The notes below the pieces were generated by a model. That model was not told where the DNA came from and did no database searches. It saw only the letters and a list, made by a program, of their open reading frames with translations. This document shows positions 1 to 64,000 of a stretch of 64,000 nucleotides of DNA, one piece after another; the first letter of the stretch is position 1, and every line of letters begins with the position of its first letter. The translations under genes were made by a program, and so were the position numbers. The stretch comes from Saccharomonospora amisosensis (GTDB lineage Bacteria > Actinomycetota > Actinomycetes > Mycobacteriales > Pseudonocardiaceae): assembly GCF_011761185.1 (NCBI RefSeq), contig NZ_JAAOYM010000001.1, positions 806,001 through 870,000 on the forward strand, read 5' to 3'.

Positions 1-2
1 GC

Positions 3-290
3 AACCACTGCCCAGCCGGGCAGCGCCAACTGTGTCGCGATGCCGACAACTCTCGGCAGCCCCTGACCAGGGCACTCGTACGATCGGCGCTCGCTCAGCG
101 TGACCTGGCCGACGCTCCGTTCCGTCTCGACGTGCAGGAACGAGAACTGGTGATTTCCGCGCCGGTCGAGACCAGCCGGGTCGCGGCACTGACTCAAGAT
201 CTCGGCATTCGAGTCCGAGTGGACAGGGCGGACACGGATTCCTACTGGAACAGCGGAACGGCAGGCGCCCTGCCGCTCATCATTGGATAA
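3..290 (+). CDS. C-terminal end of an unrecognised protein (partial)
   Basis: An open frame enters from the left edge and stops at TAA 288-290. About 95 residues are visible, ending in SGTAGALPLIIG. The segment is rich in Arg, Ala and Leu and shows no motif I recognise. It lies 8 bases before the next start, so it is probably the upstream member of the same coupled operon. The start lies outside the window. That it is coding is inferred from the unbroken frame with GC-rich third positions and the close spacing to the next gene. Confidence 0.5.
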   Translation, partial: NHCPAGQRQLCRDADNSRQPLTRALVRSALAQRDLADAPFRLDVQERELVISAPVETSRVAALTQDLGIRVRVDRADTDSYWNSGTAGALPLIIG

Positions 291-298
291 GGCACCTC

Positions 299-862
299 AT
301 GCTGCCCGATCATCTGCATGCGATGCTCGACGAGGCTCGCCGCTTGCGCCAGCGCTTCGCCCGCACCGCGCCCCAACAGTGGACCGTCACCACCGCAGCC
401 ACCGAGCTGTCCGTCCAGGTAGGGCACCTCGCTCTGTGCATGCTTCGGGGACGCGGGCACGACGTCTCCGACATGGAAGATCCGGAACGGCCGATCACCA
501 ACCTCGGTGACGAACTGGCGGACGTCGTGCTCGCCGCCCTCAGCATCGCCGTCCTCGCGAACACCGTCCCGACACCGCTGGCCACGCCCGCGGCGACACC
601 GCACGATGCCGACGACGCATTCCTTCGTCTGCTGGTCGCCGCGGGCGAACTCTCGGAAGCGGCGCTGGTCGAGCACGGCTACCGCCATCGACCGACCGGA
701 ACCCCACGCCCGTTGGCCGACGCCGTCACCAACGTGATCGCCGCCTGCGACACCCTCGCCACCCGGCTCGGGATCGATCTCGATGACGAGTTCGACGCCA
801 TGGTCGTCAGCGCGGACGCGTTTCTGGATGATCGCCTGCCAGGCGGTGACGGGGTGTCATGA
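299..862 (+). CDS. MazG-like nucleotide pyrophosphohydrolase-fold protein
   Basis: A 187-residue, mostly helical protein. The stretch around residues 32-78, with ELSVQVGHLA followed by GDELADVVLAAL, resembles the acidic helices of all-alpha MazG-type NTP pyrophosphohydrolases, where Glu and Asp residues hold Mg2+. Such enzymes split NTPs or unusual nucleotides to the monophosphate and pyrophosphate. The normal EExxE helix is only partly visible, so activity is uncertain. Its stop overlaps the start of the next gene (ATGAG arrangement), and it heads a run that also encodes a nucleotidyltransferase and a Nudix hydrolase. This fits a role in nucleotide or nucleotide-sugar clean-up. Confidence 0.6.
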   Translation: MLPDHLHAMLDEARRLRQRFARTAPQQWTVTTAATELSVQVGHLALCMLRGRGHDVSDMEDPERPITNLGDELADVVLAALSIAVLANTVPTPLATPAATPHDADDAFLRLLVAAGELSEAALVEHGYRHRPTGTPRPLADAVTNVIAACDTLATRLGIDLDDEFDAMVVSADAFLDDRLPGGDGVS

Positions 863-1662
863 GCCGCCCGGGGGAGTTCAGCACGCACCAGCGCGCCGGT
901 GATCACGTCGTCAAGATGCTCGACGTCGACCACCGCACGGGGATGGGCATCGCCGTCGCGGCACACCGCGCCGGAGCGCGGGGACTCCGCACCTACGTCG
1001 ACACGCTCGTCGACGCTGGCGTCGCGTTGCCACCGGGGTTGGAGATCGTGAGTGAGAACCCCCTGGCGGTCCGGCACCAGTGGGTATCCGGCCCAACCCT
1101 GGCCGACGCGGCAGCCGACGACGTGGACAGCTTCGTTGCGGCGGTTGCACGCATCGGCCAGTGGCTGCGGGCACTGGAGTCGACCGATGCCCGGATCGAC
1201 ACCAACCTCGCGAACTTCTGCCTACGCCGGGACCGTGTGGTGCTCGTCGATGTCCTCCCGCCGCTGGTTCCCAGCACACGGCCCGAGCCGCACGACTCCT
1301 TTGACGCCCTGTTCGGCGCTCTATGCTTCGACACCCCGATCACCCTCGATGCCCTGGTCGGCTACGCCGTTCGCGCATTGCTGAAGGCGAGCACCATCGA
1401 GGGTGCGCGGCGGTTTCTCCCCGTGGCGCGCGACCTGCTGGAGTCTCCGCACAGGCGAGCAGCGCACGGATTCCCCGAGAGCTGGTTCCGCGCCCGCGCC
1501 AGCGTGGCCATTCGCACGCTCGAAGACGACGAGTGGATCAGCGAACTCCACGAGTTCTTCGCGCTGACCTCGGTCTTGGTCTTCCGCGAGTTGGACGAAC
1601 CGGCACGCATCCGCCGCATCCAGCAGGTCCACCGGCGCATCGAGGAACGGAACTTGCTATGA
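859..1662 (+). CDS. Kinase-fold (aminoglycoside phosphotransferase-like) hypothetical protein
   Basis: A 267-residue protein. The centre (about residues 110-140) contains DARIDTNLANFCL, then RDRVVLVDVLPPL. This looks like the catalytic loop Asn and the Asp-containing metal loop of APH-like small-molecule kinases, but the usual HxD is not obvious. It may be a divergent kinase or a pseudokinase. It overlaps the genes on both sides by four bases, so it is translated with the MazG-like and P-loop proteins. The substrate is unknown; neighbours suggest a sugar or nucleoside. The fold assignment rests on motif resemblance only. Confidence 0.45.
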   Translation: MSRPGEFSTHQRAGDHVVKMLDVDHRTGMGIAVAAHRAGARGLRTYVDTLVDAGVALPPGLEIVSENPLAVRHQWVSGPTLADAAADDVDSFVAAVARIGQWLRALESTDARIDTNLANFCLRRDRVVLVDVLPPLVPSTRPEPHDSFDALFGALCFDTPITLDALVGYAVRALLKASTIEGARRFLPVARDLLESPHRRAAHGFPESWFRARASVAIRTLEDDEWISELHEFFALTSVLVFRELDEPARIRRIQQVHRRIEERNLL

Positions 1663-2786
1663 CCAACCTCAGCACACGGCGCCACACGTGGACCGCCCAT
1701 GCCGGTGACCTCGCCTTCACCATGAGCGCCCCCGCCCACTGGGCGACCGATCAACAGAGCTACCTCGCCGGGTACCTGCCCGGCCCACCCGGAGAACTCG
1801 ACCTCGGTGCCTTCCGGCTGACCGTGCACCTCGACGACGTCGGAGTCCACCAGATCGTCTGGAAGGCCGCCCACCCGCCGACAACCCACCGCGTGGAACC
1901 CATCGACGGTGTCGTATTGCTGGAAAACCGCGAACCCACCGGACGCCGCTGCTACGCGATCGCGGCGGACAGCCTGGAGCACCAGGCCCGAGCCTATGCC
2001 GTGGCCGTCCATGACCGCGACATCGAGTTGTTCCTCCACCACACGGCCGCCCGACCGCACGTCTACCCACTGCGCTTGATACGCGAGGCCATGCTGCGGA
2101 CCTACGAGAACGCCGGCGGCATCGTCTTCCACGCCGCAGGAGTCGATCTGGGCGGCGCCGGGGTGATGATCTGCGGCCCCCGCTCCGCAGGCAAGACCAC
2201 CACGCTGGCGTGCCTGCTCCGCGCGGCCCACGGACAACTGCTGTCCAATGATCGGCTCATCCTGCACAACCCTGGGCAGCTCATCCCCGTACCGCTCCCG
2301 GTTCCGGTCGCACGAGGAACCCTTGAGGCCATCGACGAGCTCCAAGCCGCTGTCCCCAGGCTGTCGCGGCCACAACCCCGACCGGACACAATCCCCCATG
2401 CCTTCGGCGCAACAACCAAGGTCGCCTTCAGCGCCCGCGAATTCGCCGCCGCGCTCGGCTCATCGCTCTCGCGGGCCTCCTCGCTGCGGAGCGTGGTCGT
2501 GCCCCGCTTCACCGATACCGACGCCCCGTTACGCACCCGCCGCCTCGACCCGGCCGAAGCGCGTCAGGTGCTCGCCGCCAGCTGCTTCACCCCACACGAC
2601 GAGTTCTGGATCAATCCATGGCTCGTTCCCCGCGTTCGCGCGGACACCGACCTCGCCACGTTTGCAGCGAAGATCGTGACCCACATCGCCGGAGCCGTGC
2701 CGTGCGTCGAAGTCACCTTCGGCGTGCGCAACTCCATGGAAGAGCTCGACAAGGCATTGCTCGACATCGTCAGGAACATCCCATGA
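1659..2786 (+). CDS. HPr kinase-like P-loop protein
   Basis: A 375-residue protein. The start at 1659 overlaps the previous stop (ATGA), which excludes longer upstream readings. A Walker A motif, CGPRSAGKTTT, sits near residue 170 after a beta-rich N-terminal half, and an SNDRLIL segment follows. This layout, with a phosphate loop in the middle of a mostly beta protein, is typical of the HprK/PqqD-linked P-loop kinases in bacterial biosynthetic clusters. It probably phosphorylates a small molecule or protein. The partner is not evident, although the kinase-fold and nucleotidyltransferase genes next to it suggest successive phosphorylation and nucleotidylation of one compound. Confidence 0.55.
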   Translation: MTNLSTRRHTWTAHAGDLAFTMSAPAHWATDQQSYLAGYLPGPPGELDLGAFRLTVHLDDVGVHQIVWKAAHPPTTHRVEPIDGVVLLENREPTGRRCYAIAADSLEHQARAYAVAVHDRDIELFLHHTAARPHVYPLRLIREAMLRTYENAGGIVFHAAGVDLGGAGVMICGPRSAGKTTTLACLLRAAHGQLLSNDRLILHNPGQLIPVPLPVPVARGTLEAIDELQAAVPRLSRPQPRPDTIPHAFGATTKVAFSAREFAAALGSSLSRASSLRSVVVPRFTDTDAPLRTRRLDPAEARQVLAASCFTPHDEFWINPWLVPRVRADTDLATFAAKIVTHIAGAVPCVEVTFGVRNSMEELDKALLDIVRNIP

Positions 2787-3577
2787 ACCACACACCAGGG
2801 TTTACCGCTGTAGTCACCGCCGCGGGCCACGCCACCCGATTCCGGCCGTTCAGCACGATCGTGCCCAAGGAAATGCTGCCGGTAGGCACCACACCAGCAG
2901 TCCAGCACGTCGTGACCGAATGCCTCGATGCCGGAGCGACACAGGTCATCGTCGTGACCCGGCCTGACGACACCGTGATCCCCGCACACCTCGCCACACT
3001 CACCGCCCGCGGTCTGCCCGTGGAGACCGTGCCCGAAGATACGTCCCATGGCTACGGAAACGGCGCACCCCTGCTCACCCTCCGCGATCGCCTGGCCGAG
3101 GAGGACAGCTTCGCCGTCGCGTTCGGCGACGATGTCCTTCTGGACAGCCCCACACCGGGCGCGGATCTGGCCACCATGCACCGCCTCGCCCACGAGGGTG
3201 CAGACGCCGTGATCGCTACCCAGCACGTCGACCCCGCCGAAACCGGCTCCTTCGGGATCATCGACGTCCATGAGGGCCAAGCGGACCGCGTCGCGGCCAT
3301 CCGGCAACGGCCGCATCCGACCACCGTGAACCAGCCACTCGCAGTGGTATCCCGCCTGATCCTGCGCCCCTCCATCTTCGACCACCTCACCGCCACCGAC
3401 CTCGCCCGCGGTGAGGTCGACCTCGGCATCGCGGTCGGCCAACTCGCCAGCCACGCCGACGTACGCCTGCACCGCATCACGAGTTGCTGGGTCACCGTCG
3501 GCGATCCCCACCACTACCTGCACGCCCTGCGCCTCCACGCGCTACTCGACGAGACCGATGAGACCGCATCCGTATGA
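2783..3577 (+). CDS. Sugar-1-phosphate nucleotidyltransferase (GalU-like)
   Basis: A 264-residue protein starting at ATG 2783, which overlaps the previous stop. The N-terminus reads TAAGHATRFRPFS, then VPKEMLPVG, a slightly altered form of the GxGTRxxP...PKEMLP signature of UTP- or dTTP-sugar-1-phosphate transferases. FGDDVLL near residue 115 is the expected nucleotide/metal-binding Asp segment. It should join a nucleoside triphosphate to a sugar phosphate and release pyrophosphate. The GalU-type PKEMLP favours UTP, but the sugar cannot be read from sequence. It sits between the kinase-like genes and the Nudix and epimerase genes. Confidence 0.8.
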   Translation: MNHTPGFTAVVTAAGHATRFRPFSTIVPKEMLPVGTTPAVQHVVTECLDAGATQVIVVTRPDDTVIPAHLATLTARGLPVETVPEDTSHGYGNGAPLLTLRDRLAEEDSFAVAFGDDVLLDSPTPGADLATMHRLAHEGADAVIATQHVDPAETGSFGIIDVHEGQADRVAAIRQRPHPTTVNQPLAVVSRLILRPSIFDHLTATDLARGEVDLGIAVGQLASHADVRLHRITSCWVTVGDPHHYLHALRLHALLDETDETASV

Positions 3578-3590
3578 CAAAGGAACCCCT

Positions 3591-4241
3591 ATGCCGTTGA
3601 TCGACATCTTCACCGACCGCTACGACCACGTCGGCACGGAAGACAAGAAAGAAGCCCACCGCCAGGGGTTGTGGCACCGCACCTTTTCCGCCCTCGCCCT
3701 CAACCCCACGACCCGACGAGTGGTGCTGCAGAAAAAGGCCCCCAGGCGCTACACCTTCGAACGCCCCGACTACGCCGACATCACCGTCGGCGGCCACTAC
3801 CACGCCGGAGAGAGCATCGAAGACGGTGTACGGGAAGTCCGCGAAGAACTCGGCCTTCCCACGACCTATGCCGACCTACACCCGATCGGCCTGCGCCAGA
3901 CCGCCGTCACCCTCGCCGAGGACTACATCGAACGCGAATTCCAGCACTGGCACCTACTGCCACTGGACGTCGACCTGGACGACATCCCCTTGGCCGACGC
4001 CGAGGTCGCGGGCCTTGTCGACATCGATCTCGACGACGCCATCACCCTCGCTGACGGGGCCAGCCCGACGATCCCCGCCCGCTACGCCACCCGCACCGCA
4101 GACGGCCTGACCTACTCCGAAGCCACCCTCTCCCGCACCGAGCTCGTCCCGAATTACCTCGCACTCGACCAGCTCTACCTCCGGCTGTTCATCGCCGCCC
4201 GCCGCTACTGCGTCGGCGAACGACAGCACCTCTTCTGGTAA
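3591..4241 (+). CDS. Nudix hydrolase
   Basis: A 216-residue protein starting at ATG 3591 behind an AAAGGA ribosome site. The Nudix box begins at GGHYHAGES and continues to REVREELGL (about residues 65-90). It binds Mg2+ and places the catalytic glutamates. The box is one residue shorter than the usual G-x5-E-x7-RE spacing, as in some isopentenyl-diphosphate-isomerase-like members. The family hydrolyses nucleoside diphosphates linked to another group. Next to a nucleotidyltransferase and a 2-epimerase, it may remove or recycle a nucleotide-sugar. Confidence 0.85.
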   Translation: MPLIDIFTDRYDHVGTEDKKEAHRQGLWHRTFSALALNPTTRRVVLQKKAPRRYTFERPDYADITVGGHYHAGESIEDGVREVREELGLPTTYADLHPIGLRQTAVTLAEDYIEREFQHWHLLPLDVDLDDIPLADAEVAGLVDIDLDDAITLADGASPTIPARYATRTADGLTYSEATLSRTELVPNYLALDQLYLRLFIAARRYCVGERQHLFW

Positions 4242-4259
4242 CCCCAAAGGACCGTTCTG

Positions 4260-5354
4260 ATGACAGTCGCCGTGGTCGTCGGCACCCGGCCAGAAGCCAT
4301 CAAGCTCGCCCCGATAGTCGAACTTCTGGGATCTCGCGCGCTGGTGATCCATACCGGACAGCACTACAGCGCCAGTATGTCGGGGACGCTCACACCGCAT
4401 CTCGGCCTGCCAGCTCCATCGCCCTGGTCAGCCGCGCGACCGGCCACACGCAGCGCTCAGCTTGGACATCTCACCGCGGCGCTCGGCCACGTCTTCACCA
4501 GCCGGCGACCTGCGGTCGTTGTTGTTCACGGCGACACCACCTCAGCACTGGCGGGCGCCCTCGCAGCCAACACAGCCGGGCTCCCGCTGGTCCATGTGGA
4601 AGCGGGCCTGCGCAGCTTCGACCGGACCATGCCGGAAGAACACCACCGCGTCCTCATCGACCACCTGGCCGACTTGTGCTGCGCTCCCACCCCAACGGCT
4701 CACGAGAACCTCTTGGCCGAACGGATACCGCCAGACCGTATCCAACTGACCGGAAACACCATCGTCGAAGCGCTCGAGGCCGCATTACCCTCAGCCGAAC
4801 ATCAAGCACGAACCCTGGCGCACTTCGGCCTGGTAAACGACGGCTACGTCCTGGCGACCTTCCACCGACCCGAGAACGTCGATCAGCCCGACAACCTCAG
4901 CACGATCCTCGCGCAACTGGACTCTCTTCCTAGCCCAGTCCTCCTTCCTGCACACCCCCGCACTCGGTCCCGTATCGACAACTACGGCCTGCACGAGCCG
5001 ACAGGAGCGTTGCGTCTCGTCGAACCGCTCGACTACCCAGACTTTCTCGCCTTGGCCTGCCACGCAGCACTGATCATTTCTGACTCCGGGGGAATACAAG
5101 AGGAAGCCACCGTCCTCAAACGCCCCATCCTCGTCGTCCGCCGCAGCACCGAACGACCCGAGATCGAGGGAACCTTCGGACAACGCACAACACCGGGACC
5201 TCACCTTGCCTCGCTCGCCACACACTGGCTTTCCAACCGGCCCCGAAAGCTCGCCGAGCTGGCATCCCCCTACGGAGATGGCCGCGCAAGCCGACGCATC
5301 GCGCATTCGCTGGACGCGATGGCCAACGAGATAACCACGGCGAAAACGGCCTGA
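4260..5354 (+). CDS. UDP-N-acetylglucosamine 2-epimerase, non-hydrolysing type
   Basis: A 364-residue protein of full family length. Characteristic motifs appear in order: GTRPEAIKLAP at the N-terminus, HTGQHY, HGDTTSALAGALAA, HVEAGLRS with PEEHHRVLID, TGNTIVEAL, TFHRPENVD, and SDSGGIQEEA near residue 280. The last forms part of the UDP site. The WecB family interconverts UDP-GlcNAc and UDP-ManNAc by anti-elimination of UDP. It lies 18 bases after the Nudix gene and closes the cluster. It could supply ManNAc for a surface glycan or specialised metabolite; the latter is my inference from the unusual neighbours. Confidence 0.9.
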   Translation: MTVAVVVGTRPEAIKLAPIVELLGSRALVIHTGQHYSASMSGTLTPHLGLPAPSPWSAARPATRSAQLGHLTAALGHVFTSRRPAVVVVHGDTTSALAGALAANTAGLPLVHVEAGLRSFDRTMPEEHHRVLIDHLADLCCAPTPTAHENLLAERIPPDRIQLTGNTIVEALEAALPSAEHQARTLAHFGLVNDGYVLATFHRPENVDQPDNLSTILAQLDSLPSPVLLPAHPRTRSRIDNYGLHEPTGALRLVEPLDYPDFLALACHAALIISDSGGIQEEATVLKRPILVVRRSTERPEIEGTFGQRTTPGPHLASLATHWLSNRPRKLAELASPYGDGRASRRIAHSLDAMANEITTAKTA

Positions 5355-5640
5355 CCGCTCAAATACTCCCGCGTCCAGCAACCGGAGGGCGCTCGTCGTG
5401 CCAAACAGTGCCAACTGCGCCGAGTTTTCATCTCGTCAACGCCGGTGCGATCGTGATCAGGTCAGTACGGATGTTGTTTGATGCCGCGTCGACTTCGGGC
5501 CTAGCCCGATTTAGCTCTGGTTGCCGGCTAATACGCCTAGCGCATTGTTGATCATGCGTCTGATGTGCCTTGCCGGACGCGCCCGCTTCGTACGGTCGAT
5601 TCATCGCAAACCGAACATGTACCCGAGGTGGCGATAAGCG

Positions 5641-6282
5641 ATGACCAACAACGACAAGGCGATGCGGATGTTGCCCGCCATCCCAGGGTTGAGTTGGACG
5701 GAGGCTCGGTCCACGGCGGTAATGCTCGCCGAGCACGGCTGGCCGATTCTCCCCGGAACGTATCAGCTCGCCGAGCACGCCGGCTGGCTGGGTAAACCCC
5801 GTGCGATGGGCTTGGAGCCAGCCGCCGATCTCTGGTGTACGGCGTCCACCCGTGATCCGGCTGTCGCCATGGAGTGGTGGACGCGACGGCCGTACTCAGT
5901 ACTGCTCCTATGCGGCGCGGAAGTGGACGCGTTGGAGGTCCCCATCGACCACGCCAACCGCGCACTGCCAATGCTTCGCAGCCGAGGACAACTCAGCCCG
6001 ATTGCCGTTACGCCGTTCCGTACATCGTTGATCTTCGTGCCTGCAGGCCACACGTTGCGCGAGGAATTCGACAAGAGTTCGCAAGTCCGGCTGCACTCAA
6101 GCGGTGCTTGGGTTCCACTCCCACCGACGTGCAGGGATGGTGCCCAGTACCGATGGGAGGTTCTCCCCGCCGACGTCGGGTGGCAGGTCGCGGAGTCTTC
6201 GGCAGTGCAACAAGCGCTTCTGGAGACCCTCGACGTGCGGTCCGCCGAAGCAGCCGCCACCGCGCGGAGTGTGAAGTCATGA
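5641..6282 (+). CDS. Bifunctional DNA primase/polymerase-type (Prim-Pol) domain protein
   Basis: A 213-residue protein. Residues 20-110 have the layout of an N-terminal Prim-Pol domain: A-LAEHGWPILPGTYQ, then WCTASTRDP, then a block ending SVLLLCGAEVDALEVP. The acidic pair at DALE stands where archaeo-eukaryotic primases carry DxD. Short stand-alone versions occur widely in Pseudonocardiales and phage-related loci, and their function is not established. About 285 bases without a recognised gene separate it from the epimerase. The start ATG 5641 follows a GGTGGCGATAAGCG leader with only a weak ribosome site. Confidence 0.65.
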   Translation: MTNNDKAMRMLPAIPGLSWTEARSTAVMLAEHGWPILPGTYQLAEHAGWLGKPRAMGLEPAADLWCTASTRDPAVAMEWWTRRPYSVLLLCGAEVDALEVPIDHANRALPMLRSRGQLSPIAVTPFRTSLIFVPAGHTLREEFDKSSQVRLHSSGAWVPLPPTCRDGAQYRWEVLPADVGWQVAESSAVQQALLETLDVRSAEAAATARSVKS

Positions 6283-6419
6283 TGTGGTTCGGGACAGCAA
6301 AGGCCGAGCGCTCCCCGATCCTCTTCAACCTCCTGAAAAGAGCCAGCGGTCGCGCCCTCCTCCCGCGCGTACCTAGCTGGCGGCCGGGCGGCCGTGTAGC
6401 AGACGCGCAGACGGTGTAG
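6279..6419 (+). CDS. Small coupled ORF, hypothetical
   Basis: A 46-codon frame whose ATG overlaps the stop of the Prim-Pol gene (ATGA), the usual sign of translational coupling. The product begins MMWFGTAKAERSP and is basic, with several Arg and Lys. I recognise no family. It could be a real small protein or a chance frame. The evidence is limited to the overlap and the absence of competing frames. Confidence 0.3.
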   Translation: MMWFGTAKAERSPILFNLLKRASGRALLPRVPSWRPGGRVADAQTV

Positions 6420-6481
6420 AGCGCGTGGGCTCTCCGTCCTTCCAAGCGGCTCCACGGTCTCCCGGCTTGTCTCGCAAGACC

Positions 6482-6522
6482 GCGGTGGAGGCGGCCTGCT
6501 TCGCGCTCGTCGCCTCCACCGC
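6482..6522 (+). terminator. 12-bp perfect hairpin after the Prim-Pol unit
   Basis: GCGGTGGAGGCG at 6482-6493 pairs perfectly with CGCCTCCACCGC at 6511-6522, with a 17-base loop. An AT-richer stretch follows (ATTCCAGATCATTCTCAATT), but not a clean T run. The position between the end of one gene unit and the start of the DUF4254 gene fits a terminator or attenuator. An operator is also possible. Confidence 0.5.
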
Positions 6523-6573
6523 ATTCCAGATCATTCTCAATTGAATCCAGAGGACGCCAAGGAGCTGAGCATT

Positions 6574-7140
6574 ATGGACAAATCAACGGCGACACGAGTC
6601 GACGGGACAGAGCTAAATACCCCCACGGAAATGTTGTTGCCACGATCCGCGTTGATCATTAAAGCATTCCGTAGTGGAGTACCGGCCGCTGTGAGCAATC
6701 ATCCACTGCTGACCGTCGCAGCCAAGCTCGCCGCTCATCACCAGCAGCAGTGGATAGTGGAAGAGATCAGCCTGGATACAGAGGCCGGAGACCACTTTCT
6801 AACCGCGGCGAAACGGTCCATCGATTCCATTGGGTTGCAACGTTTGCGTTTGATCGAGGGCATCAATGCGTGGGCCGCGCGGCGGGTGCCCAGCCGGCCC
6901 GGGACATCGTTGCACACCGAAACGCTCGGATCGATCTTCGATCGGCTGGCCATAGCTTGGGTCCGGTCTAACCGCATGATCGACATCGCTACACCGGACG
7001 ATCGCAAGCTGGCACAGCTTGCCTTGCAGCAGCTCGCCGGCCTGGCTGATGCCTATGACGACTTGGTTCGCGATGTCGTGGGAGGCAGGCGCCGATTGCC
7101 GAACTGGCGCGAGGTCCAGAGCCATGCCCACTCCCTATAA
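6574..7140 (+). CDS. DUF4254 family protein
   Basis: A 188-residue helical protein. ATG 6574 was chosen because AAGGAG lies nine bases upstream; a TTG at 6541 is a weaker alternative. The central segment AAKRSIDSIGLQRLRLIEGINAW and the later SIFDRLAI match the helical core of the DUF4254 family. There the Arg-rich helix with RLxLIExIDxW is conserved. Members are common in actinomycetes, often near glycosyltransferase or defence genes, with no assigned function. No signal peptide or membrane segment is visible. The following small gene is on the same strand, 48 bases away. Confidence 0.6.
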   Translation: MDKSTATRVDGTELNTPTEMLLPRSALIIKAFRSGVPAAVSNHPLLTVAAKLAAHHQQQWIVEEISLDTEAGDHFLTAAKRSIDSIGLQRLRLIEGINAWAARRVPSRPGTSLHTETLGSIFDRLAIAWVRSNRMIDIATPDDRKLAQLALQQLAGLADAYDDLVRDVVGGRRRLPNWREVQSHAHSL

Positions 7141-7188
7141 CCGCGGCTGTCTCTGGCCGAGATCCGTGCCACCGAAAAGGAGCTCGCT

Positions 7189-7515
7189 GTGTCTATGCCG
7201 GTTGAGGAAGTCAACGCCGACACGAAATGTCCAAGCGTCCTAGGCGGGCGGATGCGGCACTATCCGCGCACGGTCTCCGGAACGCCGGTGACCATGCCGT
7301 ACCTGGACTCATATCCGCTCGGCTTGAAGAAAATCGTAATGCCTTCGCTGTGCGGAAATGCGCACCTCGTACCGCCTCATGACACCGATGGCCAATTCCC
7401 GAGCCTGCTCCTCTGCACGTCGTGCGAGTCAGCACACTGGACAAACCCGGGCGGCGCCTCGGAGCTGACAGCCGCAAGCGAACGAGACGCAAGCGCTGCC
7501 GTCACGGCGGTCTGA
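7189..7515 (+). CDS. Small hypothetical protein with paired cysteines
   Basis: A 108-codon frame starting GTG 7189, with GAAAAGGAGCTC just upstream. The product has a Cys-Gly pair (SLCGNAH) and a CTSC pair about 25 residues later. Together they could hold a zinc ion. The C-terminus is low-complexity Ala/Ser/Glu. I do not recognise the family. A coupled position behind the DUF4254 gene and the good ribosome site support a real gene. Confidence 0.45.
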   Translation: MSMPVEEVNADTKCPSVLGGRMRHYPRTVSGTPVTMPYLDSYPLGLKKIVMPSLCGNAHLVPPHDTDGQFPSLLLCTSCESAHWTNPGGASELTAASERDASAAVTAV

Positions 7516-7522
7516 GCAATCC

Positions 7523-7905
7523 GTGAATGATAGCGAGCCCCCGCCGTGGGACGGCATGAGCTCCGTGACGCTGCCGGGAACCCAGTTGTGGGCGAGGCCG
7601 CTGCGTTCGCCGGTGGAGGCGGTCGCCACAGCAGAAAGATCATGGAAGCGCCGACCGAGCGAATCCTCGCGGCAGCACTTGAGTGGATCACAACACCTGC
7701 CGCAGAGTTGCACTCGCTTGTGGACACCTAGCCGATCCCAGTCGTGGACGTCGAGGCCGAGAAGAAACATGCGGCTGACATCGCCTTTTCGCGACCGAAG
7801 CCCGGCACCGCTCCGAGCGAAGGGTCTGCAACCTGGAAGCCACCGCTGACCTACGAGGAGCTGGCGCGGGTGCTTCAGGGATTGCGACAGAAGTGGAAGA
7901 TGTAA
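7523..7905 (+). pseudogene. Broken or split small gene (frame change and internal TAG)
   Basis: From GTG 7523 the coding look (GC at third positions) holds for about 37 codons. It then moves into the next frame, where it reads KIMEAPTERILAAALEWI up to TAG 7729-7731. The same frame continues as VDVEAEKKHAADIAF and ends LTYEELARVLQGLRQKWKM with TAA at 7903-7905. This could be one decayed gene or two small neighbouring genes (from ATG 7642 and GTG 7744). A sequencing error cannot be excluded. No family is recognised. Confidence 0.35.
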
Positions 7906-8093
7906 GGAAGTTTCCCATCGCCTCGAAAACAGTCGACGAAGGCAATCTACTGTGGGCCACCCGCTCCGCTTAGCTCACTCGTGATGCTCCGGGTCGTTCG
8001 GCTGGTCTCCGGTTCGACAGAGAACTGCTCCTCCAACATGGTGATGGTTGAACGTCGGCTCAAAGGGGAGTCCACCGGTTAGCGGCGTTGCCG

Positions 8094-10946
8094 TCACGCG
8101 TCCTGCTCGTCGATATGGAAGTCGGTCAGCCCGAGTTGCCGCAATGCCTCCTTCACGACCAGGTCAAGGGTCTGGCGCGGTATTCCTTGTGGCCCACCTG
8201 CCGCTGTGATGTGAAGATCCACAGACACCTCAGCCGCGCTTACCAGCGGAAGCACAGCCGACTTGACGACTTCCCGCATGCTCTCACCTGGAACCCCACG
8301 CACGGAGACCGTCACGGCACGGACATGATCGCTACGGTCGCGATCGCGACCGCCGCCATCGTCAGTTCGTCCTCCGGAGCCGGTAGGACGTGCGTATGGC
8401 GGTGGCGTCGATCCGCCCCGCACGACTGGCCCTGGAGCGCCGCTTGGCTCGCTCCGAGTCTCGTCGTCGCGTCCGCTTTCGGGTTGACGCCCAGCGAGCA
8501 GAGCTTGAGCAGCACTGGCACGCACGAGCCAAGTCCCGGGCTGGAAGACGATCTCGTCGGATGTTACGGCCTCCCGGAACCGGATCAGTGCATCGTCAGC
8601 ATCCCAGGATGTACCGCTTGACAGTGCGAACTGACCGGACTCTGCACCGGCAGCCAGAGCGCGACTGAGCACTTTCTCGGACGCTAGCTTCGGAAGGCGC
8701 GGATACTGCGAAAAGTAAGAAAGCAGTCGGTCGAGTTCCACGGCGTCCTGTTCAGTAGGGAGAACAGCGAACCGCTGTGACAGGAGTGCTGCTGGCGCGA
8801 GCTGGTCGGTGATGAGTCGATCAGCGTCCTTGAGGTGCGCCGCGACCCGTTCGGTGATCGTGCTTCCCATTCGAGCTGGACCGAGGTCACTGCGGTCAAC
8901 CTTGACTCCCTCGCCATTCGCATCGCGCAGCGCCAACAGGTGCCTGTATGCCATCACGATCTGCTGGGGAAGGCGTTCCTCCGAGTCAGAGGCGCGCTTA
9001 CGCAGCCGCTCCTTTTGCTCGGCATTGAATCGACCGAGCCGGTGGCGGTCTTCGAGCAAGTCCTGCATGGCTACGAGGGTCCGAGCCGTCGAACGGGCTG
9101 CACTCATGAGATGTGCGTCGGCAGCAACCAGAACGACCGCGTTGAGGTTGGCGCGCCAGCCGGCGCCCTTTGTCTTGAGAATCTGCGAAGCTGTATCGAG
9201 TGCCTCACTGTCGGTGTCACCGCCGAGGCGTAGCTCCGGGTCGAGTATGCCGAGGGTCAGACGGCCGTCGTCGGGCAGAGCCGATGGTTCGGCAACGTTG
9301 TGGATGACGCGGAATCCGTGGCCGCTGGGCGATGCTTTGCGGATGGCGTCGTTGATGCGCTGGTCGACGTCGTACCCGTGGACGGCAGCTTCACGTTCAA
9401 CGATGACCTTGTTCAGGTTGGGCTCTGTTGTAAACCGGTAGCGCCCACCCTCCAAGCGCATGTACCAGAGCGCCCCTTCGAGGGCGTCGCGAACGTCATC
9501 GAGCACGCCGCGCGATACTCCAGGCCGGGTCACGCCGATCATCATCTGCGCTGCTGATGCGCCGACAACCCTGTCGGCACTGAAGGAGTTGGCGAAGGCG
9601 GTAGTGGCCAAGGCCGTGGCCAGATGCATCTGTCCAGCTTGGCCACCGCGGCGCTTGTCCTCCTGCGGAGCCTTCGAATCAGGACGGATGATGTCGGCGT
9701 TTAACGCCGATTTGTAGCTCTCACCTGCGAACTTGAGTACCTCGCCCCGTACAGCATCGTCGTACAGGGGCAGGTCACCGAGGTGGATCAGTGGCGCGTC
9801 GTGGTCGGCACGTGAAAGGGCCTTGACCGTGTGGGCAAGGATGCGCAACGCACCCCGGGTGCGCTGGAACCCCGACAGAGATCCCCACCGGTGGGTACAC
9901 AGGTCCACAAGCTCCGGGTGGAACGGGTAGGCACGGGCGATACGGTCGCGATAGTGGCGCTCCCGAAACGTTGACGGCAAGACGTCGCCAAGACTGTCGT
10001 AATGATCGCCATACGCGTCAGCTACAGCCCGCCGATGCTCGTCACTTCCAGTAGTTGCGAACAAGCGACGCTGGAGGATCGGGAAAATGTCGTCGCCCTC
10101 GACAGGTGTGACGATGTTCTCGCTGCGGCCTACGACCCGGCTCAGTCGCTCGTACATCTCCGTACCGCTGACGTCCGCGTAATCCTCCATGCGGCTGGAC
10201 GTCAACGTCGCGAGCACGGCCACACCGGGTACTTGCGCTGCTGCTTGGGTCAAGTTCTTGATGACCGTCAGCGTTGTCCCAGCGAGGGAACCTTCATGCG
10301 TTTCGATCGAAAGTGCGTTGTTGAGGTAGACCAACATCTCGTCGAGGAGCACCAGACATGGGGCGTAGGCGCTGAGGAGCTCGGCGAGTTCATGCGTGGA
10401 AGCCCCAGCTCGTGCCCGATCCGACTCAGCGATCCGGTCATACGCTGCTGGACCGCCAAGCCGCCAGGCAAGATGTCCGACGAGGGTGTGTAGCCGGTGG
10501 TCGTTGTCCACCTGCTCGGGCGTCGCCGGCAGATCGCTGCCGTCGAGCACCGCCACCGTCGCTTTCGGTATGGCCTGGCCGCCAAGCTGTTCCGAGAGCC
10601 CCTTCGCCAGTGCCGTCCCAGCCACCTCGTCGGGCTGTCGGAACAAGTGGTAGGCAGCCAACAGAGTGTGCGTCTTACCGCCACCGAAATCGGTCTGAAG
10701 CCGATGCACGCTGGGCGCGGACTCGTCACCTGACAGCCGTCGGGACAGTCGCGTGAGCACGTCGGTCAGACTTGCGGTGAGGTACGTCTTCTCGCAGAAC
10801 TGCACAGGGTTGACGTAGTCGGCCGGCCCACGTCCGCGTGCCACCGAACCTAGGTCGGCAGCGAACAACCCCTCGTCGAATGAGCCATCGGCGATGTCGG
10901 CATGCGGCTGGGCGATCTTTGTCCACGTCGTCAGTTCGGTGCTCAC
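8094..10946 (-). CDS. DUF499 ATP-binding protein of a three-gene DNA-defence operon
   Basis: A 950-residue protein. Walker A (DFGGGKTHT, residues 86-94) and a Walker B-like segment CLVLLDEMLVYLN (about 197-209) define a P-loop ATPase. The region between, with YHLFRQPDE and TLVGHLAWRLGG, is typical of DUF499. The C-terminal quarter has a low-complexity linker rich in Gly, Asp and Arg, then a small alpha/beta domain. DUF499 proteins occur next to DUF1156 methylases and large helicases in archaeal and bacterial defence loci. It is the last gene of the minus-strand operon, 23 bases after the methylase gene. A motor or regulatory role in sensing foreign DNA is inferred. Confidence 0.85.
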   Translation of the reverse strand: MSTELTTWTKIAQPHADIADGSFDEGLFAADLGSVARGRGPADYVNPVQFCEKTYLTASLTDVLTRLSRRLSGDESAPSVHRLQTDFGGGKTHTLLAAYHLFRQPDEVAGTALAKGLSEQLGGQAIPKATVAVLDGSDLPATPEQVDNDHRLHTLVGHLAWRLGGPAAYDRIAESDRARAGASTHELAELLSAYAPCLVLLDEMLVYLNNALSIETHEGSLAGTTLTVIKNLTQAAAQVPGVAVLATLTSSRMEDYADVSGTEMYERLSRVVGRSENIVTPVEGDDIFPILQRRLFATTGSDEHRRAVADAYGDHYDSLGDVLPSTFRERHYRDRIARAYPFHPELVDLCTHRWGSLSGFQRTRGALRILAHTVKALSRADHDAPLIHLGDLPLYDDAVRGEVLKFAGESYKSALNADIIRPDSKAPQEDKRRGGQAGQMHLATALATTAFANSFSADRVVGASAAQMMIGVTRPGVSRGVLDDVRDALEGALWYMRLEGGRYRFTTEPNLNKVIVEREAAVHGYDVDQRINDAIRKASPSGHGFRVIHNVAEPSALPDDGRLTLGILDPELRLGGDTDSEALDTASQILKTKGAGWRANLNAVVLVAADAHLMSAARSTARTLVAMQDLLEDRHRLGRFNAEQKERLRKRASDSEERLPQQIVMAYRHLLALRDANGEGVKVDRSDLGPARMGSTITERVAAHLKDADRLITDQLAPAALLSQRFAVLPTEQDAVELDRLLSYFSQYPRLPKLASEKVLSRALAAGAESGQFALSSGTSWDADDALIRFREAVTSDEIVFQPGTWLVRASAAQALLAGRQPESGRDDETRSEPSGAPGPVVRGGSTPPPYARPTGSGGRTDDGGGRDRDRSDHVRAVTVSVRGVPGESMREVVKSAVLPLVSAAEVSVDLHITAAGGPQGIPRQTLDLVVKEALRQLGLTDFHIDEQDA

Positions 10947-10969
10947 AGGTCCTTCCCCGCTTCTTTCCT

Positions 10970-13660
10970 TTAGTCGAACAAGCTCAGACGATCGCCCGGC
11001 AAGTCAAAGAGCCGCCCCGACGAAAAATCGATGGTCGAGTCCGTCGCTGCATTGGCCAGTGCCTCCTGATTGCCCGCCAAGCCCAACAGCATCGTTCGCT
11101 CCGCGTTCTTCTCCGGAAGCACCTGAGCAAGTGCGTTCGCAGTCGCCCAGAACGCAGGTTCATCGCTGTATCCAGCACGAGCCAGTAGCGTGGCGAGCTC
11201 GTTACGTCGACCGTCTTCCCACAAGCGCGCCGCGGCATGAAGCACGCCGACCGCGGTGTCCGGCATCTCATCGCCTCGCCTCGGCGCCCTGCGATCTTGC
11301 GGACCCAGTAGCCGAAAGGACGAACCGTTCTTCGTGACGAGCCCAACGCGCTCCAGCGCAGATAGATCCACGTCGAATGCGCGCTCCAGCATGTACGCCT
11401 CGTCGGCAGGCAGGTCCTCGACGCCATAGCCCCACCGCCAACTCAGGTAGAACAAGGTCTCGTTGTCGAGTGAGGTGAGGCGCTCGCCCCCGACGAGGCT
11501 GCGCATGGCATGGTGGGCGACGGTTTGACGCGCAAGGACCATCAACTCATCGACGCCGACCTCTTCGCCAGACAGTCGTAGCACTCGTCGGTAGCGGCCA
11601 AATACCTCAAACGCCGGTCCCACAGCGGAGACGAAGTAGTCGGCACCATGCAGGCCAAGTCCCTCGAATGTGCCCAATCGTTCGGCAATCCGCTCGCGCA
11701 ACTCTGGGACAACGTCATCATAGAACCCGTCCGCTTCCAGATCGGAAGGGCGACAAATGAGTACTACGGACGAGTTGAGCACAGCGCTGATCTGGGCCGT
11801 AGAGCGATTGCTCATCTCCGATCGCATCGGCCAAGACGTGGTCACTAGCAGTCGGGCTGCGCGCAGAGCATTGAGGAGCCGTTCCCACGCAGATGGCTCG
11901 GTGTGGGCGAAGACCAATGCGACGTGCCCATCGTCACGTACCACGCGCCGCATCTCTTCCAATGCACGCTGGAGACGACGCTCATACTCGTCGTCCGTGA
12001 TGTACTCAGGTGACTTTTTGTCTGCCCGAGTTTGGATGATCTCTCCCGCCTTCGGGGTGAGTGGGGTTGCGAACAGGTCCGGGTAGAGATGGCCAATGCT
12101 TCGCTTGAGCCAGACGTAAAAGAGATCAGAAAGGTCGCCGTACTGGAATGCATCGTAGTATGGTGGGTCAACGATTACTGCATCGAAATAATTGGTTTCC
12201 CAAGGCAGGCTCTGAGCATCCGCGCGAACAACGCTGGCGTTTTCTGCTGCTGCACTGAAACAGTGCCAAATAGCCTGCTCAATCCAGCGAACAGCACCAT
12301 CCCAGTTGCCAGATACCTCGGCCAGTGGATTGATCTCTGTGAAATTCCACGCCATACGGATGGCTTGCTGTGGATATGTGTCCCGAACCTTCTCGCCTGT
12401 GACGTGCCACCCGCAAAACGAAGAGTTGTAGACAACAACGCGATCAACCGCGAGTCCAAGGTACGTCGTGAGTACCTTAGCCTGTTCGGGATTCATCCCA
12501 GCACTGAGCATTTCGTGGTGTGCGGCCCTGACTGCCGCACAAAACGTTGCGAGAACATAGAGTTGTCGGTTGTTGAACAGGCCAGCCCAGCTGTCGACTC
12601 CATAAACGAGATTTCGCAGAATGCGGAATTGTGACTTGACCATTCTTTCGTCTGGAATAGCGCTGGTGCCGTCAGGTGTCTCCTCAAGGTGATCCAGAAG
12701 ACCCTCGGGGAGTTCTTCACCTGCCTTAAGCTCGGCGTCGCTCGGCTCACGGTAGACGCGCTCCCGGCCGTGGGTGTCGAGGACTCCGTAGAGACGCTTA
12801 CCAAAGCCGTGCTGCTTCGCATAGATCCGCACATCTTTGGCGGGTACGACGCTGGAGCAGCGCGGGCAAGTGATGGAGCTCGACTTGACGGTGCCCTCGG
12901 ATGGGTCCGCTTCGGTCGTCGGATTTCCATTGTGAATGGCAACATCCAAATGGCCATTGACTGGCCGGAGCTCTACCCAACACTTGCGGCGATTGCTGTT
13001 AGCCAGCCATCGGTCGCGCATCAGGGGAATTTCGATCCCGCAAGCGGGGTTCTGACATGGCATCGTGCGAGCCCAGAAGTATACGGCAGCCCGGCCGCCG
13101 CGGGGTCCTTCCGGGAAAACAGTATCGAGGTCGTTTGAGACGCGTTCCCGTACCCAACCAGCCCATTCGCGGAAGTCCTCGGCGAGGCTGCTCTGCCCGT
13201 CACGATCGAAGCGGCTGTAGCTTTGGGGATACTCAAGTATGCACCGTTGCAGAAGGTGAGCGACGGGGTTGATATCACTCGCAGTAACATCAGCGCCGAG
13301 CCGAAGTGCTTCCAAAGGGATTGCTGCACCGCCAGCGAAGCAGTCGAGTACGCGAGGTTTACGGTCCGGCCACGCCTTGGCAATTCGTTCGCGCAGGTGG
13401 CGCACTCCGGCACCGTTGCTCTGCTCGAAAGGCGCGGCCAGCGCGATGTCCTTCAGTATCTCGTCACGAGCGGCGTCGTCACCCGGGTCGGGCAGGAGTG
13501 TGCCGGCGACGACGGCGCGGCTCATAGCAAGGGGACGGCGTGCCCACCACAGGTGCATGGTGGAAATATGGCCGTGGCGCAGGCTCTTCTCGCGTCCGGA
13601 TTGCTCGTTGACCTGGGCGAGTGGCAGGCCGTGTTCGATGAGGCGACGTTCGTTGATCAT
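10970..13660 (-). CDS. DUF1156 adenine-specific DNA methylase
   Basis: An 896-residue protein. The N-terminal 50 residues (LIEHGLPLAQVN, then LRHGHISTMHLWWARRPL) are the DUF1156 signature. VLDCFAGGAAIPLEALRLGA, near residue 100, is the S-adenosylmethionine loop, and DPPYYD at 498-503 is the catalytic motif of N6-adenine or N4-cytosine methylases. Two cysteine pairs (CQNPAC and CPRC, about residues 200-270) probably hold a zinc insert. The product should modify host DNA and mark it as self. The start overlaps the helicase stop by four bases, so the two are co-translated. Confidence 0.88.
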   Translation of the reverse strand: MINERRLIEHGLPLAQVNEQSGREKSLRHGHISTMHLWWARRPLAMSRAVVAGTLLPDPGDDAARDEILKDIALAAPFEQSNGAGVRHLRERIAKAWPDRKPRVLDCFAGGAAIPLEALRLGADVTASDINPVAHLLQRCILEYPQSYSRFDRDGQSSLAEDFREWAGWVRERVSNDLDTVFPEGPRGGRAAVYFWARTMPCQNPACGIEIPLMRDRWLANSNRRKCWVELRPVNGHLDVAIHNGNPTTEADPSEGTVKSSSITCPRCSSVVPAKDVRIYAKQHGFGKRLYGVLDTHGRERVYREPSDAELKAGEELPEGLLDHLEETPDGTSAIPDERMVKSQFRILRNLVYGVDSWAGLFNNRQLYVLATFCAAVRAAHHEMLSAGMNPEQAKVLTTYLGLAVDRVVVYNSSFCGWHVTGEKVRDTYPQQAIRMAWNFTEINPLAEVSGNWDGAVRWIEQAIWHCFSAAAENASVVRADAQSLPWETNYFDAVIVDPPYYDAFQYGDLSDLFYVWLKRSIGHLYPDLFATPLTPKAGEIIQTRADKKSPEYITDDEYERRLQRALEEMRRVVRDDGHVALVFAHTEPSAWERLLNALRAARLLVTTSWPMRSEMSNRSTAQISAVLNSSVVLICRPSDLEADGFYDDVVPELRERIAERLGTFEGLGLHGADYFVSAVGPAFEVFGRYRRVLRLSGEEVGVDELMVLARQTVAHHAMRSLVGGERLTSLDNETLFYLSWRWGYGVEDLPADEAYMLERAFDVDLSALERVGLVTKNGSSFRLLGPQDRRAPRRGDEMPDTAVGVLHAAARLWEDGRRNELATLLARAGYSDEPAFWATANALAQVLPEKNAERTMLLGLAGNQEALANAATDSTIDFSSGRLFDLPGDRLSLFD

Positions 13661-16600
13661 GCCGGGTTCTCCTCGGCGGCAGGGATGAAGTCGTCGGGAG
13701 CCACGGCGAACTTCACATCAAGGTTGGGTCGGAAGGCGCCGAGAAGTGCTTGTGCAGGGTTGTGGATGCGGTAGAGGCGCGGGTCAGCAGAGGCGCAGTC
13801 CAGGACCGCGTAGAGCCAGTAGTCGTCGCCGATCTCTTGGGCTTTGGCGAACTCGCTCCAGCTGAGTGCCACAGCGCCGTATCCCGCTCGCCCTTTGACT
13901 TCAATGCAGCGTCGCTCGTCCTTGGTGGTGGAAAGGAGGTCGAAGCCGATGTTGTCCTTCTCGTAGCTTTCGACCTTGGCTCCTCGACCTTCTTCGTAGT
14001 GCCACGCAACGTTGATCGCGATCTGCTCGATTTCCTCGGTTTCAGTCGCGCCGTCGTGGTAGTCGCTGGCCTCGACGGGCAGCGGCAGCACAAGTGCGCG
14101 CCCGATCAATCGGACGGGGCCGCGGCGAACATCGCGGTTCCGGCCGATCTCGGCGATCCGGTTGTTGCGGCGCTGGAGGTGCTGTTCCTTGTCCAGTTGG
14201 GCTTGCCGGAGGCGGCCTTCGGCGCCCTTGACTCCCTGTTCGACCTCGTCTTCGAGGTCCATCAGGGTGCGTTCGATGTCGGCGATGACTGAGCGGGCAC
14301 TGGCCTCGACGAACCGTTGCTGGATGTCGGCTGCGTGCTGCCGTTCGGCGCGTACCCGCTGGTAGTCGTCCTCGAAGAGGTGTTCACGGCACCAGCGTTC
14401 GAGGTCATCTGCGGTGCCACTGTCGACGGCAGGTGGTTCCTCGGGGGCCGGCTGGTTGTCGTCCGGCACGACCAGGTCGAAGAGACTCGTGTGCGGAGCC
14501 TGTTCCATATGGCCGTCAGCGGTGACTCGGACGGCGTCGAAGCGGCGGTGTGCAATGTTGTTGTCGGAGTCGACCACGTCCCCGGTTACGAAGCACAGAA
14601 CGTGCGGCTTGACCGTGTCCGGGTCGAACACGATCGCTCCACGTTCAAGATCGGAAGCGGTGTCGTGCAGCACTGCCTCCACAGCCGCGTCGAACAAGGG
14701 GTGCCCTGGCCCGCATAGTTCGGGTGGTGGTCCTCCTCCCGTTTCGTCACGGGAGGGCCGCTCGGCAACTTGCCGGTCAAATGTCAACTTCTTGTATGTC
14801 GGGAAGACTTGGCGGGTCGCACCTGCGGCTCGACTGGCAGCCACGAGCCGGTTCGGTGTGCTGATGTTGACCGTGTCGTCGAGTCGTTCCTCGACCTTGC
14901 CATCGAGCCACGTGACGGCATCGGCGAGGAAGCGCTGGAAATAGCCGGGCGGCAGTCGGCGCTCCTGTGCGCGTTGGTACTGCTCTCGTTCGCTTCGCCA
15001 GTCGACGTGCTGCTTGGCGAGGGCTTCCTGCATGAGATCCCGAGCGCGCTGGCGCACCTGCGGGTCCACGACATCGCCGCCGAGACGGTCGACGACGTCT
15101 TCCGCGGACATGTCACCCGAGATCAGAAACTCCATCAGCTCCTGGAGGCGGTATCCCGCGAAAGTGTCGCCGATGACATCAAACACGCCGTCGCCGAGCT
15201 CATGACGCATGGCGTTGATCTTGCGCAGCAGAGTAGCGAGGACCCGTCCTTCCCGTGTGTTGACCGCGACCATGTTGAAGATGTGCACGTCGCGGGTTTG
15301 ACCGATCCGGTGAATGCGGCCCATGCGTTGTTCGAGCCGGTTGGGATTCCATGGGATGTCATAGTTGACCATCAGGTGGCAGAACTGGAGGTTGATGCCT
15401 TCCCCAGCCGCCTCCGTCGCCACCAGGATCTGGGCCTCTTCACGGAACCTGCGTTCCTGCTCGATCCGCTCGGCGAGCTTCATACCACCGTGGATCGTGG
15501 CTACGTCGAAGTCGGCCGAGAGCTTCTCGACGAGGTAGTCCAGGGTGTCGCGGTGCTCGGTAAAGATCACGAGCAGGCGGCTGCGGTCCTCCCACAGTCC
15601 CTCATCACGAACGACGTCGAGTAGCTCGTTGAGCTTCTTTTCTTGACCGGCAGTCTCCGCCGCTTCGGCTTGGTCGAGCAGCGGGAGTAGCGCCTCACGC
15701 TCCTGCCTCAGCTCTTCCACCGTGGCGGGCAGCGCCTCGTCGAGGGCCGCCTGTTCGAGCTGCCAGAGCGCTTCATCGTCGAGGTCGGCAAGCGTCTCGG
15801 GATCGCTCACGAGCTGCTGGCGGAAGTCCTTCCGGTTGCGCAGGTACGCAGCTGGATCGGCCAAGGCCCGGTCGATTCGTTCGATGCGTCGGGAGATGGT
15901 GCGCTTGATGGCCCTGACGCTGGACGCGAGCCGACGTTGCATCGTCGTGAGCGCGAATCCGGCAGTGCGTTGGTCCGCCTCACCACGGATCTCGCGGAGC
16001 CTCGTCTGCACGAATTCGGTGACCGCCTGGTACAGCTCTTTTTCTGCGCCCTCGAGGTCGAACTCGACGGTGGCGGTATTCCGCTCTCGGAAGAGCGGCG
16101 CCCCGTCCATGTCCGTCATTTTCTCTTTCGAGACCTTGCGGTAGTAGCCATCGGGGGCCGGGAGGCTACGGGGACACCGGTCGCCGAACGCATCCCGGTC
16201 CAACAAGCGCAGCAGCCCCCAGAAGCTCTCTGTCTTGCCAGAGTGCGGCGTGGCCGTCATCAACAGGAGCCGCTCGGATGCCGCAGCTACCTGCTCGGCA
16301 GCCTTGTAGCGCAGGCTCCGCTGCTTGATCGTCCCCTTCGTGTCGGTCTGGAGCGTGAACCCGTGGGCTTCGTCGATGACGGCCAGATCCCATGGCCGCC
16401 GAGCTGCGACGAACTGCTCAAGTCGTTCGGGGTTCTTCAGGAAGTCACGTGAGACGATGACGCGGTTGAACCGGTCCCATGGGTTGCCGCGGATGGTGTT
16501 GTCGATCTGTTGAGCGCTGACCTGGTCGAACTCGAAGCCGAAGCGTTCTTCCAGCTCGCGAGCCCACTGCGGTAGAAGGTTGGCGGGAGCCACGATGAGG

Positions 16601-17058
16601 ACGCGGTCGGCGGACCGACGCAGCTCCAGCTCTTTCATGTAGAGGCCAGCCATGATGGTCTTGCCAGCGCCGGGGTCGTCCGCCAGCAAGAACCGCAGGC
16701 GAGGCTGGCGCAAGAACTCGCTGTAAACAGCCTCCAGCTGGTGTGGCAGCGGCTGGATGTTCGACACCGCGAGCGCCGCCATGTCGTGCGTGAAGGCAGT
16801 CTGGATGCGCTTCGCCTCGACACCGAGACGGAATGCGATTGGGTCAGAATCGAACCGTGCTCGATCACTCTCCGTGATGATCTCAAGCAGGGCAGCTTCT
16901 GCCTCCGACAGCGTGATCTCCCCAGGCCCTGCTTCGCCCCGATACACCAGGTGCCAGAACGCCCCTGGACGCACGTCAAGCAGCCGGACGACCTCGCCTG
17001 TATCGGGCAGTCGCACCCGTTGATCACGCACCAGGCGAGTGTCGCCCTCCGAGGTCAC
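13657..17058 (-). CDS. SNF2/DEAD-type helicase with C-terminal DUF3883 nuclease-like domain
   Basis: An 1133-residue protein starting GTG 17058 behind GAGGAGGG. Helicase motifs: LADDPGAGKT (about 125-134), VIDEAH (227-232), MTATPHSGK, and QRMGRIHRIGQ in the second RecA domain. After a coiled segment, the last 120 residues hold FDLLSTTKDERRCIEVKGRA. This is the DUF3883 fold, related to PD-(D/E)xK nucleases with the ExK at EVK. It should move along DNA and perhaps cleave unmodified DNA. It is the first gene of the operon with DUF1156 and DUF499. This composition resembles DISARM-like and haloarchaeal Pbe-like systems, though I cannot fix the exact class. Confidence 0.87.
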   Translation of the reverse strand: MTSEGDTRLVRDQRVRLPDTGEVVRLLDVRPGAFWHLVYRGEAGPGEITLSEAEAALLEIITESDRARFDSDPIAFRLGVEAKRIQTAFTHDMAALAVSNIQPLPHQLEAVYSEFLRQPRLRFLLADDPGAGKTIMAGLYMKELELRRSADRVLIVAPANLLPQWARELEERFGFEFDQVSAQQIDNTIRGNPWDRFNRVIVSRDFLKNPERLEQFVAARRPWDLAVIDEAHGFTLQTDTKGTIKQRSLRYKAAEQVAAASERLLLMTATPHSGKTESFWGLLRLLDRDAFGDRCPRSLPAPDGYYRKVSKEKMTDMDGAPLFRERNTATVEFDLEGAEKELYQAVTEFVQTRLREIRGEADQRTAGFALTTMQRRLASSVRAIKRTISRRIERIDRALADPAAYLRNRKDFRQQLVSDPETLADLDDEALWQLEQAALDEALPATVEELRQEREALLPLLDQAEAAETAGQEKKLNELLDVVRDEGLWEDRSRLLVIFTEHRDTLDYLVEKLSADFDVATIHGGMKLAERIEQERRFREEAQILVATEAAGEGINLQFCHLMVNYDIPWNPNRLEQRMGRIHRIGQTRDVHIFNMVAVNTREGRVLATLLRKINAMRHELGDGVFDVIGDTFAGYRLQELMEFLISGDMSAEDVVDRLGGDVVDPQVRQRARDLMQEALAKQHVDWRSEREQYQRAQERRLPPGYFQRFLADAVTWLDGKVEERLDDTVNISTPNRLVAASRAAGATRQVFPTYKKLTFDRQVAERPSRDETGGGPPPELCGPGHPLFDAAVEAVLHDTASDLERGAIVFDPDTVKPHVLCFVTGDVVDSDNNIAHRRFDAVRVTADGHMEQAPHTSLFDLVVPDDNQPAPEEPPAVDSGTADDLERWCREHLFEDDYQRVRAERQHAADIQQRFVEASARSVIADIERTLMDLEDEVEQGVKGAEGRLRQAQLDKEQHLQRRNNRIAEIGRNRDVRRGPVRLIGRALVLPLPVEASDYHDGATETEEIEQIAINVAWHYEEGRGAKVESYEKDNIGFDLLSTTKDERRCIEVKGRAGYGAVALSWSEFAKAQEIGDDYWLYAVLDCASADPRLYRIHNPAQALLGAFRPNLDVKFAVAPDDFIPAAEENPA

Positions 17059-17644
17059 AGGCCCTCCTCTTACCGTGATTGGAGACAGGAACTAGTGGGC
17101 ACCCTAGTCATCGAACGAGATGCCTTGGTCACTTTCGACGATGTGTTGGCCACTAGATCGCCGCCCGTGCCGAACATGGCCACGCCCTGGCGGTGCGCCA
17201 CGGGCCAGCTGAGTTCATCCTTGTCTCCATCTCCTCCTCACCTGACCCTGTTAGATCATCCCAGCGTGAAGTCGAAGTCCACTGCGTGACCCCCGTATGG
17301 TCGCAAGCTCGTTCGATCCGTTACCGCGGGCCTGCATCTCGACCAGTCGTACGTGCAGGCCATCACGGACCGTGATCGTCACCTAGGCCCGTTCGGTGGC
17401 TGCTACAACTGACTGCGGTAGACAGCCCGCGAGCGAGGCGCACGTTGAGCACGCGGGGACCAGTCCCACGAGCCAAGCTCCGCATGCCGGACCAGATACG
17501 CCGCTCACCGGACTGCCCGCCGGCGACCCTGGGTGCACACAGTAATGGGGCTTGTCACCCACTTGCACCTGCATGAGCGCGGAGCGTCACGCTAGGCTCA
17601 AGACGATCTTTCATGCTTGGCCGTGCCAGTACGGGAGGAACACC
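17059..17644. other. Divergent intergenic region between defence operon and biosynthetic cluster
   Basis: No convincing gene is visible in these 586 bases; short frames lack ribosome sites and codon bias. Promoters for both the minus-strand defence operon and the plus-strand cluster should lie here. A small imperfect inverted repeat (ACTAG...CTAGT) at 17091-17108, about 35 bases before the helicase start, could be an operator. No repeat long enough to be an attachment site was seen. Confidence 0.4.
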
Positions 17645-17827
17645 ATGACGGCTGCCGTTTCCCAATCGGCTACCACCGTTGAGGCCGACGAGTCGCTCTT
17701 CACTGTTGTGAGTGTTGCCAGCCGGCTCTCTTCCTTGGCGGACGTGATGGCCGAGATCGACAGCAAACGGGCAGCTGAGGTCATCCGGTTCCGGACGTGC
17801 TGCGCCGATCCACGAGCCAGCAAGTAA
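17645..17827 (+). CDS. Candidate precursor peptide of a ribosomally made, modified peptide
   Basis: A 60-residue peptide with GGGAGGAAC five bases before ATG 17645, a near-ideal ribosome site. The N-terminal part (MTAAVSQSATTVEADESLF) is acidic and leader-like. The middle is hydrophobic and Ser-rich, and the C-terminus is basic with a vicinal cysteine pair (RTCCADPRASK). It lies 64 bases before a PP-loop ATPase and two radical SAM/SPASM genes, enzyme types that often act on peptides. The leader/core boundary is unknown, but Cys-Cys and the Ser-rich segment are possible modification sites. It may instead be a small accessory protein. I recognise no family match. Confidence 0.55.
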   Translation: MTAAVSQSATTVEADESLFTVVSVASRLSSLADVMAEIDSKRAAEVIRFRTCCADPRASK

Positions 17828-17891
17828 ACCTGGAGGGGTCAGCCCGCGACAGCCCTTCCCACCTAGCAAACCACGTGGGAGCCAGAGCCAG

Positions 17892-19121
17892 GTGTTAAGC
17901 CTTCTCGACCGCCGCGGCGGACTTCACAGACTTCTCCACCACGACGGCGACTCCGTCGCGCAGGTACTATTGCGACATGGCATTCCGCCTACTTCCGTAG
18001 TTGTCTACCGGGACGCAGACCAAACGCCGGTGACCGACGACTCAGTGGTTTCCAGCGATACCGACTATACGGCTCGCCTGATCGAAGGCTACGACATCGA
18101 AGGCATACGTCGTCTTTACGACGGTGAACTATCGACTGCTGGTGGACAGCTATCGGCCTGTCAAGGTTTGCTGAAGCGTCGCCTAGCGGTCGCGCCCGAT
18201 GGCAAGCTATCTATGGAGCGAGCCCATCTCGACAATTCAGCTGGTGCTCTTCATGTCGAAGAGACTGTTGTTGACACCGTCGAACGGTTCAGCCTTCTCC
18301 CGGAGGGAAGCACGGTAGTCCTCGGCCTCTCCGGCGGTGTGGATAGTGGCTCCTTGCTCATGCTGCTCAGCTCCTACCGCCGGCGCCACCCGTCGATGAA
18401 CATCCGAATCCAGGCTGCAACGTTTGAGGATTTCGACAGCAGGTACTCGGAGACGTTCAGCTTCGCCTCTCGCCTGGCCAAGCGGTTCGACATCGAACAC
18501 ACCTTGGTCGAGGCCGACAAAGCCGAGCGCGTGTTCAATCTCACCCGCCCCGTCGAGCAGATCCTGCTGTTGTTGATGGAGTCGGATGATGCGCACCAAG
18601 CGATGTATGTCGATCATCACACGACACGTCGGGTCCTCGAGGTGTTTGCCGACGAGGTTGGCAGTGACACCGTTGCGCTCGGTCTGCACACCACCGATCT
18701 GCTTGCCGGGCTGTTGAACAGCTGGACAAGCGGCTACGACATCGGTCCGATCCCGGAACGGCAGATCGGCATCTACCGATACGTCCTGCCGCTGGCTTTC
18801 GTGCCGAAGCGGGAGCTACATCTCTACTACGCTGACCAACTTGGACACCTGCCCAAGCAGACCACCCCAAACCAGTGGGAGTTTAATCCCACCGATCGGA
18901 ACTTCTATTACTATCTGGCGGACCACTTGCAATGGTTGTGGCCCGGCCTACAGCACTGGGCTTTTACCGCGCACAACGCGCAAGCCAGTGAAACAGTTAC
19001 GTTCGAAACCTGCGAGAACTGCGGTGCTGCCGCTCGTGAGCAGCCAAATTCGCCCGCTTGGTCTGGTCTGTGCGACGTATGCACACTGTTCGACAAGCAC
19101 GGCTGGTTGCGCATGTCTTGA
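17892..19121 (+). CDS. PP-loop ATP pyrophosphatase with ThiS/MoaD-like N-terminus and zinc-finger C-terminus
   Basis: A 409-residue protein starting GTG 17892. Residues about 18-70 (SVAQVLLRHGIPP, VVVYRD, TPVTDD, ending LIEGYDI) look like a beta-grasp sulfur-carrier domain. The PP-loop LGLSGGVDSGSLL (about 144-156) binds and splits ATP to activate a carbonyl, as in TtuA/TtcA tRNA thiolases and asparagine-synthetase-like enzymes. The C-terminus carries two Cys pairs (CENCG and CDVC) that probably bind zinc. A role in inserting sulfur or nitrogen into the cluster's substrate is inferred. The fused carrier-like domain is unusual, and no separate sulfur-carrier gene is present. Confidence 0.75.
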   Translation: MLSLLDRRGGLHRLLHHDGDSVAQVLLRHGIPPTSVVVYRDADQTPVTDDSVVSSDTDYTARLIEGYDIEGIRRLYDGELSTAGGQLSACQGLLKRRLAVAPDGKLSMERAHLDNSAGALHVEETVVDTVERFSLLPEGSTVVLGLSGGVDSGSLLMLLSSYRRRHPSMNIRIQAATFEDFDSRYSETFSFASRLAKRFDIEHTLVEADKAERVFNLTRPVEQILLLLMESDDAHQAMYVDHHTTRRVLEVFADEVGSDTVALGLHTTDLLAGLLNSWTSGYDIGPIPERQIGIYRYVLPLAFVPKRELHLYYADQLGHLPKQTTPNQWEFNPTDRNFYYYLADHLQWLWPGLQHWAFTAHNAQASETVTFETCENCGAAAREQPNSPAWSGLCDVCTLFDKHGWLRMS

Positions 19122-19153
19122 CCGCCACCACGAACAATGATCAGGGAGACACG

Positions 19154-20647
19154 ATGACAACCGTGGGGCCGCAAGAGAATACCGAGCGCCGTCTGTTGCC
19201 GATTTTTCCAGCGGGAGAAATGGACGCGCTACAAGCCGGCCCCGTCGTGGACGGGCACCAAACCTACCAAGTGAACGACCACGAGACACTCTTCAGCAAC
19301 GAGGAGCTGATTGAGCCGCTCCAACCCTATCCGGGCGCCGTACTGCCAAAGATTGCTGGACGCAAAGCTTACCCGATCCCGGACAGGGTCGGTAAGTATG
19401 GTACCTGGTCGGAGTTCAAAAAGGCTCCGAAGTTTATGGCGCAGTGGGTCCACTGGAAAACCCGTACTGACCTCATTCTTGAGGGCCGCTATCACGACGT
19501 GCCTCCAGCTCATTACGAAGGCATCTTTACGCTGGTGTGTAATTTTATGTGCCCACATTGCAGCCGGCGGGTTACTCGCACCAAGTGGGTTGAGGGCGGT
19601 ACTTGGGACCACAACACACCCATCGAGAAGAAAAACACGATGCACCCAGACGGCCTACGCCGGGTCATCGATCAATTGGCCGCCAATATGGTCGACGATC
19701 AGATGGGGATCATCTGGGGCGGTGGAGACCCGACCGCCAACCCGTACACCTACACAGCGATGGCGTACGCCCGCGAGCGAGGCATCACGTCAAGCTTCCT
19801 CACCAACGGTGTGCACCTCGATGTCGACAACTGCCTCGCGACAGACCCTATTCTCGTCCGGATCAGCCTTAACTGCGGCACCGAAGAGGCATACCGGAAG
19901 TTCCACGGCTATCCGCGTGGGCGCGACGACTTCGACCGTGTACGGCAAAACATGCGTGACCTGGCGCGCCGGAAGCTAGAACTCGGTGCCAGGACGTTGG
20001 TGGGAATCTCGCTGATCGTCGACGAGCGCAACATGGACGACATCGTGGAGGCGGCCAAGGAAGTCCGGGCTGTCGTCGACGACGCCGGACCCGGCATCGA
20101 CTATGTCATCGCCCGGCCGGTCATGAACTACAAGCACTTCGATCACGAGTGGGCGCGTCTTAAAGACGATACCAAACAACGCGGCATGGACCTCGTCAAC
20201 GAAGGAGGTGAAGCCTGGCAGATCTTCCATGACCTGGGCATTCCGCTCGTGTTGATTAAGGACTCGTTCGACGAGCCACCGCCACCGGAGTCTTACGAGG
20301 GGTCCGAGTGTCTGGCTTATGGCCTCTATGGCGAGATCCGACACAACGGCGATGTGCAGCTGTGCTCTGATTCCTACGGAAACCCTAAGTACACCATAGG
20401 AAACCTGTTCGACAACGACTTGGACGAAATCTTGACCTCGGAACGCCGCCGGAAGGTGCTGGCCGAAATCAACGAGTCCAAGTGCTTCCAGACAACGTGC
20501 CCGCACAACTCCCGTGGCCATCACCACAATCGAATCTTCCACCAGATCGAGTCATTCCGCCGAGCCGGCCGGATGAATGAGGTACGCCAATGGGTCGACG
20601 ACCTCCGCGAAGTGACCTATCCCCTCGGCCATTCCTTCTTCGTGTAG
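19154..20647 (+). CDS. Radical SAM/SPASM protein, first tandem copy
   Basis: A 497-residue protein with CNFMCPHC at residues 129-136, the CxxxCxxC that holds the catalytic 4Fe-4S cluster and S-adenosylmethionine. GGGDPTANP is the adenosylmethionine-contacting Gly-rich motif. The C-terminal part (ECLAYGLYGEIRHNGDVQLC, then CFQTTCPHNSRGHHHNRIF) is a SPASM/twitch region for auxiliary Fe-S clusters. Such enzymes modify peptides by radical chemistry, making C-C, C-S or C-N links or epimers. Its 110-residue N-terminal extension is not seen in the second copy and could be a recognition domain. It lies 32 bases after the PP-loop gene. Confidence 0.9.
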   Translation: MTTVGPQENTERRLLPIFPAGEMDALQAGPVVDGHQTYQVNDHETLFSNEELIEPLQPYPGAVLPKIAGRKAYPIPDRVGKYGTWSEFKKAPKFMAQWVHWKTRTDLILEGRYHDVPPAHYEGIFTLVCNFMCPHCSRRVTRTKWVEGGTWDHNTPIEKKNTMHPDGLRRVIDQLAANMVDDQMGIIWGGGDPTANPYTYTAMAYARERGITSSFLTNGVHLDVDNCLATDPILVRISLNCGTEEAYRKFHGYPRGRDDFDRVRQNMRDLARRKLELGARTLVGISLIVDERNMDDIVEAAKEVRAVVDDAGPGIDYVIARPVMNYKHFDHEWARLKDDTKQRGMDLVNEGGEAWQIFHDLGIPLVLIKDSFDEPPPPESYEGSECLAYGLYGEIRHNGDVQLCSDSYGNPKYTIGNLFDNDLDEILTSERRRKVLAEINESKCFQTTCPHNSRGHHHNRIFHQIESFRRAGRMNEVRQWVDDLREVTYPLGHSFFV

Positions 20648-20657
20648 GGCCGGGTTG

Positions 20658-21959
20658 GTGTCGGTGACCCCAGCGGATCTGTCGATGTCCGAACGGTGGC
20701 CGCTGCCCGAGCAGGTCGGTCGCTGGGGCAGTGCTGCCGAGTTCAGCAGCCAGCGAGCAGAGGCGGGCCAATGGGTGTTCTGGCAGGATCGATTCGATCT
20801 GGTCTTGGCCGGCCGCTACCACGAGGTCGTTCCGCTGCACGTCGAGCTCAGCCCGACGTTCCTCTGCAACTTCGCCTGCCCATGGTGCAGCTGTCGCAGC
20901 GCTCGTGAAGAGTGGTCCGAGGACGACGTATTCCGGCATCCACGCTCGACCCCGCTCACCGTAATGCGAATGCCCCGGCTGGAGCGGGTCGTAGACCACC
21001 TTGCCGACCACGGTGTCGAGGTGATGTGGGTCGGTGGCGAGCCGACCATGAACCCGCTGCTCTACCCTGCGGCCGCGCGTGCTCACGAGCGCGGTGTTAA
21101 CCAGTGCTTGTTCACCAACGGCAGCCTGTTCCGGCCTGATCAGGCCGCGTCCCTGTTTGATTCCGACTTGGTGTTCATCCGGGTCAGTCTCAACGCCGTC
21201 ACGCCGGAGGTACACCAGCGGCACCACGATTACGACCCCCGCCGCCCGCACTGGCAGCGCGTGCTGGACAACCTGGCGCTTCTCGCCGAACTGCGCGCCG
21301 AGGAGCGATCCCGGACGCTGGTCGGCGTATCCATCGTGGTTGACCGCAACAACGCGGACGACATCCTGCCTACGGCACGCTTCCTCAGTGGCTTGTGTAC
21401 AGGCGAACGGGACGGGCGCATCGACTACGTGATCATGAGACCTGCCTTCCCAATCGTCGGCGCACAAGTTGATGTCGACCGTGCAACCGTGGACGCGTTC
21501 CTGCGCGAGGCGGCCCCCGGCTCCGAGACCCGTCGGCTTCTTGCCGATGCGGGGATCGAGGTGGTCGTCCCAGATGCCTCGGTGGGCGTGGTCGACGCCA
21601 TGCCGGATGACGACCTCGGTTGCCTGGCCGCGGGCTGGTTTGGCGAGGTCACTCCATCCGGCGACATGCTGCCATGTTCCGACCTGTACGGAGATCCCGG
21701 CTTCTACATCGGCAACATCGCCAACGACTCGCTGACCGACATCTGGGCAAGCGACAGGAGGCGCGCGGTGCTCGGAGAGGTACGCCGAGGGCGGTGCCCT
21801 TCCACCCGATGCCCGGAAAATGGCCGCGGGCACCATCTCAACCGGGCCTTCCGTCAAGTCGAGACCTTCCGCCGCAGTGACCGACTTAACGAGGTCGCGC
21901 GCTGGGCAGAGGACCTTCGGCGCGTCCTGCCTGTGCCCGAGCATTCGTTCTTCCTCTGA
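20658..21959 (+). CDS. Radical SAM/SPASM protein, second tandem copy
   Basis: About 433 residues from GTG 20658; TTG 20655 and a downstream ATG near 20685 are alternatives. CNFACPWC (residues 70-77) is the CxxxCxxC radical motif, and WVGGEPTMNP the Gly-rich one. The C-terminal SPASM-like part has CLAAGWFGEVTPSGDMLPC and CPSTRCPENGRGHHLNRAF. The ending (TFRR, NEVARWAEDLR, EHSFFL) closely parallels the first copy (SFRR, NEVRQWVDDLR, GHSFFV), so the two arose by duplication. The radical cysteines are intact in both. They may act in sequence on one substrate or at two positions. Intergenic distance is only 10 bases. Confidence 0.9.
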   Translation: MSVTPADLSMSERWPLPEQVGRWGSAAEFSSQRAEAGQWVFWQDRFDLVLAGRYHEVVPLHVELSPTFLCNFACPWCSCRSAREEWSEDDVFRHPRSTPLTVMRMPRLERVVDHLADHGVEVMWVGGEPTMNPLLYPAAARAHERGVNQCLFTNGSLFRPDQAASLFDSDLVFIRVSLNAVTPEVHQRHHDYDPRRPHWQRVLDNLALLAELRAEERSRTLVGVSIVVDRNNADDILPTARFLSGLCTGERDGRIDYVIMRPAFPIVGAQVDVDRATVDAFLREAAPGSETRRLLADAGIEVVVPDASVGVVDAMPDDDLGCLAAGWFGEVTPSGDMLPCSDLYGDPGFYIGNIANDSLTDIWASDRRRAVLGEVRRGRCPSTRCPENGRGHHLNRAFRQVETFRRSDRLNEVARWAEDLRRVLPVPEHSFFL

Positions 21960-21970
21960 AACGGATCGTC

Positions 21971-23182
21971 ATGACGGGAGAACGATCTGTGATGTCAGAA
22001 CTTGAGCCGGCGATGAGTGATCTTGAGTTGCTCAGGTGGATACGCCGGACCATGCACCAATGGCCTGAGTTGGGTCATGAGGAACACCGAACGTCAGCCT
22101 TCCTAGAAGGTGTCCTCGGTGGGTTCGGCCTTCGATTCTCCCGGCCCGCACCGACCAGCCTGGCCGTCAGCCTCGGACCACGTGGCCGCCCAACCGTCGC
22201 ATTCAGGGCTGACCTGGACGCCATCGCTCGTACCGAGGAGACAGAGCTGCCCTTTGCGTCAGAGCGACCCGGTGTCATGCATGCCTGCGGACACGACGGG
22301 CACACGGCGGCGTTAGTCGTTCTGGCTCGCCGACTGGCGCGCCGCCAGCCAATCGACCCAGTGCTCCTGATCTTCCAACAGGCCGAGGAAGTCCATCCCA
22401 GCGGTGCCCGCCGGGTGATCGAGGGGCTTGGACCAGGCACCTGGCCAGCCGATCAGATGTATGGCCTGCACCTGTGGCCCGAACTCCCGGAAGACACTAT
22501 CGGCCTTAGGACGGGTGCTCTCATGCCTGGCATCTCGGGCGTCACGGCTACCTTCCGAGCTGTCCAAGGCCGCTCGCACGGGACGCGGGTCGATGCTGGG
22601 GCAGGCGATGCGCTGAACGCGGTGAACCGCTTCTGCAGCATGGTCGAGCGAGTGGTACCTGCCGGACGATGTCCGACCTCCGAGCGGCCAGTCGTGGTCC
22701 ATGTCGGTATGGCGCAGGCTGGCGAGGCGCCCAACCAGCCGGCTTCCAGCGGATCGGTGAGGGCGACAATGAGATGGCTCGATCACGACGCTCGCGTCCG
22801 TTGCGAGAAAGACCTGCGTCAGATTGCGGAGGATGTCACCGCCGAAACCGGCGTCGCGGTAAACGTCTGTGTCGAGAACGACGTCCGCCCCCTGGTCCCC
22901 AATGCGGCATCGGCGGTGAACAATGTGGCCAGCGCGTGCGAGAAGGTGGGGCTCAATGTGGCAGCCAACTACCCGCAAGCGCCGCTCGGCGTCAGCGACG
23001 ACTTCGGCTGCTATTTGGAACATGTGCCAGGCGCGCTGTTTCTGGTCGGCTGCGGGACGGGTAATGATCAAGCCGACCTCCACGACCCGAAGTTCGACTT
23101 CCGTGAGGAGGCACTGCTGCCGGTGGTGGATGTCCTGGAACTGCTTGCACGGCAGGATTTCGGCTCGGTGGTCAACCCATGA
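21971..23182 (+). CDS. M20-family amidohydrolase (N-acyl-amino-acid or peptide deacylase)
   Basis: A 403-residue metallo-amidohydrolase of full length. RADLDAI (about residue 78), HACGHDGHTA (about 98) and QQAEEV (about 137) carry the usual His/Asp/Glu metal ligands and catalytic Glu of the M20D subfamily. This family includes hippurate and N-acyl-amino-acid hydrolases. In this cluster it could remove an N-acyl group or cut the modified residue from a peptide. ATG 21971 is given; ATG 21992 behind GGGAG is a reasonable alternative. It lies 11 bases after the radical SAM pair, and its stop overlaps the next start. Confidence 0.88.
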   Translation: MTGERSVMSELEPAMSDLELLRWIRRTMHQWPELGHEEHRTSAFLEGVLGGFGLRFSRPAPTSLAVSLGPRGRPTVAFRADLDAIARTEETELPFASERPGVMHACGHDGHTAALVVLARRLARRQPIDPVLLIFQQAEEVHPSGARRVIEGLGPGTWPADQMYGLHLWPELPEDTIGLRTGALMPGISGVTATFRAVQGRSHGTRVDAGAGDALNAVNRFCSMVERVVPAGRCPTSERPVVVHVGMAQAGEAPNQPASSGSVRATMRWLDHDARVRCEKDLRQIAEDVTAETGVAVNVCVENDVRPLVPNAASAVNNVASACEKVGLNVAANYPQAPLGVSDDFGCYLEHVPGALFLVGCGTGNDQADLHDPKFDFREEALLPVVDVLELLARQDFGSVVNP

Positions 23183-24048
23183 CTGGCGACCAGTCGAACA
23201 CTCTGGTCATCTCCGCTGAGGCCGTCGAGGCCATCGAGAAGATCTGGACAGATCAACGGATCGACGACGCCCAACTCCGCGAGCCGGATATCCAGGAGGG
23301 GCTGCGTCAGCGGTGGGCCACCCATCTCGGAACCACCTGGTCAGAGCTAGTGAAGAACATTCGCGGCACCATACGTGCGCAGCTGTGGGTCGTTGTCCGC
23401 TCACCTATCGGCCGCCCGAGCCCAGCATTGTTGGCGGCGCTCGGAACTGCCGTTGGCTGGTTGGCCGATCCCTACCGCGCTTCCTGGTCACGTGTGTTGC
23501 AGGAGATCCCCCACAAGCCCGAGTGGACGCCAGATCTGGAGTGGCATACCGACAGCACCGGCTGGCCTCAGCCCAACGACGTCACGGCGTTGACTTGTCT
23601 GAAGCCCGCAGTGACCGGCGGCGCAACCGATCTCCTGACGCTCGACACCGTCCAGCGCACGGCGATCGACGAGGCCACCCTGACCACCTTGGCGGGTGCG
23701 GACTTCGCGTGGCCGCTCGACGCCGAGCTCGGTGGCGGCCACGCGAGCGACGTGATTATCACCCCGCAGCGAATCCGATTCATGCGTGCGGCGCTGCTGA
23801 ACGCCACGGACGACCGCATTCGAGAATCTGCGCGTCGGTTCGCGGATCTCATCGACCGACTGGCACCGGACCAGTCCGCCGTTCTCGATCCTGGCGACAG
23901 CCTGCTGTTCGACAACGCTCGTTGCCTACATCGACGAGGCGAGCTTTCCGACCCCGATCGCCGGCGTCTCCTGCTCAGGACGAAGATTTTCTGGCAGCTA
24001 CCAGACAGGCTGGACGGTCAGGCACGCCACCGCGCCATCACGTCGTAA
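23179..24048 (+). CDS. TauD/TfdA-like Fe(II)/2-oxoglutarate-dependent oxygenase
   Basis: A 289-residue protein. WHTDSTGW (about residue 121) supplies the HxD iron ligands. NARCLHRRGE (about 254) supplies the distal His, and RRLLLRTKI the Arg that binds 2-oxoglutarate. Such enzymes hydroxylate, desaturate or cyclise amino-acid-like substrates using O2 and 2-oxoglutarate. It overlaps the amidohydrolase stop by four bases and ends in a 31-base tail-to-tail overlap with the aldo/keto reductase. It is the last plus-strand gene of the cluster and probably a tailoring step. Confidence 0.85.
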   Translation: MTGDQSNTLVISAEAVEAIEKIWTDQRIDDAQLREPDIQEGLRQRWATHLGTTWSELVKNIRGTIRAQLWVVVRSPIGRPSPALLAALGTAVGWLADPYRASWSRVLQEIPHKPEWTPDLEWHTDSTGWPQPNDVTALTCLKPAVTGGATDLLTLDTVQRTAIDEATLTTLAGADFAWPLDAELGGGHASDVIITPQRIRFMRAALLNATDDRIRESARRFADLIDRLAPDQSAVLDPGDSLLFDNARCLHRRGELSDPDRRRLLLRTKIFWQLPDRLDGQARHRAITS

Positions 24049-25025
24049 GTCTTGCCGGCTTTCGCCGGGTCGCGGTCAACAATGTCACCAAGAGTCTCGT
24101 CGATCTTGCGCATCACTTCGAGGTCAAGCACAACCTCGGCAGCCGCGGCAGTCTCCCGGAGCTGGCTGGAGTTTGACGCACCGACAACGGCTGCTGCGAC
24201 TCCAGGCTGTTGGAGGACCCATGCCACGCCCAGTTGCGCCAGGGTCACGCCAAGCGAGTCGGCGATCGGTCGAAGTCGCTGTACCCGCTCTAGTACGTCG
24301 TTGGACAGGCACCGGGTAATCGAGGAGGCACGAACTGCCGTGGCGCGAGACCGCTCGGGCCATGGCACCCGAGGCAAGTACTTGCCCGTGAGCACACCTT
24401 GGGCAAGCGGTGAGAAAGCGACCTGCGTCATTCCGAGCTCTGTACTCGCCGGTATCACCGCTGGCTCAATAACTCTCCACAACATGGAATATTGCGCCTG
24501 ATTGGACACCAGGCCGATCCCCAAGCTCTCGGCAATCGCCTGGCCCGCGCGCAACTGGCTGGCCGTCCACTCTGAGACACCGACATGCCGGACGTCTCCT
24601 CGCCGGACAAGCTCCGCCAATGCTCCAATCGTCTCCTCTAACGGCGTCTCGTCGTCGAAGCGGTGCGCCTGGTACAGATCGATGTAGTCGGTGCGCAGGC
24701 GTCGCAGGGAGCGATGGCAGCTCGTAAGCACGTGCTGGCGCGAGAGATCCTTGTCATGACCTGGCCGACCGGGACGAAGCCCCACCTTGGTCGAGACGAC
24801 CACGGAATCGCGACGAACAGCGGACAGTGCCGTGCCGAGAATCTCCTCGGCACGGCCGTCCGCATAGATATCGGCCGTGTCGAACATGGTGATGCCGACA
24901 TCGAGCGCCGTTGCGATGCATTCCGCAGCAGTCGAGGCATCGGCGTAACCCCCATGGGTTAGCCAGTTGCCGTAAGCAATGGCGCTGACCCTCAGGTCGT
25001 GGATGCCGACCGAGCGGTACTGCAC
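24018..25025 (-). CDS. Aldo/keto reductase
   Basis: A 335-residue (beta/alpha)8 oxidoreductase starting GTG 25025. FDTADIYADGRAEEILG holds the catalytic Asp and Tyr, VVVSTKVGL the Lys, and YIDLYQAHRFD the His of the AKR tetrad. GASNSSQLRETAAA near the C-terminus is the NADPH-binding end. This is the Kv-beta/YghZ-like branch, which reduces aldehydes or ketones. It is three bases from the seryl-tRNA synthetase stop codon side and shares its strand, so the two form one unit. A place in the neighbouring biosynthesis is likely but not proven. Confidence 0.88.
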   Translation of the reverse strand: MQYRSVGIHDLRVSAIAYGNWLTHGGYADASTAAECIATALDVGITMFDTADIYADGRAEEILGTALSAVRRDSVVVSTKVGLRPGRPGHDKDLSRQHVLTSCHRSLRRLRTDYIDLYQAHRFDDETPLEETIGALAELVRRGDVRHVGVSEWTASQLRAGQAIAESLGIGLVSNQAQYSMLWRVIEPAVIPASTELGMTQVAFSPLAQGVLTGKYLPRVPWPERSRATAVRASSITRCLSNDVLERVQRLRPIADSLGVTLAQLGVAWVLQQPGVAAAVVGASNSSQLRETAAAAEVVLDLEVMRKIDETLGDIVDRDPAKAGKTYDVMARWRA

Positions 25026-25027
25026 TG

Positions 25028-26317
25028 TTACGAGCGGGGCGCCCGCTCGTCGCGTGTCAGTGTGTCCTTACCGACGTAGGGCACAAGCACGTCAGGTACG
25101 CGCACGGTGCCGTCTGGTTGCAGCCCGTGCTCCAGGATCGCCGACCACACCCGTGGCGTGGCTATAGCGGAGCCGTTCAGCGTGTTCACCGGCGCAGTCC
25201 CACCTTCGGGCCGCCGGTAGCGGATGCCGCCACGGCGAGCCTGGAAGTCCGTGAAGTTGCCGACGGACGAGCACTCCAGCCACTTGTCCAGCCCCGGCGC
25301 GTATACCTCAAGGTCATAGATCCGGGCCGAGGAGAAGGTCAAGTCACCGGTGCACAGGTCCACCACCCTGTACGGCAGCTCCAACAACTGGAGCGCGCGC
25401 TCGCAGTCCGCCAGCAACTCGAAGAACTGGTCCTCCACCTCGTCCGGGTGACACAGCTGCACCAACTCCACCTTGTGGAACTCGTGCAACCGCTGCATCC
25501 CTCGAGTGTCCTTGCCGGCACTGCCCGCCTCGCGCCGGAAGCATGCGGTGTAGGTCATGTACCGCTTAGGGAGGTCCTCCACGCTAAGGATCTCGTCCCG
25601 ATGCAGCCCGGTCAGCGGCAACTCGCCGGTCGGCACCGCCCAGAGGTCATCCAGCGTCGTGTTGTACATATCGTCGGCGAACTTCGGCAGGTGCCCGGTG
25701 GCCATCGGCGTTTCCCGCCGCACGAAATGCGGCACGACGAGCTCCAGGTACCGGTCGCGGTGCAGGTCCAACGCGAACTGCACCAGCGCGCGCAGCAGTC
25801 GTGACCCGTCCCCGTACAGTACTGGGAACCCTGACCCGCTCAGCTTGGCCGCGCGCTTGAGATCAAGCAGCCCCAGCTCGTCGGCGATCTCCCAATGCGG
25901 TCGGGTATCCGTGCGCTGGCTGGCCTCTGGACCCTCGTACCGGAGGATGACGTTGTCTTCTTCCTCCAGCCCGACCGGCACGGCCGGATGAGGCAGGTTG
26001 GGCAACTGGTACAGCAGCTCGTCAGCCGTCTCGATGGCTTTGCGAAGTTGCTCCTCTAGGTCCGCGATGTCCGTCTTGAGCTCGGCGAGCGCTGCCCGCT
26101 CCTCGTCGACGTTCGCGGCATTCTGGGCCATCAGACGACCGAAGTCCTTAGAGCGCCGATTCATCTCGGCACGCTTCGTGTCCAGCTTCGCGTTGATCGC
26201 TCGCCGGTCAAGCACCGCGTCACGAGCACTCAGCACCAGAGATCGATCAACCTTCTTGCCAGCAAGACGCTCAGCGACCGAATCCGTGTGGTTCAGCAGC
26301 AAGTCTAGGTCGATCAA
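25028..26317 (-). CDS. serS: Seryl-tRNA synthetase
   Basis: A 429-residue class II aminoacyl-tRNA synthetase. The first 100 residues form the long coiled-coil arm that grips tRNA-Ser. Motif 2 is FRREAGSAGKDTRGMQR, and motif 3 includes LECSSVGNFTDFQ, with SARIYDLEVYAPG before it. TTG 26317 was chosen because CAGGAGGAG lies three bases upstream and it fits the family N-terminus IDLDLLLNHTD. A longer reading to 26407 would add 30 unlikely residues. Next to a reductase and a putative cluster, it may be a second copy giving resistance or supplying seryl-tRNA, rather than the housekeeping enzyme. Confidence 0.93.
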   Translation of the reverse strand: MIDLDLLLNHTDSVAERLAGKKVDRSLVLSARDAVLDRRAINAKLDTKRAEMNRRSKDFGRLMAQNAANVDEERAALAELKTDIADLEEQLRKAIETADELLYQLPNLPHPAVPVGLEEEDNVILRYEGPEASQRTDTRPHWEIADELGLLDLKRAAKLSGSGFPVLYGDGSRLLRALVQFALDLHRDRYLELVVPHFVRRETPMATGHLPKFADDMYNTTLDDLWAVPTGELPLTGLHRDEILSVEDLPKRYMTYTACFRREAGSAGKDTRGMQRLHEFHKVELVQLCHPDEVEDQFFELLADCERALQLLELPYRVVDLCTGDLTFSSARIYDLEVYAPGLDKWLECSSVGNFTDFQARRGGIRYRRPEGGTAPVNTLNGSAIATPRVWSAILEHGLQPDGTVRVPDVLVPYVGKDTLTRDERAPRS

Positions 26318-26845
26318 GATCTCCTCCTGCGTAAGTGCCGGAGCTCCGGCTGCGGGTACTGATGATCCCCGCCCAACCCATGAAACAGCCATCACCCTGC
26401 GTGACAACCTGCCGCCGGGAAGTCACCAGGCTATGCTTCGTATCACTTTAGATTTTGCCATGTGCCCGCACGGGGCTCCTGGCGGGATACCTGTTCAGCC
26501 GGTTCACCGCAGGACATGGGCCTGCACGTCGGTTGATCGAGGGATGACGGTCGGCATTACTGGCCAAGATGGGACCATGGCGTCCTGGCTCGTGGGCTTT
26601 GAAACGCGGCTGCGCACCCCACGGGTGCGCGTCGGCCTACTGGGGCCCCTGATGACGCTGACCAGGCAAAACAGGCAGCAGCGAGACTGAAGACCTCGCC
26701 TCAGAATGCCTCCCGCGAGCACGCGGGCCTCACTCCTGATCATGGATATGGGACTCCGAGCCGGAAGCATTGCACTGCACTGGTTGCGCGTCGTGTCCAA
26801 CCATCGTGGAACGGGTCATGGGCGGTTGAAGGTTACTGGTTGTAG
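26318..26845. other. Intergenic region with a perfect 8-bp hairpin
   Basis: No gene with convincing ribosome site and codon use is seen. GCGCACCC at 26612-26619 pairs with GGGTGCGC at 26623-26630 around a three-base loop. This could be a terminator or operator. The region should also hold the promoter of the seryl-tRNA synthetase/reductase unit and the 3' end of the prepilin peptidase transcript. Confidence 0.4.
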
Positions 26846-27547
26846 CTACACGATGGTACCGGTGAGCAGAGCTACGAAGGCTCCTGCGATCAGAAATGGG
26901 CCGACCCGCAGCGACGTATCGCGCGGGAGTCGGCCGGCAGCGCGCAGGATCAGCTGGGCAACCGCGGCGAGGCCCCACCCGAACAGCGTTCCGGTGAGCA
27001 ACGTGCTCCAGCCAGCCGAGCACAACGCGAACCCCAGCAGGCCGCCCAACTTGACGTCTCCACCACCGAGCTGACCTGGGAAGAGAGCGTAGAGCGTGCC
27101 GTAGAACGCCAGAATGATCAGCATGCCAGTGAGTGCGCGTACCACCATCGCAGGGGTTTGATTGACAAACGTGCTCACCACGGCGGTGCTGGCAACGCCG
27201 ATATAGGCAGTGAGCATGAGCCAGTTCGGGAGCTTGCCTGTGCGAGCATCGATAACTGCCAGTGGAACAGCCGTGACCGTGAGTGCGCTCACAACGAAGA
27301 GTTCTGGTTGCCCATCCCATCGCAACGCGAGCAGCGGAAACAAGCTGGTCGTAAGAGCGAGTTGGGTGATCGTTTGCCACATCGGTAGGCACGACTCGTT
27401 ACGCCACGTAGCCAGCCAGGTGAGCGCGCTCGCGAGCGCGCCGACTATCGCCCATGTGGCGGGTGCGGAGATTGCTGTAATGATGATCTCCCCCGAACGG
27501 CGTAGTTGGTCCGACACGTCTCGTAGCGAGTCCGTTTGCGTGTCCAA
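26846..27547 (-). CDS. Prepilin peptidase, A24 family (TadV-like)
   Basis: About 233 residues with six or more hydrophobic helices. VIDARTGKLPNWL and GGGDVKLGGL carry the two catalytic aspartates of type IV prepilin peptidases, membrane aspartic proteases that cut the leader from Flp prepilins. The N-terminal methylase cysteines of PilD are absent, as in TadV. The TTG at 27547 is uncertain, and an internal GTG near 27517 is possible. It is read away from the pilus genes, which start 190 bases to the right, and should process the pilin encoded at 34204-34395. Confidence 0.85.
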   Translation of the reverse strand: MDTQTDSLRDVSDQLRRSGEIIITAISAPATWAIVGALASALTWLATWRNESCLPMWQTITQLALTTSLFPLLALRWDGQPELFVVSALTVTAVPLAVIDARTGKLPNWLMLTAYIGVASTAVVSTFVNQTPAMVVRALTGMLIILAFYGTLYALFPGQLGGGDVKLGGLLGFALCSAGWSTLLTGTLFGWGLAAVAQLILRAAGRLPRDTSLRVGPFLIAGAFVALLTGTIV

Positions 27548-27690
27548 ACGCTAGGGGCGGCTGGTCCACCAGGGCCACTTGGCCGTCTGTCGCTAGGCCA
27601 AACGGGTGAATTTCTGGTGCCGAAACGCTCCAGTTGTGGATTTGTGCCCAGGTCTCGTTGATGTGACCTGGGGGACCAGAGGTACACGTG

Positions 27691-27729
27691 GTCAGGTGCT
27701 TCGATCAAGTGACGAGAGGAACACCTGAC
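27691..27729 (+). promoter_or_regulatory. Inverted repeat just before the lipoprotein gene
   Basis: GTCAGGTG at 27691-27698 and CACCTGAC at 27722-27729 are perfect inverted arms 23 bases apart, ending 10 bases before the start codon at 27740. It could be an operator or an mRNA leader hairpin controlling the pilus operon. No -35/-10 pair was assigned with confidence. Confidence 0.35.
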
Positions 27730-27739
27730 TGGGGGTCGC

Positions 27740-28339
27740 ATGCATGCGCTGATGAGCCCAGCAAATCTACGGCGCTGGGGCGCTCTGTCTGGTCTGGTAA
27801 TCGTTTGCCTTGCGGGGACGCTGGCGTGCGAGTCGGGGGACTCGGGTGCGCCGGCCTCGAAGGCCAGCAATGCGCCGAGCGCTGACGCTTCACCGCCGGC
27901 ACCGTCGCCGACGAAGTCACCTGCCGAAGTGGCAGGCCAGCAGGCGACCGAGGCATACGTCGGCATGTGGCAGGCGATGGCCCGTGCGGGCGAGACATCG
28001 AACTGGCAGGCGCCTGAGCTAGCGCAGTATGCGACCGGTAACGCTCTGACCACGATCACGCGCAGCTTGTACGCCGATCACTTCAACCATGTGGTGAGTC
28101 GAGGCAGGCCCAAGAACAACCCCACGGTGTCCGCGGTAGATCCGCCGAATAACCCGAGCACAGTCCGGATCAATGACTGCGGGGACTCGACGAACTGGTT
28201 GCAGTACAAGGAAGGAACGAACGAGCCCGTTGATAACTCGCCTGGCGGGCGACGTTCCATCGTGGCGGAGGTGAAGAAGCAGGCGGACGGGAGCTGGAAG
28301 GTTGATCGGTTCGCGGTGGAAGGACTCGGGTCATGCTGA
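27740..28339 (+). CDS. Secreted lipoprotein of the Tad locus
   Basis: A 199-residue protein. A hydrophobic signal (LSGLVIVCLAGTLAC) ends in a lipobox-like LACES, so the cysteine near residue 30 should be lipidated. A Ser/Pro/Ala linker follows, then a domain with YVGMWQAMARAGETSNW, common in actinobacterial secreted proteins of unknown role. The C-terminus has VDRFAVEGLGSC. It overlaps the next secreted protein by seven bases. The position at the head of the pilus genes suggests an envelope role in pilus assembly. Confidence 0.7.
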   Translation: MHALMSPANLRRWGALSGLVIVCLAGTLACESGDSGAPASKASNAPSADASPPAPSPTKSPAEVAGQQATEAYVGMWQAMARAGETSNWQAPELAQYATGNALTTITRSLYADHFNHVVSRGRPKNNPTVSAVDPPNNPSTVRINDCGDSTNWLQYKEGTNEPVDNSPGGRRSIVAEVKKQADGSWKVDRFAVEGLGSC

Positions 28340-29340
28340 GGCGAACGATCATCACAACCGGTGCGGTGTCCACCATGCTTCTCCTCGGTGCAACCCCAGC
28401 GTTCGCGGGTGATCCGTGGGGCGGTGTCGATTGTGATCAGGTGCCCTACGCTGGATGCGATTTGGGCGCCGGACAAGGTCGCCAACCTGGGCAGCCTTCG
28501 CGACCGCAGCAACCGGGCTCTGGCCAGGAAGACGACGGCGATCCCTCGACCCCGAGGCCGCAGGGCGACCAGATTGTGGGGGACCCGAACCTGGCCAACT
28601 GCGGCTATGTACGAAGCGACTACCGGCCACCGAGCCAGGGCACAGTGACAATTGGCTACCACCCGCCTCGCAGCGGCGGCGCGGTCACGGTGACGCCCGC
28701 TCTCTACCGGGCGACTACGGCGCCGGCGATAGCGCGACCCGTGCAGCAGCAGCCACCGCCTGGGCAGCCGGGGGCTTGGTACGTGTATCAGTGTTCCGGT
28801 GAGGGGTGGCGGGATGCGCTTTACCGACCGCCGATCTGGATTCCTGACGGGCAGGCTGCGGCTCCCTCGCCGGAGCAGTTGGCGCAGCAGGCGTACAACC
28901 AGTTGCGACTACCGTCGCCTCAGATTCGTGCGAACCCCGTGGGGACGCAGTTGGTCAACCTTCCGACCTGGCTATGGCTGGATCAGTCCAGTTGGGGCCC
29001 GCGGTCGGCCACCGCGTCAGTTCCGGGGGTGTCGGTGACTGCCACGGCAACGCCCCAGTCGGTGACCTGGTCGATGGGTGACGGTTCCACCGTGACGTGC
29101 CCCGGGGCGGGAACTCCGTTCCCGACGGGTGGCAATCCGTCGGCGGCCTCGCCCGATTGCGGCCACACCTACACGCGCTCCTCGCAAGGCCAACCCAATA
29201 ACCAGTTTCCAGTCTCGGCCACAATCCACTGGACGGTGACTTGGGCCGGAGCCGGCCAGGGCGGGACGTTCCCGAGCCTGACCACGACGTCGAGCGCGTC
29301 GTTCGCAGTAGCGGAATCGCAGGCAGTGAACACGAACTAA
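28333..29340 (+). CDS. Secreted Pro-rich protein of the Tad locus
   Basis: A 335-residue protein with a classical signal peptide (TMLLLGATPAFA|GDP). After it comes a Gln/Pro/Gly-rich stretch, then a region with WYVYQCSGEGWRDALYRPPIW and a C-terminal beta-like domain with VSVTATATPQSVTWSMGDG and CGHTYTRSSQG. The last resembles PKD-type folds. Homologous secreted proteins are usual in actinomycete Tad loci; I do not know their function. It is followed by 109 bases before the SAF-domain gene. Confidence 0.7.
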   Translation: MLRRTIITTGAVSTMLLLGATPAFAGDPWGGVDCDQVPYAGCDLGAGQGRQPGQPSRPQQPGSGQEDDGDPSTPRPQGDQIVGDPNLANCGYVRSDYRPPSQGTVTIGYHPPRSGGAVTVTPALYRATTAPAIARPVQQQPPPGQPGAWYVYQCSGEGWRDALYRPPIWIPDGQAAAPSPEQLAQQAYNQLRLPSPQIRANPVGTQLVNLPTWLWLDQSSWGPRSATASVPGVSVTATATPQSVTWSMGDGSTVTCPGAGTPFPTGGNPSAASPDCGHTYTRSSQGQPNNQFPVSATIHWTVTWAGAGQGGTFPSLTTTSSASFAVAESQAVNTN

Positions 29341-29449
29341 GCCCGATTCCCGTGCTGTAGAGCCAAAAAACGAATTCGATCAAGCGAGCGCCCCGCATTT
29401 CCAAGCGAGAGTGGGGTGCGAGGTACTCCCTTGCCTGGAGGTCGCTGCC

Positions 29450-30148
29450 ATGCCCACACCAGTGTCCACTCAGGAGCCTGCCCAGGGGCCGCCGACGCCG
29501 TCGCGGTCGTGGGCGGGGCGTAAGCCCGGTGCGCCTACGCGGTTCACCGGCAGCGGACGTCGCCGGCGTGTGCCATATCTCGTGATCGGGTTGCTGCTGG
29601 TCGTCATGTGCGCGGCGGGCGCGGTCCTGACCGTGATGCAAGTGGGCAACCGTGAGCCGATGCTTGCACTGACACGTCCGGTCAGCGTGGGGCACATTCT
29701 CACCGCGCAGGACCTTCGGCAGGTCCCACTGTCGGCCGATTCCGGCGCGGACGTCATTCCCGCTAGCCAAGCCCAAGCGGTGCTCGGGCAGCCTGTGGCG
29801 TACTCCCTTCCCAGCGGCGCGCTGCTGTCGCGCTCGGCGCTGGGCCAGCCCCAGGTTCCTCCCGCTGGGCAGGGTGTGGTCGCGGTCGGAGTGAAACCGG
29901 GTCAATTCCCACCCGAGATTGCCCCTGGAACCACAGTGTCGGTGATCGTGGTGCCCAACAGCAGCACCGGCGCCGGTCAAACGGCATCGGGCGGTCCGTG
30001 GTCGGCAGTGGTGACCAGTGTGTCCGCGCAGGCCAACGATCAGTCCACTGTGGTCTCCCTCCAATTGCCGACCACCAGCGCGCGTCAAGTCGCGGCGATC
30101 CCACCTGGCCAGCTTTCGCTGGTGGCTGTCCCCGCGGGAGGCCAGTAA
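29450..30148 (+). CDS. SAF-domain CpaB/RcpC-like pilus assembly protein
   Basis: A 232-residue protein; ATG 29450 has GGAG ten bases upstream. One membrane helix (VPYLVIGLLLVVMCAAGAVLTV, near residue 45) is followed by a SAF domain (LTRPVSVGHILTAQDLRQV, then ALLSRSAL) of the CpaB type. These periplasmic or envelope proteins guide Flp pilus export. Gram-positive versions sit outside the membrane. Its stop overlaps the next start (TAATG). Confidence 0.8.
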   Translation: MPTPVSTQEPAQGPPTPSRSWAGRKPGAPTRFTGSGRRRRVPYLVIGLLLVVMCAAGAVLTVMQVGNREPMLALTRPVSVGHILTAQDLRQVPLSADSGADVIPASQAQAVLGQPVAYSLPSGALLSRSALGQPQVPPAGQGVVAVGVKPGQFPPEIAPGTTVSVIVVPNSSTGAGQTASGGPWSAVVTSVSAQANDQSTVVSLQLPTTSARQVAAIPPGQLSLVAVPAGGQ

Positions 30149-30966
30149 TGCTCGTAGGACTCTGCTCGGTGAAGGGTTCCCCTGGCGTCACCACCACGGC
30201 GCTGGCCCTCGCCGCACGGTGGCCTGACGGCGACCCCGTTCTGATCGAAGCTGATCCGTCCGGAGGCGACCTCGCAGCACGTTTCCGCCTGTCCGCCAGT
30301 CCTGGCCTGGTCTCGCTGGCTGCCGCATCCCGGCGCGACCCGCATCGCAGCTTGGTGCATGAGCACTGCCAGATGCTGCCGGGAGGGCTGCCTGTCGTGG
30401 TCGGACCTGTGGCGGCCGACCAAGCGCGGGCCGCGCTGGGCGTGCTGGCTGCTCGCGGAGCTCAGGCGGTGCGCTCCGCAGCGCAGGGACCGGCGACTGC
30501 CGTGCTCGTTGATGCTGGCCGGTTGGACGCCTCGTCCCCGGCATTGCCGGTGGTGCGCGGTGCGGATGCGTTGCTGGTGCTGGCCCGGCCGCGAGCCGAA
30601 GAACTGTCCCATGTGGCGACGCTGCTCGGCGCGGTGCCGACCTGGACGCGGATGCCGGGGCTGGTACTGGTCGGTTCCGGGTACGGCAAGGCCGAAGTCG
30701 AGCGCGAACTCCAGGTTCCGGTCATGGCCACGCTGCCCGACGATCCTCGGGGCGCGGATGTCCTGTGTGGACGCTCATCAGGACGGGGGCCGGATCGCTC
30801 CGTCCTTGGCCGCGCTGCAGAGCGGCTTGCTCGCGCAGTGACCCACCAGGCAAGTCGAGGTGAGGCCAGTTCAGGTCGGAATGGCCAATCCGCGTTGACG
30901 TCGCAGCCACAGCTGACTGTCGCGAGCTCTGGACAACTTACCGGAGATGGGGTGGTGCCACCGTGA
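30148..30966 (+). CDS. CpaE/MinD-like P-loop protein of the Tad locus
   Basis: A 272-residue protein. The N-terminus VKGSPGVTTTALALAARW takes the place of the deviant Walker A (KGGxGKTT), with Val where the Lys normally stands. IEADPSGGDLA follows as the Walker-like second motif. CpaE-type ATPases help position pilus machinery at the pole. The Lys-to-Val change is typical of an actinobacterial branch as I remember it, and may mean weak or no hydrolysis. It is coupled to the SAF gene before and TadA after. Confidence 0.75.
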   Translation: MLVGLCSVKGSPGVTTTALALAARWPDGDPVLIEADPSGGDLAARFRLSASPGLVSLAAASRRDPHRSLVHEHCQMLPGGLPVVVGPVAADQARAALGVLAARGAQAVRSAAQGPATAVLVDAGRLDASSPALPVVRGADALLVLARPRAEELSHVATLLGAVPTWTRMPGLVLVGSGYGKAEVERELQVPVMATLPDDPRGADVLCGRSSGRGPDRSVLGRAAERLARAVTHQASRGEASSGRNGQSALTSQPQLTVASSGQLTGDGVVPP

Positions 30967-32399
30967 CCTCACAACCACACAGCCGAAACGGGGCTTTTCC
31001 TGACTTTGGTGGCAACACGTCGCCGGATACGCGACTTGGTATGTCGGAAAACGGACATGCCCAGCCGCAGGTGGAGCACCCCGGCGCCGAGGCATTGCGG
31101 GCTCGGCTGCGCCAGGCGGTATCGGCTGGGCTGGCCGAACGCATCCGGGCGGACGAGCAAGCCGGTCGCCCACCCCTGGACCACGTGGGTCGCCGCAACC
31201 TGGCAGAGAAACTGGCCACCGACGAAGCAGACGCCTACGCGGCCGAACAGCTGGCGAACCCCAGTACGTCCACCCTCGTCCCTGACGGAGTGGAACAGCG
31301 AGTCATCGCCTCGGTCCTGGATGACGTCTTCGGCATGGCCGGCCTGCAACCGCTCCTGGCGGACCCGAACATCGAGAACATCAACGTCAACGGCTGCGAC
31401 CGTGTGTTCGTGCGCTATGCCAACGGGGAGCGCGCCCAGATGCCGCCCGTGGCCGCCTCAGACGACGAACTGATCGACCTGGTGCGCTCTCTGGCGACAC
31501 GGAGCGGGGTCGAGGAGCGGCGATTCGACCGCGGCTCGCCCAGTGTCAGTGTCGAACTGCCGGACGGCTCGCGGATGTTCGCGGTCATGGCCGTCACCGA
31601 ACGCCCATCAGTATCGATCCGCCGACACCGCTTTCAACGCGTCACCTTGGCCAGGCTCCGAGAGCTCGGCACCATCGACGCCGGTCTGGAAGCGCTGCTC
31701 GCCGCGATGGTGCGCGCCCGACTCAACGTGCTGGTCTGCGGCGGGACCGCGATTGGCAAGACAACCATGCTCCGTGGCTTGGCGTCGACGATCCCGCCCC
31801 AGGAACGGTTGATCACCATCGAGGACAACTTCGAACTCGGCCTCGACCGCGATCCACAGCATCCCGACGTGAAGGCCATGCAGGCTCGCGAAGCCAACGT
31901 GGAGGGAGAAGGCGCGATCTCGCAGGCCGAACTCGTCCGCTGGGCACTGCGCATGAGCCCTGATCGCGTCATCGTCGGCGAGGTCCGCGGCCCTGAAGTG
32001 GTGCCGATGTGCAATGCGATGTCGCAGGGCAATGACGGCAGCATGGCCACTCTGCACGCCTCCACCTCGCGAGGTGCGTTCACGAAGCTCGCCTCCTACG
32101 CCGCCCAAGGCGCCGAGCGGCTTCCCCTCGAGGCGACCAACCTCCTGGTGGCCTCAGCGCTGCACTTCGTCGTGCACCTAGCCGAGGCGCGCGACGACAA
32201 AACCCGCGTGGTCAGCTCCGTCAGGGAAGTCATTGACGCCGATGACAAACAGGTCATCTCCAACGAGGTCTACCGGCCCGGCCCAGACGGACGCGCCATC
32301 CCCGGGGTGCCCCTGCGCGCCGACACGGTGGAACGACTGGTCGAAGCCGGATTCGACCCCGAGTTGTTCGAACGCTCCGACGGATGGTGGCGACCATGA
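30963..32399 (+). CDS. tadA: TadA/CpaF secretion ATPase
   Basis: A 478-residue type II/IV secretion ATPase starting GTG 30963, overlapping the previous stop. The N-terminal domain has NIENINVNGCDRVFVRY. Walker A is CGGTAIGKTT at about 259-268, with Ala-Ile where most homologues have Gly-Ser. EDNFELGL, MQAREANVEGEG and VGEVRGPEVVPM follow as Asp-box, His/linker and Walker B motifs, then GNDGSMATLHAS. It powers pilin polymerisation at the inner face of the membrane, together with TadB and TadC. Confidence 0.93.
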   Translation: MTSQPHSRNGAFPDFGGNTSPDTRLGMSENGHAQPQVEHPGAEALRARLRQAVSAGLAERIRADEQAGRPPLDHVGRRNLAEKLATDEADAYAAEQLANPSTSTLVPDGVEQRVIASVLDDVFGMAGLQPLLADPNIENINVNGCDRVFVRYANGERAQMPPVAASDDELIDLVRSLATRSGVEERRFDRGSPSVSVELPDGSRMFAVMAVTERPSVSIRRHRFQRVTLARLRELGTIDAGLEALLAAMVRARLNVLVCGGTAIGKTTMLRGLASTIPPQERLITIEDNFELGLDRDPQHPDVKAMQAREANVEGEGAISQAELVRWALRMSPDRVIVGEVRGPEVVPMCNAMSQGNDGSMATLHASTSRGAFTKLASYAAQGAERLPLEATNLLVASALHFVVHLAEARDDKTRVVSSVREVIDADDKQVISNEVYRPGPDGRAIPGVPLRADTVERLVEAGFDPELFERSDGWWRP

Positions 32400-33289
32400 G
32401 CATCACCACGCTTCTCGCCGGACTCCTCGGCACCGGTTTCGCGGCCGGCCTGATCCTCATCGCAGTCGGAATACGTGGCCGCGAACCCGCTGCCCCTGGC
32501 CCCGCGAACCGGTGGATGTCGTGGTGGCAGCGGTACCGGGAACGGACCTCGGCACGCTGGTTGGCCGCAAGCGTTGTCGCTGGCCTGCTCGCCGGGTTGG
32601 TCACCGGCTGGGTCGCGGGAGGCATCCTGGTCGCGCTCGCCGCATGGGCGCTGCCCCGGGTGCTGGGCGGCAACCGAGAACATGAGTACCGGGTTCAACG
32701 GATCGAGGCCATCGCCGCCTGGACCGAGATGCTGCGCGACACGCTCGCAGCAGCCGCGGGACTGGAACAAGCGATTCTGGCCACCGTCGACACCACGCCC
32801 GAGGCGATCCGCGATGACGTGCGCGAGCTCGCCGTGCGGATCGAGCGCGGCGACAGGCTGGCCGACGCGCTCAAGGACATGGCGGACGACCTCAACGATC
32901 CCACCGCCGACCTGGTGATCTCGGCACTGGTTCTCGCCTCCCAGCACCAAGCCCGCCAGCTCGCGGATCTCCTGGGAGAACTGGCCATCGAGGCACGCGA
33001 GCAAGTCTCCATGCGGCTGCGCGTGGAAGCCGGCCGAGCCCGCACGCGCACCAGCGTGCGCGTCATCGTCACCACGACCCTGGTGTTCGCCACCGGTCTC
33101 GTCGCCCTCAACCGCGGCTACCTCGCGCCCTACGACGGCGTTTTCGGGCAACTCATGCTGCTGGTCGTCGGCGGACTCTTCGGACTGGCGTTCGTGTGGC
33201 TGGACAAGATCAGCCGGCTGGCCGTGCCGGAGCGCTTCTTGACCAACCTCACCGTCTCCGATGTCGCACGCCAGGAGGTGGGCGGATGA
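32396..33289 (+). CDS. tadB: TadB pilus assembly membrane protein
   Basis: A 297-residue inner-membrane platform protein. Hydrophobic helices occur at the N-terminus (LLAGLLGTGFAAGLILIAV), near 60-85, and in the last 70 residues. The central cytoplasmic part EAIAAWTEMLRDTLAAAAGLEQAI is the T2SSF/GspF-type segment. It works with TadC and TadA. The start overlaps the TadA stop by four bases (ATGA). Confidence 0.88.
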   Translation: MSITTLLAGLLGTGFAAGLILIAVGIRGREPAAPGPANRWMSWWQRYRERTSARWLAASVVAGLLAGLVTGWVAGGILVALAAWALPRVLGGNREHEYRVQRIEAIAAWTEMLRDTLAAAAGLEQAILATVDTTPEAIRDDVRELAVRIERGDRLADALKDMADDLNDPTADLVISALVLASQHQARQLADLLGELAIEAREQVSMRLRVEAGRARTRTSVRVIVTTTLVFATGLVALNRGYLAPYDGVFGQLMLLVVGGLFGLAFVWLDKISRLAVPERFLTNLTVSDVARQEVGG

Positions 33290-34185
33290 TCACCACAGCG
33301 CTCCTGCTCGGCGCAGGAACCGGACTGGGTCTGTGGGTCCTGCTGGTCTGGCTCCTTCCCCCGCGGCCATCGCTGGCCAGCGCGCTGGCTGCCGCAGGAG
33401 CCACCCCGAAACCCAAACCGGTCATCACCACCCCTGATGCCGGTGGCTGGGCCGCACGAGTGGGACGCCCCGCGGTCCGCCCGCTCGCCGCGCTCGGCCT
33501 GCCAGGGCAGAAGCGACGGCGCGACCTGATGGTGCTGGAGCGCTCCCCGGACGCGCTCCTGGCCGAGAAGGCAGTACTCGCTGTCGCCGGCCTGCTGCTG
33601 CCCACCGCGCTCCAGCTCGTCTTGCTGGCTGCGGGACTTGCGCTGCCGTGGGAATTTCCTTTCGTCGCTGGCCTGGCCTGCGCAGTGGGTGGGTTTCTGT
33701 TGCCAGACTTGGATGTCCGCCAACAAGCAGAGCGCAGACGCACGTCGTTTCGTCATGCCCTCTCGGCGTACCTCAATCTCGTCCGCGTCTCCCTGGCCGG
33801 AGGCGCTGGGGTGGATGGAGCGCTGACCGATGCGGCCAGCACCGGCCAAGGCTGGGCGTTCGCCCAGATCCGGCGAGCACTGACCACCGCACGCCTGACC
33901 CGGACGACGCCGTGGGCCACGTTGCGCCAGCTCGGCGAGGAACTCGACGTTCGCGAACTCGTCGAGCTCGCGTCGTCGGTGTCCCTTGCCGGAACCGAGG
34001 GCGCCAAGGTGCGTGCCAGCCTCGCGGCCAAGGCTGGCGCGATGCGCACACACGAGCTCACCGAAGCCGAAGGCGAAGCACAGGCCGCCACCGAGCGCAT
34101 GTCGTTGCCGGTCATCTGCCTCTTCGCCGGCTTCTTGGTGTTCATCGGATACCCGGCGATCGCCACCGTCCTCGGCAGCTTGTGA
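33286..34185 (+). CDS. tadC: TadC pilus assembly membrane protein
   Basis: A 299-residue membrane protein with helices at the N-terminus, around 90-135, and at the C-terminus (LPVICLFAGFLVFIGYPAI). The domain containing RHALSAYLNLVRVSLAGGAGVDGAL is again of GspF type. It pairs with TadB to form the platform for pilin extraction. The start overlaps the TadB stop. An 18-base gap separates it from the Flp pilin gene. Confidence 0.88.
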   Translation: MITTALLLGAGTGLGLWVLLVWLLPPRPSLASALAAAGATPKPKPVITTPDAGGWAARVGRPAVRPLAALGLPGQKRRRDLMVLERSPDALLAEKAVLAVAGLLLPTALQLVLLAAGLALPWEFPFVAGLACAVGGFLLPDLDVRQQAERRRTSFRHALSAYLNLVRVSLAGGAGVDGALTDAASTGQGWAFAQIRRALTTARLTRTTPWATLRQLGEELDVRELVELASSVSLAGTEGAKVRASLAAKAGAMRTHELTEAEGEAQAATERMSLPVICLFAGFLVFIGYPAIATVLGSL

Positions 34186-34203
34186 GACAAGGAGAACCCG
34201 CTG

Positions 34204-34395
34204 ATGCTGACCTATTTCATCGCCATCATCGGCCTTTGCCGTGCCCGGCTTGACGAACTTCGCTCGGACGAGCGCGGCTACTCCACCGAAGCCGTACTGG
34301 TGACCGCGCTCCTGGTCGCCGCTGCGATCGCCGTGATCGCGATCATCGTGGCCGCGGTGACTCGAAAGGCCGGAGAGATCAACGACAAGATGTGA
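34204..34395 (+). CDS. Flp-type prepilin
   Basis: A 63-residue protein. DERGYSTEAVLVTALLVAAAIAV has the Gly-Tyr-Ser-Thr-Glu context of Flp pilins. The peptidase should cut near the Gly, leaving a hydrophobic N-terminal helix with the essential Glu at mature position 5. The tail is short and charged (TRKAGEINDKM). It is the main pilin candidate of the locus, placed directly after TadC. Confidence 0.8.
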   Translation: MLTYFIAIIGLCRARLDELRSDERGYSTEAVLVTALLVAAAIAVIAIIVAAVTRKAGEINDKM

Positions 34396-34404
34396 GACGT
34401 CACC

Positions 34405-34896
34405 ATGTCTGCTCGGATCGACCGACGACGAGGACACGCGCGTTGGCGGAGACTGACCAAAGACGAGCGCGGGGCGGTGTCAGCTGAACTCGTCCTCGCG
34501 ATCCCCGCCCTGCTGCTGCTCATCCTGCTAATCGCGCAATTTGCGATCTGGGCACACGCGACGCACATTGCTCAAGCCGCTGCCTCTCAAGCACTGTCCG
34601 CCGCACGGGTGCAGGGAGGCAGCAGTGCGGACGGCCAGGCCGAAGCAGACGATGTCCTGGCGCAGCTTGGCAGTGGACCACTACGCAATCCCCGGGCGAC
34701 GGTGAATCGAGGGCCACAAGAGTCCACTGTAGATATCGGTGGCGAGGCAGCGAGCGTCGTTCCGTTCCTTCATCTGCCGGTCAAAGCACGCGCAGTCGGG
34801 CCGAGCGAGCGGTTCGTCCCGCCAGCACTTGGGTTCGCGAATCCTGAAGCGCCCGCGGATGGCAACCCCACCACCGGAGGCAAGGGATGGCACTAG
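34405..34896 (+). CDS. TadE-like pseudopilin
   Basis: A 163-residue protein. DERGAVSAELVLAIPALLLLILLIAQF is the TadE-type N-terminal helix with a conserved Glu after the prepilin-like cleavage context. A Gly/Ser-rich extracellular part and an unstructured C-terminus follow. TadE, TadF and TadG are minor pilins that help initiate assembly. It lies nine bases from the Flp pilin gene. Confidence 0.8.
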   Translation: MSARIDRRRGHARWRRLTKDERGAVSAELVLAIPALLLLILLIAQFAIWAHATHIAQAAASQALSAARVQGGSSADGQAEADDVLAQLGSGPLRNPRATVNRGPQESTVDIGGEAASVVPFLHLPVKARAVGPSERFVPPALGFANPEAPADGNPTTGGKGWH

Positions 34897-34973
34897 CCGT
34901 CGGCGTGCATTCGATGAGGGATGGCTTGGTTCGGAAGCCGCAGCCGGTGACGAGCTCGCTGCGGGGATGGCGA

Positions 34974-35537
34974 CTACACGTCTGGGAGGGGGTAGCGCTC
35001 CGTGAACTCGGCGATGGTCACTCCCATTATGACCACGTCGTGGTGGCGCCCCGCGAAGTACTCGTGATCGCGCAACCGCCCTTCGACCTGGAAGCCGAGT
35101 TTCTCATGAAGATTGATCGATGCCTCGTTGAATGCGTAGATGCCGACACCGCACTTGTGAAAGCGCCGTTCGCCGAACATGTACCGCAAGAGCACAACAA
35201 TCGCGTCACTCGCAAATCCCCGGCGTTGATAGTCGCGGCCAATGCCGATGCCGTAGCTGAATCGGCCAGCACGCTGGTCGATGTTCGTCGTGGACAGCGC
35301 ACCGACAACGATCTGCTCGGACAGCGACTCGATGGCGAGCTGGAACTCATCATCCGATGCCGGCTGCGTGGCGCGGTCAGTAGCCCACCGGCGGTAGCCG
35401 GCAGCCGAACGCGGCGGATGGATGAGATCGACACTGCGCATATCCGCCGAGAACTGATCGAATCGCATGAAGGCTTGCCAATCTTCGGGTTCGATCCCGC
35501 GCAGCCGAACTTTGGTCCCATCCCAGATCGACGTCAT
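34974..35537 (-). CDS. GNAT N-acetyltransferase (RimJ/RimL type)
   Basis: A 187-residue protein. VRLRGIEPEDWQAFMRFDQ is the N-terminal strand/helix of the fold, and IGIGRDYQRRGFASDAIVVLLRYMF holds the acetyl-CoA-binding R/Q-x-x-G-x-G/A motif. NEASINLHEKLGFQVEGRLRDHEYFAGRHHDVVIM is the C-terminal half typical of ribosomal-protein-type acetyltransferases. It stands on the opposite strand between two pilus pseudopilin genes, which points to a later insertion. The substrate is unknown. Confidence 0.85.
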   Translation of the reverse strand: MTSIWDGTKVRLRGIEPEDWQAFMRFDQFSADMRSVDLIHPPRSAAGYRRWATDRATQPASDDEFQLAIESLSEQIVVGALSTTNIDQRAGRFSYGIGIGRDYQRRGFASDAIVVLLRYMFGERRFHKCGVGIYAFNEASINLHEKLGFQVEGRLRDHEYFAGRHHDVVIMGVTIAEFTERYPLPDV

Positions 35538-35635
35538 GCCCCGGATTCAAGCAGTGCGGTCCTCGGACGACGAAACGGTTTTTCGGCGTGGCGGGTCAGC
35601 GAACGTGCCATGGTTCAAACGCCAGGGGCAACAGG

Positions 35636-36079
35636 ATGAGACGACTACGCTGCCTGTTGCGGGACGAGCGTGGCTCGGCGGCCACCGAGCTTACCCTGTT
35701 GGTCCCCGCGTTGATCCTGCTGATGCTGTTCGTGGTGTTCTGCGGGCGACTGGCCGACGCGCGCCTGCGGGTCGACGACGCCGCCCACCAAGCCGTCCGC
35801 GCCGCCACCCTCGCGCGGAGCGGCAGCCAAGCGAACACCGACGCACGTTCCATCGCGGAGGCCGCATTGGCGCAAGCCGGGATCACTTGCCAAAGCCTTA
35901 CTGTCGATGCCCAACTCGGCAATCTGCAACCTGGCAGCACCGTCACCGTGACTCTCACATGCCACATTGGACTGTCCGATTTGGCAATGCTTGGGATACC
36001 GGGCACCACCACGGCTGAAGGCACCGCGTCCTCCGTGGTGGACCGGTGGCGCGGCACCTCTCCTGGAGCGGTCCCATGA
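35636..36079 (+). CDS. TadE/TadF-like pseudopilin
   Basis: A 147-residue protein; ATG 35636 follows AGGGGCAACAGG. DERGSAATELTLLVPALILLMLFVV is the pseudopilin N-terminal helix with Glu in the usual place. The rest is an exported domain with two cysteines that may be bridged (GITCQSL and LTCHIG). It resumes the plus-strand pilus genes after the acetyltransferase and overlaps the next start by four bases. Confidence 0.8.
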   Translation: MRRLRCLLRDERGSAATELTLLVPALILLMLFVVFCGRLADARLRVDDAAHQAVRAATLARSGSQANTDARSIAEAALAQAGITCQSLTVDAQLGNLQPGSTVTVTLTCHIGLSDLAMLGIPGTTTAEGTASSVVDRWRGTSPGAVP

Positions 36080-36507
36080 ACCGAGGCTGGCGCCAGCTCG
36101 CAGACGACGAGAACGGACGGGTGACCGCGTTCGTCGTCCTGATCACCACGGCCTGCCTGCTGTTCGCCGGGCTCGTCTTGGACGGCGGCCTGGCCCTGTC
36201 GGCGAAGACCCGAGCGATCGGACAGGCCGAGGAAGCCGCCCGTGCCGGGGCGCAGGAGCTCGACCTCGCCGCTTACCGCAGCGGTGGCGCGGCCCGGCTC
36301 CAACCAACAGCCGCGATCTCTGCCGCGCAGCGCTACCTCAACTCCGTCGGCGCGAGCGGGACCGTCACCGTCGCCGGAAACACCGTGAACGTCAGCGTGA
36401 CCGCCCACCAGCCGACCCAATTGCTTGGGCTGATCGGCATCACCGACATCACCGTTTCCGGCGACGGCCATGCCCAACCAGACCAAGGTGACTTCGGAGG
36501 GCCATGA
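36076..36507 (+). CDS. TadG-like pilus assembly protein (short form)
   Basis: A 143-residue protein. DENGRVTAFVVLITTACLLFAGLVLDGG is the TadG/Flp-associated N-terminal helix. The exported domain has GNTVNVSVTAHQPTQLLGLIG. Full TadG proteins carry a long von Willebrand-type part, absent here, so this is the short actinobacterial version. It is coupled to the genes before and after. Confidence 0.78.
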   Translation: MNRGWRQLADDENGRVTAFVVLITTACLLFAGLVLDGGLALSAKTRAIGQAEEAARAGAQELDLAAYRSGGAARLQPTAAISAAQRYLNSVGASGTVTVAGNTVNVSVTAHQPTQLLGLIGITDITVSGDGHAQPDQGDFGGP

Positions 36508-39284
36508 TGAGCATCGTCCTTCGCATTCTGCGCCGTGTGGCTCACCTGCTCGGCGCGCTGCTCGCCCTGGCCGCGCTCGCCGCGTTGCTCATCGGCGTGC
36601 CCTGGGGATTATGGCACTACATCGGCTGGCCCCTGCCCGATCACATCCCCAGCCGCGACGAGGTCGAAGCGCTTCTGCTCAACCCGTTGTCGGTCACGCT
36701 GCTGCTCGACATCCTTGCCTGCATCGCCTGGCCGACCTGGCTCGTGTTCGCCCTGGACGTCGCGCGTTGCGTGCCCGACGCCCTGCGCGGCGTCCGGCCA
36801 CCACCGACCGGGCCGATCCACGCGGTGGCCGGTGTCCTGGTGGCCGCGGTGCTACTCGGCCTCGTCGGGCAACGAAGCACCGCACCGCCGGCGACATCGC
36901 TGACGACCGACGTGATCGCATCGCCTGCGCCCGTGTCCACCCGGACCGTCGAACACTCGACGATAGAGCAGATTGCGTTCGCCCCACCTGCGTCGAGTCA
37001 CGCGGCAAACACCGAAGCTAAGCCCGGCACCGCGATCGTCCAGCCGCCCCGAGCCGGCGTGCATGACAGCCTGTGGCGCATCGCGGAACGAGAACTCGGC
37101 GACGGCGCACGCTGGCCCGAGCTGTTCCACGCCAACCAGGACCGCGTCCAAGCTGACGGTCGAGCTCTCCATGACCCAAACCTCGTTTACCCCGGCTGGG
37201 TTCTGGTTCTTCCCGAGCCGCCGGAGGTATCAACCCCACCTGCGCCACCGCCCGCTCCGCAACCTCCTCCGCCGCCTCAACCACCATCGGATCACCCGAG
37301 CCCAGCGCCCGAGCCCGAGCACCATCCCGCGCCAGTTCCCCAGAACAACCCCGTGTCAACGACATCGACCACCGGGATCGTGCTGGTCACCGGCGGATTC
37401 GTCGCAGCCGGCCTAGCCAGCGCAGTCGCAGCCGCCATGATCGTCCGCCGTCGTCGTCGAATGCGTGCCTACCAACCCGGCAGCGGCGACCGGGAGCAAC
37501 CACCGCCGCCTGCCCCGGCCGTGCGCGCCCTGCGCATCACCTACGACGAACAGCAGCTCGGCCTCGACGAGGAGACGGACGACTCCGACGACCCGATCGT
37601 GCTCACCGACGCCGAGCCGGACCAGGTCGACTCACCAGCGACGGAGCCCAGTCCGCTCGCTGAGCACGCTGTGGAGATCGGCACCCGCGACGAACGCGCC
37701 CAAGCGGTCGATCTCGCCGCCTTGCACGGTTTGGGTATCACGGGGGCCGGAGCCGAAGCGACCGCCCGCGCGCTGCTCGTACACCTGCTCGGCACCACGA
37801 CCGCCACCGTCGTCGTGCCCGAACCCGATGCCGTGGGTCTCCTCGGCGCCGAACCACCAGCCTCGTCACGTCTGCGGATCACCCCCGATCTCGACGCCGC
37901 GATCGAGGAACTCGGAAGTCGTTTGCACCCTGCCGACACCGAGAACGTCACGGCGACGGTGTTGGTGGCCAGCATCCGCGGCCCGCACGCGCGCCTGCAA
38001 TCCCTGCTCGACAACGGCGGAGACTGCGGAATCGTCGGCATCCTGCTCGGTCACTGGCCTGCCGGCGGCACCGTGCGCGTGCGGGCGGACGGCATCGTCA
38101 CTGCCGCCAGCCCCGAGCTCGATCAACAGCTCCGCGGAGCTCGGCTTTTCCACGTCGGCGCCACAGACACACGCGATCTCATCGAGCTGTTCGCAGCTGC
38201 CACACCAACGACGGTCACCGACCCGCCACCGGCCCAGGCACCAGACGAGGCCGCCGGAGAGGGGGTAACACAACCCCCGCTCGTCCGCGGACATGCCGAG
38301 ATCGGCGACGTCATCGACGAGACCGACCACAACAAGCTCGTCGAAGCAGACGGCAACGAGACGCTTCCTGAGCAGGACGAGGCCACGCCCCCGCCAGCCG
38401 AAGACCAACTGATCAACGTCCAATCCTCGACCATGCAACCCTCGCCAGATTCTCCCCCGGATGACGAAGCGGAGACCGACGCAGAGCCAGCCGACGACGA
38501 TTGTCACGCCCAACGACCGTTCAGCTTGACGACCTTCGGACCGTTGGCACTTCTGTGGAATTCCTCGAGCGGGCAGCAGGATCTGACTGAGCGGTTCGCT
38601 CCCAAACACAAGGCGCTCCTGGCCTTTCTCGCTCTGTACCCAGAAGGCACAACCCGCGAGACCGTACGGTCGGCCCTGTGGCCGGACGCCACAGGGCAAC
38701 GCCCGTACAACGCCTTCTACGCGACTCTCTCGCAAGTCCGCAAGATCCTCACCCAGGCCACCGACGAGCAGGCCGGCGACCTCATCGACCAGCACGCCGA
38801 TCACGTTGCACTCAACCCAGACCTCGTCGAAGTGGACTACTGGCACCTCTATGACGCCGAGCACGACCGGCGAACCGCCACCACCGACGATCAACGCCTC
38901 GACGCCTGGTCCCGAATCGCCGCGATCTATACCGGCGAGGTCGCAGAAGGCATGTCAGCCCTGTGGCTCGATGGACCCCGCGAAGCAGCACACCGCACCG
39001 CGATCGACGCCCTCGCAGGCATGGCCGCCTACTACCGCAGCAGCGACCCCCAACGTCAGCTGCAACTGCTGGAACACGCCCGCCTGCTCAACCCCGGAAA
39101 CGAGGACATCTACCGCGACATCATGCGAGCGCAGGCGGAACTCGGGCTCACCGACGCCATCAGCCGCACACTGCACCTACTCACCACGGCGTTGGCCAAC
39201 ATCGGCGACCGCCCTGACCCCAGCACCCTCACGCTCGCTCGTGCATTGCAAGCCCGAGAACATCGCCGCGCGGCTGCCAGTTGA
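36504..39284 (+). CDS. Membrane LysM-BTAD regulatory protein of the Tad locus
   Basis: A 926-residue protein. N-terminal membrane helices lie at about 8-35, 62-85 and 108-125. A LysM-like domain spans about 187-237 (DSLWRIAERELGDGARWPELF). A Pro-rich linker and another helix (about 292-315) follow, then a long acidic linker. From about 670 there is an OmpR-like winged-helix segment (TTFGPLALLW, KALLAFLALYPEGTTRETVRSALWP), then a bacterial transcriptional activation domain to the end. LysM suggests binding to peptidoglycan, and the BTAD suggests transcription control. This combination recurs in actinomycete Tad loci, and how it signals is unknown. Confidence 0.8.
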   Translation: MMSIVLRILRRVAHLLGALLALAALAALLIGVPWGLWHYIGWPLPDHIPSRDEVEALLLNPLSVTLLLDILACIAWPTWLVFALDVARCVPDALRGVRPPPTGPIHAVAGVLVAAVLLGLVGQRSTAPPATSLTTDVIASPAPVSTRTVEHSTIEQIAFAPPASSHAANTEAKPGTAIVQPPRAGVHDSLWRIAERELGDGARWPELFHANQDRVQADGRALHDPNLVYPGWVLVLPEPPEVSTPPAPPPAPQPPPPPQPPSDHPSPAPEPEHHPAPVPQNNPVSTTSTTGIVLVTGGFVAAGLASAVAAAMIVRRRRRMRAYQPGSGDREQPPPPAPAVRALRITYDEQQLGLDEETDDSDDPIVLTDAEPDQVDSPATEPSPLAEHAVEIGTRDERAQAVDLAALHGLGITGAGAEATARALLVHLLGTTTATVVVPEPDAVGLLGAEPPASSRLRITPDLDAAIEELGSRLHPADTENVTATVLVASIRGPHARLQSLLDNGGDCGIVGILLGHWPAGGTVRVRADGIVTAASPELDQQLRGARLFHVGATDTRDLIELFAAATPTTVTDPPPAQAPDEAAGEGVTQPPLVRGHAEIGDVIDETDHNKLVEADGNETLPEQDEATPPPAEDQLINVQSSTMQPSPDSPPDDEAETDAEPADDDCHAQRPFSLTTFGPLALLWNSSSGQQDLTERFAPKHKALLAFLALYPEGTTRETVRSALWPDATGQRPYNAFYATLSQVRKILTQATDEQAGDLIDQHADHVALNPDLVEVDYWHLYDAEHDRRTATTDDQRLDAWSRIAAIYTGEVAEGMSALWLDGPREAAHRTAIDALAGMAAYYRSSDPQRQLQLLEHARLLNPGNEDIYRDIMRAQAELGLTDAISRTLHLLTTALANIGDRPDPSTLTLARALQAREHRRAAAS

Positions 39285-39292
39285 TCAAACGA

Positions 39293-39712
39293 TCAGGCTG
39301 ACGCTTCGTCCTCCTGGCCGGGCTCCTGCCGACGCTGACGGACCCGGTCGATCAACTCGCGATGCGTCGCGACCCACTCGACCGCGGCGCGGGTGTGACC
39401 TGCCAAGAACTCCTGGACCACCGGAGACAGCTCGTAGTACACGGCTCTCGGGTTCCGGGAGTTGTCTTCACAGCGCAACACCAGCTCGTCCCGCTCCATC
39501 GCATGCAAGGTCCGCATGAAGCTCTGCTTGGACACCGGAGCGTCCCCGGTGGACCAGCGGTGCTCTATGTTCCGCTCGCGGACCTCGTTGAACAGATCGT
39601 TGGAACGCATGGGCCCCTCGGATAAGACAATGATGATGTCGGGCACCCACTTACCCTGATGCCACCGCACCAGGTCGAACCAACTCAACACCTCCTCGGC
39701 GTCGACAGCCAT
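39293..39712 (-). CDS. HxlR-type winged-helix regulator
   Basis: A 139-residue DNA-binding protein from ATG 39712, with GGGGAAGG upstream. WHQGKWVPDIIIVLSEGPMRSNDLFNEV and VSKQSFMRTLHAMERDELVLR follow the HxlR/DUF24 pattern (KW-x-IL, RF-EL, L-x-LE--GL-x-R). It ends nine bases from the BTAD gene stop and is read toward it. It may regulate its own promoter and the neighbouring Wadjet operon, which starts about 390 bases away on the other side. The effector is unknown. Confidence 0.75.
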   Translation of the reverse strand: MAVDAEEVLSWFDLVRWHQGKWVPDIIIVLSEGPMRSNDLFNEVRERNIEHRWSTGDAPVSKQSFMRTLHAMERDELVLRCEDNSRNPRAVYYELSPVVQEFLAGHTRAAVEWVATHRELIDRVRQRRQEPGQEDEASA

Positions 39713-40101
39713 CACGCATCCTTCCCCTCCACGACTCCCGGCATGTTCAGGGCCAGGTAGTCCCGCTGTGATCGCGTACCCAGGCGGTGGAGGCAGCAAC
39801 CCCACCGACCTCCACCGTTATCGGAACGCCACTAACCAGGCTGCGGGAGAACTTGTCGAGAGGCCAAGAGTGTGGACAAGACCACTCGAACAGAGCAGCT
39901 TGATCACTGAATGTGACGAGCGTGATCGGCCATGTGGGTATCGACAGAAGTCGAGTGCTTCACCGAGTTGATCTATCGGCCCTGGTCAGGAAGCTGCTTC
40001 GTCGATTTTTGTCGTACCTGCCTGCCACACTGCTGTTGCGCTGCGCGAGAGCCGAGCGTTTGTACGAGTGCAGGGCGTCACATGAGCGATGGAGCGAGCC
40101 T
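39713..40101. other. Divergent promoter region between HxlR gene and Wadjet operon
   Basis: No convincing gene. Open frames here are upstream extensions without ribosome sites. The region should hold the promoter of the HxlR-type regulator (minus) and that of the Wadjet operon (plus). No clear long inverted repeat was seen. Confidence 0.4.
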
Positions 40102-41636
40102 ATGAGCCAGCCGCGGTTGTGGTGGCAAGACGTTGTCCCCAGCGACTGGACTGCGTTCGCGCTTCCCGAGGATCTGGTGCGGGAGCGGTACACCGCACTC
40201 CTGGCTGCGCTTGAAGAGCTCTCTACCCGCGGCCCGATGTCCACCCCGGAGGAGATCGCGGCGCAGGTGCGGGCCGTCGGATATCACGATCCGCTTACCG
40301 ACCTGGACCTGCGCAATGCTCTCGACCAGTTGGCGAAGTGGGGCTTTGCCGAGCCGTTCCGCGACTACGCCGCCCCAGTGCGCGACTACCAGGGAATGAT
40401 CGTGCGCCAGGAGTCATGGGCACTGACTCGGAAGGGCCGCGGCATCGTCGCCGCGGTGCGCATGGCGGTTGTCGACGCCCGCCGCGCGCTGCAGTTGCCC
40501 AGCAGGTTGCTCGACAGCGTCAGCGCACCGTGCGGGACATGCTTGATCACTTCGAGCATGACCACGGACTCCTGCCTGCCAACATGGATGACGTCCGCAC
40601 CCGTATCGACGAGCTGCAGCGCGTGACCGCCGACTTCTACGCAGCCTTGGCGCAGATGGTGCAGTCCGACGTCACGAACGACGACCTGTTCGGCGATAAC
40701 CGAGACCGCGTCATCGAGGCGCTGCGGCAGTTCCCCCGCGAGTATGGGCGTGCGCTGCGCCGTGTCGAAGCAGCACTGGCTGACCTGCGAGCGGTTGGCC
40801 ACCGACACATCGTGGAAGCGGCCGTTCCGCACGCTGGCCTCATCGACATCAGAGACCAGCAGCACTGGGTGGACGAACGGGTGCGCCGATTGTCCGACCT
40901 CGAGGCATGGTTTCAGCCGGACGGGACCGTTCAGCGCCTCATCGCCTCGGCCACCGGCGCCGTCTACACGCTGCTGGTGGCCATCGACCGCCGCTACACC
41001 GCGCGGCGAAGGGGTTCGGATCTCGGCGTCGACTACCGGACACTCGCCTACAGTCTGCACAGCCAAGCCACCGACGCCGATGCCCGCTGCGTCTACGCTG
41101 CGGCGTTTGGCGATTGGCCTGCCTGGCACGCCGTCCTCGGCCCGAACGAGGAGGACGTAGCGCACGGCACCGTCGCTGCCGCTGGTGTCAGCCGGCACCT
41201 GGTCGAGGTGACCTTGCGCGAGCACGAGCGGCAGGGACCGACCAGCGGACGCCCCCGCAAGGTGCCCGACACGGGTTCCGACCGTGCCGCCGCGCTGGCC
41301 GAAGCCAGGGCCGAAGCAGAGCGGCGCCGCCGCTTCACCGCACTGCTGCTCACCAAGGGAGAGGTAGGGCTGGAACACTTCGGAGGTCTGGACCTGGATG
41401 CTGCGGCGATCCTGTTGCAGGCCATCGAAGTCGCTCTCGGACAGTTGGACCCGGCGACAGGGTGGGGACAAGGCCAGGCTGATGGGGCGAGCGTTCTTGT
41501 GCGGGTCCGCGCCGGCGATCCGGACCGAACTGTCTCAGTAGCCCTCGCGGAAGGCGTCCTCACCGGACCTGATCTGCGGATACAGGTAACTCCCACCGAG
41601 AACGTCACCGCGCAACGGGCCTGGAGCGTGGCATGA
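40102..41636 (+). pseudogene. jetA: Wadjet JetA homologue (DUF2397) with single-base frameshift
   Basis: Reading from ATG 40102, the N-terminal half (WWQDVVPSDWTAF, then VVDARRALQLPSRLLDSV) is DUF2397-like. At about 40519-40521 the frame moves by one base. The next frame carries the rest, from QRTVRDMLDHFEHDHGLLP to GPDLRIQVTPTENVTAQRAW, ending at 41636. One extra C in GTCAGCG would restore LLDSVQRTVRDML. The two halves together match the expected kleisin-type subunit of a JetABC complex. The gene is either truly broken, read through by slippage, or misassembled. A restart at ATG 40539 has no ribosome site. It overlaps jetB. Confidence 0.8.
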
Positions 41637-42997
41637 GCGGGGCAGACATGCTCGACCCCGAGCTACGCGAAGCTGCTCGCCACCTCATCGCAACCGGTCG
41701 CATTCGCGCGGAGACAGATCCCGAGAGATATCGGACTGCGGTCAAGGGCCGCCAGGACCTCGCCGAGTTCTTCCGTTCCGAGCTCGGCTGGACGTTAGAG
41801 GTCCTTGAGGTCGCCGAACTGGTCCGGCTGCACAAGCGGCGCGCCGATGTCCCGGCCGACCGCGGGCCGCGGCTGCAACGCGAGGGCCGGGACGGGCCAT
41901 TGGCTCCGGCGAAGGTCCTCGTGCTCGCCGCGCTGGTATGCGAGCAGTTATGGCGTCGTCCCCGGATGAGCCTTCGGGAGCTGCTGCAGGCCATCGCTCA
42001 GGTATGCGCGGCCGAGGCTGCCTCGGGGCGGCTGCCCCACTTTCGCATCGTCGCTGCCGACGGCATGGCGAAGAAGGAAGCGCACCAGAATCGTCAGCAC
42101 CTGGTCGACGCGCTCAAGCTCCTCGTTGCCGAAGGCTCGATCGTCGTCGACGCCGACCTCGACCGGGCTGTGACCGACGAGGAAAGCGACCTGGTCGTCA
42201 AAGCCTCCCGCGACCGGCTCGCCGCCAAGTTCTCGTCCTTGTCTCCCTCGCTGCTGGCTCTGGACGACCTGTCGCCCGACCTGCACGCCGCTGCCTTGTC
42301 GGCCGAGTCTCTGCTCGACCACTCCACAGCAACGGAGGAGGAGCTAGCGGCCCCGACCCTGGAAACACGGAGGTTGAAGGCGATACGGCGGCTCGTCGAC
42401 GACCCCGCGACCGATCCCTTGGACGACGCCTCCGCGAGTACCCCCTATTTGCACACGCTCACCGGCCGCGAGCGTGGCCTCACGGTCGCGACCTCGCTGG
42501 GACTGGCCACCACCGTGCGGCGGGATTGGTGGGAGATCACCGATCCCACTGGTCTCGGCACGGGCATCGACTTCCCGAACGGGCGGCGGAGCGAGCGGCA
42601 GGCCGCCCTCGCGCTGCTGGAGGCACTGGCTCGTCGCGATGACCTGTCCGCCCCACTACTGATCACCGAAGTGATCGCCCAGTTCGAGGAGATCCGCGAG
42701 GACCTGCCTCGCTGGGCCGCAGCCTACGAACGGCGCCTACCAGCTTTGGCACGCGCCGCAGCCGCCGAGCTCGTGGCCGCCGGGCTACTCACTATTGACC
42801 CCGAGCACCCCGACCAGTGGCTGCCGACGCCCGGGGTGCGCTTGTGGCGGGTCCGCGTACGCCAAGCATCCACGGAATCCACCTCAGCCGAACGCCCAGC
42901 GGAGCGATCAACCGCCGTACAGACCGCGTTGCCCCTCACCGACCAACCCACCAACGACCACGAGCCCGCCGACGAGCAGCCAAGGACCGAGCGATGA
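41633..42997 (+). CDS. jetB: Wadjet JetB homologue (DUF2398)
   Basis: A 454-residue protein. The N-terminus (REAARHLIATGRIRAETDPERYRTA and KGRQDLAEFFRSELGW) and middle (ALKLLVAEGSIVVDADLD) follow the TIGR02678/DUF2398 family, a MukE/KITE-like winged-helix subunit that clamps the SMC complex. It overlaps jetA and jetC by four bases each. In Wadjet systems, JetA-B-C loads on closed circular DNA and JetD cuts it, which blocks plasmids. The last 60 residues are low complexity. Confidence 0.85.
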   Translation: MSGADMLDPELREAARHLIATGRIRAETDPERYRTAVKGRQDLAEFFRSELGWTLEVLEVAELVRLHKRRADVPADRGPRLQREGRDGPLAPAKVLVLAALVCEQLWRRPRMSLRELLQAIAQVCAAEAASGRLPHFRIVAADGMAKKEAHQNRQHLVDALKLLVAEGSIVVDADLDRAVTDEESDLVVKASRDRLAAKFSSLSPSLLALDDLSPDLHAAALSAESLLDHSTATEEELAAPTLETRRLKAIRRLVDDPATDPLDDASASTPYLHTLTGRERGLTVATSLGLATTVRRDWWEITDPTGLGTGIDFPNGRRSERQAALALLEALARRDDLSAPLLITEVIAQFEEIREDLPRWAAAYERRLPALARAAAAELVAAGLLTIDPEHPDQWLPTPGVRLWRVRVRQASTESTSAERPAERSTAVQTALPLTDQPTNDHEPADEQPRTER

Positions 42998-45900
42998 GCG
43001 TCACCGAACATCCCGCCCAGCACCTCTCAGCAGTTGCGGCCGTCGAAACCGTCGGTCTGCCGGGCGCGGCGGGACGCTGGCAGCCCACCCGCGCCGGAGT
43101 AGTCAACTCCTGGGCGTGGGGTGAGGAGAACCTGCTGTTCGCCGACGGCTGGCTCGCCTTGACCGGACCTAACGGCTCCGGCAAGTCGCTGACGGCATCT
43201 ATGCTGGTCACCCTGCTGCTCGACGCCGACAGCTCACAGACCGCCCTGTCGGTGTCAGGCAAGGCCGCCGGCACCCTGACCAGCCGACATACCGACTGGA
43301 ACGACAAGGAGGACCGCACCGGCGCCTGGTGGCTTGAGTACGGGCTCCGGGACGAACAGGCCGGACACACCGTCTACCTGACCACCGGACTGTGGCTCAG
43401 AGCCACCAGCGGGACGCTGCATCGCGCGTTTTTCATCGCTCCAGGACGCGTGGGCACTGAACTGACGCTGCAGCGCGAGCGCGACCCGGTCCGCATCGAA
43501 GACCTTGCCGAGCAGTTGGCCACCTGCGACGGGGAACTGTTCACCTCCTCCGCCAAACTGCGCGCCAAGTCGCTCGGACAGCTGCGCGCCGTCGAAGATG
43601 AGCGTGGCTACCGGCAGGCGATCCGCTCCCGCTTGTTCTCCCCTCTGGATGAAGTGCAGTTTGACGCCTTGGTCGGTGTGTTACGCAGTTTGCGCAACCT
43701 GCGCACGGCGGAGGCGATCTCCCCAAAGCAGATGCGCGAGGTGCTGACCGACGCCTTGCCGGCGCTGGACCCCGAACGGCTCACGGTCATCGCCGAGGCG
43801 ATGGAACGCATCGCCGAGCTGGAGGCCCAGTTACAGCGCAATCGCGAGGAAACCAAGCTCCTGGAGGGCACCGACAAGCTGTATCGCCGTTATGTCGGCA
43901 CCGTGACACAGGTCGAGGCAGCCGAGCTGACCGCGGCCAACACTGAGTTCAAAGCCCAAGCCGACCGCACCCGCGAGGAGACGGCGCGTTTGCAGGCCGC
44001 CCAGGCCGAGCAAGCCGAAGCAAAAGAACAGCACGCGACCACCCGCACCCAGATCTCCGAACTCGAAGGCCGCCGAGACGCCGCTGACACAGCCCTGCGC
44101 GACCACGCGGGAGCCGAGCTGCCGCACATGGAGCAGCGGGCCGCTGACCTGGCCAAGGCCGCCGATGAGGCAGACGAGCGCGCCGAGCAAGCCGAACGCG
44201 ATGCCAACACCGCCCTCCAGCAAGCCAGCGAGTCAGCCGACAGCGCCACCCAGAACCAGCAGCATCTGATCCGATTGTCCGATGACCTGCGAGGACCCTC
44301 GACCAGCGTCGGCGCCGACGCCGCGTTGGAGCACCTGTTCGCCGCCACACGGCAGTTGGCGTCAGCCGAGCCAGGAACTACGCCGATGGTCGAGGTCGGG
44401 CAAGTGTGCGCCACGCCATTGGCCTGGACCGAAGCCCGCATAACACAGGTGGGACAGGTGGGCGAAGCCTTGCGCGGCCATGAACTGGCTCAACAGGCGG
44501 AACACTCAGCTGTCGAAACCGTGCGCAGCGCCGAGGATGAAGAGGACAACCGGCGCGGCCTCGCCGAGGACGCCACCGCCCAACGCCGAGACATCGAAGC
44601 CGCGCTCGTCGAAAAGATCGCCACGTGGGCATCCGGTGCGCGCTATTTTGGCCTGGTCCCGGAGGAGCTCACGGCCCCCATCGACAACGTTCCTGCCGGT
44701 GACCGCTTGGAGCCGGATCGACTGGCCGCATGGTTGGAATCATCGGCCAGCGCAGTCCGTGCGCGCATCGACTTGCCGGGACATCAACAGGCCGCTGCCA
44801 CTGACGCCGCTCTCGCCACAACCGCGGCGGATGCCGCCGAGCGGGCACGAACTGAGCACGGCGAAGCGCAAACGAAGGCATCCGAGGCTGCGAATGCCTT
44901 CGATGTTGTCCAGGAACGGGCGGCCGCCGAGATGCAGGCCGCCGAGCATGAACGCGCCCAAGCCCACGCCACATACCAAGAATCTGTTGCGACCGCGCAG
45001 GCTACCCTCGCTGATTCCAAACAACGCCTGACCGATAGCGTTGCCTCAGCCGCCCAGGCCGCCGACCACTGGCTCGGGCAAGTACGCCAGTGGCGCAGCA
45101 CCCTCACGCACCTGGCGGCAGACGCCGTGCCCGTGCCCCACCTTGGCGAGATCGATAGCGCGGCGGTCGAAAATGCCGTGGCCGAGCTGGACAGAATTGA
45201 CCCCGCGGCCATCCGGCTTGCCGCTGAGCGAGCGCATAGCGCCGCAACCACGCGCCTGGAACGCCGAGTTAGCGCTGCTGAGCAGCAGGTTGAGCGTGCC
45301 GCCGACGCGGTCGCCGCAATCGAAGCCAAGCTAGTCGAAGCCCGCCACGCCGCACCAGTACCAACCGCCCCACCCTGGCGCAACCGACAGCCCTCGGACG
45401 GCATGCCCCTGTGGGCGCTGGTCGACTTCGCCGAGCACCTGTCAGCCGCCGACGCCAACCGCCTCGAAGGCGCCTTGCTCGTCGCCGGCCTACTCGACGC
45501 ACTCGTCACTCCTGACGGAAGTGTCTACGCAGGCGACCTCACGATCACCGGTACCGAACCTGCCGCCGGACGCACCCTGGCCGACATGCTTCGGGTCGAG
45601 CAGGACCCAGGCATCGACGCCACGCGCATCACACAACTGCTCCGTGCCATTCCCGTCGACGCACCGGGCAGCGATCTCGCCCTCGGCCAGCTCACCACTG
45701 GTGTGCTCACCGCCGCCGCCCCAGAGGGCTACGAGGCTGCGTTCATCGGCCGCACGGCCCGCGAGCGAGCCCGCCTCCAGCGGGTCGCGACCCTCGAACA
45801 AGAACTGCAAGCAGCTCAAGACCAGCTCCATCAATTTGAACAGGAAGTGAGCAACTACCGCGACGACCTACGTGCTGCGGACGCCGAACGACAAACATTC

Positions 45901-48024
45901 CCGACAGACGAGGCCATACGCCGCGCACGCGAGCACGTGACCACGCTGTGGCGCGACCTCGAAGCCGTCGAGCGGGAAACCACCGAACGCATCGGACAAG
46001 CCGATCTGGCACTACACCAAGCCCTCGCTGACCTGGAGACCGCCGCGGCGGCACGCAAGGCACGGCTAGACACCGTTGAACAAGAGCTCCGCCACGCCGA
46101 GCGCATCGCAGAAGACCTGAAGAGCAAGGCCGAGGACGCCGAGCGAACCGCAGCACAGCGGAAGGAGACCGCGCAACGCAGCGAGGCAGCGCGCGCCCAG
46201 GCCGCCACGGCGCAGGAGCAGGCCGACGCCGAACGGGCAGCGTTCCCTGACCTCGCCCCCATCCGCGCCGCGCATATGGCAGAAGATCGTGCCGCGGATG
46301 ACCTTAACCGGGCTCGCAGCGCGCTGATCGAAGCCACCGAGAAGCACCGACAGGCCAGCAACACGGTCAAGGACGCGCTACGCGAACTGAACCAGGCAGC
46401 CAAACTGCCCGACGGGTCGCTGTTGCCTACCGACCAAGAGACGTTGAACGAGCACGGAAAGACACTCAACCAACTAACGCACAAGATCGAAGGCTGGAGA
46501 CACGCCGCGCAGCGAGCCCTCGATCTGCTTCGACGGGCAAGTCACGACGCGGAAGCAGCCACAGGCTGGGCGAACCGGTCATCCAGGGCGAAAGACGAGG
46601 CGGAGAAAACCCGACTGGCCGCCACCCGCGAAGCCGCAGCCGTGGCCGAGAGACGTCGCCTGTACGGCGCGGAATACGAGCAGCTACGCCGCACCCGCCA
46701 AGCGATCGGCGAAGAGTTGCGCAAGGCCAACGAGCGAGCCGAGGAACTGGTTGCGCAACAGCAGGCAGCCAGCAACGAGGCGGCTGCCGCCCAGTCCACG
46801 CTTGACGGGATCGCTCCACAGCGCGAGGCCGCTGAGCAGCGACGCGAAGAATGCCTGCGTCAGCTTTGCCGTCTCGTTGACGAAGGCTTGGCCACCGTGC
46901 CCGAAGACGTGGCGACGGAGCCGTCAGGCAGGCCAGCCAACCTCACCGCCGGACTGGCATGGGCCAAGCACCTTCTCGCAGACCGACCTGCAGGAGCCGA
47001 CCGGGTCGGCATGCTCACGCAGGCCCGTAGCCGGGCGCTGACCGCACTGGAGAACAGCGCCCGCACCGTCAGTACCAAGCTCGCCCGCTTCGGTAAGCAG
47101 GTCACCCTCAACAGCATCGAGGCCACCGAGTGGCGTCGCGCCGTCGTCGCCGAACCGGATGCCATCCGAGGCGACGACCTCCACCTCGCGGTCCAAGCCC
47201 TGCACACCACGGCCGCACAGCTGGAGGAAGACCTCCGCGACGACGTCAAACGAACCTTGAAGACCAGCATGTTCACCCAACTGCGCCGCGACATCCAAGT
47301 ACGTCGCGAGGCAGCCCAGGAACTGGTCCGGCAGATCCGCGCCACCCTCGACGCGGTACGCACAGGTGTGGCGAACGTCGGGGTTCAGGTCGAGTGGACG
47401 GTTCGCGAGGATGAGGACGCCCAGCGCATGGTCGAACTGATTTCCCAACCACCGTCGGACGAAACGTTCGAGCAAATGTATTCGGTGCTGCGCCAGCGGA
47501 TGGACGAGACAGCCGGCGAAGCGTGGGCCGAGCGCGTCGCGCACACCTTCGACTACCGCGCCTGGCACGAGTGGCACATCTCGGTCACCCATTCCTCCTT
47601 CGGCGACGGCAGCGGGGAGAAGTTCCGCACAGTCACCTCCCGCTCCAACCCGCTGGAATCCCTGTCGACCGGAGAACGGCGACTCGCGACCATGCTTCCC
47701 CTTCTGGCCGCTGCATGGTCGATGTACTCCGGGGAGGGCTACAGGGGTCCGCGGTTGCTGTCGATCGACGAGATCGACGCGGCATTCGACGAGCCGAATC
47801 TGCGCCAAGTGCTGGCCCTGCTCCGAGCCTGGGAGTTCGACGTGCTCGCGACCGCTCCATTCATGACGCCGATGATCAAGAAAGAGTCGCAGCGAGTCAT
47901 GGTGCACCAAGTCGTCAAAGCAGGGCGGTACCGCGTGAGCGTTCCGTGGCTCTGGGACGGGCAAGGCGAGCCCCAGCCACTCACCCTCGAGCTGGCGTCC
48001 GAACAGACCGCGGAGGAGCGATGA
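42994..48024 (+). CDS. jetC: Wadjet JetC homologue, SMC/MukB-like ATPase
   Basis: A 1676-residue protein starting ATG 42994; longer upstream readings are ruled out by the ATGA overlap with jetB. Walker A is GPNGSGKS (58-65). Two long Ala/Glu/Gln/Arg-rich coiled-coil arms (about 300-540, 660-800, 920-1400) flank a hinge region. The ABC signature LSTGERRL (about 1557) and Walker B LLSIDEID (about 1588-1595) lie at the C-terminus. This is the TIGR02680 type of SMC. It extrudes DNA loops with ATP to recognise plasmid-sized circles. It should be inactive for defence if jetA is truly frameshifted. Confidence 0.92.
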   Translation: MSVTEHPAQHLSAVAAVETVGLPGAAGRWQPTRAGVVNSWAWGEENLLFADGWLALTGPNGSGKSLTASMLVTLLLDADSSQTALSVSGKAAGTLTSRHTDWNDKEDRTGAWWLEYGLRDEQAGHTVYLTTGLWLRATSGTLHRAFFIAPGRVGTELTLQRERDPVRIEDLAEQLATCDGELFTSSAKLRAKSLGQLRAVEDERGYRQAIRSRLFSPLDEVQFDALVGVLRSLRNLRTAEAISPKQMREVLTDALPALDPERLTVIAEAMERIAELEAQLQRNREETKLLEGTDKLYRRYVGTVTQVEAAELTAANTEFKAQADRTREETARLQAAQAEQAEAKEQHATTRTQISELEGRRDAADTALRDHAGAELPHMEQRAADLAKAADEADERAEQAERDANTALQQASESADSATQNQQHLIRLSDDLRGPSTSVGADAALEHLFAATRQLASAEPGTTPMVEVGQVCATPLAWTEARITQVGQVGEALRGHELAQQAEHSAVETVRSAEDEEDNRRGLAEDATAQRRDIEAALVEKIATWASGARYFGLVPEELTAPIDNVPAGDRLEPDRLAAWLESSASAVRARIDLPGHQQAAATDAALATTAADAAERARTEHGEAQTKASEAANAFDVVQERAAAEMQAAEHERAQAHATYQESVATAQATLADSKQRLTDSVASAAQAADHWLGQVRQWRSTLTHLAADAVPVPHLGEIDSAAVENAVAELDRIDPAAIRLAAERAHSAATTRLERRVSAAEQQVERAADAVAAIEAKLVEARHAAPVPTAPPWRNRQPSDGMPLWALVDFAEHLSAADANRLEGALLVAGLLDALVTPDGSVYAGDLTITGTEPAAGRTLADMLRVEQDPGIDATRITQLLRAIPVDAPGSDLALGQLTTGVLTAAAPEGYEAAFIGRTARERARLQRVATLEQELQAAQDQLHQFEQEVSNYRDDLRAADAERQTFPTDEAIRRAREHVTTLWRDLEAVERETTERIGQADLALHQALADLETAAAARKARLDTVEQELRHAERIAEDLKSKAEDAERTAAQRKETAQRSEAARAQAATAQEQADAERAAFPDLAPIRAAHMAEDRAADDLNRARSALIEATEKHRQASNTVKDALRELNQAAKLPDGSLLPTDQETLNEHGKTLNQLTHKIEGWRHAAQRALDLLRRASHDAEAATGWANRSSRAKDEAEKTRLAATREAAAVAERRRLYGAEYEQLRRTRQAIGEELRKANERAEELVAQQQAASNEAAAAQSTLDGIAPQREAAEQRREECLRQLCRLVDEGLATVPEDVATEPSGRPANLTAGLAWAKHLLADRPAGADRVGMLTQARSRALTALENSARTVSTKLARFGKQVTLNSIEATEWRRAVVAEPDAIRGDDLHLAVQALHTTAAQLEEDLRDDVKRTLKTSMFTQLRRDIQVRREAAQELVRQIRATLDAVRTGVANVGVQVEWTVREDEDAQRMVELISQPPSDETFEQMYSVLRQRMDETAGEAWAERVAHTFDYRAWHEWHISVTHSSFGDGSGEKFRTVTSRSNPLESLSTGERRLATMLPLLAAAWSMYSGEGYRGPRLLSIDEIDAAFDEPNLRQVLALLRAWEFDVLATAPFMTPMIKKESQRVMVHQVVKAGRYRVSVPWLWDGQGEPQPLTLELASEQTAEER

Positions 48025-49244
48025 GTGTCGACCTCTCCCTGATTGCCGATGACCCTGAACTAGCACCATTGTGGACAGCGATCTACGAGCGCCTGTGCTC
48101 TGGCCAAGATCCGGAGGCGATCGCGACCGTCGAAGCACCAAAACTGTCCGCTGCAGGCGTGGCCACCCTGCGTTCGTGGCTGGACACAACCACGCGACGC
48201 CGACGTGGCCGATCCGCCATCACCGTCAGCCAGACCGGCGCGACCGTACCGGTGCGGGAACTGCTCAAAGTCCTTGGCCTCTCCGCCGCCGACCTTCAGC
48301 CACTCGTGGAACGCGCCAAGGGGCGAACGGTTGTGAACCGGGCGGCAGCGCGACAGGAAGCGTCGACGCAGCGGCAAGAGCTCTGGTCGTACGCCGCCGA
48401 CAAACTGCCGCCGCTGCCAGGACTCCGTGCCAAGATGCGCACTGCGGGCATCGGTGACGATGAACAGGCGGTACGTCGTCTCATCGATGCGCTCGCCAAA
48501 GCAATGGCCAAGATCCCTGCCCACCCGCCAGTTAGCTTGCCAAAACTGGCCCACGACTGCGCCGGCGACCCGCACTACTTCGACCTCGACACGCTTGCCG
48601 GAGCACGACTGGTCGCCGCCGTCGCCGAGTTCACGAACCAGCTGGAACCGAGCCGCCCAGACCGGGTGCGTGGTCTGCTCGCCGAGGTTGGTGTCCTTGC
48701 CGACCGGCTGTGGGCCACCGTGCTGCTGTATCAGGTGCACGTGACCGGAGACGGCCCTATCGACCGACGACTGCGGGAAGCCACAGCCCCGGTAGCGCTC
48801 ACTTTGCTCGACCTGACGCAGAATCCGCCGAGCTTGGCTCCCCAAGTACTGACCGTCGTGGAAAATCCGTCGGTCCTCGAAGCTGCGATGACCCGCAAGA
48901 GTCGACAGGCGCTGGCGTGCACCAGCGGTCAATTGCGCGGCGTCGACCACACCCTTCTACAACTCGCCAGCGACCAAGGGGTCCAACTTCAGTACGCGGG
49001 TGACCTCGACGAGCACGGCCTGCAGATCGCCAACTATGTGGCCACCACCTACGGTGCGCACCTGGTTGCCATGGACGCGGCAACCGTGCAGGACGCGGGC
49101 ACAGAGCCTTCCGCGGTTCCCCTCGGCTCGCTATCACAGACATGTGACTCGGAGCTTGCCGAGGCACTGCGTGGGGGTGGTGGACGCGTCGTGTTCCAGG
49201 AACATGACGTCGTACTGCGCCGGCTACTTGAGCCCGGCCTCTGA
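48021..49244 (+). CDS. jetD: Wadjet JetD homologue (DUF2399/Toprim nuclease)
   Basis: A 407-residue protein, coupled to jetC (ATGA). The C-terminal part is Toprim-like: ENPSV (281-285) gives the catalytic Glu, and DLDEHG (328-333) the DxD metal site, as in the topoisomerase VI-related nuclease of Wadjet. The N-terminal half (WLDTTTRRRRG, then LLKVLGLSAADLQPLVERA) is the DUF3323-like arm. It should nick or cleave circular DNA held by JetABC. Its end overlaps, tail to tail, the phosphoesterase-like gene on the other strand by 21 bases. Confidence 0.88.
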   Translation: MSVDLSLIADDPELAPLWTAIYERLCSGQDPEAIATVEAPKLSAAGVATLRSWLDTTTRRRRGRSAITVSQTGATVPVRELLKVLGLSAADLQPLVERAKGRTVVNRAAARQEASTQRQELWSYAADKLPPLPGLRAKMRTAGIGDDEQAVRRLIDALAKAMAKIPAHPPVSLPKLAHDCAGDPHYFDLDTLAGARLVAAVAEFTNQLEPSRPDRVRGLLAEVGVLADRLWATVLLYQVHVTGDGPIDRRLREATAPVALTLLDLTQNPPSLAPQVLTVVENPSVLEAAMTRKSRQALACTSGQLRGVDHTLLQLASDQGVQLQYAGDLDEHGLQIANYVATTYGAHLVAMDAATVQDAGTEPSAVPLGSLSQTCDSELAEALRGGGGRVVFQEHDVVLRRLLEPGL

Positions 49245-50045
49245 AGGAGTACGAGAACCACGCCGAATTGGTGGAGCAGCATAGATAGCTCCTCGCACCA
49301 CGAACTGACCGTGCTTGATGATGATCGGCTCGACCGCAACGTCGTGATCCGACACCTCGACGAGTGCGAACCCTTGCTGACAGCTGTGCCGCGAGCCTTC
49401 TTCCATGCATCGAGCGGCCTTGCCGATCATGAGATGGCCGACTTCTACCCCCGTCAGCGTGCTGACGATTCTTCCCTCGTATCCGCGCGATTCGGTTCCC
49501 TTGCCCAGACGACGAGTCCTTCCCAGGATGATCGAACGCCCTATGCGTTTCGCAGTGTTGAGCGCCGTGTTCCCGGCGATCTTGCTGATACGGACACAGT
49601 CGGACTGCCCGTGGCTCATCACCCATCCGGGCACGACGTCGTACCAGTCCGGACACCACGTGATATCCGGTACCCCCAGGTCAATCGCGCTGTGCTCCGG
49701 ATCAAGAACGACCAACCGTCCGTCGAAACTCTTCCGCAGAGGCTCGACGACACCACGTGCCAGGTGCGCGGTGCTGTCGGCGTCCAACCGCGCCGCCTCC
49801 ACGTCCATGAGTCCACCGAGAATCACCACCGCATCAGGCTCGGAATCAGACACAAAGCGTGTTACCGCTTGAATCGCCCGCCCGTCTTCGTGCGGTACAC
49901 GAATCTCGGACAGGACGACGTACCTTCTGCCCACCGCATGCCTTCCGATTGAGGATGATGCAGAAGATCTTCGCCGTAGCCGACTCAGGCTGCCGTCCGA
50001 ATAGCTCCATGGAGTGACCGCGGTCGCGAAGGCAGCGTCGACCAT
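49224..50045 (-). CDS. Metallophosphoesterase-like protein with lost metal ligands
   Basis: About 273 codons. Blocks in the order of a calcineurin-type phosphoesterase are seen: RYVVLSEIRVPHEDGRA, then VVILGGLMD, then GWVMSHGQS, then SKIAGNTALNTAKRIGRS, then IILGRTRRLG, then LTGVEVGHLM. Where active relatives have Asp or His metal ligands (LSD, GDLMD, GNHD, THGH, GHTHR), this one has Glu, Gly, nothing, Gln and Arg. It looks like a pseudoenzyme or decaying prophage-type gene. The start is uncertain (ATG 50045, or GTG near 49937). It is next to the Wadjet operon but read toward it. Confidence 0.55.
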   Translation of the reverse strand: MVDAAFATAVTPWSYSDGSLSRLRRRSSASSSIGRHAVGRRYVVLSEIRVPHEDGRAIQAVTRFVSDSEPDAVVILGGLMDVEAARLDADSTAHLARGVVEPLRKSFDGRLVVLDPEHSAIDLGVPDITWCPDWYDVVPGWVMSHGQSDCVRISKIAGNTALNTAKRIGRSIILGRTRRLGKGTESRGYEGRIVSTLTGVEVGHLMIGKAARCMEEGSRHSCQQGFALVEVSDHDVAVEPIIIKHGQFVVRGAIYAAPPIRRGSRTPSEAGLK

Positions 50046-50851
50046 GCGTACTCATCAATGGTGGCCTCTTCCGGTAAAGTCGCGACCAAACCGCTCAGCT
50101 TCGGCGCTGCAAAGACGACCGGAAATTTGTCAACCCGGGTTGGATACCGTCGTCAGTGGCAATGACGAGGCCGCTCGCCGTCCGGCCGGCCACCTACGAC
50201 AGACGACTGGCCTCTTCTCGATACAAACGTACCGGGCCGTGTGTCCAACGGCTCTATGTACCACCACGAAACATGCCCGTCACCACCGACTCCTCTTCTT
50301 GCACTCCTGCCGGTTCGTTTAGTCCATCGCCTTCCTCATAAACGAGAAGCCCCACGAGACCGCATTGTCGCACGTCGCGTCTTCATTGTCCCTTCCTCAG
50401 CCCTCCCAGCCTCGGTACCCCGCGGGAACCTGTTGACGACTGGGGGTGAGTGATGGGGGATGGTGCGGCGATGAGGGATTGAGTGGCTAGGTGGTGAATG
50501 TATTTGGGCAGTTATTCCGTGACTTCTTGTGCGAGTTGATTCGGCATGTTTGCTATTTTTCGCAACGTTCGTTGATTGCCCTCTTTTCATTTTCGGTCGC
50601 GCACTCTCCAGTGTTTGATGTCATCGCCCGTGTTTCATCCTGTTCTTTCGCTGGTATATCCGGTTGGTCAGGCTTGAAAATTGGCGAAAAAGGTTGCCGA
50701 TGATGTTGTGTCGACGGTTGCGCCGGCGTTAGGCTGGAATCAATCGGAACACAGGGAAGCCCCCGAGATTCCGAGAACAGATTGAATATCGCGGGCAGGG
50801 ATTGGCACCCCGATACTCCCGCAACCGAAAGCGATATCGAAAGGCGTTCTC
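50046..50851. other. Long intergenic region with AT-rich segment
   Basis: No convincing gene. Frames here lack ribosome sites and coding bias. From about 50490 to 50710 the sequence is clearly richer in A and T than the rest of the window, with runs such as CTATTTTTCG and GAAAATTGGCGAAAAAGG. It should hold the promoter of the conjugative-element operon that starts at 50852. It could also be an element border or replication/regulatory site. No direct repeat was found that marks an attachment site. Confidence 0.4.
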
Positions 50852-51247
50852 ATGACTTCTGTGAGCGTGGTCGATGCTGCGCGAATTACCGCGATGGCTG
50901 ACGCGTTGTCGGTTCCCGATGGCGGTTTCTCCGTCAATCCGCAAGACGGTTCCGACGTCAGTTCCGGTTACGCGGTATCGGTGCACCCGGAGCACGAGCG
51001 TGTCTTTGACCGTCCGGTAACGAGTGATGATCTCCGCGCCTACATCGCGGACACGGCAAATGCGCTTGCGTTGCCGGGCCGTGTCCTGGGTGGCTGGCAC
51101 GACCCGAACACGGGTCGCGTGTATCTGGACGTGTCCGTCGTGACTGCGGATCTTTCCGACGCTGTGCGCCTGGCTCAAGACGCGGGCCAGATCGCTGTTT
51201 TCGACTTTTCCGCCATGTCGTCGATCCCTGTCGCTGCTGCTGCGTGA
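50852..51247 (+). CDS. Hypothetical conjugative-element protein
   Basis: A 131-residue protein. Its ATG follows GAAAGGCG. The sequence (YAVSVHPEHERVFDRPVT, then GRVLGGWHDPNTGRVYLDVSVV) resembles small, cytoplasmic proteins found at the start of actinomycete conjugative-element operons, but no function is known to me. No membrane helix or signal is visible. It heads a run of similar small genes with the same codon use, so it is probably transcribed with them. Confidence 0.6.
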   Translation: MTSVSVVDAARITAMADALSVPDGGFSVNPQDGSDVSSGYAVSVHPEHERVFDRPVTSDDLRAYIADTANALALPGRVLGGWHDPNTGRVYLDVSVVTADLSDAVRLAQDAGQIAVFDFSAMSSIPVAAAA

Positions 51248-51326
51248 TGTGGCTACCCCGTGGCGCCTGCCACGGGGTGAGACAGCCGAGATCAGCGCGG
51301 ACACTCGATCAGAAAGCGAGCGTGAC

Positions 51327-51575
51327 ATGTCTATTAACCCGTTCACCTATGCCATGCCGGAAACCGAGCAAGAAACGATCTCGTTCGCAAACGCGTGTGC
51401 CTATGAGTGGTCCTATTTGGACACGATGCGGCTCGTCGGGCGTACTCCTGAGCGGGTTCCCGATGGTTGGGCGTTTGCGTGGCTGGAATACGCGCGACGC
51501 AACGCTAGCCGCATGGCCATTCGAGAGGCATTCCGATACTGGCAGCAGCATTCGACGCTTCCCGGTCTGTCCTAG
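51327..51575 (+). CDS. Small hypothetical conjugative-element protein
   Basis: An 82-residue protein. ATG 51327 has AGAAAGCGAG upstream. The sequence (NACAYEWSYLDTMRLVGRTPERVPDGWAFAWLEYARRN) is rich in Trp and Tyr and predicted helical. I do not recognise it. It lies 79 bases after the previous gene and 71 before the next, all on the same strand. Confidence 0.5.
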   Translation: MSINPFTYAMPETEQETISFANACAYEWSYLDTMRLVGRTPERVPDGWAFAWLEYARRNASRMAIREAFRYWQQHSTLPGLS

Positions 51576-51646
51576 TCGTTTCGGTGCGGCACGCGTCGCG
51601 TGCCGTTTCCGTGACCGCTAGGAGGTTTCGGGGAAAGGACAGCACC

Positions 51647-52657
51647 ATGGCATCTCACAGGGACATTGCGGCACGGTTCGCACAAGAGGCAGGCAAACTG
51701 AACGCGCAACTGTTGCGGGCACGGTCGGGAAACGTGCTGGTCTCACCGTTCGATGACCGTGACCTGTGCAGCTACGGCACGCATTTCGTGCTCGCGCGGA
51801 TCATGCTGGATGAGCACGGTCACCGCTCGTGGTGGCTGCTCAATGGCGACACCTACTCGGTGAGCACCAGCGGACATCAGCGCCTGGTGCGGGAGGAGTG
51901 CGGGAAGACCGTGCTGCCCGTGCTGATCGTGCCGTTTTCCTGCTTGCGGGAGGCGCGCATTGACCGCGACACGATCACTCCGATTGACATTCAGGACGAG
52001 AGTTTCGAGACGGTCACCCACTACGCGCACGAGTGGGACAGCGTGCCCGAGCATGCCCACTACTCCGCGCGGCTGCTCCCTGATGGGCGCTACGAGTGGC
52101 ACACCTACCGGCACTGGCTGGGCGCCTCCCTGTTCCGTGCCGCGTACACGGTGCGCGAGGCCGGCGAGTACCGCACGCGGACGGCCTACTTCCTGTCCGC
52201 GTTCGATGAGCAGGAAACCCGCCCGCACTACTTCCTGTGCGAGCTTCCCCACGGTGCGGCGCCTGCGTCGGTGGGTGAGGCGTTCGAGGCGCTGAAACCT
52301 CCGGAGGTCAAGCGAGCGGAAACCGACGGGTTGACCTGCACGCGCCAAGGTGACGTGTTCGCGGTGCCGACCACTCTCACGACGCGTCAGGTGAGCCGGC
52401 TTGCCCACAAGCGCCAGCGTGGCGTTCACGTCCTGCATCTGAGCCACACAGCCACCGAGGTGGCCGTCACCGACGACGGCACCACCTACGCGCGAGGCAT
52501 CTTGCGCCACGCCCCACCCGGGCACGGGCGCCAACCGGAGCACAAGCGCCAACCCATGGGCGACCGCAAAACCTGGCATCGGCTGGTGAAAAACACCGTC
52601 CCGCTCGACGAACGCGGAGACAGCCGCGCCTGGTCGCGCGGCGGCAACGTCGACTGA
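51647..52657 (+). CDS. Hypothetical conjugative-element protein
   Basis: A 336-residue protein from ATG 51647, after a GGGAAAGGAC ribosome site. No membrane segment is visible. The centre (HYAHEWDSVPEHAHYSARL, then YRHWLGASLFRAAY) is aromatic-rich, with many His residues, and the C-terminus is basic. It has no motif known to me. Its neighbours are also unrecognised, and it is probably cargo or an accessory of the element. Confidence 0.55.
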   Translation: MASHRDIAARFAQEAGKLNAQLLRARSGNVLVSPFDDRDLCSYGTHFVLARIMLDEHGHRSWWLLNGDTYSVSTSGHQRLVREECGKTVLPVLIVPFSCLREARIDRDTITPIDIQDESFETVTHYAHEWDSVPEHAHYSARLLPDGRYEWHTYRHWLGASLFRAAYTVREAGEYRTRTAYFLSAFDEQETRPHYFLCELPHGAAPASVGEAFEALKPPEVKRAETDGLTCTRQGDVFAVPTTLTTRQVSRLAHKRQRGVHVLHLSHTATEVAVTDDGTTYARGILRHAPPGHGRQPEHKRQPMGDRKTWHRLVKNTVPLDERGDSRAWSRGGNVD

Positions 52658-52742
52658 TCGCCCCGCCACGGGCAACCGCGCGGCGGTTGCCCGTGGCCAT
52701 CCCGACCAGAACATCCACGCTTTCGGCGAGAGGAGCGCAGCA

Positions 52743-53294
52743 ATGGCTCTGTATTACGTCCACGCGCGACGCATCGACGACCGACCCGACGATCAGGGCT
52801 ACTACTCCAGCGGCCACGACCTGCCCACGTTCTACGTCGACGCGGCCAGTCCCGATCACGCGCTGCGGCTGGCGCACGACGTGGCCGGCAACCAGGTGGC
52901 GAACATGACACGCACGCTGGTGACCACCTACCAGGTCGACGACGAGACGCAAACGCTGCACGAGTCGACCCGCTACGCCCCAGGGTGGAACGCCGAACGC
53001 GTCGACGCCGGGACCGTCGAAGTCCAGTACCGGTACTCCCAGGACGGCTGGATCATCGACGGTTCGCCCACCGCCGAACAGGATGCCGATGCCGTAACTG
53101 TCTTCGACGCACACGCGGGTGTCGTCGCCGCACTGACGCGCACCCCGCGCGGACGGTGGCGCATCGAAACCAGCGACTACGCACACCTCAAGCGCAGTCA
53201 CCACGATGCGCGCTTCAGCACGCCCGAGGACGCCGCCCACTTCGTGGCCAAGATCCTCTCTGTCCGGCTGGTCCCCGTCACGACGTGGGACTGA
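52743..53294 (+). CDS. Hypothetical conjugative-element protein
   Basis: A 183-residue protein with GAGAGGAG before ATG 52743. It begins MALYYVHARRIDDRPDDQGYY and shows alternating hydrophobic and polar residues, suggesting beta structure. No catalytic motif is visible. The same operon and strand as the flanking genes, with a gap of 85 bases before it and 57 after. Function unknown. Confidence 0.55.
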   Translation: MALYYVHARRIDDRPDDQGYYSSGHDLPTFYVDAASPDHALRLAHDVAGNQVANMTRTLVTTYQVDDETQTLHESTRYAPGWNAERVDAGTVEVQYRYSQDGWIIDGSPTAEQDADAVTVFDAHAGVVAALTRTPRGRWRIETSDYAHLKRSHHDARFSTPEDAAHFVAKILSVRLVPVTTWD

Positions 53295-53351
53295 TCACCT
53301 CCTCTCGGGGCGTTTCTCCACCCTGCATCCGAGGCAGAAAGGCGAGATTCC

Positions 53352-53870
53352 ATGCGCAACACGACAAAACCTGAGCTGGCGTTCGCGCTTCAGGTCGAAT
53401 CGTCGTACGGCACAACGGAAATCGTTGCGTCCGTGGTCTACCTCGGCGACGACAGCAGGTTGCGCAACCCGTTGTGGCCCGACTACCGCCATCCCGAGAT
53501 CGCGAGGTATGCCGATTTCCGGGTGCATGCCTACCTGGACCGCGACAACCCGCACGCGTGGGGATGGGGCCACTCGTACACGCCCCACAAGATCAGCGAC
53601 ATCGACCACGCCCAGACGATCCTCCGCATGCTCCGCAAGATCGACAAGGGGCTGAACGCCACCAACAGCGAGCAGGGCTACGTCGACCACTTCGCCGCCT
53701 ACCTGTTTCGCATCGCCGCGATCCTCCGCATCCGGACCTACTACGTCAGGAACTTCGACAAAACCATGGAGATCACCGGCCAACGGTTCGGACGCCGGGA
53801 CGCCATGGGCGTCCAGCGATGGATCACCGAACACGAAAAACAACGATGCAAGCAACCCGCCGAAACCTAA
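53352..53870 (+). CDS. Hypothetical conjugative-element protein
   Basis: A 172-residue protein from ATG 53352. The sequence has WPDYRHPEIARYADFRVHAYLDRDNPH and later a helical segment ending in EHEKQRCKQPAET. It has a moderately basic C-terminus. No known family is recognised. It lies 36 bases before the Ssd/CpaE-like gene and is likely co-transcribed with it. Confidence 0.55.
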   Translation: MRNTTKPELAFALQVESSYGTTEIVASVVYLGDDSRLRNPLWPDYRHPEIARYADFRVHAYLDRDNPHAWGWGHSYTPHKISDIDHAQTILRMLRKIDKGLNATNSEQGYVDHFAAYLFRIAAILRIRTYYVRNFDKTMEITGQRFGRRDAMGVQRWITEHEKQRCKQPAET

Positions 53871-53906
53871 CCGTCGCGCCGTTTCGACTGCACTGGAGTG
53901 TCTACA

Positions 53907-54890
53907 ATGGATCAGTTTGTTCTTCTCATCACCGACCACACGTCCCTGCGTAGCGAGATCGCCTGCCACACGCACGGCATCTCCCTGGTCACGCGGACTC
54001 CCGAACATCTTGCTCGCGCTGACTGGGACGCCGCCGCGCTGGTGCTGATCGACATGCAAGCCGCGCCGATCCTGCGAGCTCGCCCCCACCCACTGCCGCA
54101 CCGCGACGCAGCAACCATGCTTGCCGCCTCCGAGGACCGCGCGGAACCGGACCTCTATCGGCACGCAGTCGCACTCGGCGCCTCGCACGTGATCACACTG
54201 CCCGACGGCGCCGGAGCCTTGCGAAAGCAAATTGCCATGCTGGTGGCAAGCCTCCCGATGGTCGTCGCGGTGCTCGACCCAGCCACCGACGGTGAAGTCG
54301 GCGCGGTGACCGCCGCGAACCTCGCTCTGGCTGGGGTGGCCACCGGGCGTCATGTCGGTCTGATCCACGCCCGGACCAGCAGCGTCGACGTGAATCACGC
54401 GCTGCAGGCCACCGAACTGAACCCGCCCGCCATGGGACGGGGCACACTGCACGCGCTGTATGCCAACTGCGAGCAGGCGCCCCCGCGCCAGGCGCTACGG
54501 CAGGCCATGAGCGACATGGCCACGCGGCGCGCAGTGATCGTGGCCCATCTCGATCCCCATCGGCCGGATACCTGGGCCGTGCTCTACGGGATCGACCTGG
54601 TCATCGTTCCGGTACCCGCCCCGCTGGTCACCGACCAGGCCACGCGGGACGTGGTGGCCGCTGCGCGCAACTACACCCCGCACGTCCACGTGCACGCCAC
54701 CGGAACCGACCTGGACACCGACGTGACCACGGCGGTCGCCGCTGGTATGGGCGCCGACTACCCAAGCATGACCGGCATCGCGATCACCGGAGCACCCGGC
54801 AGCGCGGACCAGCTCTCCGACCACGGTCACCGTGCCCATCTGTGGGCGGCCGTCGCCCGGCACCGACCAACCGCCGAGACCACGACCTAA
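53907..54890 (+). CDS. Ssd/CpaE-like septum-site or partition-type protein
   Basis: A 327-residue protein from ATG 53907, with GGAG eight bases upstream. Residues 1-105 form a response-regulator-like domain (LLITDHTSLRSEI, LIDMQAAPIL, ALGASHVITLPDGAGAL) lacking the phospho-Asp signature. The second half resembles a MinD/CpaE-type fold (MVVAVLDPATDGEVGAVTAANLALAGVATGRHVGLIHA), but has no KGGxGKTT Walker A. It is similar in layout to mycobacterial Ssd, which affects septum placement, and to CpaE. On a conjugative element it may affect host cell division or positioning, which is inference. Confidence 0.55.
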   Translation: MDQFVLLITDHTSLRSEIACHTHGISLVTRTPEHLARADWDAAALVLIDMQAAPILRARPHPLPHRDAATMLAASEDRAEPDLYRHAVALGASHVITLPDGAGALRKQIAMLVASLPMVVAVLDPATDGEVGAVTAANLALAGVATGRHVGLIHARTSSVDVNHALQATELNPPAMGRGTLHALYANCEQAPPRQALRQAMSDMATRRAVIVAHLDPHRPDTWAVLYGIDLVIVPVPAPLVTDQATRDVVAAARNYTPHVHVHATGTDLDTDVTTAVAAGMGADYPSMTGIAITGAPGSADQLSDHGHRAHLWAAVARHRPTAETTT

Positions 54891-54964
54891 CGGGCCTTCT
54901 GCCGACAACTGCACAGCGAGCGATCCGGGACGCCTGCCGAACCAGTGAGCTACCCTAGGCTCTG

Positions 54965-55060
54965 CCTCCCTTCGGGGATGGCGCCCTTTCGATAGGGCTT
55001 TCGGTAGGCCGGCGGACCGTGCCAACACCCTTCGGGGTGGGTCCGTCGGCCCCTTTTCTT
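54965..55060 (+). terminator. Cluster of three stem-loops, the last terminator-like
   Basis: Three hairpins follow each other: CCC-TTCG-GGG near 54968-54977; GCCCT/AGGGC at 54983-54998; and a long stem with GGCCGGCGGACC (55007-55018) pairing with GGTCCGTCGGCC (55040-55051, one G-U). Inside the last loop is CACCC-TTCG-GGGTG (55026-55039). CCTTTTCTTC follows, so it looks like an intrinsic terminator after the Ssd-like gene. A structured regulatory leader for the next gene, 68 bases away, is also possible. Confidence 0.6.
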
Positions 55061-55118
55061 CTCTCGGGCTCCCTTTGTCGCTCGCCTGCCCTCGTCGCAG
55101 CGACGAACAGGAGCAGCC

Positions 55119-55352
55119 ATGAACATCACCGAAATCCACAATTCCGCCGCCATCGGGTGGCGCTGGAACAACCGCCACGGCGCGACTTACGAAATCGTCT
55201 GGATTCGCGGCGCCACCCGACTGCGGTTCGGCGTGAAACCCGCGAAAACCGGCGAGTGGGTCACGGTCGTCATGGACGAAACACGCTGGTCCTGCGACGG
55301 AACCGAGCACGGAGCCCGCGCTCGCGCACATGAATTCATCTCCACCTGCTGA
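55119..55352 (+). CDS. Small hypothetical conjugative-element protein
   Basis: A 77-residue protein with AGGAGCAGCC before ATG 55119. It is Trp-rich (GWRWNNRHG, EIVWIRG, WVTVVMDETRW) and mostly beta-like. I do not recognise it. It lies directly after the stem-loop cluster and 50 bases before the next gene. Confidence 0.5.
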   Translation: MNITEIHNSAAIGWRWNNRHGATYEIVWIRGATRLRFGVKPAKTGEWVTVVMDETRWSCDGTEHGARARAHEFISTC

Positions 55353-55402
55353 TTCCCATAACCACATCAACCCTCTTCCGCAATTTCGTTAGGAGGTTCG
55401 TC

Positions 55403-56137
55403 ATGTCTCGAAACATGGGCTACGCCGAGTTGCTCGGCCGACTGTTGACCGTGGTCAACGGCAGAGAGGCCACGACGTATCGGTCACCGACGCGCACGGG
55501 CGCGTGCCTGTACTTCGCAGACGGAGCGCCGAGCTGCTTACACGGTCACGTCTTCGCCGGACTCGGCCACGATGAGGAATCCCTCGCGATGGACAACGGC
55601 GAGACCGCCGCAACCGCCTACGCCGCGCTGGGCTACGAACTCACACCACGTGCCGAAACTCTGGCGACGGTGACCCAGGAAAGCCAAGACGACGGCGTTG
55701 CGTGGGGTCGATGCGTGCAGTCCGGCATGGCATCCGCGTTGCTGATCGAGGACTCCGAAGCCGACCGCAGGGTCGGAGACCTCACGGTCATCGCCACGAT
55801 CGAACACCTGGGGCGACGTTACAGACCGCAGACACGCACGTGGCCCGAGGCGCCGACCTTCGCGCCACCGAGCCTGTCTGTCGACTGTGAACCCGCGTCG
55901 CTGTTGGGCCAGGCGTTCCGCCTCTGGGGCACTACACCCGAACAGGTACGCCGCACCGACAACGCTCGGGCGGTCGACGCGCTCACGGCGCTGGGCTGGC
56001 AGCTCTCCGCGCGGGCCTGGTCGCTGATCGTCTCCGCACAGGAAGCCGAAAACGCTGGTCACCCATGGGACGAGATCGCCCACCTCGTCGCCACGCTCAA
56101 CGTCGACATCGAGCCGGGCACGGAGGTGGACCGATGA
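55403..56137 (+). CDS. Hypothetical conjugative-element protein
   Basis: A 244-residue protein with TTAGGAGG before ATG 55403, a very good ribosome site. It starts RNMGYAELLGRLLTVVN and contains several Cys and His (LYFADGAPSCLHGHVFAGLGH). Those may or may not bind metal. No known family recognised. The stop overlaps the next start (ATGA). Confidence 0.55.
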   Translation: MSRNMGYAELLGRLLTVVNGREATTYRSPTRTGACLYFADGAPSCLHGHVFAGLGHDEESLAMDNGETAATAYAALGYELTPRAETLATVTQESQDDGVAWGRCVQSGMASALLIEDSEADRRVGDLTVIATIEHLGRRYRPQTRTWPEAPTFAPPSLSVDCEPASLLGQAFRLWGTTPEQVRRTDNARAVDALTALGWQLSARAWSLIVSAQEAENAGHPWDEIAHLVATLNVDIEPGTEVDR

Positions 56138-56703
56138 AAACCACCACCGAACGCCCCTACCGCACCATGATGAGCATCGCGGCCACCTTGACCCAGCTTC
56201 CTGCCGACACCTCCGCGCGACACGTGCGAGCGCTGGCCACGGAGCTCGCCGCTGCCGTCCGCGATCTCGACGCACGAATACGCGCTGGCCTCGCACCACC
56301 CCACACGTGGCACCTGCGCCCGCAGCACATCACGGGACCGCCCGAAAGCTGGGGACCGTGGATCTTGCCGGAACAACCCGCGCCGGGCACAGTCGTCGCT
56401 CCCGCGCGACCCACCGACACCACCCGCGGGCGGTCCTGGCGCCGCGTCGCAGACGGCGAGCAGAGAACCGGATGGCTGCCGCAGCACGAACCAGAGGTAG
56501 GCACGCAGTCGTGGCCTGCAGTGCTGCGCCACTGCGGCGGCGCGGTCCGCATCACCCATCCCGCCACCGTGCCCGCCCGCGTGCTGGCCTGGCGGCACCG
56601 CGAGGAAGCCCCCTCAACGGCAGCCACACCTGACGATTCGCGCATTGACCGATCAGACCACTGTGGACATCCGGATTCTCCACAACCCCAACGACAACCC
56701 TGA
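56134..56703 (+). CDS. Hypothetical Arg/Pro-rich conjugative-element protein
   Basis: A 189-residue protein coupled to the gene before it (ATGA). The N-terminal 60 residues are helical (ALATELAAAVRDLDARIRAGL), and the remainder is Pro/Thr/Arg-rich and probably flexible. No motif is recognised. It precedes the next gene by 15 bases, which carries a GGAGGAGG ribosome site. Confidence 0.5.
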   Translation: MKTTTERPYRTMMSIAATLTQLPADTSARHVRALATELAAAVRDLDARIRAGLAPPHTWHLRPQHITGPPESWGPWILPEQPAPGTVVAPARPTDTTRGRSWRRVADGEQRTGWLPQHEPEVGTQSWPAVLRHCGGAVRITHPATVPARVLAWRHREEAPSTAATPDDSRIDRSDHCGHPDSPQPQRQP

Positions 56704-56718
56704 TGGAGGAGGTTAGTC

Positions 56719-57171
56719 ATGCAACACAGCAACAGCCTTGCCGATCGCGCAGCCCGTGCCGTCCAACGCGCCCGCGTCAGCAGCGACGACCTTGCCCGGA
56801 GCACACCCACACGGCGCCACCGCCACCGCGGCCGACTCACCCGGCTCGCCGCGTGCCTGCTCGGTGTCGACCCGGCTGATGTCGTGGTGATCGATGACCC
56901 GAATCGCAGCTACGGCGGATACGCCGGCTTCGTGATCACCGTGCACGACGGGGACAACGTCTACCGCTTCACGCCGGACCTCGGTGACGACAGCACGCTG
57001 CACCTGCTCCGGCCCTGTCGGCGCTGCGGCCACCAGGTCACCACGGCCGTGATCACCTCCCTGATCGATCTTGGCCGCGTCTTGGACGGCACCGGCGAGC
57101 AATCGCTGTCCAGCGATCAGTTCACCGACGACCCGGCACACGCCGACGACTGCCCATCCCTGCGGACCTAA
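56719..57171 (+). CDS. Hypothetical zinc-ribbon-like conjugative-element protein
   Basis: A 150-residue protein with GGAGGAGG before ATG 56719. The N-terminus is very basic (RSTPTRRHRHRGR). The middle has CRRCGHQ (about 97-103), and the C-terminus a further Asp-Asp-Cys. A small zinc site is possible, with DNA or RNA contact through the basic part. Function unknown. It is followed at 14 bases by the next operon gene. Confidence 0.5.
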   Translation: MQHSNSLADRAARAVQRARVSSDDLARSTPTRRHRHRGRLTRLAACLLGVDPADVVVIDDPNRSYGGYAGFVITVHDGDNVYRFTPDLGDDSTLHLLRPCRRCGHQVTTAVITSLIDLGRVLDGTGEQSLSSDQFTDDPAHADDCPSLRT

Positions 57172-57185
57172 AGGAGGGACACACC

Positions 57186-57971
57186 ATGGCTCACCCTGCG
57201 ATCAACCACACCCTGTTCGCGCTCGGCCACGGCGACCTGGCCGAAGCGCTGGGCGGGTTTGCCGAGTTCGTCGGGCCAGATGACCTCCTGAAGCTGCCTG
57301 TGGGGCGCGCGATGCTGGCCGCCCCCAACGTCGAGGAAGCTCGGGAGTCCTTCATGCGGTTCGCAACCGCGTGGGACAGCGGCGGATTCGATACCTTCCT
57401 GCCCCCGACGGCCGAGAAGAGTCAGTTCCCTGTGCGCGGACCTGACGCTCCGCACCATCCAGTCGGCTGGGTGCCCTACGAACAGCGTCAGGACATCTAC
57501 CTCTACCACGCTGGACGCTGGTTCCTCTGGCTGGCTGACGACCACCCGCAATGGCACGAACTCACCCTCACCGACGGCGGAGTGCGACGCCACCCGGTCA
57601 CCCGCATCTATGGCACCTCGTACGAGACCACATGCCGTCTCGACCTGGGACAGCTCGCGGTGTGGATCATGGCCGAAGCCAGCGTCCGTGTGCACTGGCG
57701 GGGGTTCGGATTCTCCGCACACGTGCACCCCGGCGGCACCTTTCACGAACCGAGTATCGAGATCACCGTCCACGGTGTTCCCGAAGCAGAGGCCGCCAGC
57801 GTTGCGATCGAACTCGACGTGATCGCAGAGGGACACAACTGGTCCAATCCGTGCGACCCCGACGATCACCGGTTTCGTTTCACCTCACGCATGGTGCCAT
57901 CCGGCGCTGATGACAGGCGTTCTCCGCGACCCGGTCAGATCACGATCGCCGACGACGATGACGACGAATGA
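57186..57971 (+). CDS. Hypothetical conjugative-element protein
   Basis: A 261-residue protein with AAAGGAGGG before ATG 57186. N-terminal helices precede a block with GWVPYEQRQDIYLYHAGRWFLWLADDHPQ, and the C-terminus is strongly acidic (DDDDDE). I recognise no domain. It ends the unrecognised part of the operon; a 121-base gap precedes the DUF4192 gene. Confidence 0.55.
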   Translation: MAHPAINHTLFALGHGDLAEALGGFAEFVGPDDLLKLPVGRAMLAAPNVEEARESFMRFATAWDSGGFDTFLPPTAEKSQFPVRGPDAPHHPVGWVPYEQRQDIYLYHAGRWFLWLADDHPQWHELTLTDGGVRRHPVTRIYGTSYETTCRLDLGQLAVWIMAEASVRVHWRGFGFSAHVHPGGTFHEPSIEITVHGVPEAEAASVAIELDVIAEGHNWSNPCDPDDHRFRFTSRMVPSGADDRRSPRPGQITIADDDDDE

Positions 57972-58092
57972 TCACATCGCCCGCTGAATAGAGGCTAGCT
58001 CTCCTTTTCGCGCGACGAATTCCCTGTATTCGGGATTTCGCCGAACGGGAGACGTGTGCCCAAAACCGATATGTTACAAGGAGGAATGCCTG

Positions 58093-59070
58093 ATGCCTGC
58101 GGTCTCCGTGAATGGTCCCGCTGAATTCGTGTCGACGATTCCCATCCTGTTGGGATTTCATCCGCACCGCTGCCTGGTCCTGGGCAGCTTGCACGGCAAA
58201 TCCGATGTCGGCGAGCTCCTGCACGTCGACATCGAAGAGGCCGCCCGGCCGACGGCGGCCGACCAGCTCGTCGCGGCGCTGAAGCGTCACGAGCCCGATC
58301 GGCTCTTGATTGCCGTCATCGACGACCGCGTCTTCGACCCCGCCGAACCGACACGACACCAGCAGCTCGTCGATGCCCTCACCGCCGGCGCCCGCGCGGC
58401 GGGCATCACAGTCCAGCGCGTCGTGTGGGCCAGCGGCACCACCGACGAGGCGATCTGGTGCACCCGCGACGACCACGGCACCGTGCCAGACCCGCGCAGC
58501 AGCAACCTCGCGGCGTCGTTGGCCGTCGCCGGCCACGTCACCTACCCCAGCCGCGAGGCACTCGCCGCGTCCCTGGAACCTGACGATCCCGAGGCGGCAG
58601 CCAGCCGTGTACCGCAACTGGATAAGCCTGACTCTCACCTCGACAGGCGTCAGGCCGTCGACGCCGTTTGCGACGCGATCACACGCGCTACCCAAGGGCA
58701 TCTGCCCGAGACTGACAACGACTTCGTCGCTCTCGGCCGTGGCCTGGAGCACGACGTCGGCCGCGACACCGCGCTGGTGCTCACCGTCGAAAACCCACAG
58801 GCCACGCGAGAACTCTGGGTCAGCCTGACCCGCGCACTGCCCGCGCCATGGCGGGCACGCGCCGCCGTGCTGGCCGCCGTCGCCGCCTACCTCACCGGAT
58901 TGGGTGCACTCGCTGACGTCGCCCTCGAGGCGGCCGACCGCGCCCTCCCGGAATACCGGCTCGCACGCCTGCTGCGCCAGGCATTCAACAACGCCATCCA
59001 CCCCGACGAGCTCCGCCGCGCCATAGACGGCGCCAAGCGGTGGGCCACCGACGAGGACGAGGAGCGCTGA
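58093..59070 (+). CDS. DUF4192 family protein
   Basis: A 325-residue protein from ATG 58093, with CAAGGAGG eight bases upstream. It begins FVSTIPILLGFHPHRCLVLG, the conserved DUF4192 opening, followed by LLHVDI and RLLIAVIDD, and a helical C-terminal half (AAVLAAVAAYLTGLGALADVALEAA). DUF4192 proteins are cytoplasmic, common in actinomycetes, on chromosomes and mobile elements, and lack a known function. It lies three bases before the methylase-fold gene. Confidence 0.8.
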   Translation: MPAVSVNGPAEFVSTIPILLGFHPHRCLVLGSLHGKSDVGELLHVDIEEAARPTAADQLVAALKRHEPDRLLIAVIDDRVFDPAEPTRHQQLVDALTAGARAAGITVQRVVWASGTTDEAIWCTRDDHGTVPDPRSSNLAASLAVAGHVTYPSREALAASLEPDDPEAAASRVPQLDKPDSHLDRRQAVDAVCDAITRATQGHLPETDNDFVALGRGLEHDVGRDTALVLTVENPQATRELWVSLTRALPAPWRARAAVLAAVAAYLTGLGALADVALEAADRALPEYRLARLLRQAFNNAIHPDELRRAIDGAKRWATDEDEER

Positions 59071-59073
59071 ACC

Positions 59074-59985
59074 ATGGCCAACAGCAAGAAGAATCAGCGC
59101 AGCATCACCCGAAACCCCGAACAGCACGCTTTCGCCATAGCCCAAGCCGTCGACACCGCCTGGCAGAAGGCCAACAACAGCGGACGACGGGACGTGCCCC
59201 TGTCGGTGGCGGCCACCCTCGCCCTCGTCGGGCAACGTGACCCGAACGGTCCCGACCTCGGCGACCAGTTCCGCGCCCTGACCGCCGACGAGTTCGCCGA
59301 GATCTCCCGGCAGATCTGGACCCAACTGGTCAACGCCCGCCCGGACCTGACACACCTCGTGTATCCGCTCATGCAGTGGCTATTCACCGACCCAGAACCA
59401 GCGCTCCGCCAGGCGGCACGTAGCACCGCGGAGGCCGCTCTGGACGCCGGGCAACTCCAGCTCACCGGCACCGACGCCCGCTACGATGCCGACCTCCTCG
59501 GCATCGTGCTCACCCTGCTGAAATCTCGTACCGCGGTCGGAGCGAACGCCCAGGTCTACACGCCGAACTCCATCGCCAGCATCCTGGCCCACCTCAACAC
59601 ACCCGAGGAACACACCTCCGTCCAGGACCCCGCCGTCGGCAGCGGAGGACTGTTCCGCGCAGCAGCAGAAGCCATGCGCGAAAAGGGCCGCGACCCGACC
59701 ACCGTGACCTGGGCCGGCTGCGACATCGACGAGCTCGCCATCGCCGCCTGCGCGGTCAACAGCATCCTGTGGGGGCTCGGCACTCGCATGTTGCTCTACG
59801 TCGGCGACACCCTCGCCGAAGGCGACTGGACCACACGCGCCCACCAGCAACGAGCCGAAATCCTCCGTGTCGCCGAGGCGGTACGCAGGGACAAGCAGAT
59901 GATCGCCGCCGTACGCATGGCTCAGCACCTCACCGAGCTGGTCACCGACGACATGCCTGAGCAGGAACGCCCCGCTCCTGAATGA
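59074..59985 (+). CDS. N6-methylase-fold protein lacking the NPPY motif
   Basis: A 303-residue protein. NAQVYTPNSIASILAHL, then VQDPAVGSGGLFRAA (D185PAVGSG is the S-adenosylmethionine motif), then WAGCDIDELAIAACAVNSILWG and VGDTLAEGDW are as in type I HsdM-like methylases. Where the NPPF/Y catalytic motif should follow, the sequence goes into a charged helix (AEILRVAEAVRRD). It may bind the cofactor and DNA but not methylate, or it may be a shortened regulatory form. It is common on actinomycete conjugative elements as far as I recall. Confidence 0.7.
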   Translation: MANSKKNQRSITRNPEQHAFAIAQAVDTAWQKANNSGRRDVPLSVAATLALVGQRDPNGPDLGDQFRALTADEFAEISRQIWTQLVNARPDLTHLVYPLMQWLFTDPEPALRQAARSTAEAALDAGQLQLTGTDARYDADLLGIVLTLLKSRTAVGANAQVYTPNSIASILAHLNTPEEHTSVQDPAVGSGGLFRAAAEAMREKGRDPTTVTWAGCDIDELAIAACAVNSILWGLGTRMLLYVGDTLAEGDWTTRAHQQRAEILRVAEAVRRDKQMIAAVRMAQHLTELVTDDMPEQERPAPE

Positions 59986-60079
59986 GGAGGTGTACCGTCC
60001 AAGTGGTTCCGTGCTCCCGGTGACCCCCAGGCCGGTCGAGCACGGAACCGCTGACGCCAGCAGCGCCCACAACAGCCCT

Positions 60080-61273
60080 TCAGAACGGTGGAGGCTCGGG
60101 TGTCGAAGGCTGGTACAAGCCAAGTCGACTGCGGATCGCCCCCTCGTTGCGGCCAAACTCCTGTACCAGTTCGGCGATGCTTGCTCCTTCGCTGTGCCTG
60201 GCTGCCAGCCGTTGTTCCTCTTCCTCGGTCCAGCGCTTGTGCGAATTTGGGTGGACCTTGCGCAATTCAGCGAACGTGTACGCCGGTGGTGACTTTGGTT
60301 TCCGCTGACCTGGCGCGGGAACCTCGTCCATTGGGAACGGACCCAGACCCAGCTTGTGCAGCCGAAACTTGACCGCCTTCTCCGAACGACCGAGGCTGCG
60401 GGCCATTTCGTCCGTAGCCACACCAGCCGTAGTGAACTGGTGCAACGCACTGTCTTCTTCGTCGCTCCAGCCGCCGACCTTGCGGCCGTTCGATGTCTCT
60501 TCCGATGATGCTTGCGACGGAGCCAACGGTTGTGGGTCTGGATTGACCGCCATCTCCTGAAGTAGCTGGATGACTGTGACGCAGTCACCCAGGGCTCTAT
60601 GGCCGCCGTGGAGGGGGTGCCGGCGCCAGTCGCCGCGCTGTTCGTCCCACTCACCGGCCCAGGCCGCATGGTGCAGCATCGCGTCTTCCCACTGCGCCTG
60701 CACCCAAGCGATTTGTCCTGCGGTGCTGTAGTGCGGAAGTAGTCGGTTGGCCTCTGCGGTCAGGCACTTCTGGTCGTAGTTGACGTTCCAGCCCACGATA
60801 CGCTTGCCGGACAACAGTTCTCGAAGCTCATCGATCAGGTCTCCAAAACGTGGCAGTACTTGGGCGGACAAAACGTCCTCGGTGATGCCGTGCACTTCGG
60901 CTGCAGCGGGCGCGATGGGCTCGCCGTCGGGGTCGATCAGCGTGTCCAGCAGTACCTCGCCCGCCATTCCTACGACAGCGATCTCGATGACTCGCCCGTG
61001 CAGGTCGGTACATTCGACGTCTAATACGAGTGCGTTCGGGTCTTCCAGGACGTTTGCCGCCCACTGCGACGCGTGCAGCCGTTCACTGTGGCGGCGAGCC
61101 AAGGTCGGCACCGGTTCCAGCGCGACGGCAGTACGGCTGTCGAACAACGCAACCTCCAGCACACCGTCCGGCTGCTCGGGATCAGGTGGGCGTTGCCCCA
61201 GTTCACGCAGCTGGGCGAGTGTCTTCAGGTGCGCTGGCACGTCCCCACCGCGGTACCTGGGCAGCGCTTCCAT
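60080..61273 (-). CDS. DEDD-type exonuclease with two SANT-like C-terminal repeats
   Basis: A 397-residue protein from ATG 61273, chosen because GGGAGGAAC stands just upstream and longer frames lack one. Exonuclease motifs: LVLDVECTD (D85, E87), HGITEDVL, GWNVNYDQK (D167) and HRALGD (H225, D230). These four positions match the DnaQ-like DEDDh family, which digests DNA or RNA from 3' ends. Residues 268-310 and 347-385 (GWSDEEDSALHQF and RWTEEEEQRLAAR) are two Myb/SANT-type helix repeats that probably bind DNA. The arrangement is unusual. Confidence 0.8.
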   Translation of the reverse strand: MEALPRYRGGDVPAHLKTLAQLRELGQRPPDPEQPDGVLEVALFDSRTAVALEPVPTLARRHSERLHASQWAANVLEDPNALVLDVECTDLHGRVIEIAVVGMAGEVLLDTLIDPDGEPIAPAAAEVHGITEDVLSAQVLPRFGDLIDELRELLSGKRIVGWNVNYDQKCLTAEANRLLPHYSTAGQIAWVQAQWEDAMLHHAAWAGEWDEQRGDWRRHPLHGGHRALGDCVTVIQLLQEMAVNPDPQPLAPSQASSEETSNGRKVGGWSDEEDSALHQFTTAGVATDEMARSLGRSEKAVKFRLHKLGLGPFPMDEVPAPGQRKPKSPPAYTFAELRKVHPNSHKRWTEEEEQRLAARHSEGASIAELVQEFGRNEGAIRSRLGLYQPSTPEPPPF

Positions 61274-61440
61274 CAGGCGTTCCTCCCTCTCTCGATGCCT
61301 GAGATCTCGTATAGCGACGTGCACCGACATTTCTGGGTCCCGATCACAGGCACGAGGCAGCAGTTCACCTGGATGGATTACTGGGCTCGACGAGGTCGGA
61401 ACTACGCTTGCCGGACAAGTGGTGATATCCGCAGCGAGGG

Positions 61441-62421
61441 TCAACTCCGCGCCGAAGCGGCGTTTGAGGCAGCGGCAGCGGCTGGAACTGGGCGAGTAGC
61501 TCCGGCGTACTGGTCGCCCTTCCATCGGAGATCGCCGATCTGCACAGGTTTGCCGAAGTCCGGCGCGTGGAGGATCTTGCCTGCTCCGATGTAGAGACCC
61601 ACGTGGTGGATGTTGTTCGAGGTGCCGTAGAAGACAAGATCTCCGGGGGCGAGGGGTGCGCCGGGTGGGAGCCGTGGTCCGGCGGCGTATTGCCATTGTG
61701 CCTTGCGGGGCAGGGTGATTCCGGCTGATTCGTATGCTGCGGTGGTGAGTCCGGAGCAGTCGAAGCCGCCGTCCTCGGGTCCGTTTCCGCCCCAGACGTA
61801 GGGAAGCCCGAGTTGCCCCTGGGCGTAGTTGACCGCTTGTTGTGCTTGCGGTGACGGTGCTTGGTCTCCGCTTGCGGTGTCTGCGGCCTTGTACTGCGCG
61901 GCTTGGTTGAGGACTTGGGAGACGTAGGGATCGGAGTTGTTGTATGTGAACACAGCGCCGTAGAGGTCGCGGTTGTCACGAGCGCCAGACTCGCAGAGAT
62001 ACGCAGCAGCGGCGTAGATCGCGTCGTGCACGTTGTAGCGCGACGGAGGGTTGGCGCCACCGGGTGGAATGGGGTGGCGGGCTACAACGCCGTCGAAGGT
62101 TTCTTGCAGGAACTGCATAGGGCCGGCCGCGTGAGCTTCATTCTCTCCACTGTGGACACCTGGCAGTGTGGAGCGGCCGTGATCGGTTTCGATCTTGCCA
62201 ACAGCGGCGAGGACGGACCAGTCGAGACCGGGGCAGGTGGTCGCGGCCTGTCGGTACAGGGCGAGGTAGTTGCCGGGGATGTCGGCGAGCGCGGCCTGGC
62301 TGGGCTGGCTCGCGGACGCGCCTCCGCCGAAGATCGCGGAGGCGACTCCGCTGACGCCGGCGGCGACCAGGACGATCAGGCCCGCGATCGCGGCGATCGC
62401 TCCGGTGGCGAGTTTGAGCAT
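61441..62421 (-). CDS. Lytic transglycosylase plus NlpC/P60 cell-wall hydrolase (conjugation type)
   Basis: A 326-residue protein. The N-terminal helix (GLIVLVAAGVSGVASAI) anchors or exports it. The SLT-like part holds KIETDHGRS (Glu78), MQFLQETF and YAAAAYLCESG. The C-terminal NlpC/P60 domain has DCSGLTTAAY (Cys222) and NIHHVGLYIGAGKILHAP (His273). Such two-domain peptidoglycan hydrolases open the wall for type IV secretion in Gram-positive conjugative elements, as TcpG/VirB1 counterparts. It lies seven bases from the replication-relaxation gene on the same strand. Confidence 0.9.
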   Translation of the reverse strand: MLKLATGAIAAIAGLIVLVAAGVSGVASAIFGGGASASQPSQAALADIPGNYLALYRQAATTCPGLDWSVLAAVGKIETDHGRSTLPGVHSGENEAHAAGPMQFLQETFDGVVARHPIPPGGANPPSRYNVHDAIYAAAAYLCESGARDNRDLYGAVFTYNNSDPYVSQVLNQAAQYKAADTASGDQAPSPQAQQAVNYAQGQLGLPYVWGGNGPEDGGFDCSGLTTAAYESAGITLPRKAQWQYAAGPRLPPGAPLAPGDLVFYGTSNNIHHVGLYIGAGKILHAPDFGKPVQIGDLRWKGDQYAGATRPVPAAAAASNAASARS

Positions 62422-62428
62422 GGGGTGA

Positions 62429-63463
62429 TCACCCCGTTTCTCTCCAGGTGAGGTCGTGATCGGTCCACGGCGGCATGGGCGCCGGCGGGGTGAGCCGCGG
62501 CGGCGTCGGGACGTCGGCGGGCTCCGGAGTGGCCTCGCTGGCGGCCGTGGGGGGAACCTGGGGCCAACAGCGGCGCAGGTTGATCAGGCGGGCGCGTCCG
62601 GCGTCGGTGTGGCCCAGTGGGAGCCAGATGGCCTCGGCCGCGGTGGCGCCGCTGTGGAGGTGTTCGGCGTTAGTGGTGGCGATGGGGAGGTCACCGGGGC
62701 GCGGCAAACCGCGGACGTGCTCAGCCAGCCACCGGCGAGCGTGGGCTTCCCGGCGTGCGGTGGCGAAGCAGGCCAGTAGCGGCGTGATGATGCGGGTGGT
62801 GGTGGCGAGCTTGGCGTAGCCGGGGAGCTTGGCGGTGAACCGGGCGAGCTGGTAGCTGCCGGTGTCCCATTCCAGGAACCACTCGATTTCACGGTCTCCC
62901 TCGCGCCAGCGGCCGTAGGCGTCCGGGCGGACGATGTCGCCGAAGTGCCTGCCGCAGCGGGCTTCGGACCACCACGCGGTCACGGCGAGCTGTGCGTGCG
63001 CCCTGGCGTGGGCGATCAGTGGAGTGAAGAAGCTGTTGACCCCGTGCAGGTGCGCGAGCCGGTGTGCGTAGGCGATGCCGATGGAGCGGTCGGGGCGGAA
63101 CTTCAGCTCGGCGGGGTCGATGCCGTCCTCGTGCGCGAGGGCGTGGGCGCCGGTGATGTCGAGGACGTAGAACATCGGCGCGCGCCCTTTGCCGATGTAG
63201 GGCTGGAAGCGGTCGACGACCCGCCATTGGTAGAGCCGCTGCAGCCGAAGGTTGGCCGCCCGTCGGGATGGGAAGGCGAGGGCGACGATCTGGGTGGAGG
63301 TCAGGGTGCGGTGCTCGGCGAGCATCCGCGCCAGCCACAGGTCGCGGACAGTGAGGTGGCCGGCGATCGCGGCGTGGTGTTCCGACGAGCTCGCGACGCG
63401 CAGGGTGGGGCGTTCGGGGACGGGTGCGCGTAGATCGCGCTGCGGGGTTGTGGAATTGAGCAT
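62429..63463 (-). CDS. Replication-relaxation family protein
   Basis: A 344-residue protein from ATG 63463 behind GGAAGACC. The sequence HLTVRDLWLARMLAEHRTLTSTQIVALAFPSRRAANLRLQRLYQWRVV is the winged-helix start of PF13814; then WFLEWDTGS and LPGYAKL follow as expected. These proteins are thought to take part in relaxing or initiating plasmid or conjugative-element DNA. It is directly followed by the cell-wall hydrolase and preceded by the ATPase gene. Confidence 0.85.
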   Translation of the reverse strand: MLNSTTPQRDLRAPVPERPTLRVASSSEHHAAIAGHLTVRDLWLARMLAEHRTLTSTQIVALAFPSRRAANLRLQRLYQWRVVDRFQPYIGKGRAPMFYVLDITGAHALAHEDGIDPAELKFRPDRSIGIAYAHRLAHLHGVNSFFTPLIAHARAHAQLAVTAWWSEARCGRHFGDIVRPDAYGRWREGDREIEWFLEWDTGSYQLARFTAKLPGYAKLATTTRIITPLLACFATARREAHARRWLAEHVRGLPRPGDLPIATTNAEHLHSGATAAEAIWLPLGHTDAGRARLINLRRCWPQVPPTAASEATPEPADVPTPPRLTPPAPMPPWTDHDLTWRETG

Positions 63464-63542
63464 GGACGGTCTTCCTTTCGTGAGCACACAGAAATGCGCC
63501 GACCTCGCGGGGCGAGGCCGGCGCTGAAGACTGGGCGGTGGG

Positions 63543-64000
63543 TCAGGCGGCGCGGCGTGGATCGAATGCGGGATCAGCTCGCCGCCGGCCATCAGGCGTG
63601 GCCTGGTCGGCGCGCGTGTTCAGCGGCTTGGTATGCCGTGCCGCGGCGGTGCGGATGGCCTTGGCGCGTCCGCGGATGGCTGGTGGGAGGGCTTCGGTGG
63701 CGACGGTGAACGGCTGGGTTTCCTCACCACCCACGACCAGCCGGACGGCGGCGTGGAAGACGCCGAGATGCGCCAGGTCGTGATCGGAGATGCGCGGCGC
63801 GGTGTGGCGCGCGAGCTCGCGGGCATCCTCGGGTGAGGCGGAGAAGAAGATCTTCGACCGGGCGTTGGTCGAGATCCCTTCCTTGAGATCCTTCCCGAGC
63901 TGTCCCAGGTGCTGGTGGGCCAGCGTCATGGACAGCCGATAGCCGCGTGCTTCGGCGAGCATGTCTTCCATCGCGTACGGCAAATTCAGGAAATTGTGCG
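63543..64000 (-). CDS. VirD4/TraD-like conjugation ATPase, C-terminal part (partial)
   Basis: Runs off the right edge; only about 152 C-terminal residues are visible. HNFLNLPYAMEDMLAEARGY is the Walker B/late-motif segment of the type IV coupling or VirB4/TraM-recognition family, with MTLAHQHLGQLGKDL following and ISTNARSKIFFSASPEDARELARH next. The coupling protein brings the DNA-protein complex to the transfer channel. Its neighbour gene (replication-relaxation) is 79 bases downstream. Start and Walker A lie outside the window. Confidence 0.85.
   Translation of the reverse strand, partial: HNFLNLPYAMEDMLAEARGYRLSMTLAHQHLGQLGKDLKEGISTNARSKIFFSASPEDARELARHTAPRISDHDLAHLGVFHAAVRLVVGGEETQPFTVATEALPPAIRGRAKAIRTAAARHTKPLNTRADQATPDGRRRADPAFDPRRAA

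Follow-up and report, generated by a model that had tools for sequence, protein, structure and literature searches.

A RiPP-type cluster of Saccharomonospora amisosensis with a strictly conserved C-terminal peptide region and a divergent second seryl-tRNA synthetase that may confer immunity

The window, a stretch of 64,000 nucleotides from Saccharomonospora amisosensis, contains a cluster of eight genes (17645-26407) that we read as a RiPP cluster whose product inhibits seryl-tRNA synthetase (SerRS), a divergent second SerRS serving for self-protection. We infer the product, the bond chemistry and the target, and give the reading as a whole a probability of roughly 0.55. An earlier sequence-only reading had listed a peptide, a PP-loop enzyme, two radical SAM (rSAM)/SPASM enzymes, an M20 and a TauD protein, faced by a reductase and a SerRS, and every one of these genes was found.

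The first gene (17645..17827, + strand) encodes a peptide of 60 residues, with GGGAGG preceding the ATG as the strong ribosome site already pointed out for it. A leader (residues 1-47) is followed by the conserved C-terminal region RFRTCCADPRASK (DNA 17786-17824, + strand). A small ORF with these 13 residues at its end lies 5' of the same PP-loop/rSAM genes in three other genomes, one of them a cyanobacterium, and the core is identical at 13/13 residues in 4/4 loci (window included) whose contig covers the peptide site. The core codons of the three relatives differ from those of the window at 9/13, 5/13 and 10/13 positions, the last being the cyanobacterium with zero residue changes, and the right-aligned leaders share 10/37, 9/40 and 8/44 (cyanobacterium) residues with the window. 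An identical core in spite of codon differences, next to diverging leaders, identifies the ORF, as judged from sequence, as a RiPP precursor in which the leader varies and the C-terminus is strictly conserved. In general terms RiPP precursors are small genes that adjoin their modifying enzymes and are conserved with them, as seen in these 4/4 loci, and combine a variable leader with a constrained core. The ribosomal peptide with leader and core proposed for this position is thus borne out, both by the conservation next to the enzymes that had been set beforehand as the test and by the presence of the ORF in all four covering loci, homologous loci devoid of it having been named as the refuting outcome. 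The back-translated last 12 residues matched once in the window and never in 100 shuffles. Matches were absent for the core pattern in viral_contigs, for the peptide in plasmids at E 1 and for the small ORF among the families of Pfam and NCBIfam. The five cores of the window's subtype vary only at their final residue, which is either K or R.

Downstream lies the gene for a PP-loop ATP pyrophosphatase of the TtuA/NcsA/TilS-like kind (17892..19121, + strand), with a probable beta-grasp domain fused to its N-terminus and a C-terminal CxxC...CxxC. Its nearest structures are NcsA and TtuA (profile E 3e-15), and the SGGxDS PP-loop motif expected of TtuA/NcsA is present in 8/8 family sequences. The structure model was poor (mean pLDDT 44.7; Foldseek TM about 0.25), so the Foldseek list supports the family call only. 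The central cysteines of NcsA (structure 6scy), which we take to bind a [4Fe-4S] cluster, have no aligned Cys in the PP-loop family profile, and the window enzyme thus lacks this attribute of TtuA/NcsA. Sulfur insertion, one of the modifications suggested in the sequence-only reading, is therefore not supported for this enzyme and was rejected. The enzyme shares a PP-loop core and C-terminal paired CxxC with the TtuA/NcsA tRNA sulfurtransferases, of which TtuA has TtuB, a separate carrier, as its partner (PDB title). Here a beta-grasp-like domain is fused N-terminally, and the window gene, unlike theirs, stands beside a peptide gene. Asn_synthase scores 27.5 bits against a cut-off of 21 in an alignment of 125 residues, and a search for a glutaminase domain in the protein gave no match. 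Asparagine synthetase-like RiPP enzymes of the PesC type are defined by an asparagine synthase plus a glutaminase domain, a combination that this enzyme does not show. The nitrilobacillins with PesC (PMC13060819) resemble our model of the window in that the C-terminus of a RiPP precursor is acted on by an ATP-dependent, asparagine synthetase-like enzyme and in having hydroxylation as a companion step, whereas PesC uses Gln and is accompanied by MNIO and HExxH enzymes. In our model, whose chemistry is drawn from remote homology, the PP-loop enzyme would recognise the leader and the FRT motif and adenylate a core carbonyl or carboxylate; a nucleophile from the core, with Cys as the likeliest candidate, would then attack that group.

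The two rSAM/SPASM enzymes, rSAM1 (19154..20647, + strand; CNFMCPHC at residues 129-136 and four Cys in the SPASM region) and its paralogue rSAM2 (20655..21959, + strand; CNFACPWC), are 40% identical over residues 70-497 of rSAM1. They have the SAM motif and SPASM domain in common with the RiPP maturases DynA, SkfB and SuiB, and an rSAM/SPASM enzyme together with a core Cys is what sactipeptides and ranthipeptides show; no named maturase model was reached, however, the best NCBIfam match of rSAM2 being DynA, at 52 bits far short of the cut-off (450). Foldseek placed DesII and BlsE on top for rSAM1 (model pLDDT 60.3), with SkfB and SuiB also in the list. DesII and BlsE act on small molecules. 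There follow an M20 amidohydrolase/carboxypeptidase-like protein (21971..23182, + strand; CGHDGH motif), which passes the general amidohydrolase subfamily model of NCBIfam, a TauD-type 2-oxoglutarate-dependent oxygenase (23179..24048, + strand; HTD motif) and, on the opposite strand, an aldo/keto reductase (AKR; 24018..25025, - strand). Among the cluster enzymes SerRS alone passes an NCBIfam equivalog cut-off, and the fit to a characterised non-peptide pathway that would have spoken against a RiPP was not encountered. The two rSAM enzymes would form bonds at unactivated carbons, TauD would hydroxylate and the reductase would reduce a carbonyl; the core, whose last residue varies between K and R, could be trimmed either by the M20 protein or by a peptidase of the host.

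The genes keep together among the relatives. PP-loop enzyme and rSAM1 occur in 4/4 and rSAM2 in 5/5 loci whose contig reaches them; M20 found no match in the cyanobacterial locus, and the TauD and AKR proteins there are just 28% and 27% identical to those of the window. The nearest relative, a Kutzneria MAG, has 87% DNA similarity over 6.3 kb, and since this similarity ends at 26833 we place the right edge of the cluster there. Both the reductase and the SerRS belong to the cluster and do not merely adjoin it.

The cluster SerRS (25028..26407, - strand), which probably starts some 30 codons into the longest ORF, is a second copy, with 38-39% identity to the other SerRS of the same genome; the cyanobacterium, the Kutzneria MAG and a further MAG (L025) likewise have a second SerRS. 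It is linked to the cluster in 5/5 loci whose contig reaches its place, one contig (L038) holding only its C-terminus. In the SerRS panel, from which L059 was left out as too short and in which L037 was retained despite a long branch, the four comparable cluster copies form one clade across two phyla (SH-aLRT 100). Residues that are near-invariant in other SerRS (at least 52 of 53; 52/52 at 357, with one gap) are altered in 4/4 cluster copies, among them R377L, S383G, Y376W, G357T and W369Y, while R291/E293 of motif 2, R419 of motif 3 and the tRNA-binding domain are retained. A second SerRS is present in 0/5 genomes whose PP-loop loci are without the rSAM pair. The earlier reading had overlooked this second copy's divergence and its dedication to the cluster, the best clue to function.

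According to an albomycin review (PMC9032320), AbmK, a divergent SerRS2 encoded in the albomycin cluster, provides immunity and shows resistance in vitro, and the window likewise has a second SerRS in the cluster, divergent from the housekeeping copy and with its catalytic motifs kept. Linkage, clade, altered residues and the albomycin parallel together point to an immunity role: by analogy, the cluster SerRS may be an immunity gene, and SerRS may be what the product inhibits. Either the product itself or a fragment set free in a target cell would then block the synthetase, and the divergent second copy would keep the producer's tRNA-Ser charged. Against this reading, none of the eight window genes encodes a transporter. 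One locus (L050, genome G959) has the core with R replacing K and a PP-loop enzyme 49% identical to the window's, but across 19 kb an rSAM pair is absent, and the genome has a single SerRS; the core alone thus does not call for immunity.

A biosynthetic role of the SerRS, in which it would give seryl-adenylate or seryl-tRNA to be joined to the modified peptide and might add immunity, is a possibility that we rate at perhaps one chance in a few. It agrees with the retained catalytic motifs and tRNA-binding domain and with a distribution that follows the rSAM pair instead of extending to every PP-loop locus, as for a pathway step; moreover, AbmK additionally supplies seryl-adenylate and VlmL performs seryl transfer in valanimycin, according to the same review (PMC9032320). 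Against it, the altered residues are otherwise almost invariant, and the window cluster proteins include no family of aminoacyl-tRNA-using transferases (Pfam, NCBIfam, E 0.001).

Improbable in our view is that the peptide is cut down to a cofactor or a small redox molecule, PQQ- or mycofactocin-like and with a role in the cell, to which the SerRS would be incidental. The near-absolute conservation of the core across phyla, the lack of a transporter or exporter among the eight window genes and an operon that includes a hydrolase, an oxygenase and a reductase would suit it, but relatives of rSAM1 are rare (2/396 phylum and 3/100 family genomes, window included) and we know of no part played by a second SerRS in the PQQ or mycofactocin pathways. 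Very unlikely is a link to the Hma-type defence genes directly upstream of the cluster (HmaA-like helicase, DUF1156 methylase, DUF499 ATPase) that would make the cluster an anti-phage or conflict system. These neighbours and weak matches of the rSAM enzymes to viperin models speak for it, but the left flank of L025 carries HTH, amidotransferase and GlnE genes instead, the four flanking genes scanned at the cyanobacterial locus contain no defence family, and the prokaryotic viperin model scores 37.6 bits where the cut-off is 180. A chance frame, for which nothing beyond the small size of the ORF and its missing family matches speaks, is already refuted by the synonymous-only divergence of the core across two phyla.

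To return to a SerRS-inhibiting RiPP as the preferred reading, albomycin (PMC9032320) is like the window in its divergent second SerRS, its radical SAM enzyme and, as presumed here, the SerRS target, and unlike it in being a thionucleoside siderophore conjugate. Microcin C-type peptidyl-nucleotides resemble our hypothesis in a peptide-delivered attack on an aminoacyl-tRNA synthetase, but use a ThiF-like adenylyltransferase and mostly 7-residue peptides and target AspRS; no ThiF match was found among the window cluster proteins at E 0.001. To our knowledge, the albomycin cluster has neither a precursor peptide nor a PP-loop enzyme of the window's type. In the searched literature, with subscription journals mostly outside its coverage, no paper contained the core string or 'PP-loop' together with both RiPP terms, and no RiPP cluster with a SerRS or a PP-loop enzyme was found among the matches listed. 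A Hormoscilla genome paper mentions, in the passages searched, two RiPP clusters without product and does not contain 'seryl-tRNA'; the gene list in the PNP-1 paper of Pantoea is unrelated.

Relatives of the PP-loop enzyme adjoin other conserved Cys-containing peptides in actinobacteria and on plasmids of Geobacillus, Pantoea and Xenorhabdus; these PP-loop/peptide loci apparently constitute an undescribed RiPP family. The fused beta-grasp/PP-loop enzyme was seen in four phyla (Actinomycetota, Cyanobacteria, Bacillota, Pseudomonadota), and the Geobacillus enzyme gave no match in phages at E 1e-6. A Cys lies within the last ten residues in 21/21 peptides, a count biased because nine were chosen for Cys: eight (L048, L109-L115) by a script requiring Cys in the last 18 residues and L049 by a Cys-containing pattern, the other twelve by annotation, position or FRT motif (L105, Paenarthrobacter, was outside the scan). 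A nucleophile at fixed distance (Cys/Thr at -9 from the C-terminus) was not upheld over the 21 peptides, the position being variable. In subtype D (...SCETGAQ peptides) an enolase gene is located just upstream of the peptide in 2/2 actinobacterial loci examined, a hint of a second case of duplicated-target resistance; the Pantoea subtype D locus has no enolase within 16.7 kb. Tentatively, and at somewhat under even odds, we suggest a new RiPP family in which a fused beta-grasp/PP-loop enzyme turns Cys-containing C-termini into inhibitors of central enzymes, with clusters carrying a spare target (SerRS; enolase at the two actinobacterial loci).

Natural SerRS inhibitors are few, albomycin being the one in the literature considered here (PMC9032320), and a ribosomally encoded one, if the reading is true, could be diversified through mutation of the gene. 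Mass spectrometry has a defined target in the 13 residues of the conserved core, the putative resistance gene offers the basis for an assay, and the enolase beside one subtype lets the resistance-guided idea be tested a second time. The wider family offers several further undescribed products and a PP-loop enzyme putatively acting on peptides, which, if true, would be a previously unseen way to activate a ribosomal peptide.

The window corresponds to G000:C1:806001-870000 in a genome of 5.53 Mb, and ORF and family analysis recovered the same reading frames and families that the sequence-only reading had assigned. The cluster ORFs are closely spaced, the M20 and TauD genes overlapping by four bases, and the TauD and reductase genes are convergent with overlapping ends. 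An Hma-type defence trio (DUF499 ATPase, DUF1156 methylase and HmaA-like SNF2/NOV helicase; 8094-17058, reverse strand) lies directly upstream of the cluster. Genes to its right (26846-32399) encode a prepilin peptidase (A24) and a type II/IV secretion ATPase, and probably represent a Tad-like pilus.

A collection of 84,980 species was scanned with the first radical SAM/SPASM paralogue, rSAM1, a search sensitive to close relatives only. It returned four loci: L025 (Pseudonocardiaceae MAG), L026 (Actinomycetota MAG), L027 (Hormoscilla, a cyanobacterium whose genus is associated with sponges) and L028 (Kutzneria MAG; the contig breaks within rSAM1). In L025, L026 and L027 the small ORF 5' of the PP-loop gene has the exact C-terminus RFRTCCADPRASK. 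Compared with the window, 9, 5 and 10 of the 13 core codons differ, respectively, with no residue difference, and the right-aligned leaders share 10/37, 9/40 and 8/44 residues. Since divergence of the core is synonymous only, selection is acting on the peptide, and on this comparison the small ORF is almost certainly a RiPP precursor. This pattern demonstrates the precursor; it says nothing of its chemistry.

The rSAM-type cluster set comprises six genomes, namely the window, these four loci and L038 (genome G046). PP-loop and rSAM1 genes are present in all four loci with coverage, and rSAM2 in 5/5. The seryl-tRNA synthetase (SerRS) occurs in all five loci whose contig extends to its place (window, L025, L027, L028 and, as a C-terminus, L038); the L026 contig stops before it. 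The aldo/keto reductase is found in the window, L026 and L028; L027 has a distant form (27%), and L038 gave a match that is both distant and partial. TauD is found in the window and L028, with distant forms in L027 (28%) and L038 (30%), and M20 in the window, L028 and L038. No M20 was found in 21 kb of L027, which carries a PhyH-type oxygenase gene. The gene order is peptide, PP-loop, rSAM1, SerRS, rSAM2 in L027 and peptide, PP-loop, rSAM1, SerRS in L025, and in the window SerRS stands at the far end on the opposite strand; hence SerRS has been kept with the cluster despite rearrangement. The cyanobacterial assembly shows a frame shift in the tail of rSAM1 (L027:11374-11466) and perhaps a split PhyH-type gene (L027:14107-14937), owing to assembly error or decay. 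Beside the Kutzneria copy, a small and a long ORF (L029:139-2282) resemble, by eye, a lasso peptide precursor and cyclase.

These genes are rare. Relatives of rSAM1 at E 1e-15 occur in 2/396 phylum and 3/100 family genomes (window counted), and the PP-loop enzyme has a strong match in 2/396 phylum genomes, out of 19 matching at E 1e-3. With own or query genomes counted throughout, the PP-loop family profile at E 1e-20 matched 6/345 class genomes and, in the sample of the cyanobacterial phylum, 1/194; at E 1e-25 it matched 13/229 genomes in the family of genome G182.

For both rSAM1 and rSAM2, CxxxCxxC and four cysteines of the SPASM region are conserved in 8/8 aligned sequences. The rSAM1 model (pLDDT 60) matched DesII first, then BlsE, SkfB and SuiB, and the two enzymes are likely, though not certain, to crosslink the peptide. 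The PP-loop profile gave NcsA (6scy, E 3e-15) and TtuA as best matches, and SGGxDS is kept in 8/8 sequences. For positions 6-61 the match is to 1ryj (E 0.005), a small, ubiquitin-like PDB chain, and the predicted model, a poor one, shows strand-strand-helix-strand-strand-strand there. The central NcsA cysteines have no counterpart in the family; adenylation rather than sulfur transfer is thus expected from the sequences. As a first guess, the adenylate would be attacked by a core Cys, because the core is Cys-rich. Six PP-loop enzymes and five peptides were compared with NCBIfam models, and none passed a cut-off.

A candidate peptide was found at 21/24 PP-loop loci examined, the exceptions being L047, L116 and L117. 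The C-termini are RFRTCCADPRAS[KR] in subtype A (window, L025, L026, L027, L050), KFRTTCTDCVPN[FY] in B (five actinobacterial genomes of the window's class or phylum), RFRTCATDPITSW in C (Geobacillus plasmid pGS18), ...[TC]G[AG]SCETGAQ in D (a Pantoea plasmid and two actinobacterial genomes), ...CCNS[IV]IA[TF]G in E (three loci), ...LCASALTAQV or the related ...LACSALTAHF in F (three loci) and ...DICGGSTRVVSG in G (a Xenorhabdus plasmid). For subtypes with one member the peptide/PP-loop link is less firm, and at L049 the two genes lie nearly 6 kb apart. L050 has a subtype A core ending in R, yet subtype B neighbours (phosphodiesterase, aminotransferase, M28/DUF4910 peptidase, FemAB-like protein). 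Related proteins with GNAT/FemAB-like matches (Pfam on L030 and L050) are encoded at L030:4428-5480 and L049:10462-11544, both subtype B, and at L050:13715-14755; such folds can use aminoacyl-tRNA. Clp-like or AAA proteins repeatedly adjoin the PP-loop/peptide genes of different subtypes (L120:10121-11899, L039:12778-14052, L040:10339-11232), and perhaps process the leader.

In both actinobacterial subtype D loci a full enolase gene (L120:5521-6921, L122:5415-6809; 85% mutual identity; best PDB match 4yws) lies about 200 bases 5' of the peptide gene, upstream of peptide and PP-loop genes. It is possibly a second copy of the target. No enolase was found in the 16.7 kb fetched of the Pantoea locus, which counts against a general rule of this kind. 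Also encoded at that plasmid locus (L041:5264-14852) are an aminotransferase, a phosphodiesterase, a nucleotidyltransferase and, as a stand-alone protein, a PEP-binding domain.

SerRS is present twice in the window genome, once in the cluster and once on G000:C2, the two being 38% identical. The L027 and Kutzneria genomes also have two copies, G046 has two partial copies and the L025 genome three, one very divergent; none was found in the L026 genome, probably because its assembly is incomplete. A single copy occurs in each of five genomes that have a PP-loop locus but, in the stretch retrieved, no rSAM pair. Among 298 order genomes no cluster-type SerRS was seen beyond the window's own, the best other match being 42-43% identical. 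A tree built from 57 sequences unites the four cluster copies, one cyanobacterial and three actinobacterial, in one group (SH-aLRT 100) and places it beside cyanobacterial housekeeping enzymes with a support of just 88. We are nearly certain that this SerRS is dedicated to the cluster.

All four copies share changes including R377L, S383G, Y376W, G357T and W369Y, at positions conserved in at least 52/53 other sequences (52/52 at 357), and keep R291 and E293 of motif 2 and R419 of motif 3. Position 309 was rejected as a signature: E occurs in 4/4 cluster copies but also in 7/53 others. We infer from these residues an active synthetase with altered active-site surroundings. Albomycin offers a precedent; according to passages of PMC9032320, its in-cluster SerRS2/AbmK is divergent, resistant in vitro and confers immunity, and additionally provides seryl-adenylate. 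Immunity and biosynthesis are thus the two leading readings for the cluster SerRS, and both may hold. We put the chances at better than even that the product is a SerRS inhibitor and the cluster SerRS its immunity gene.
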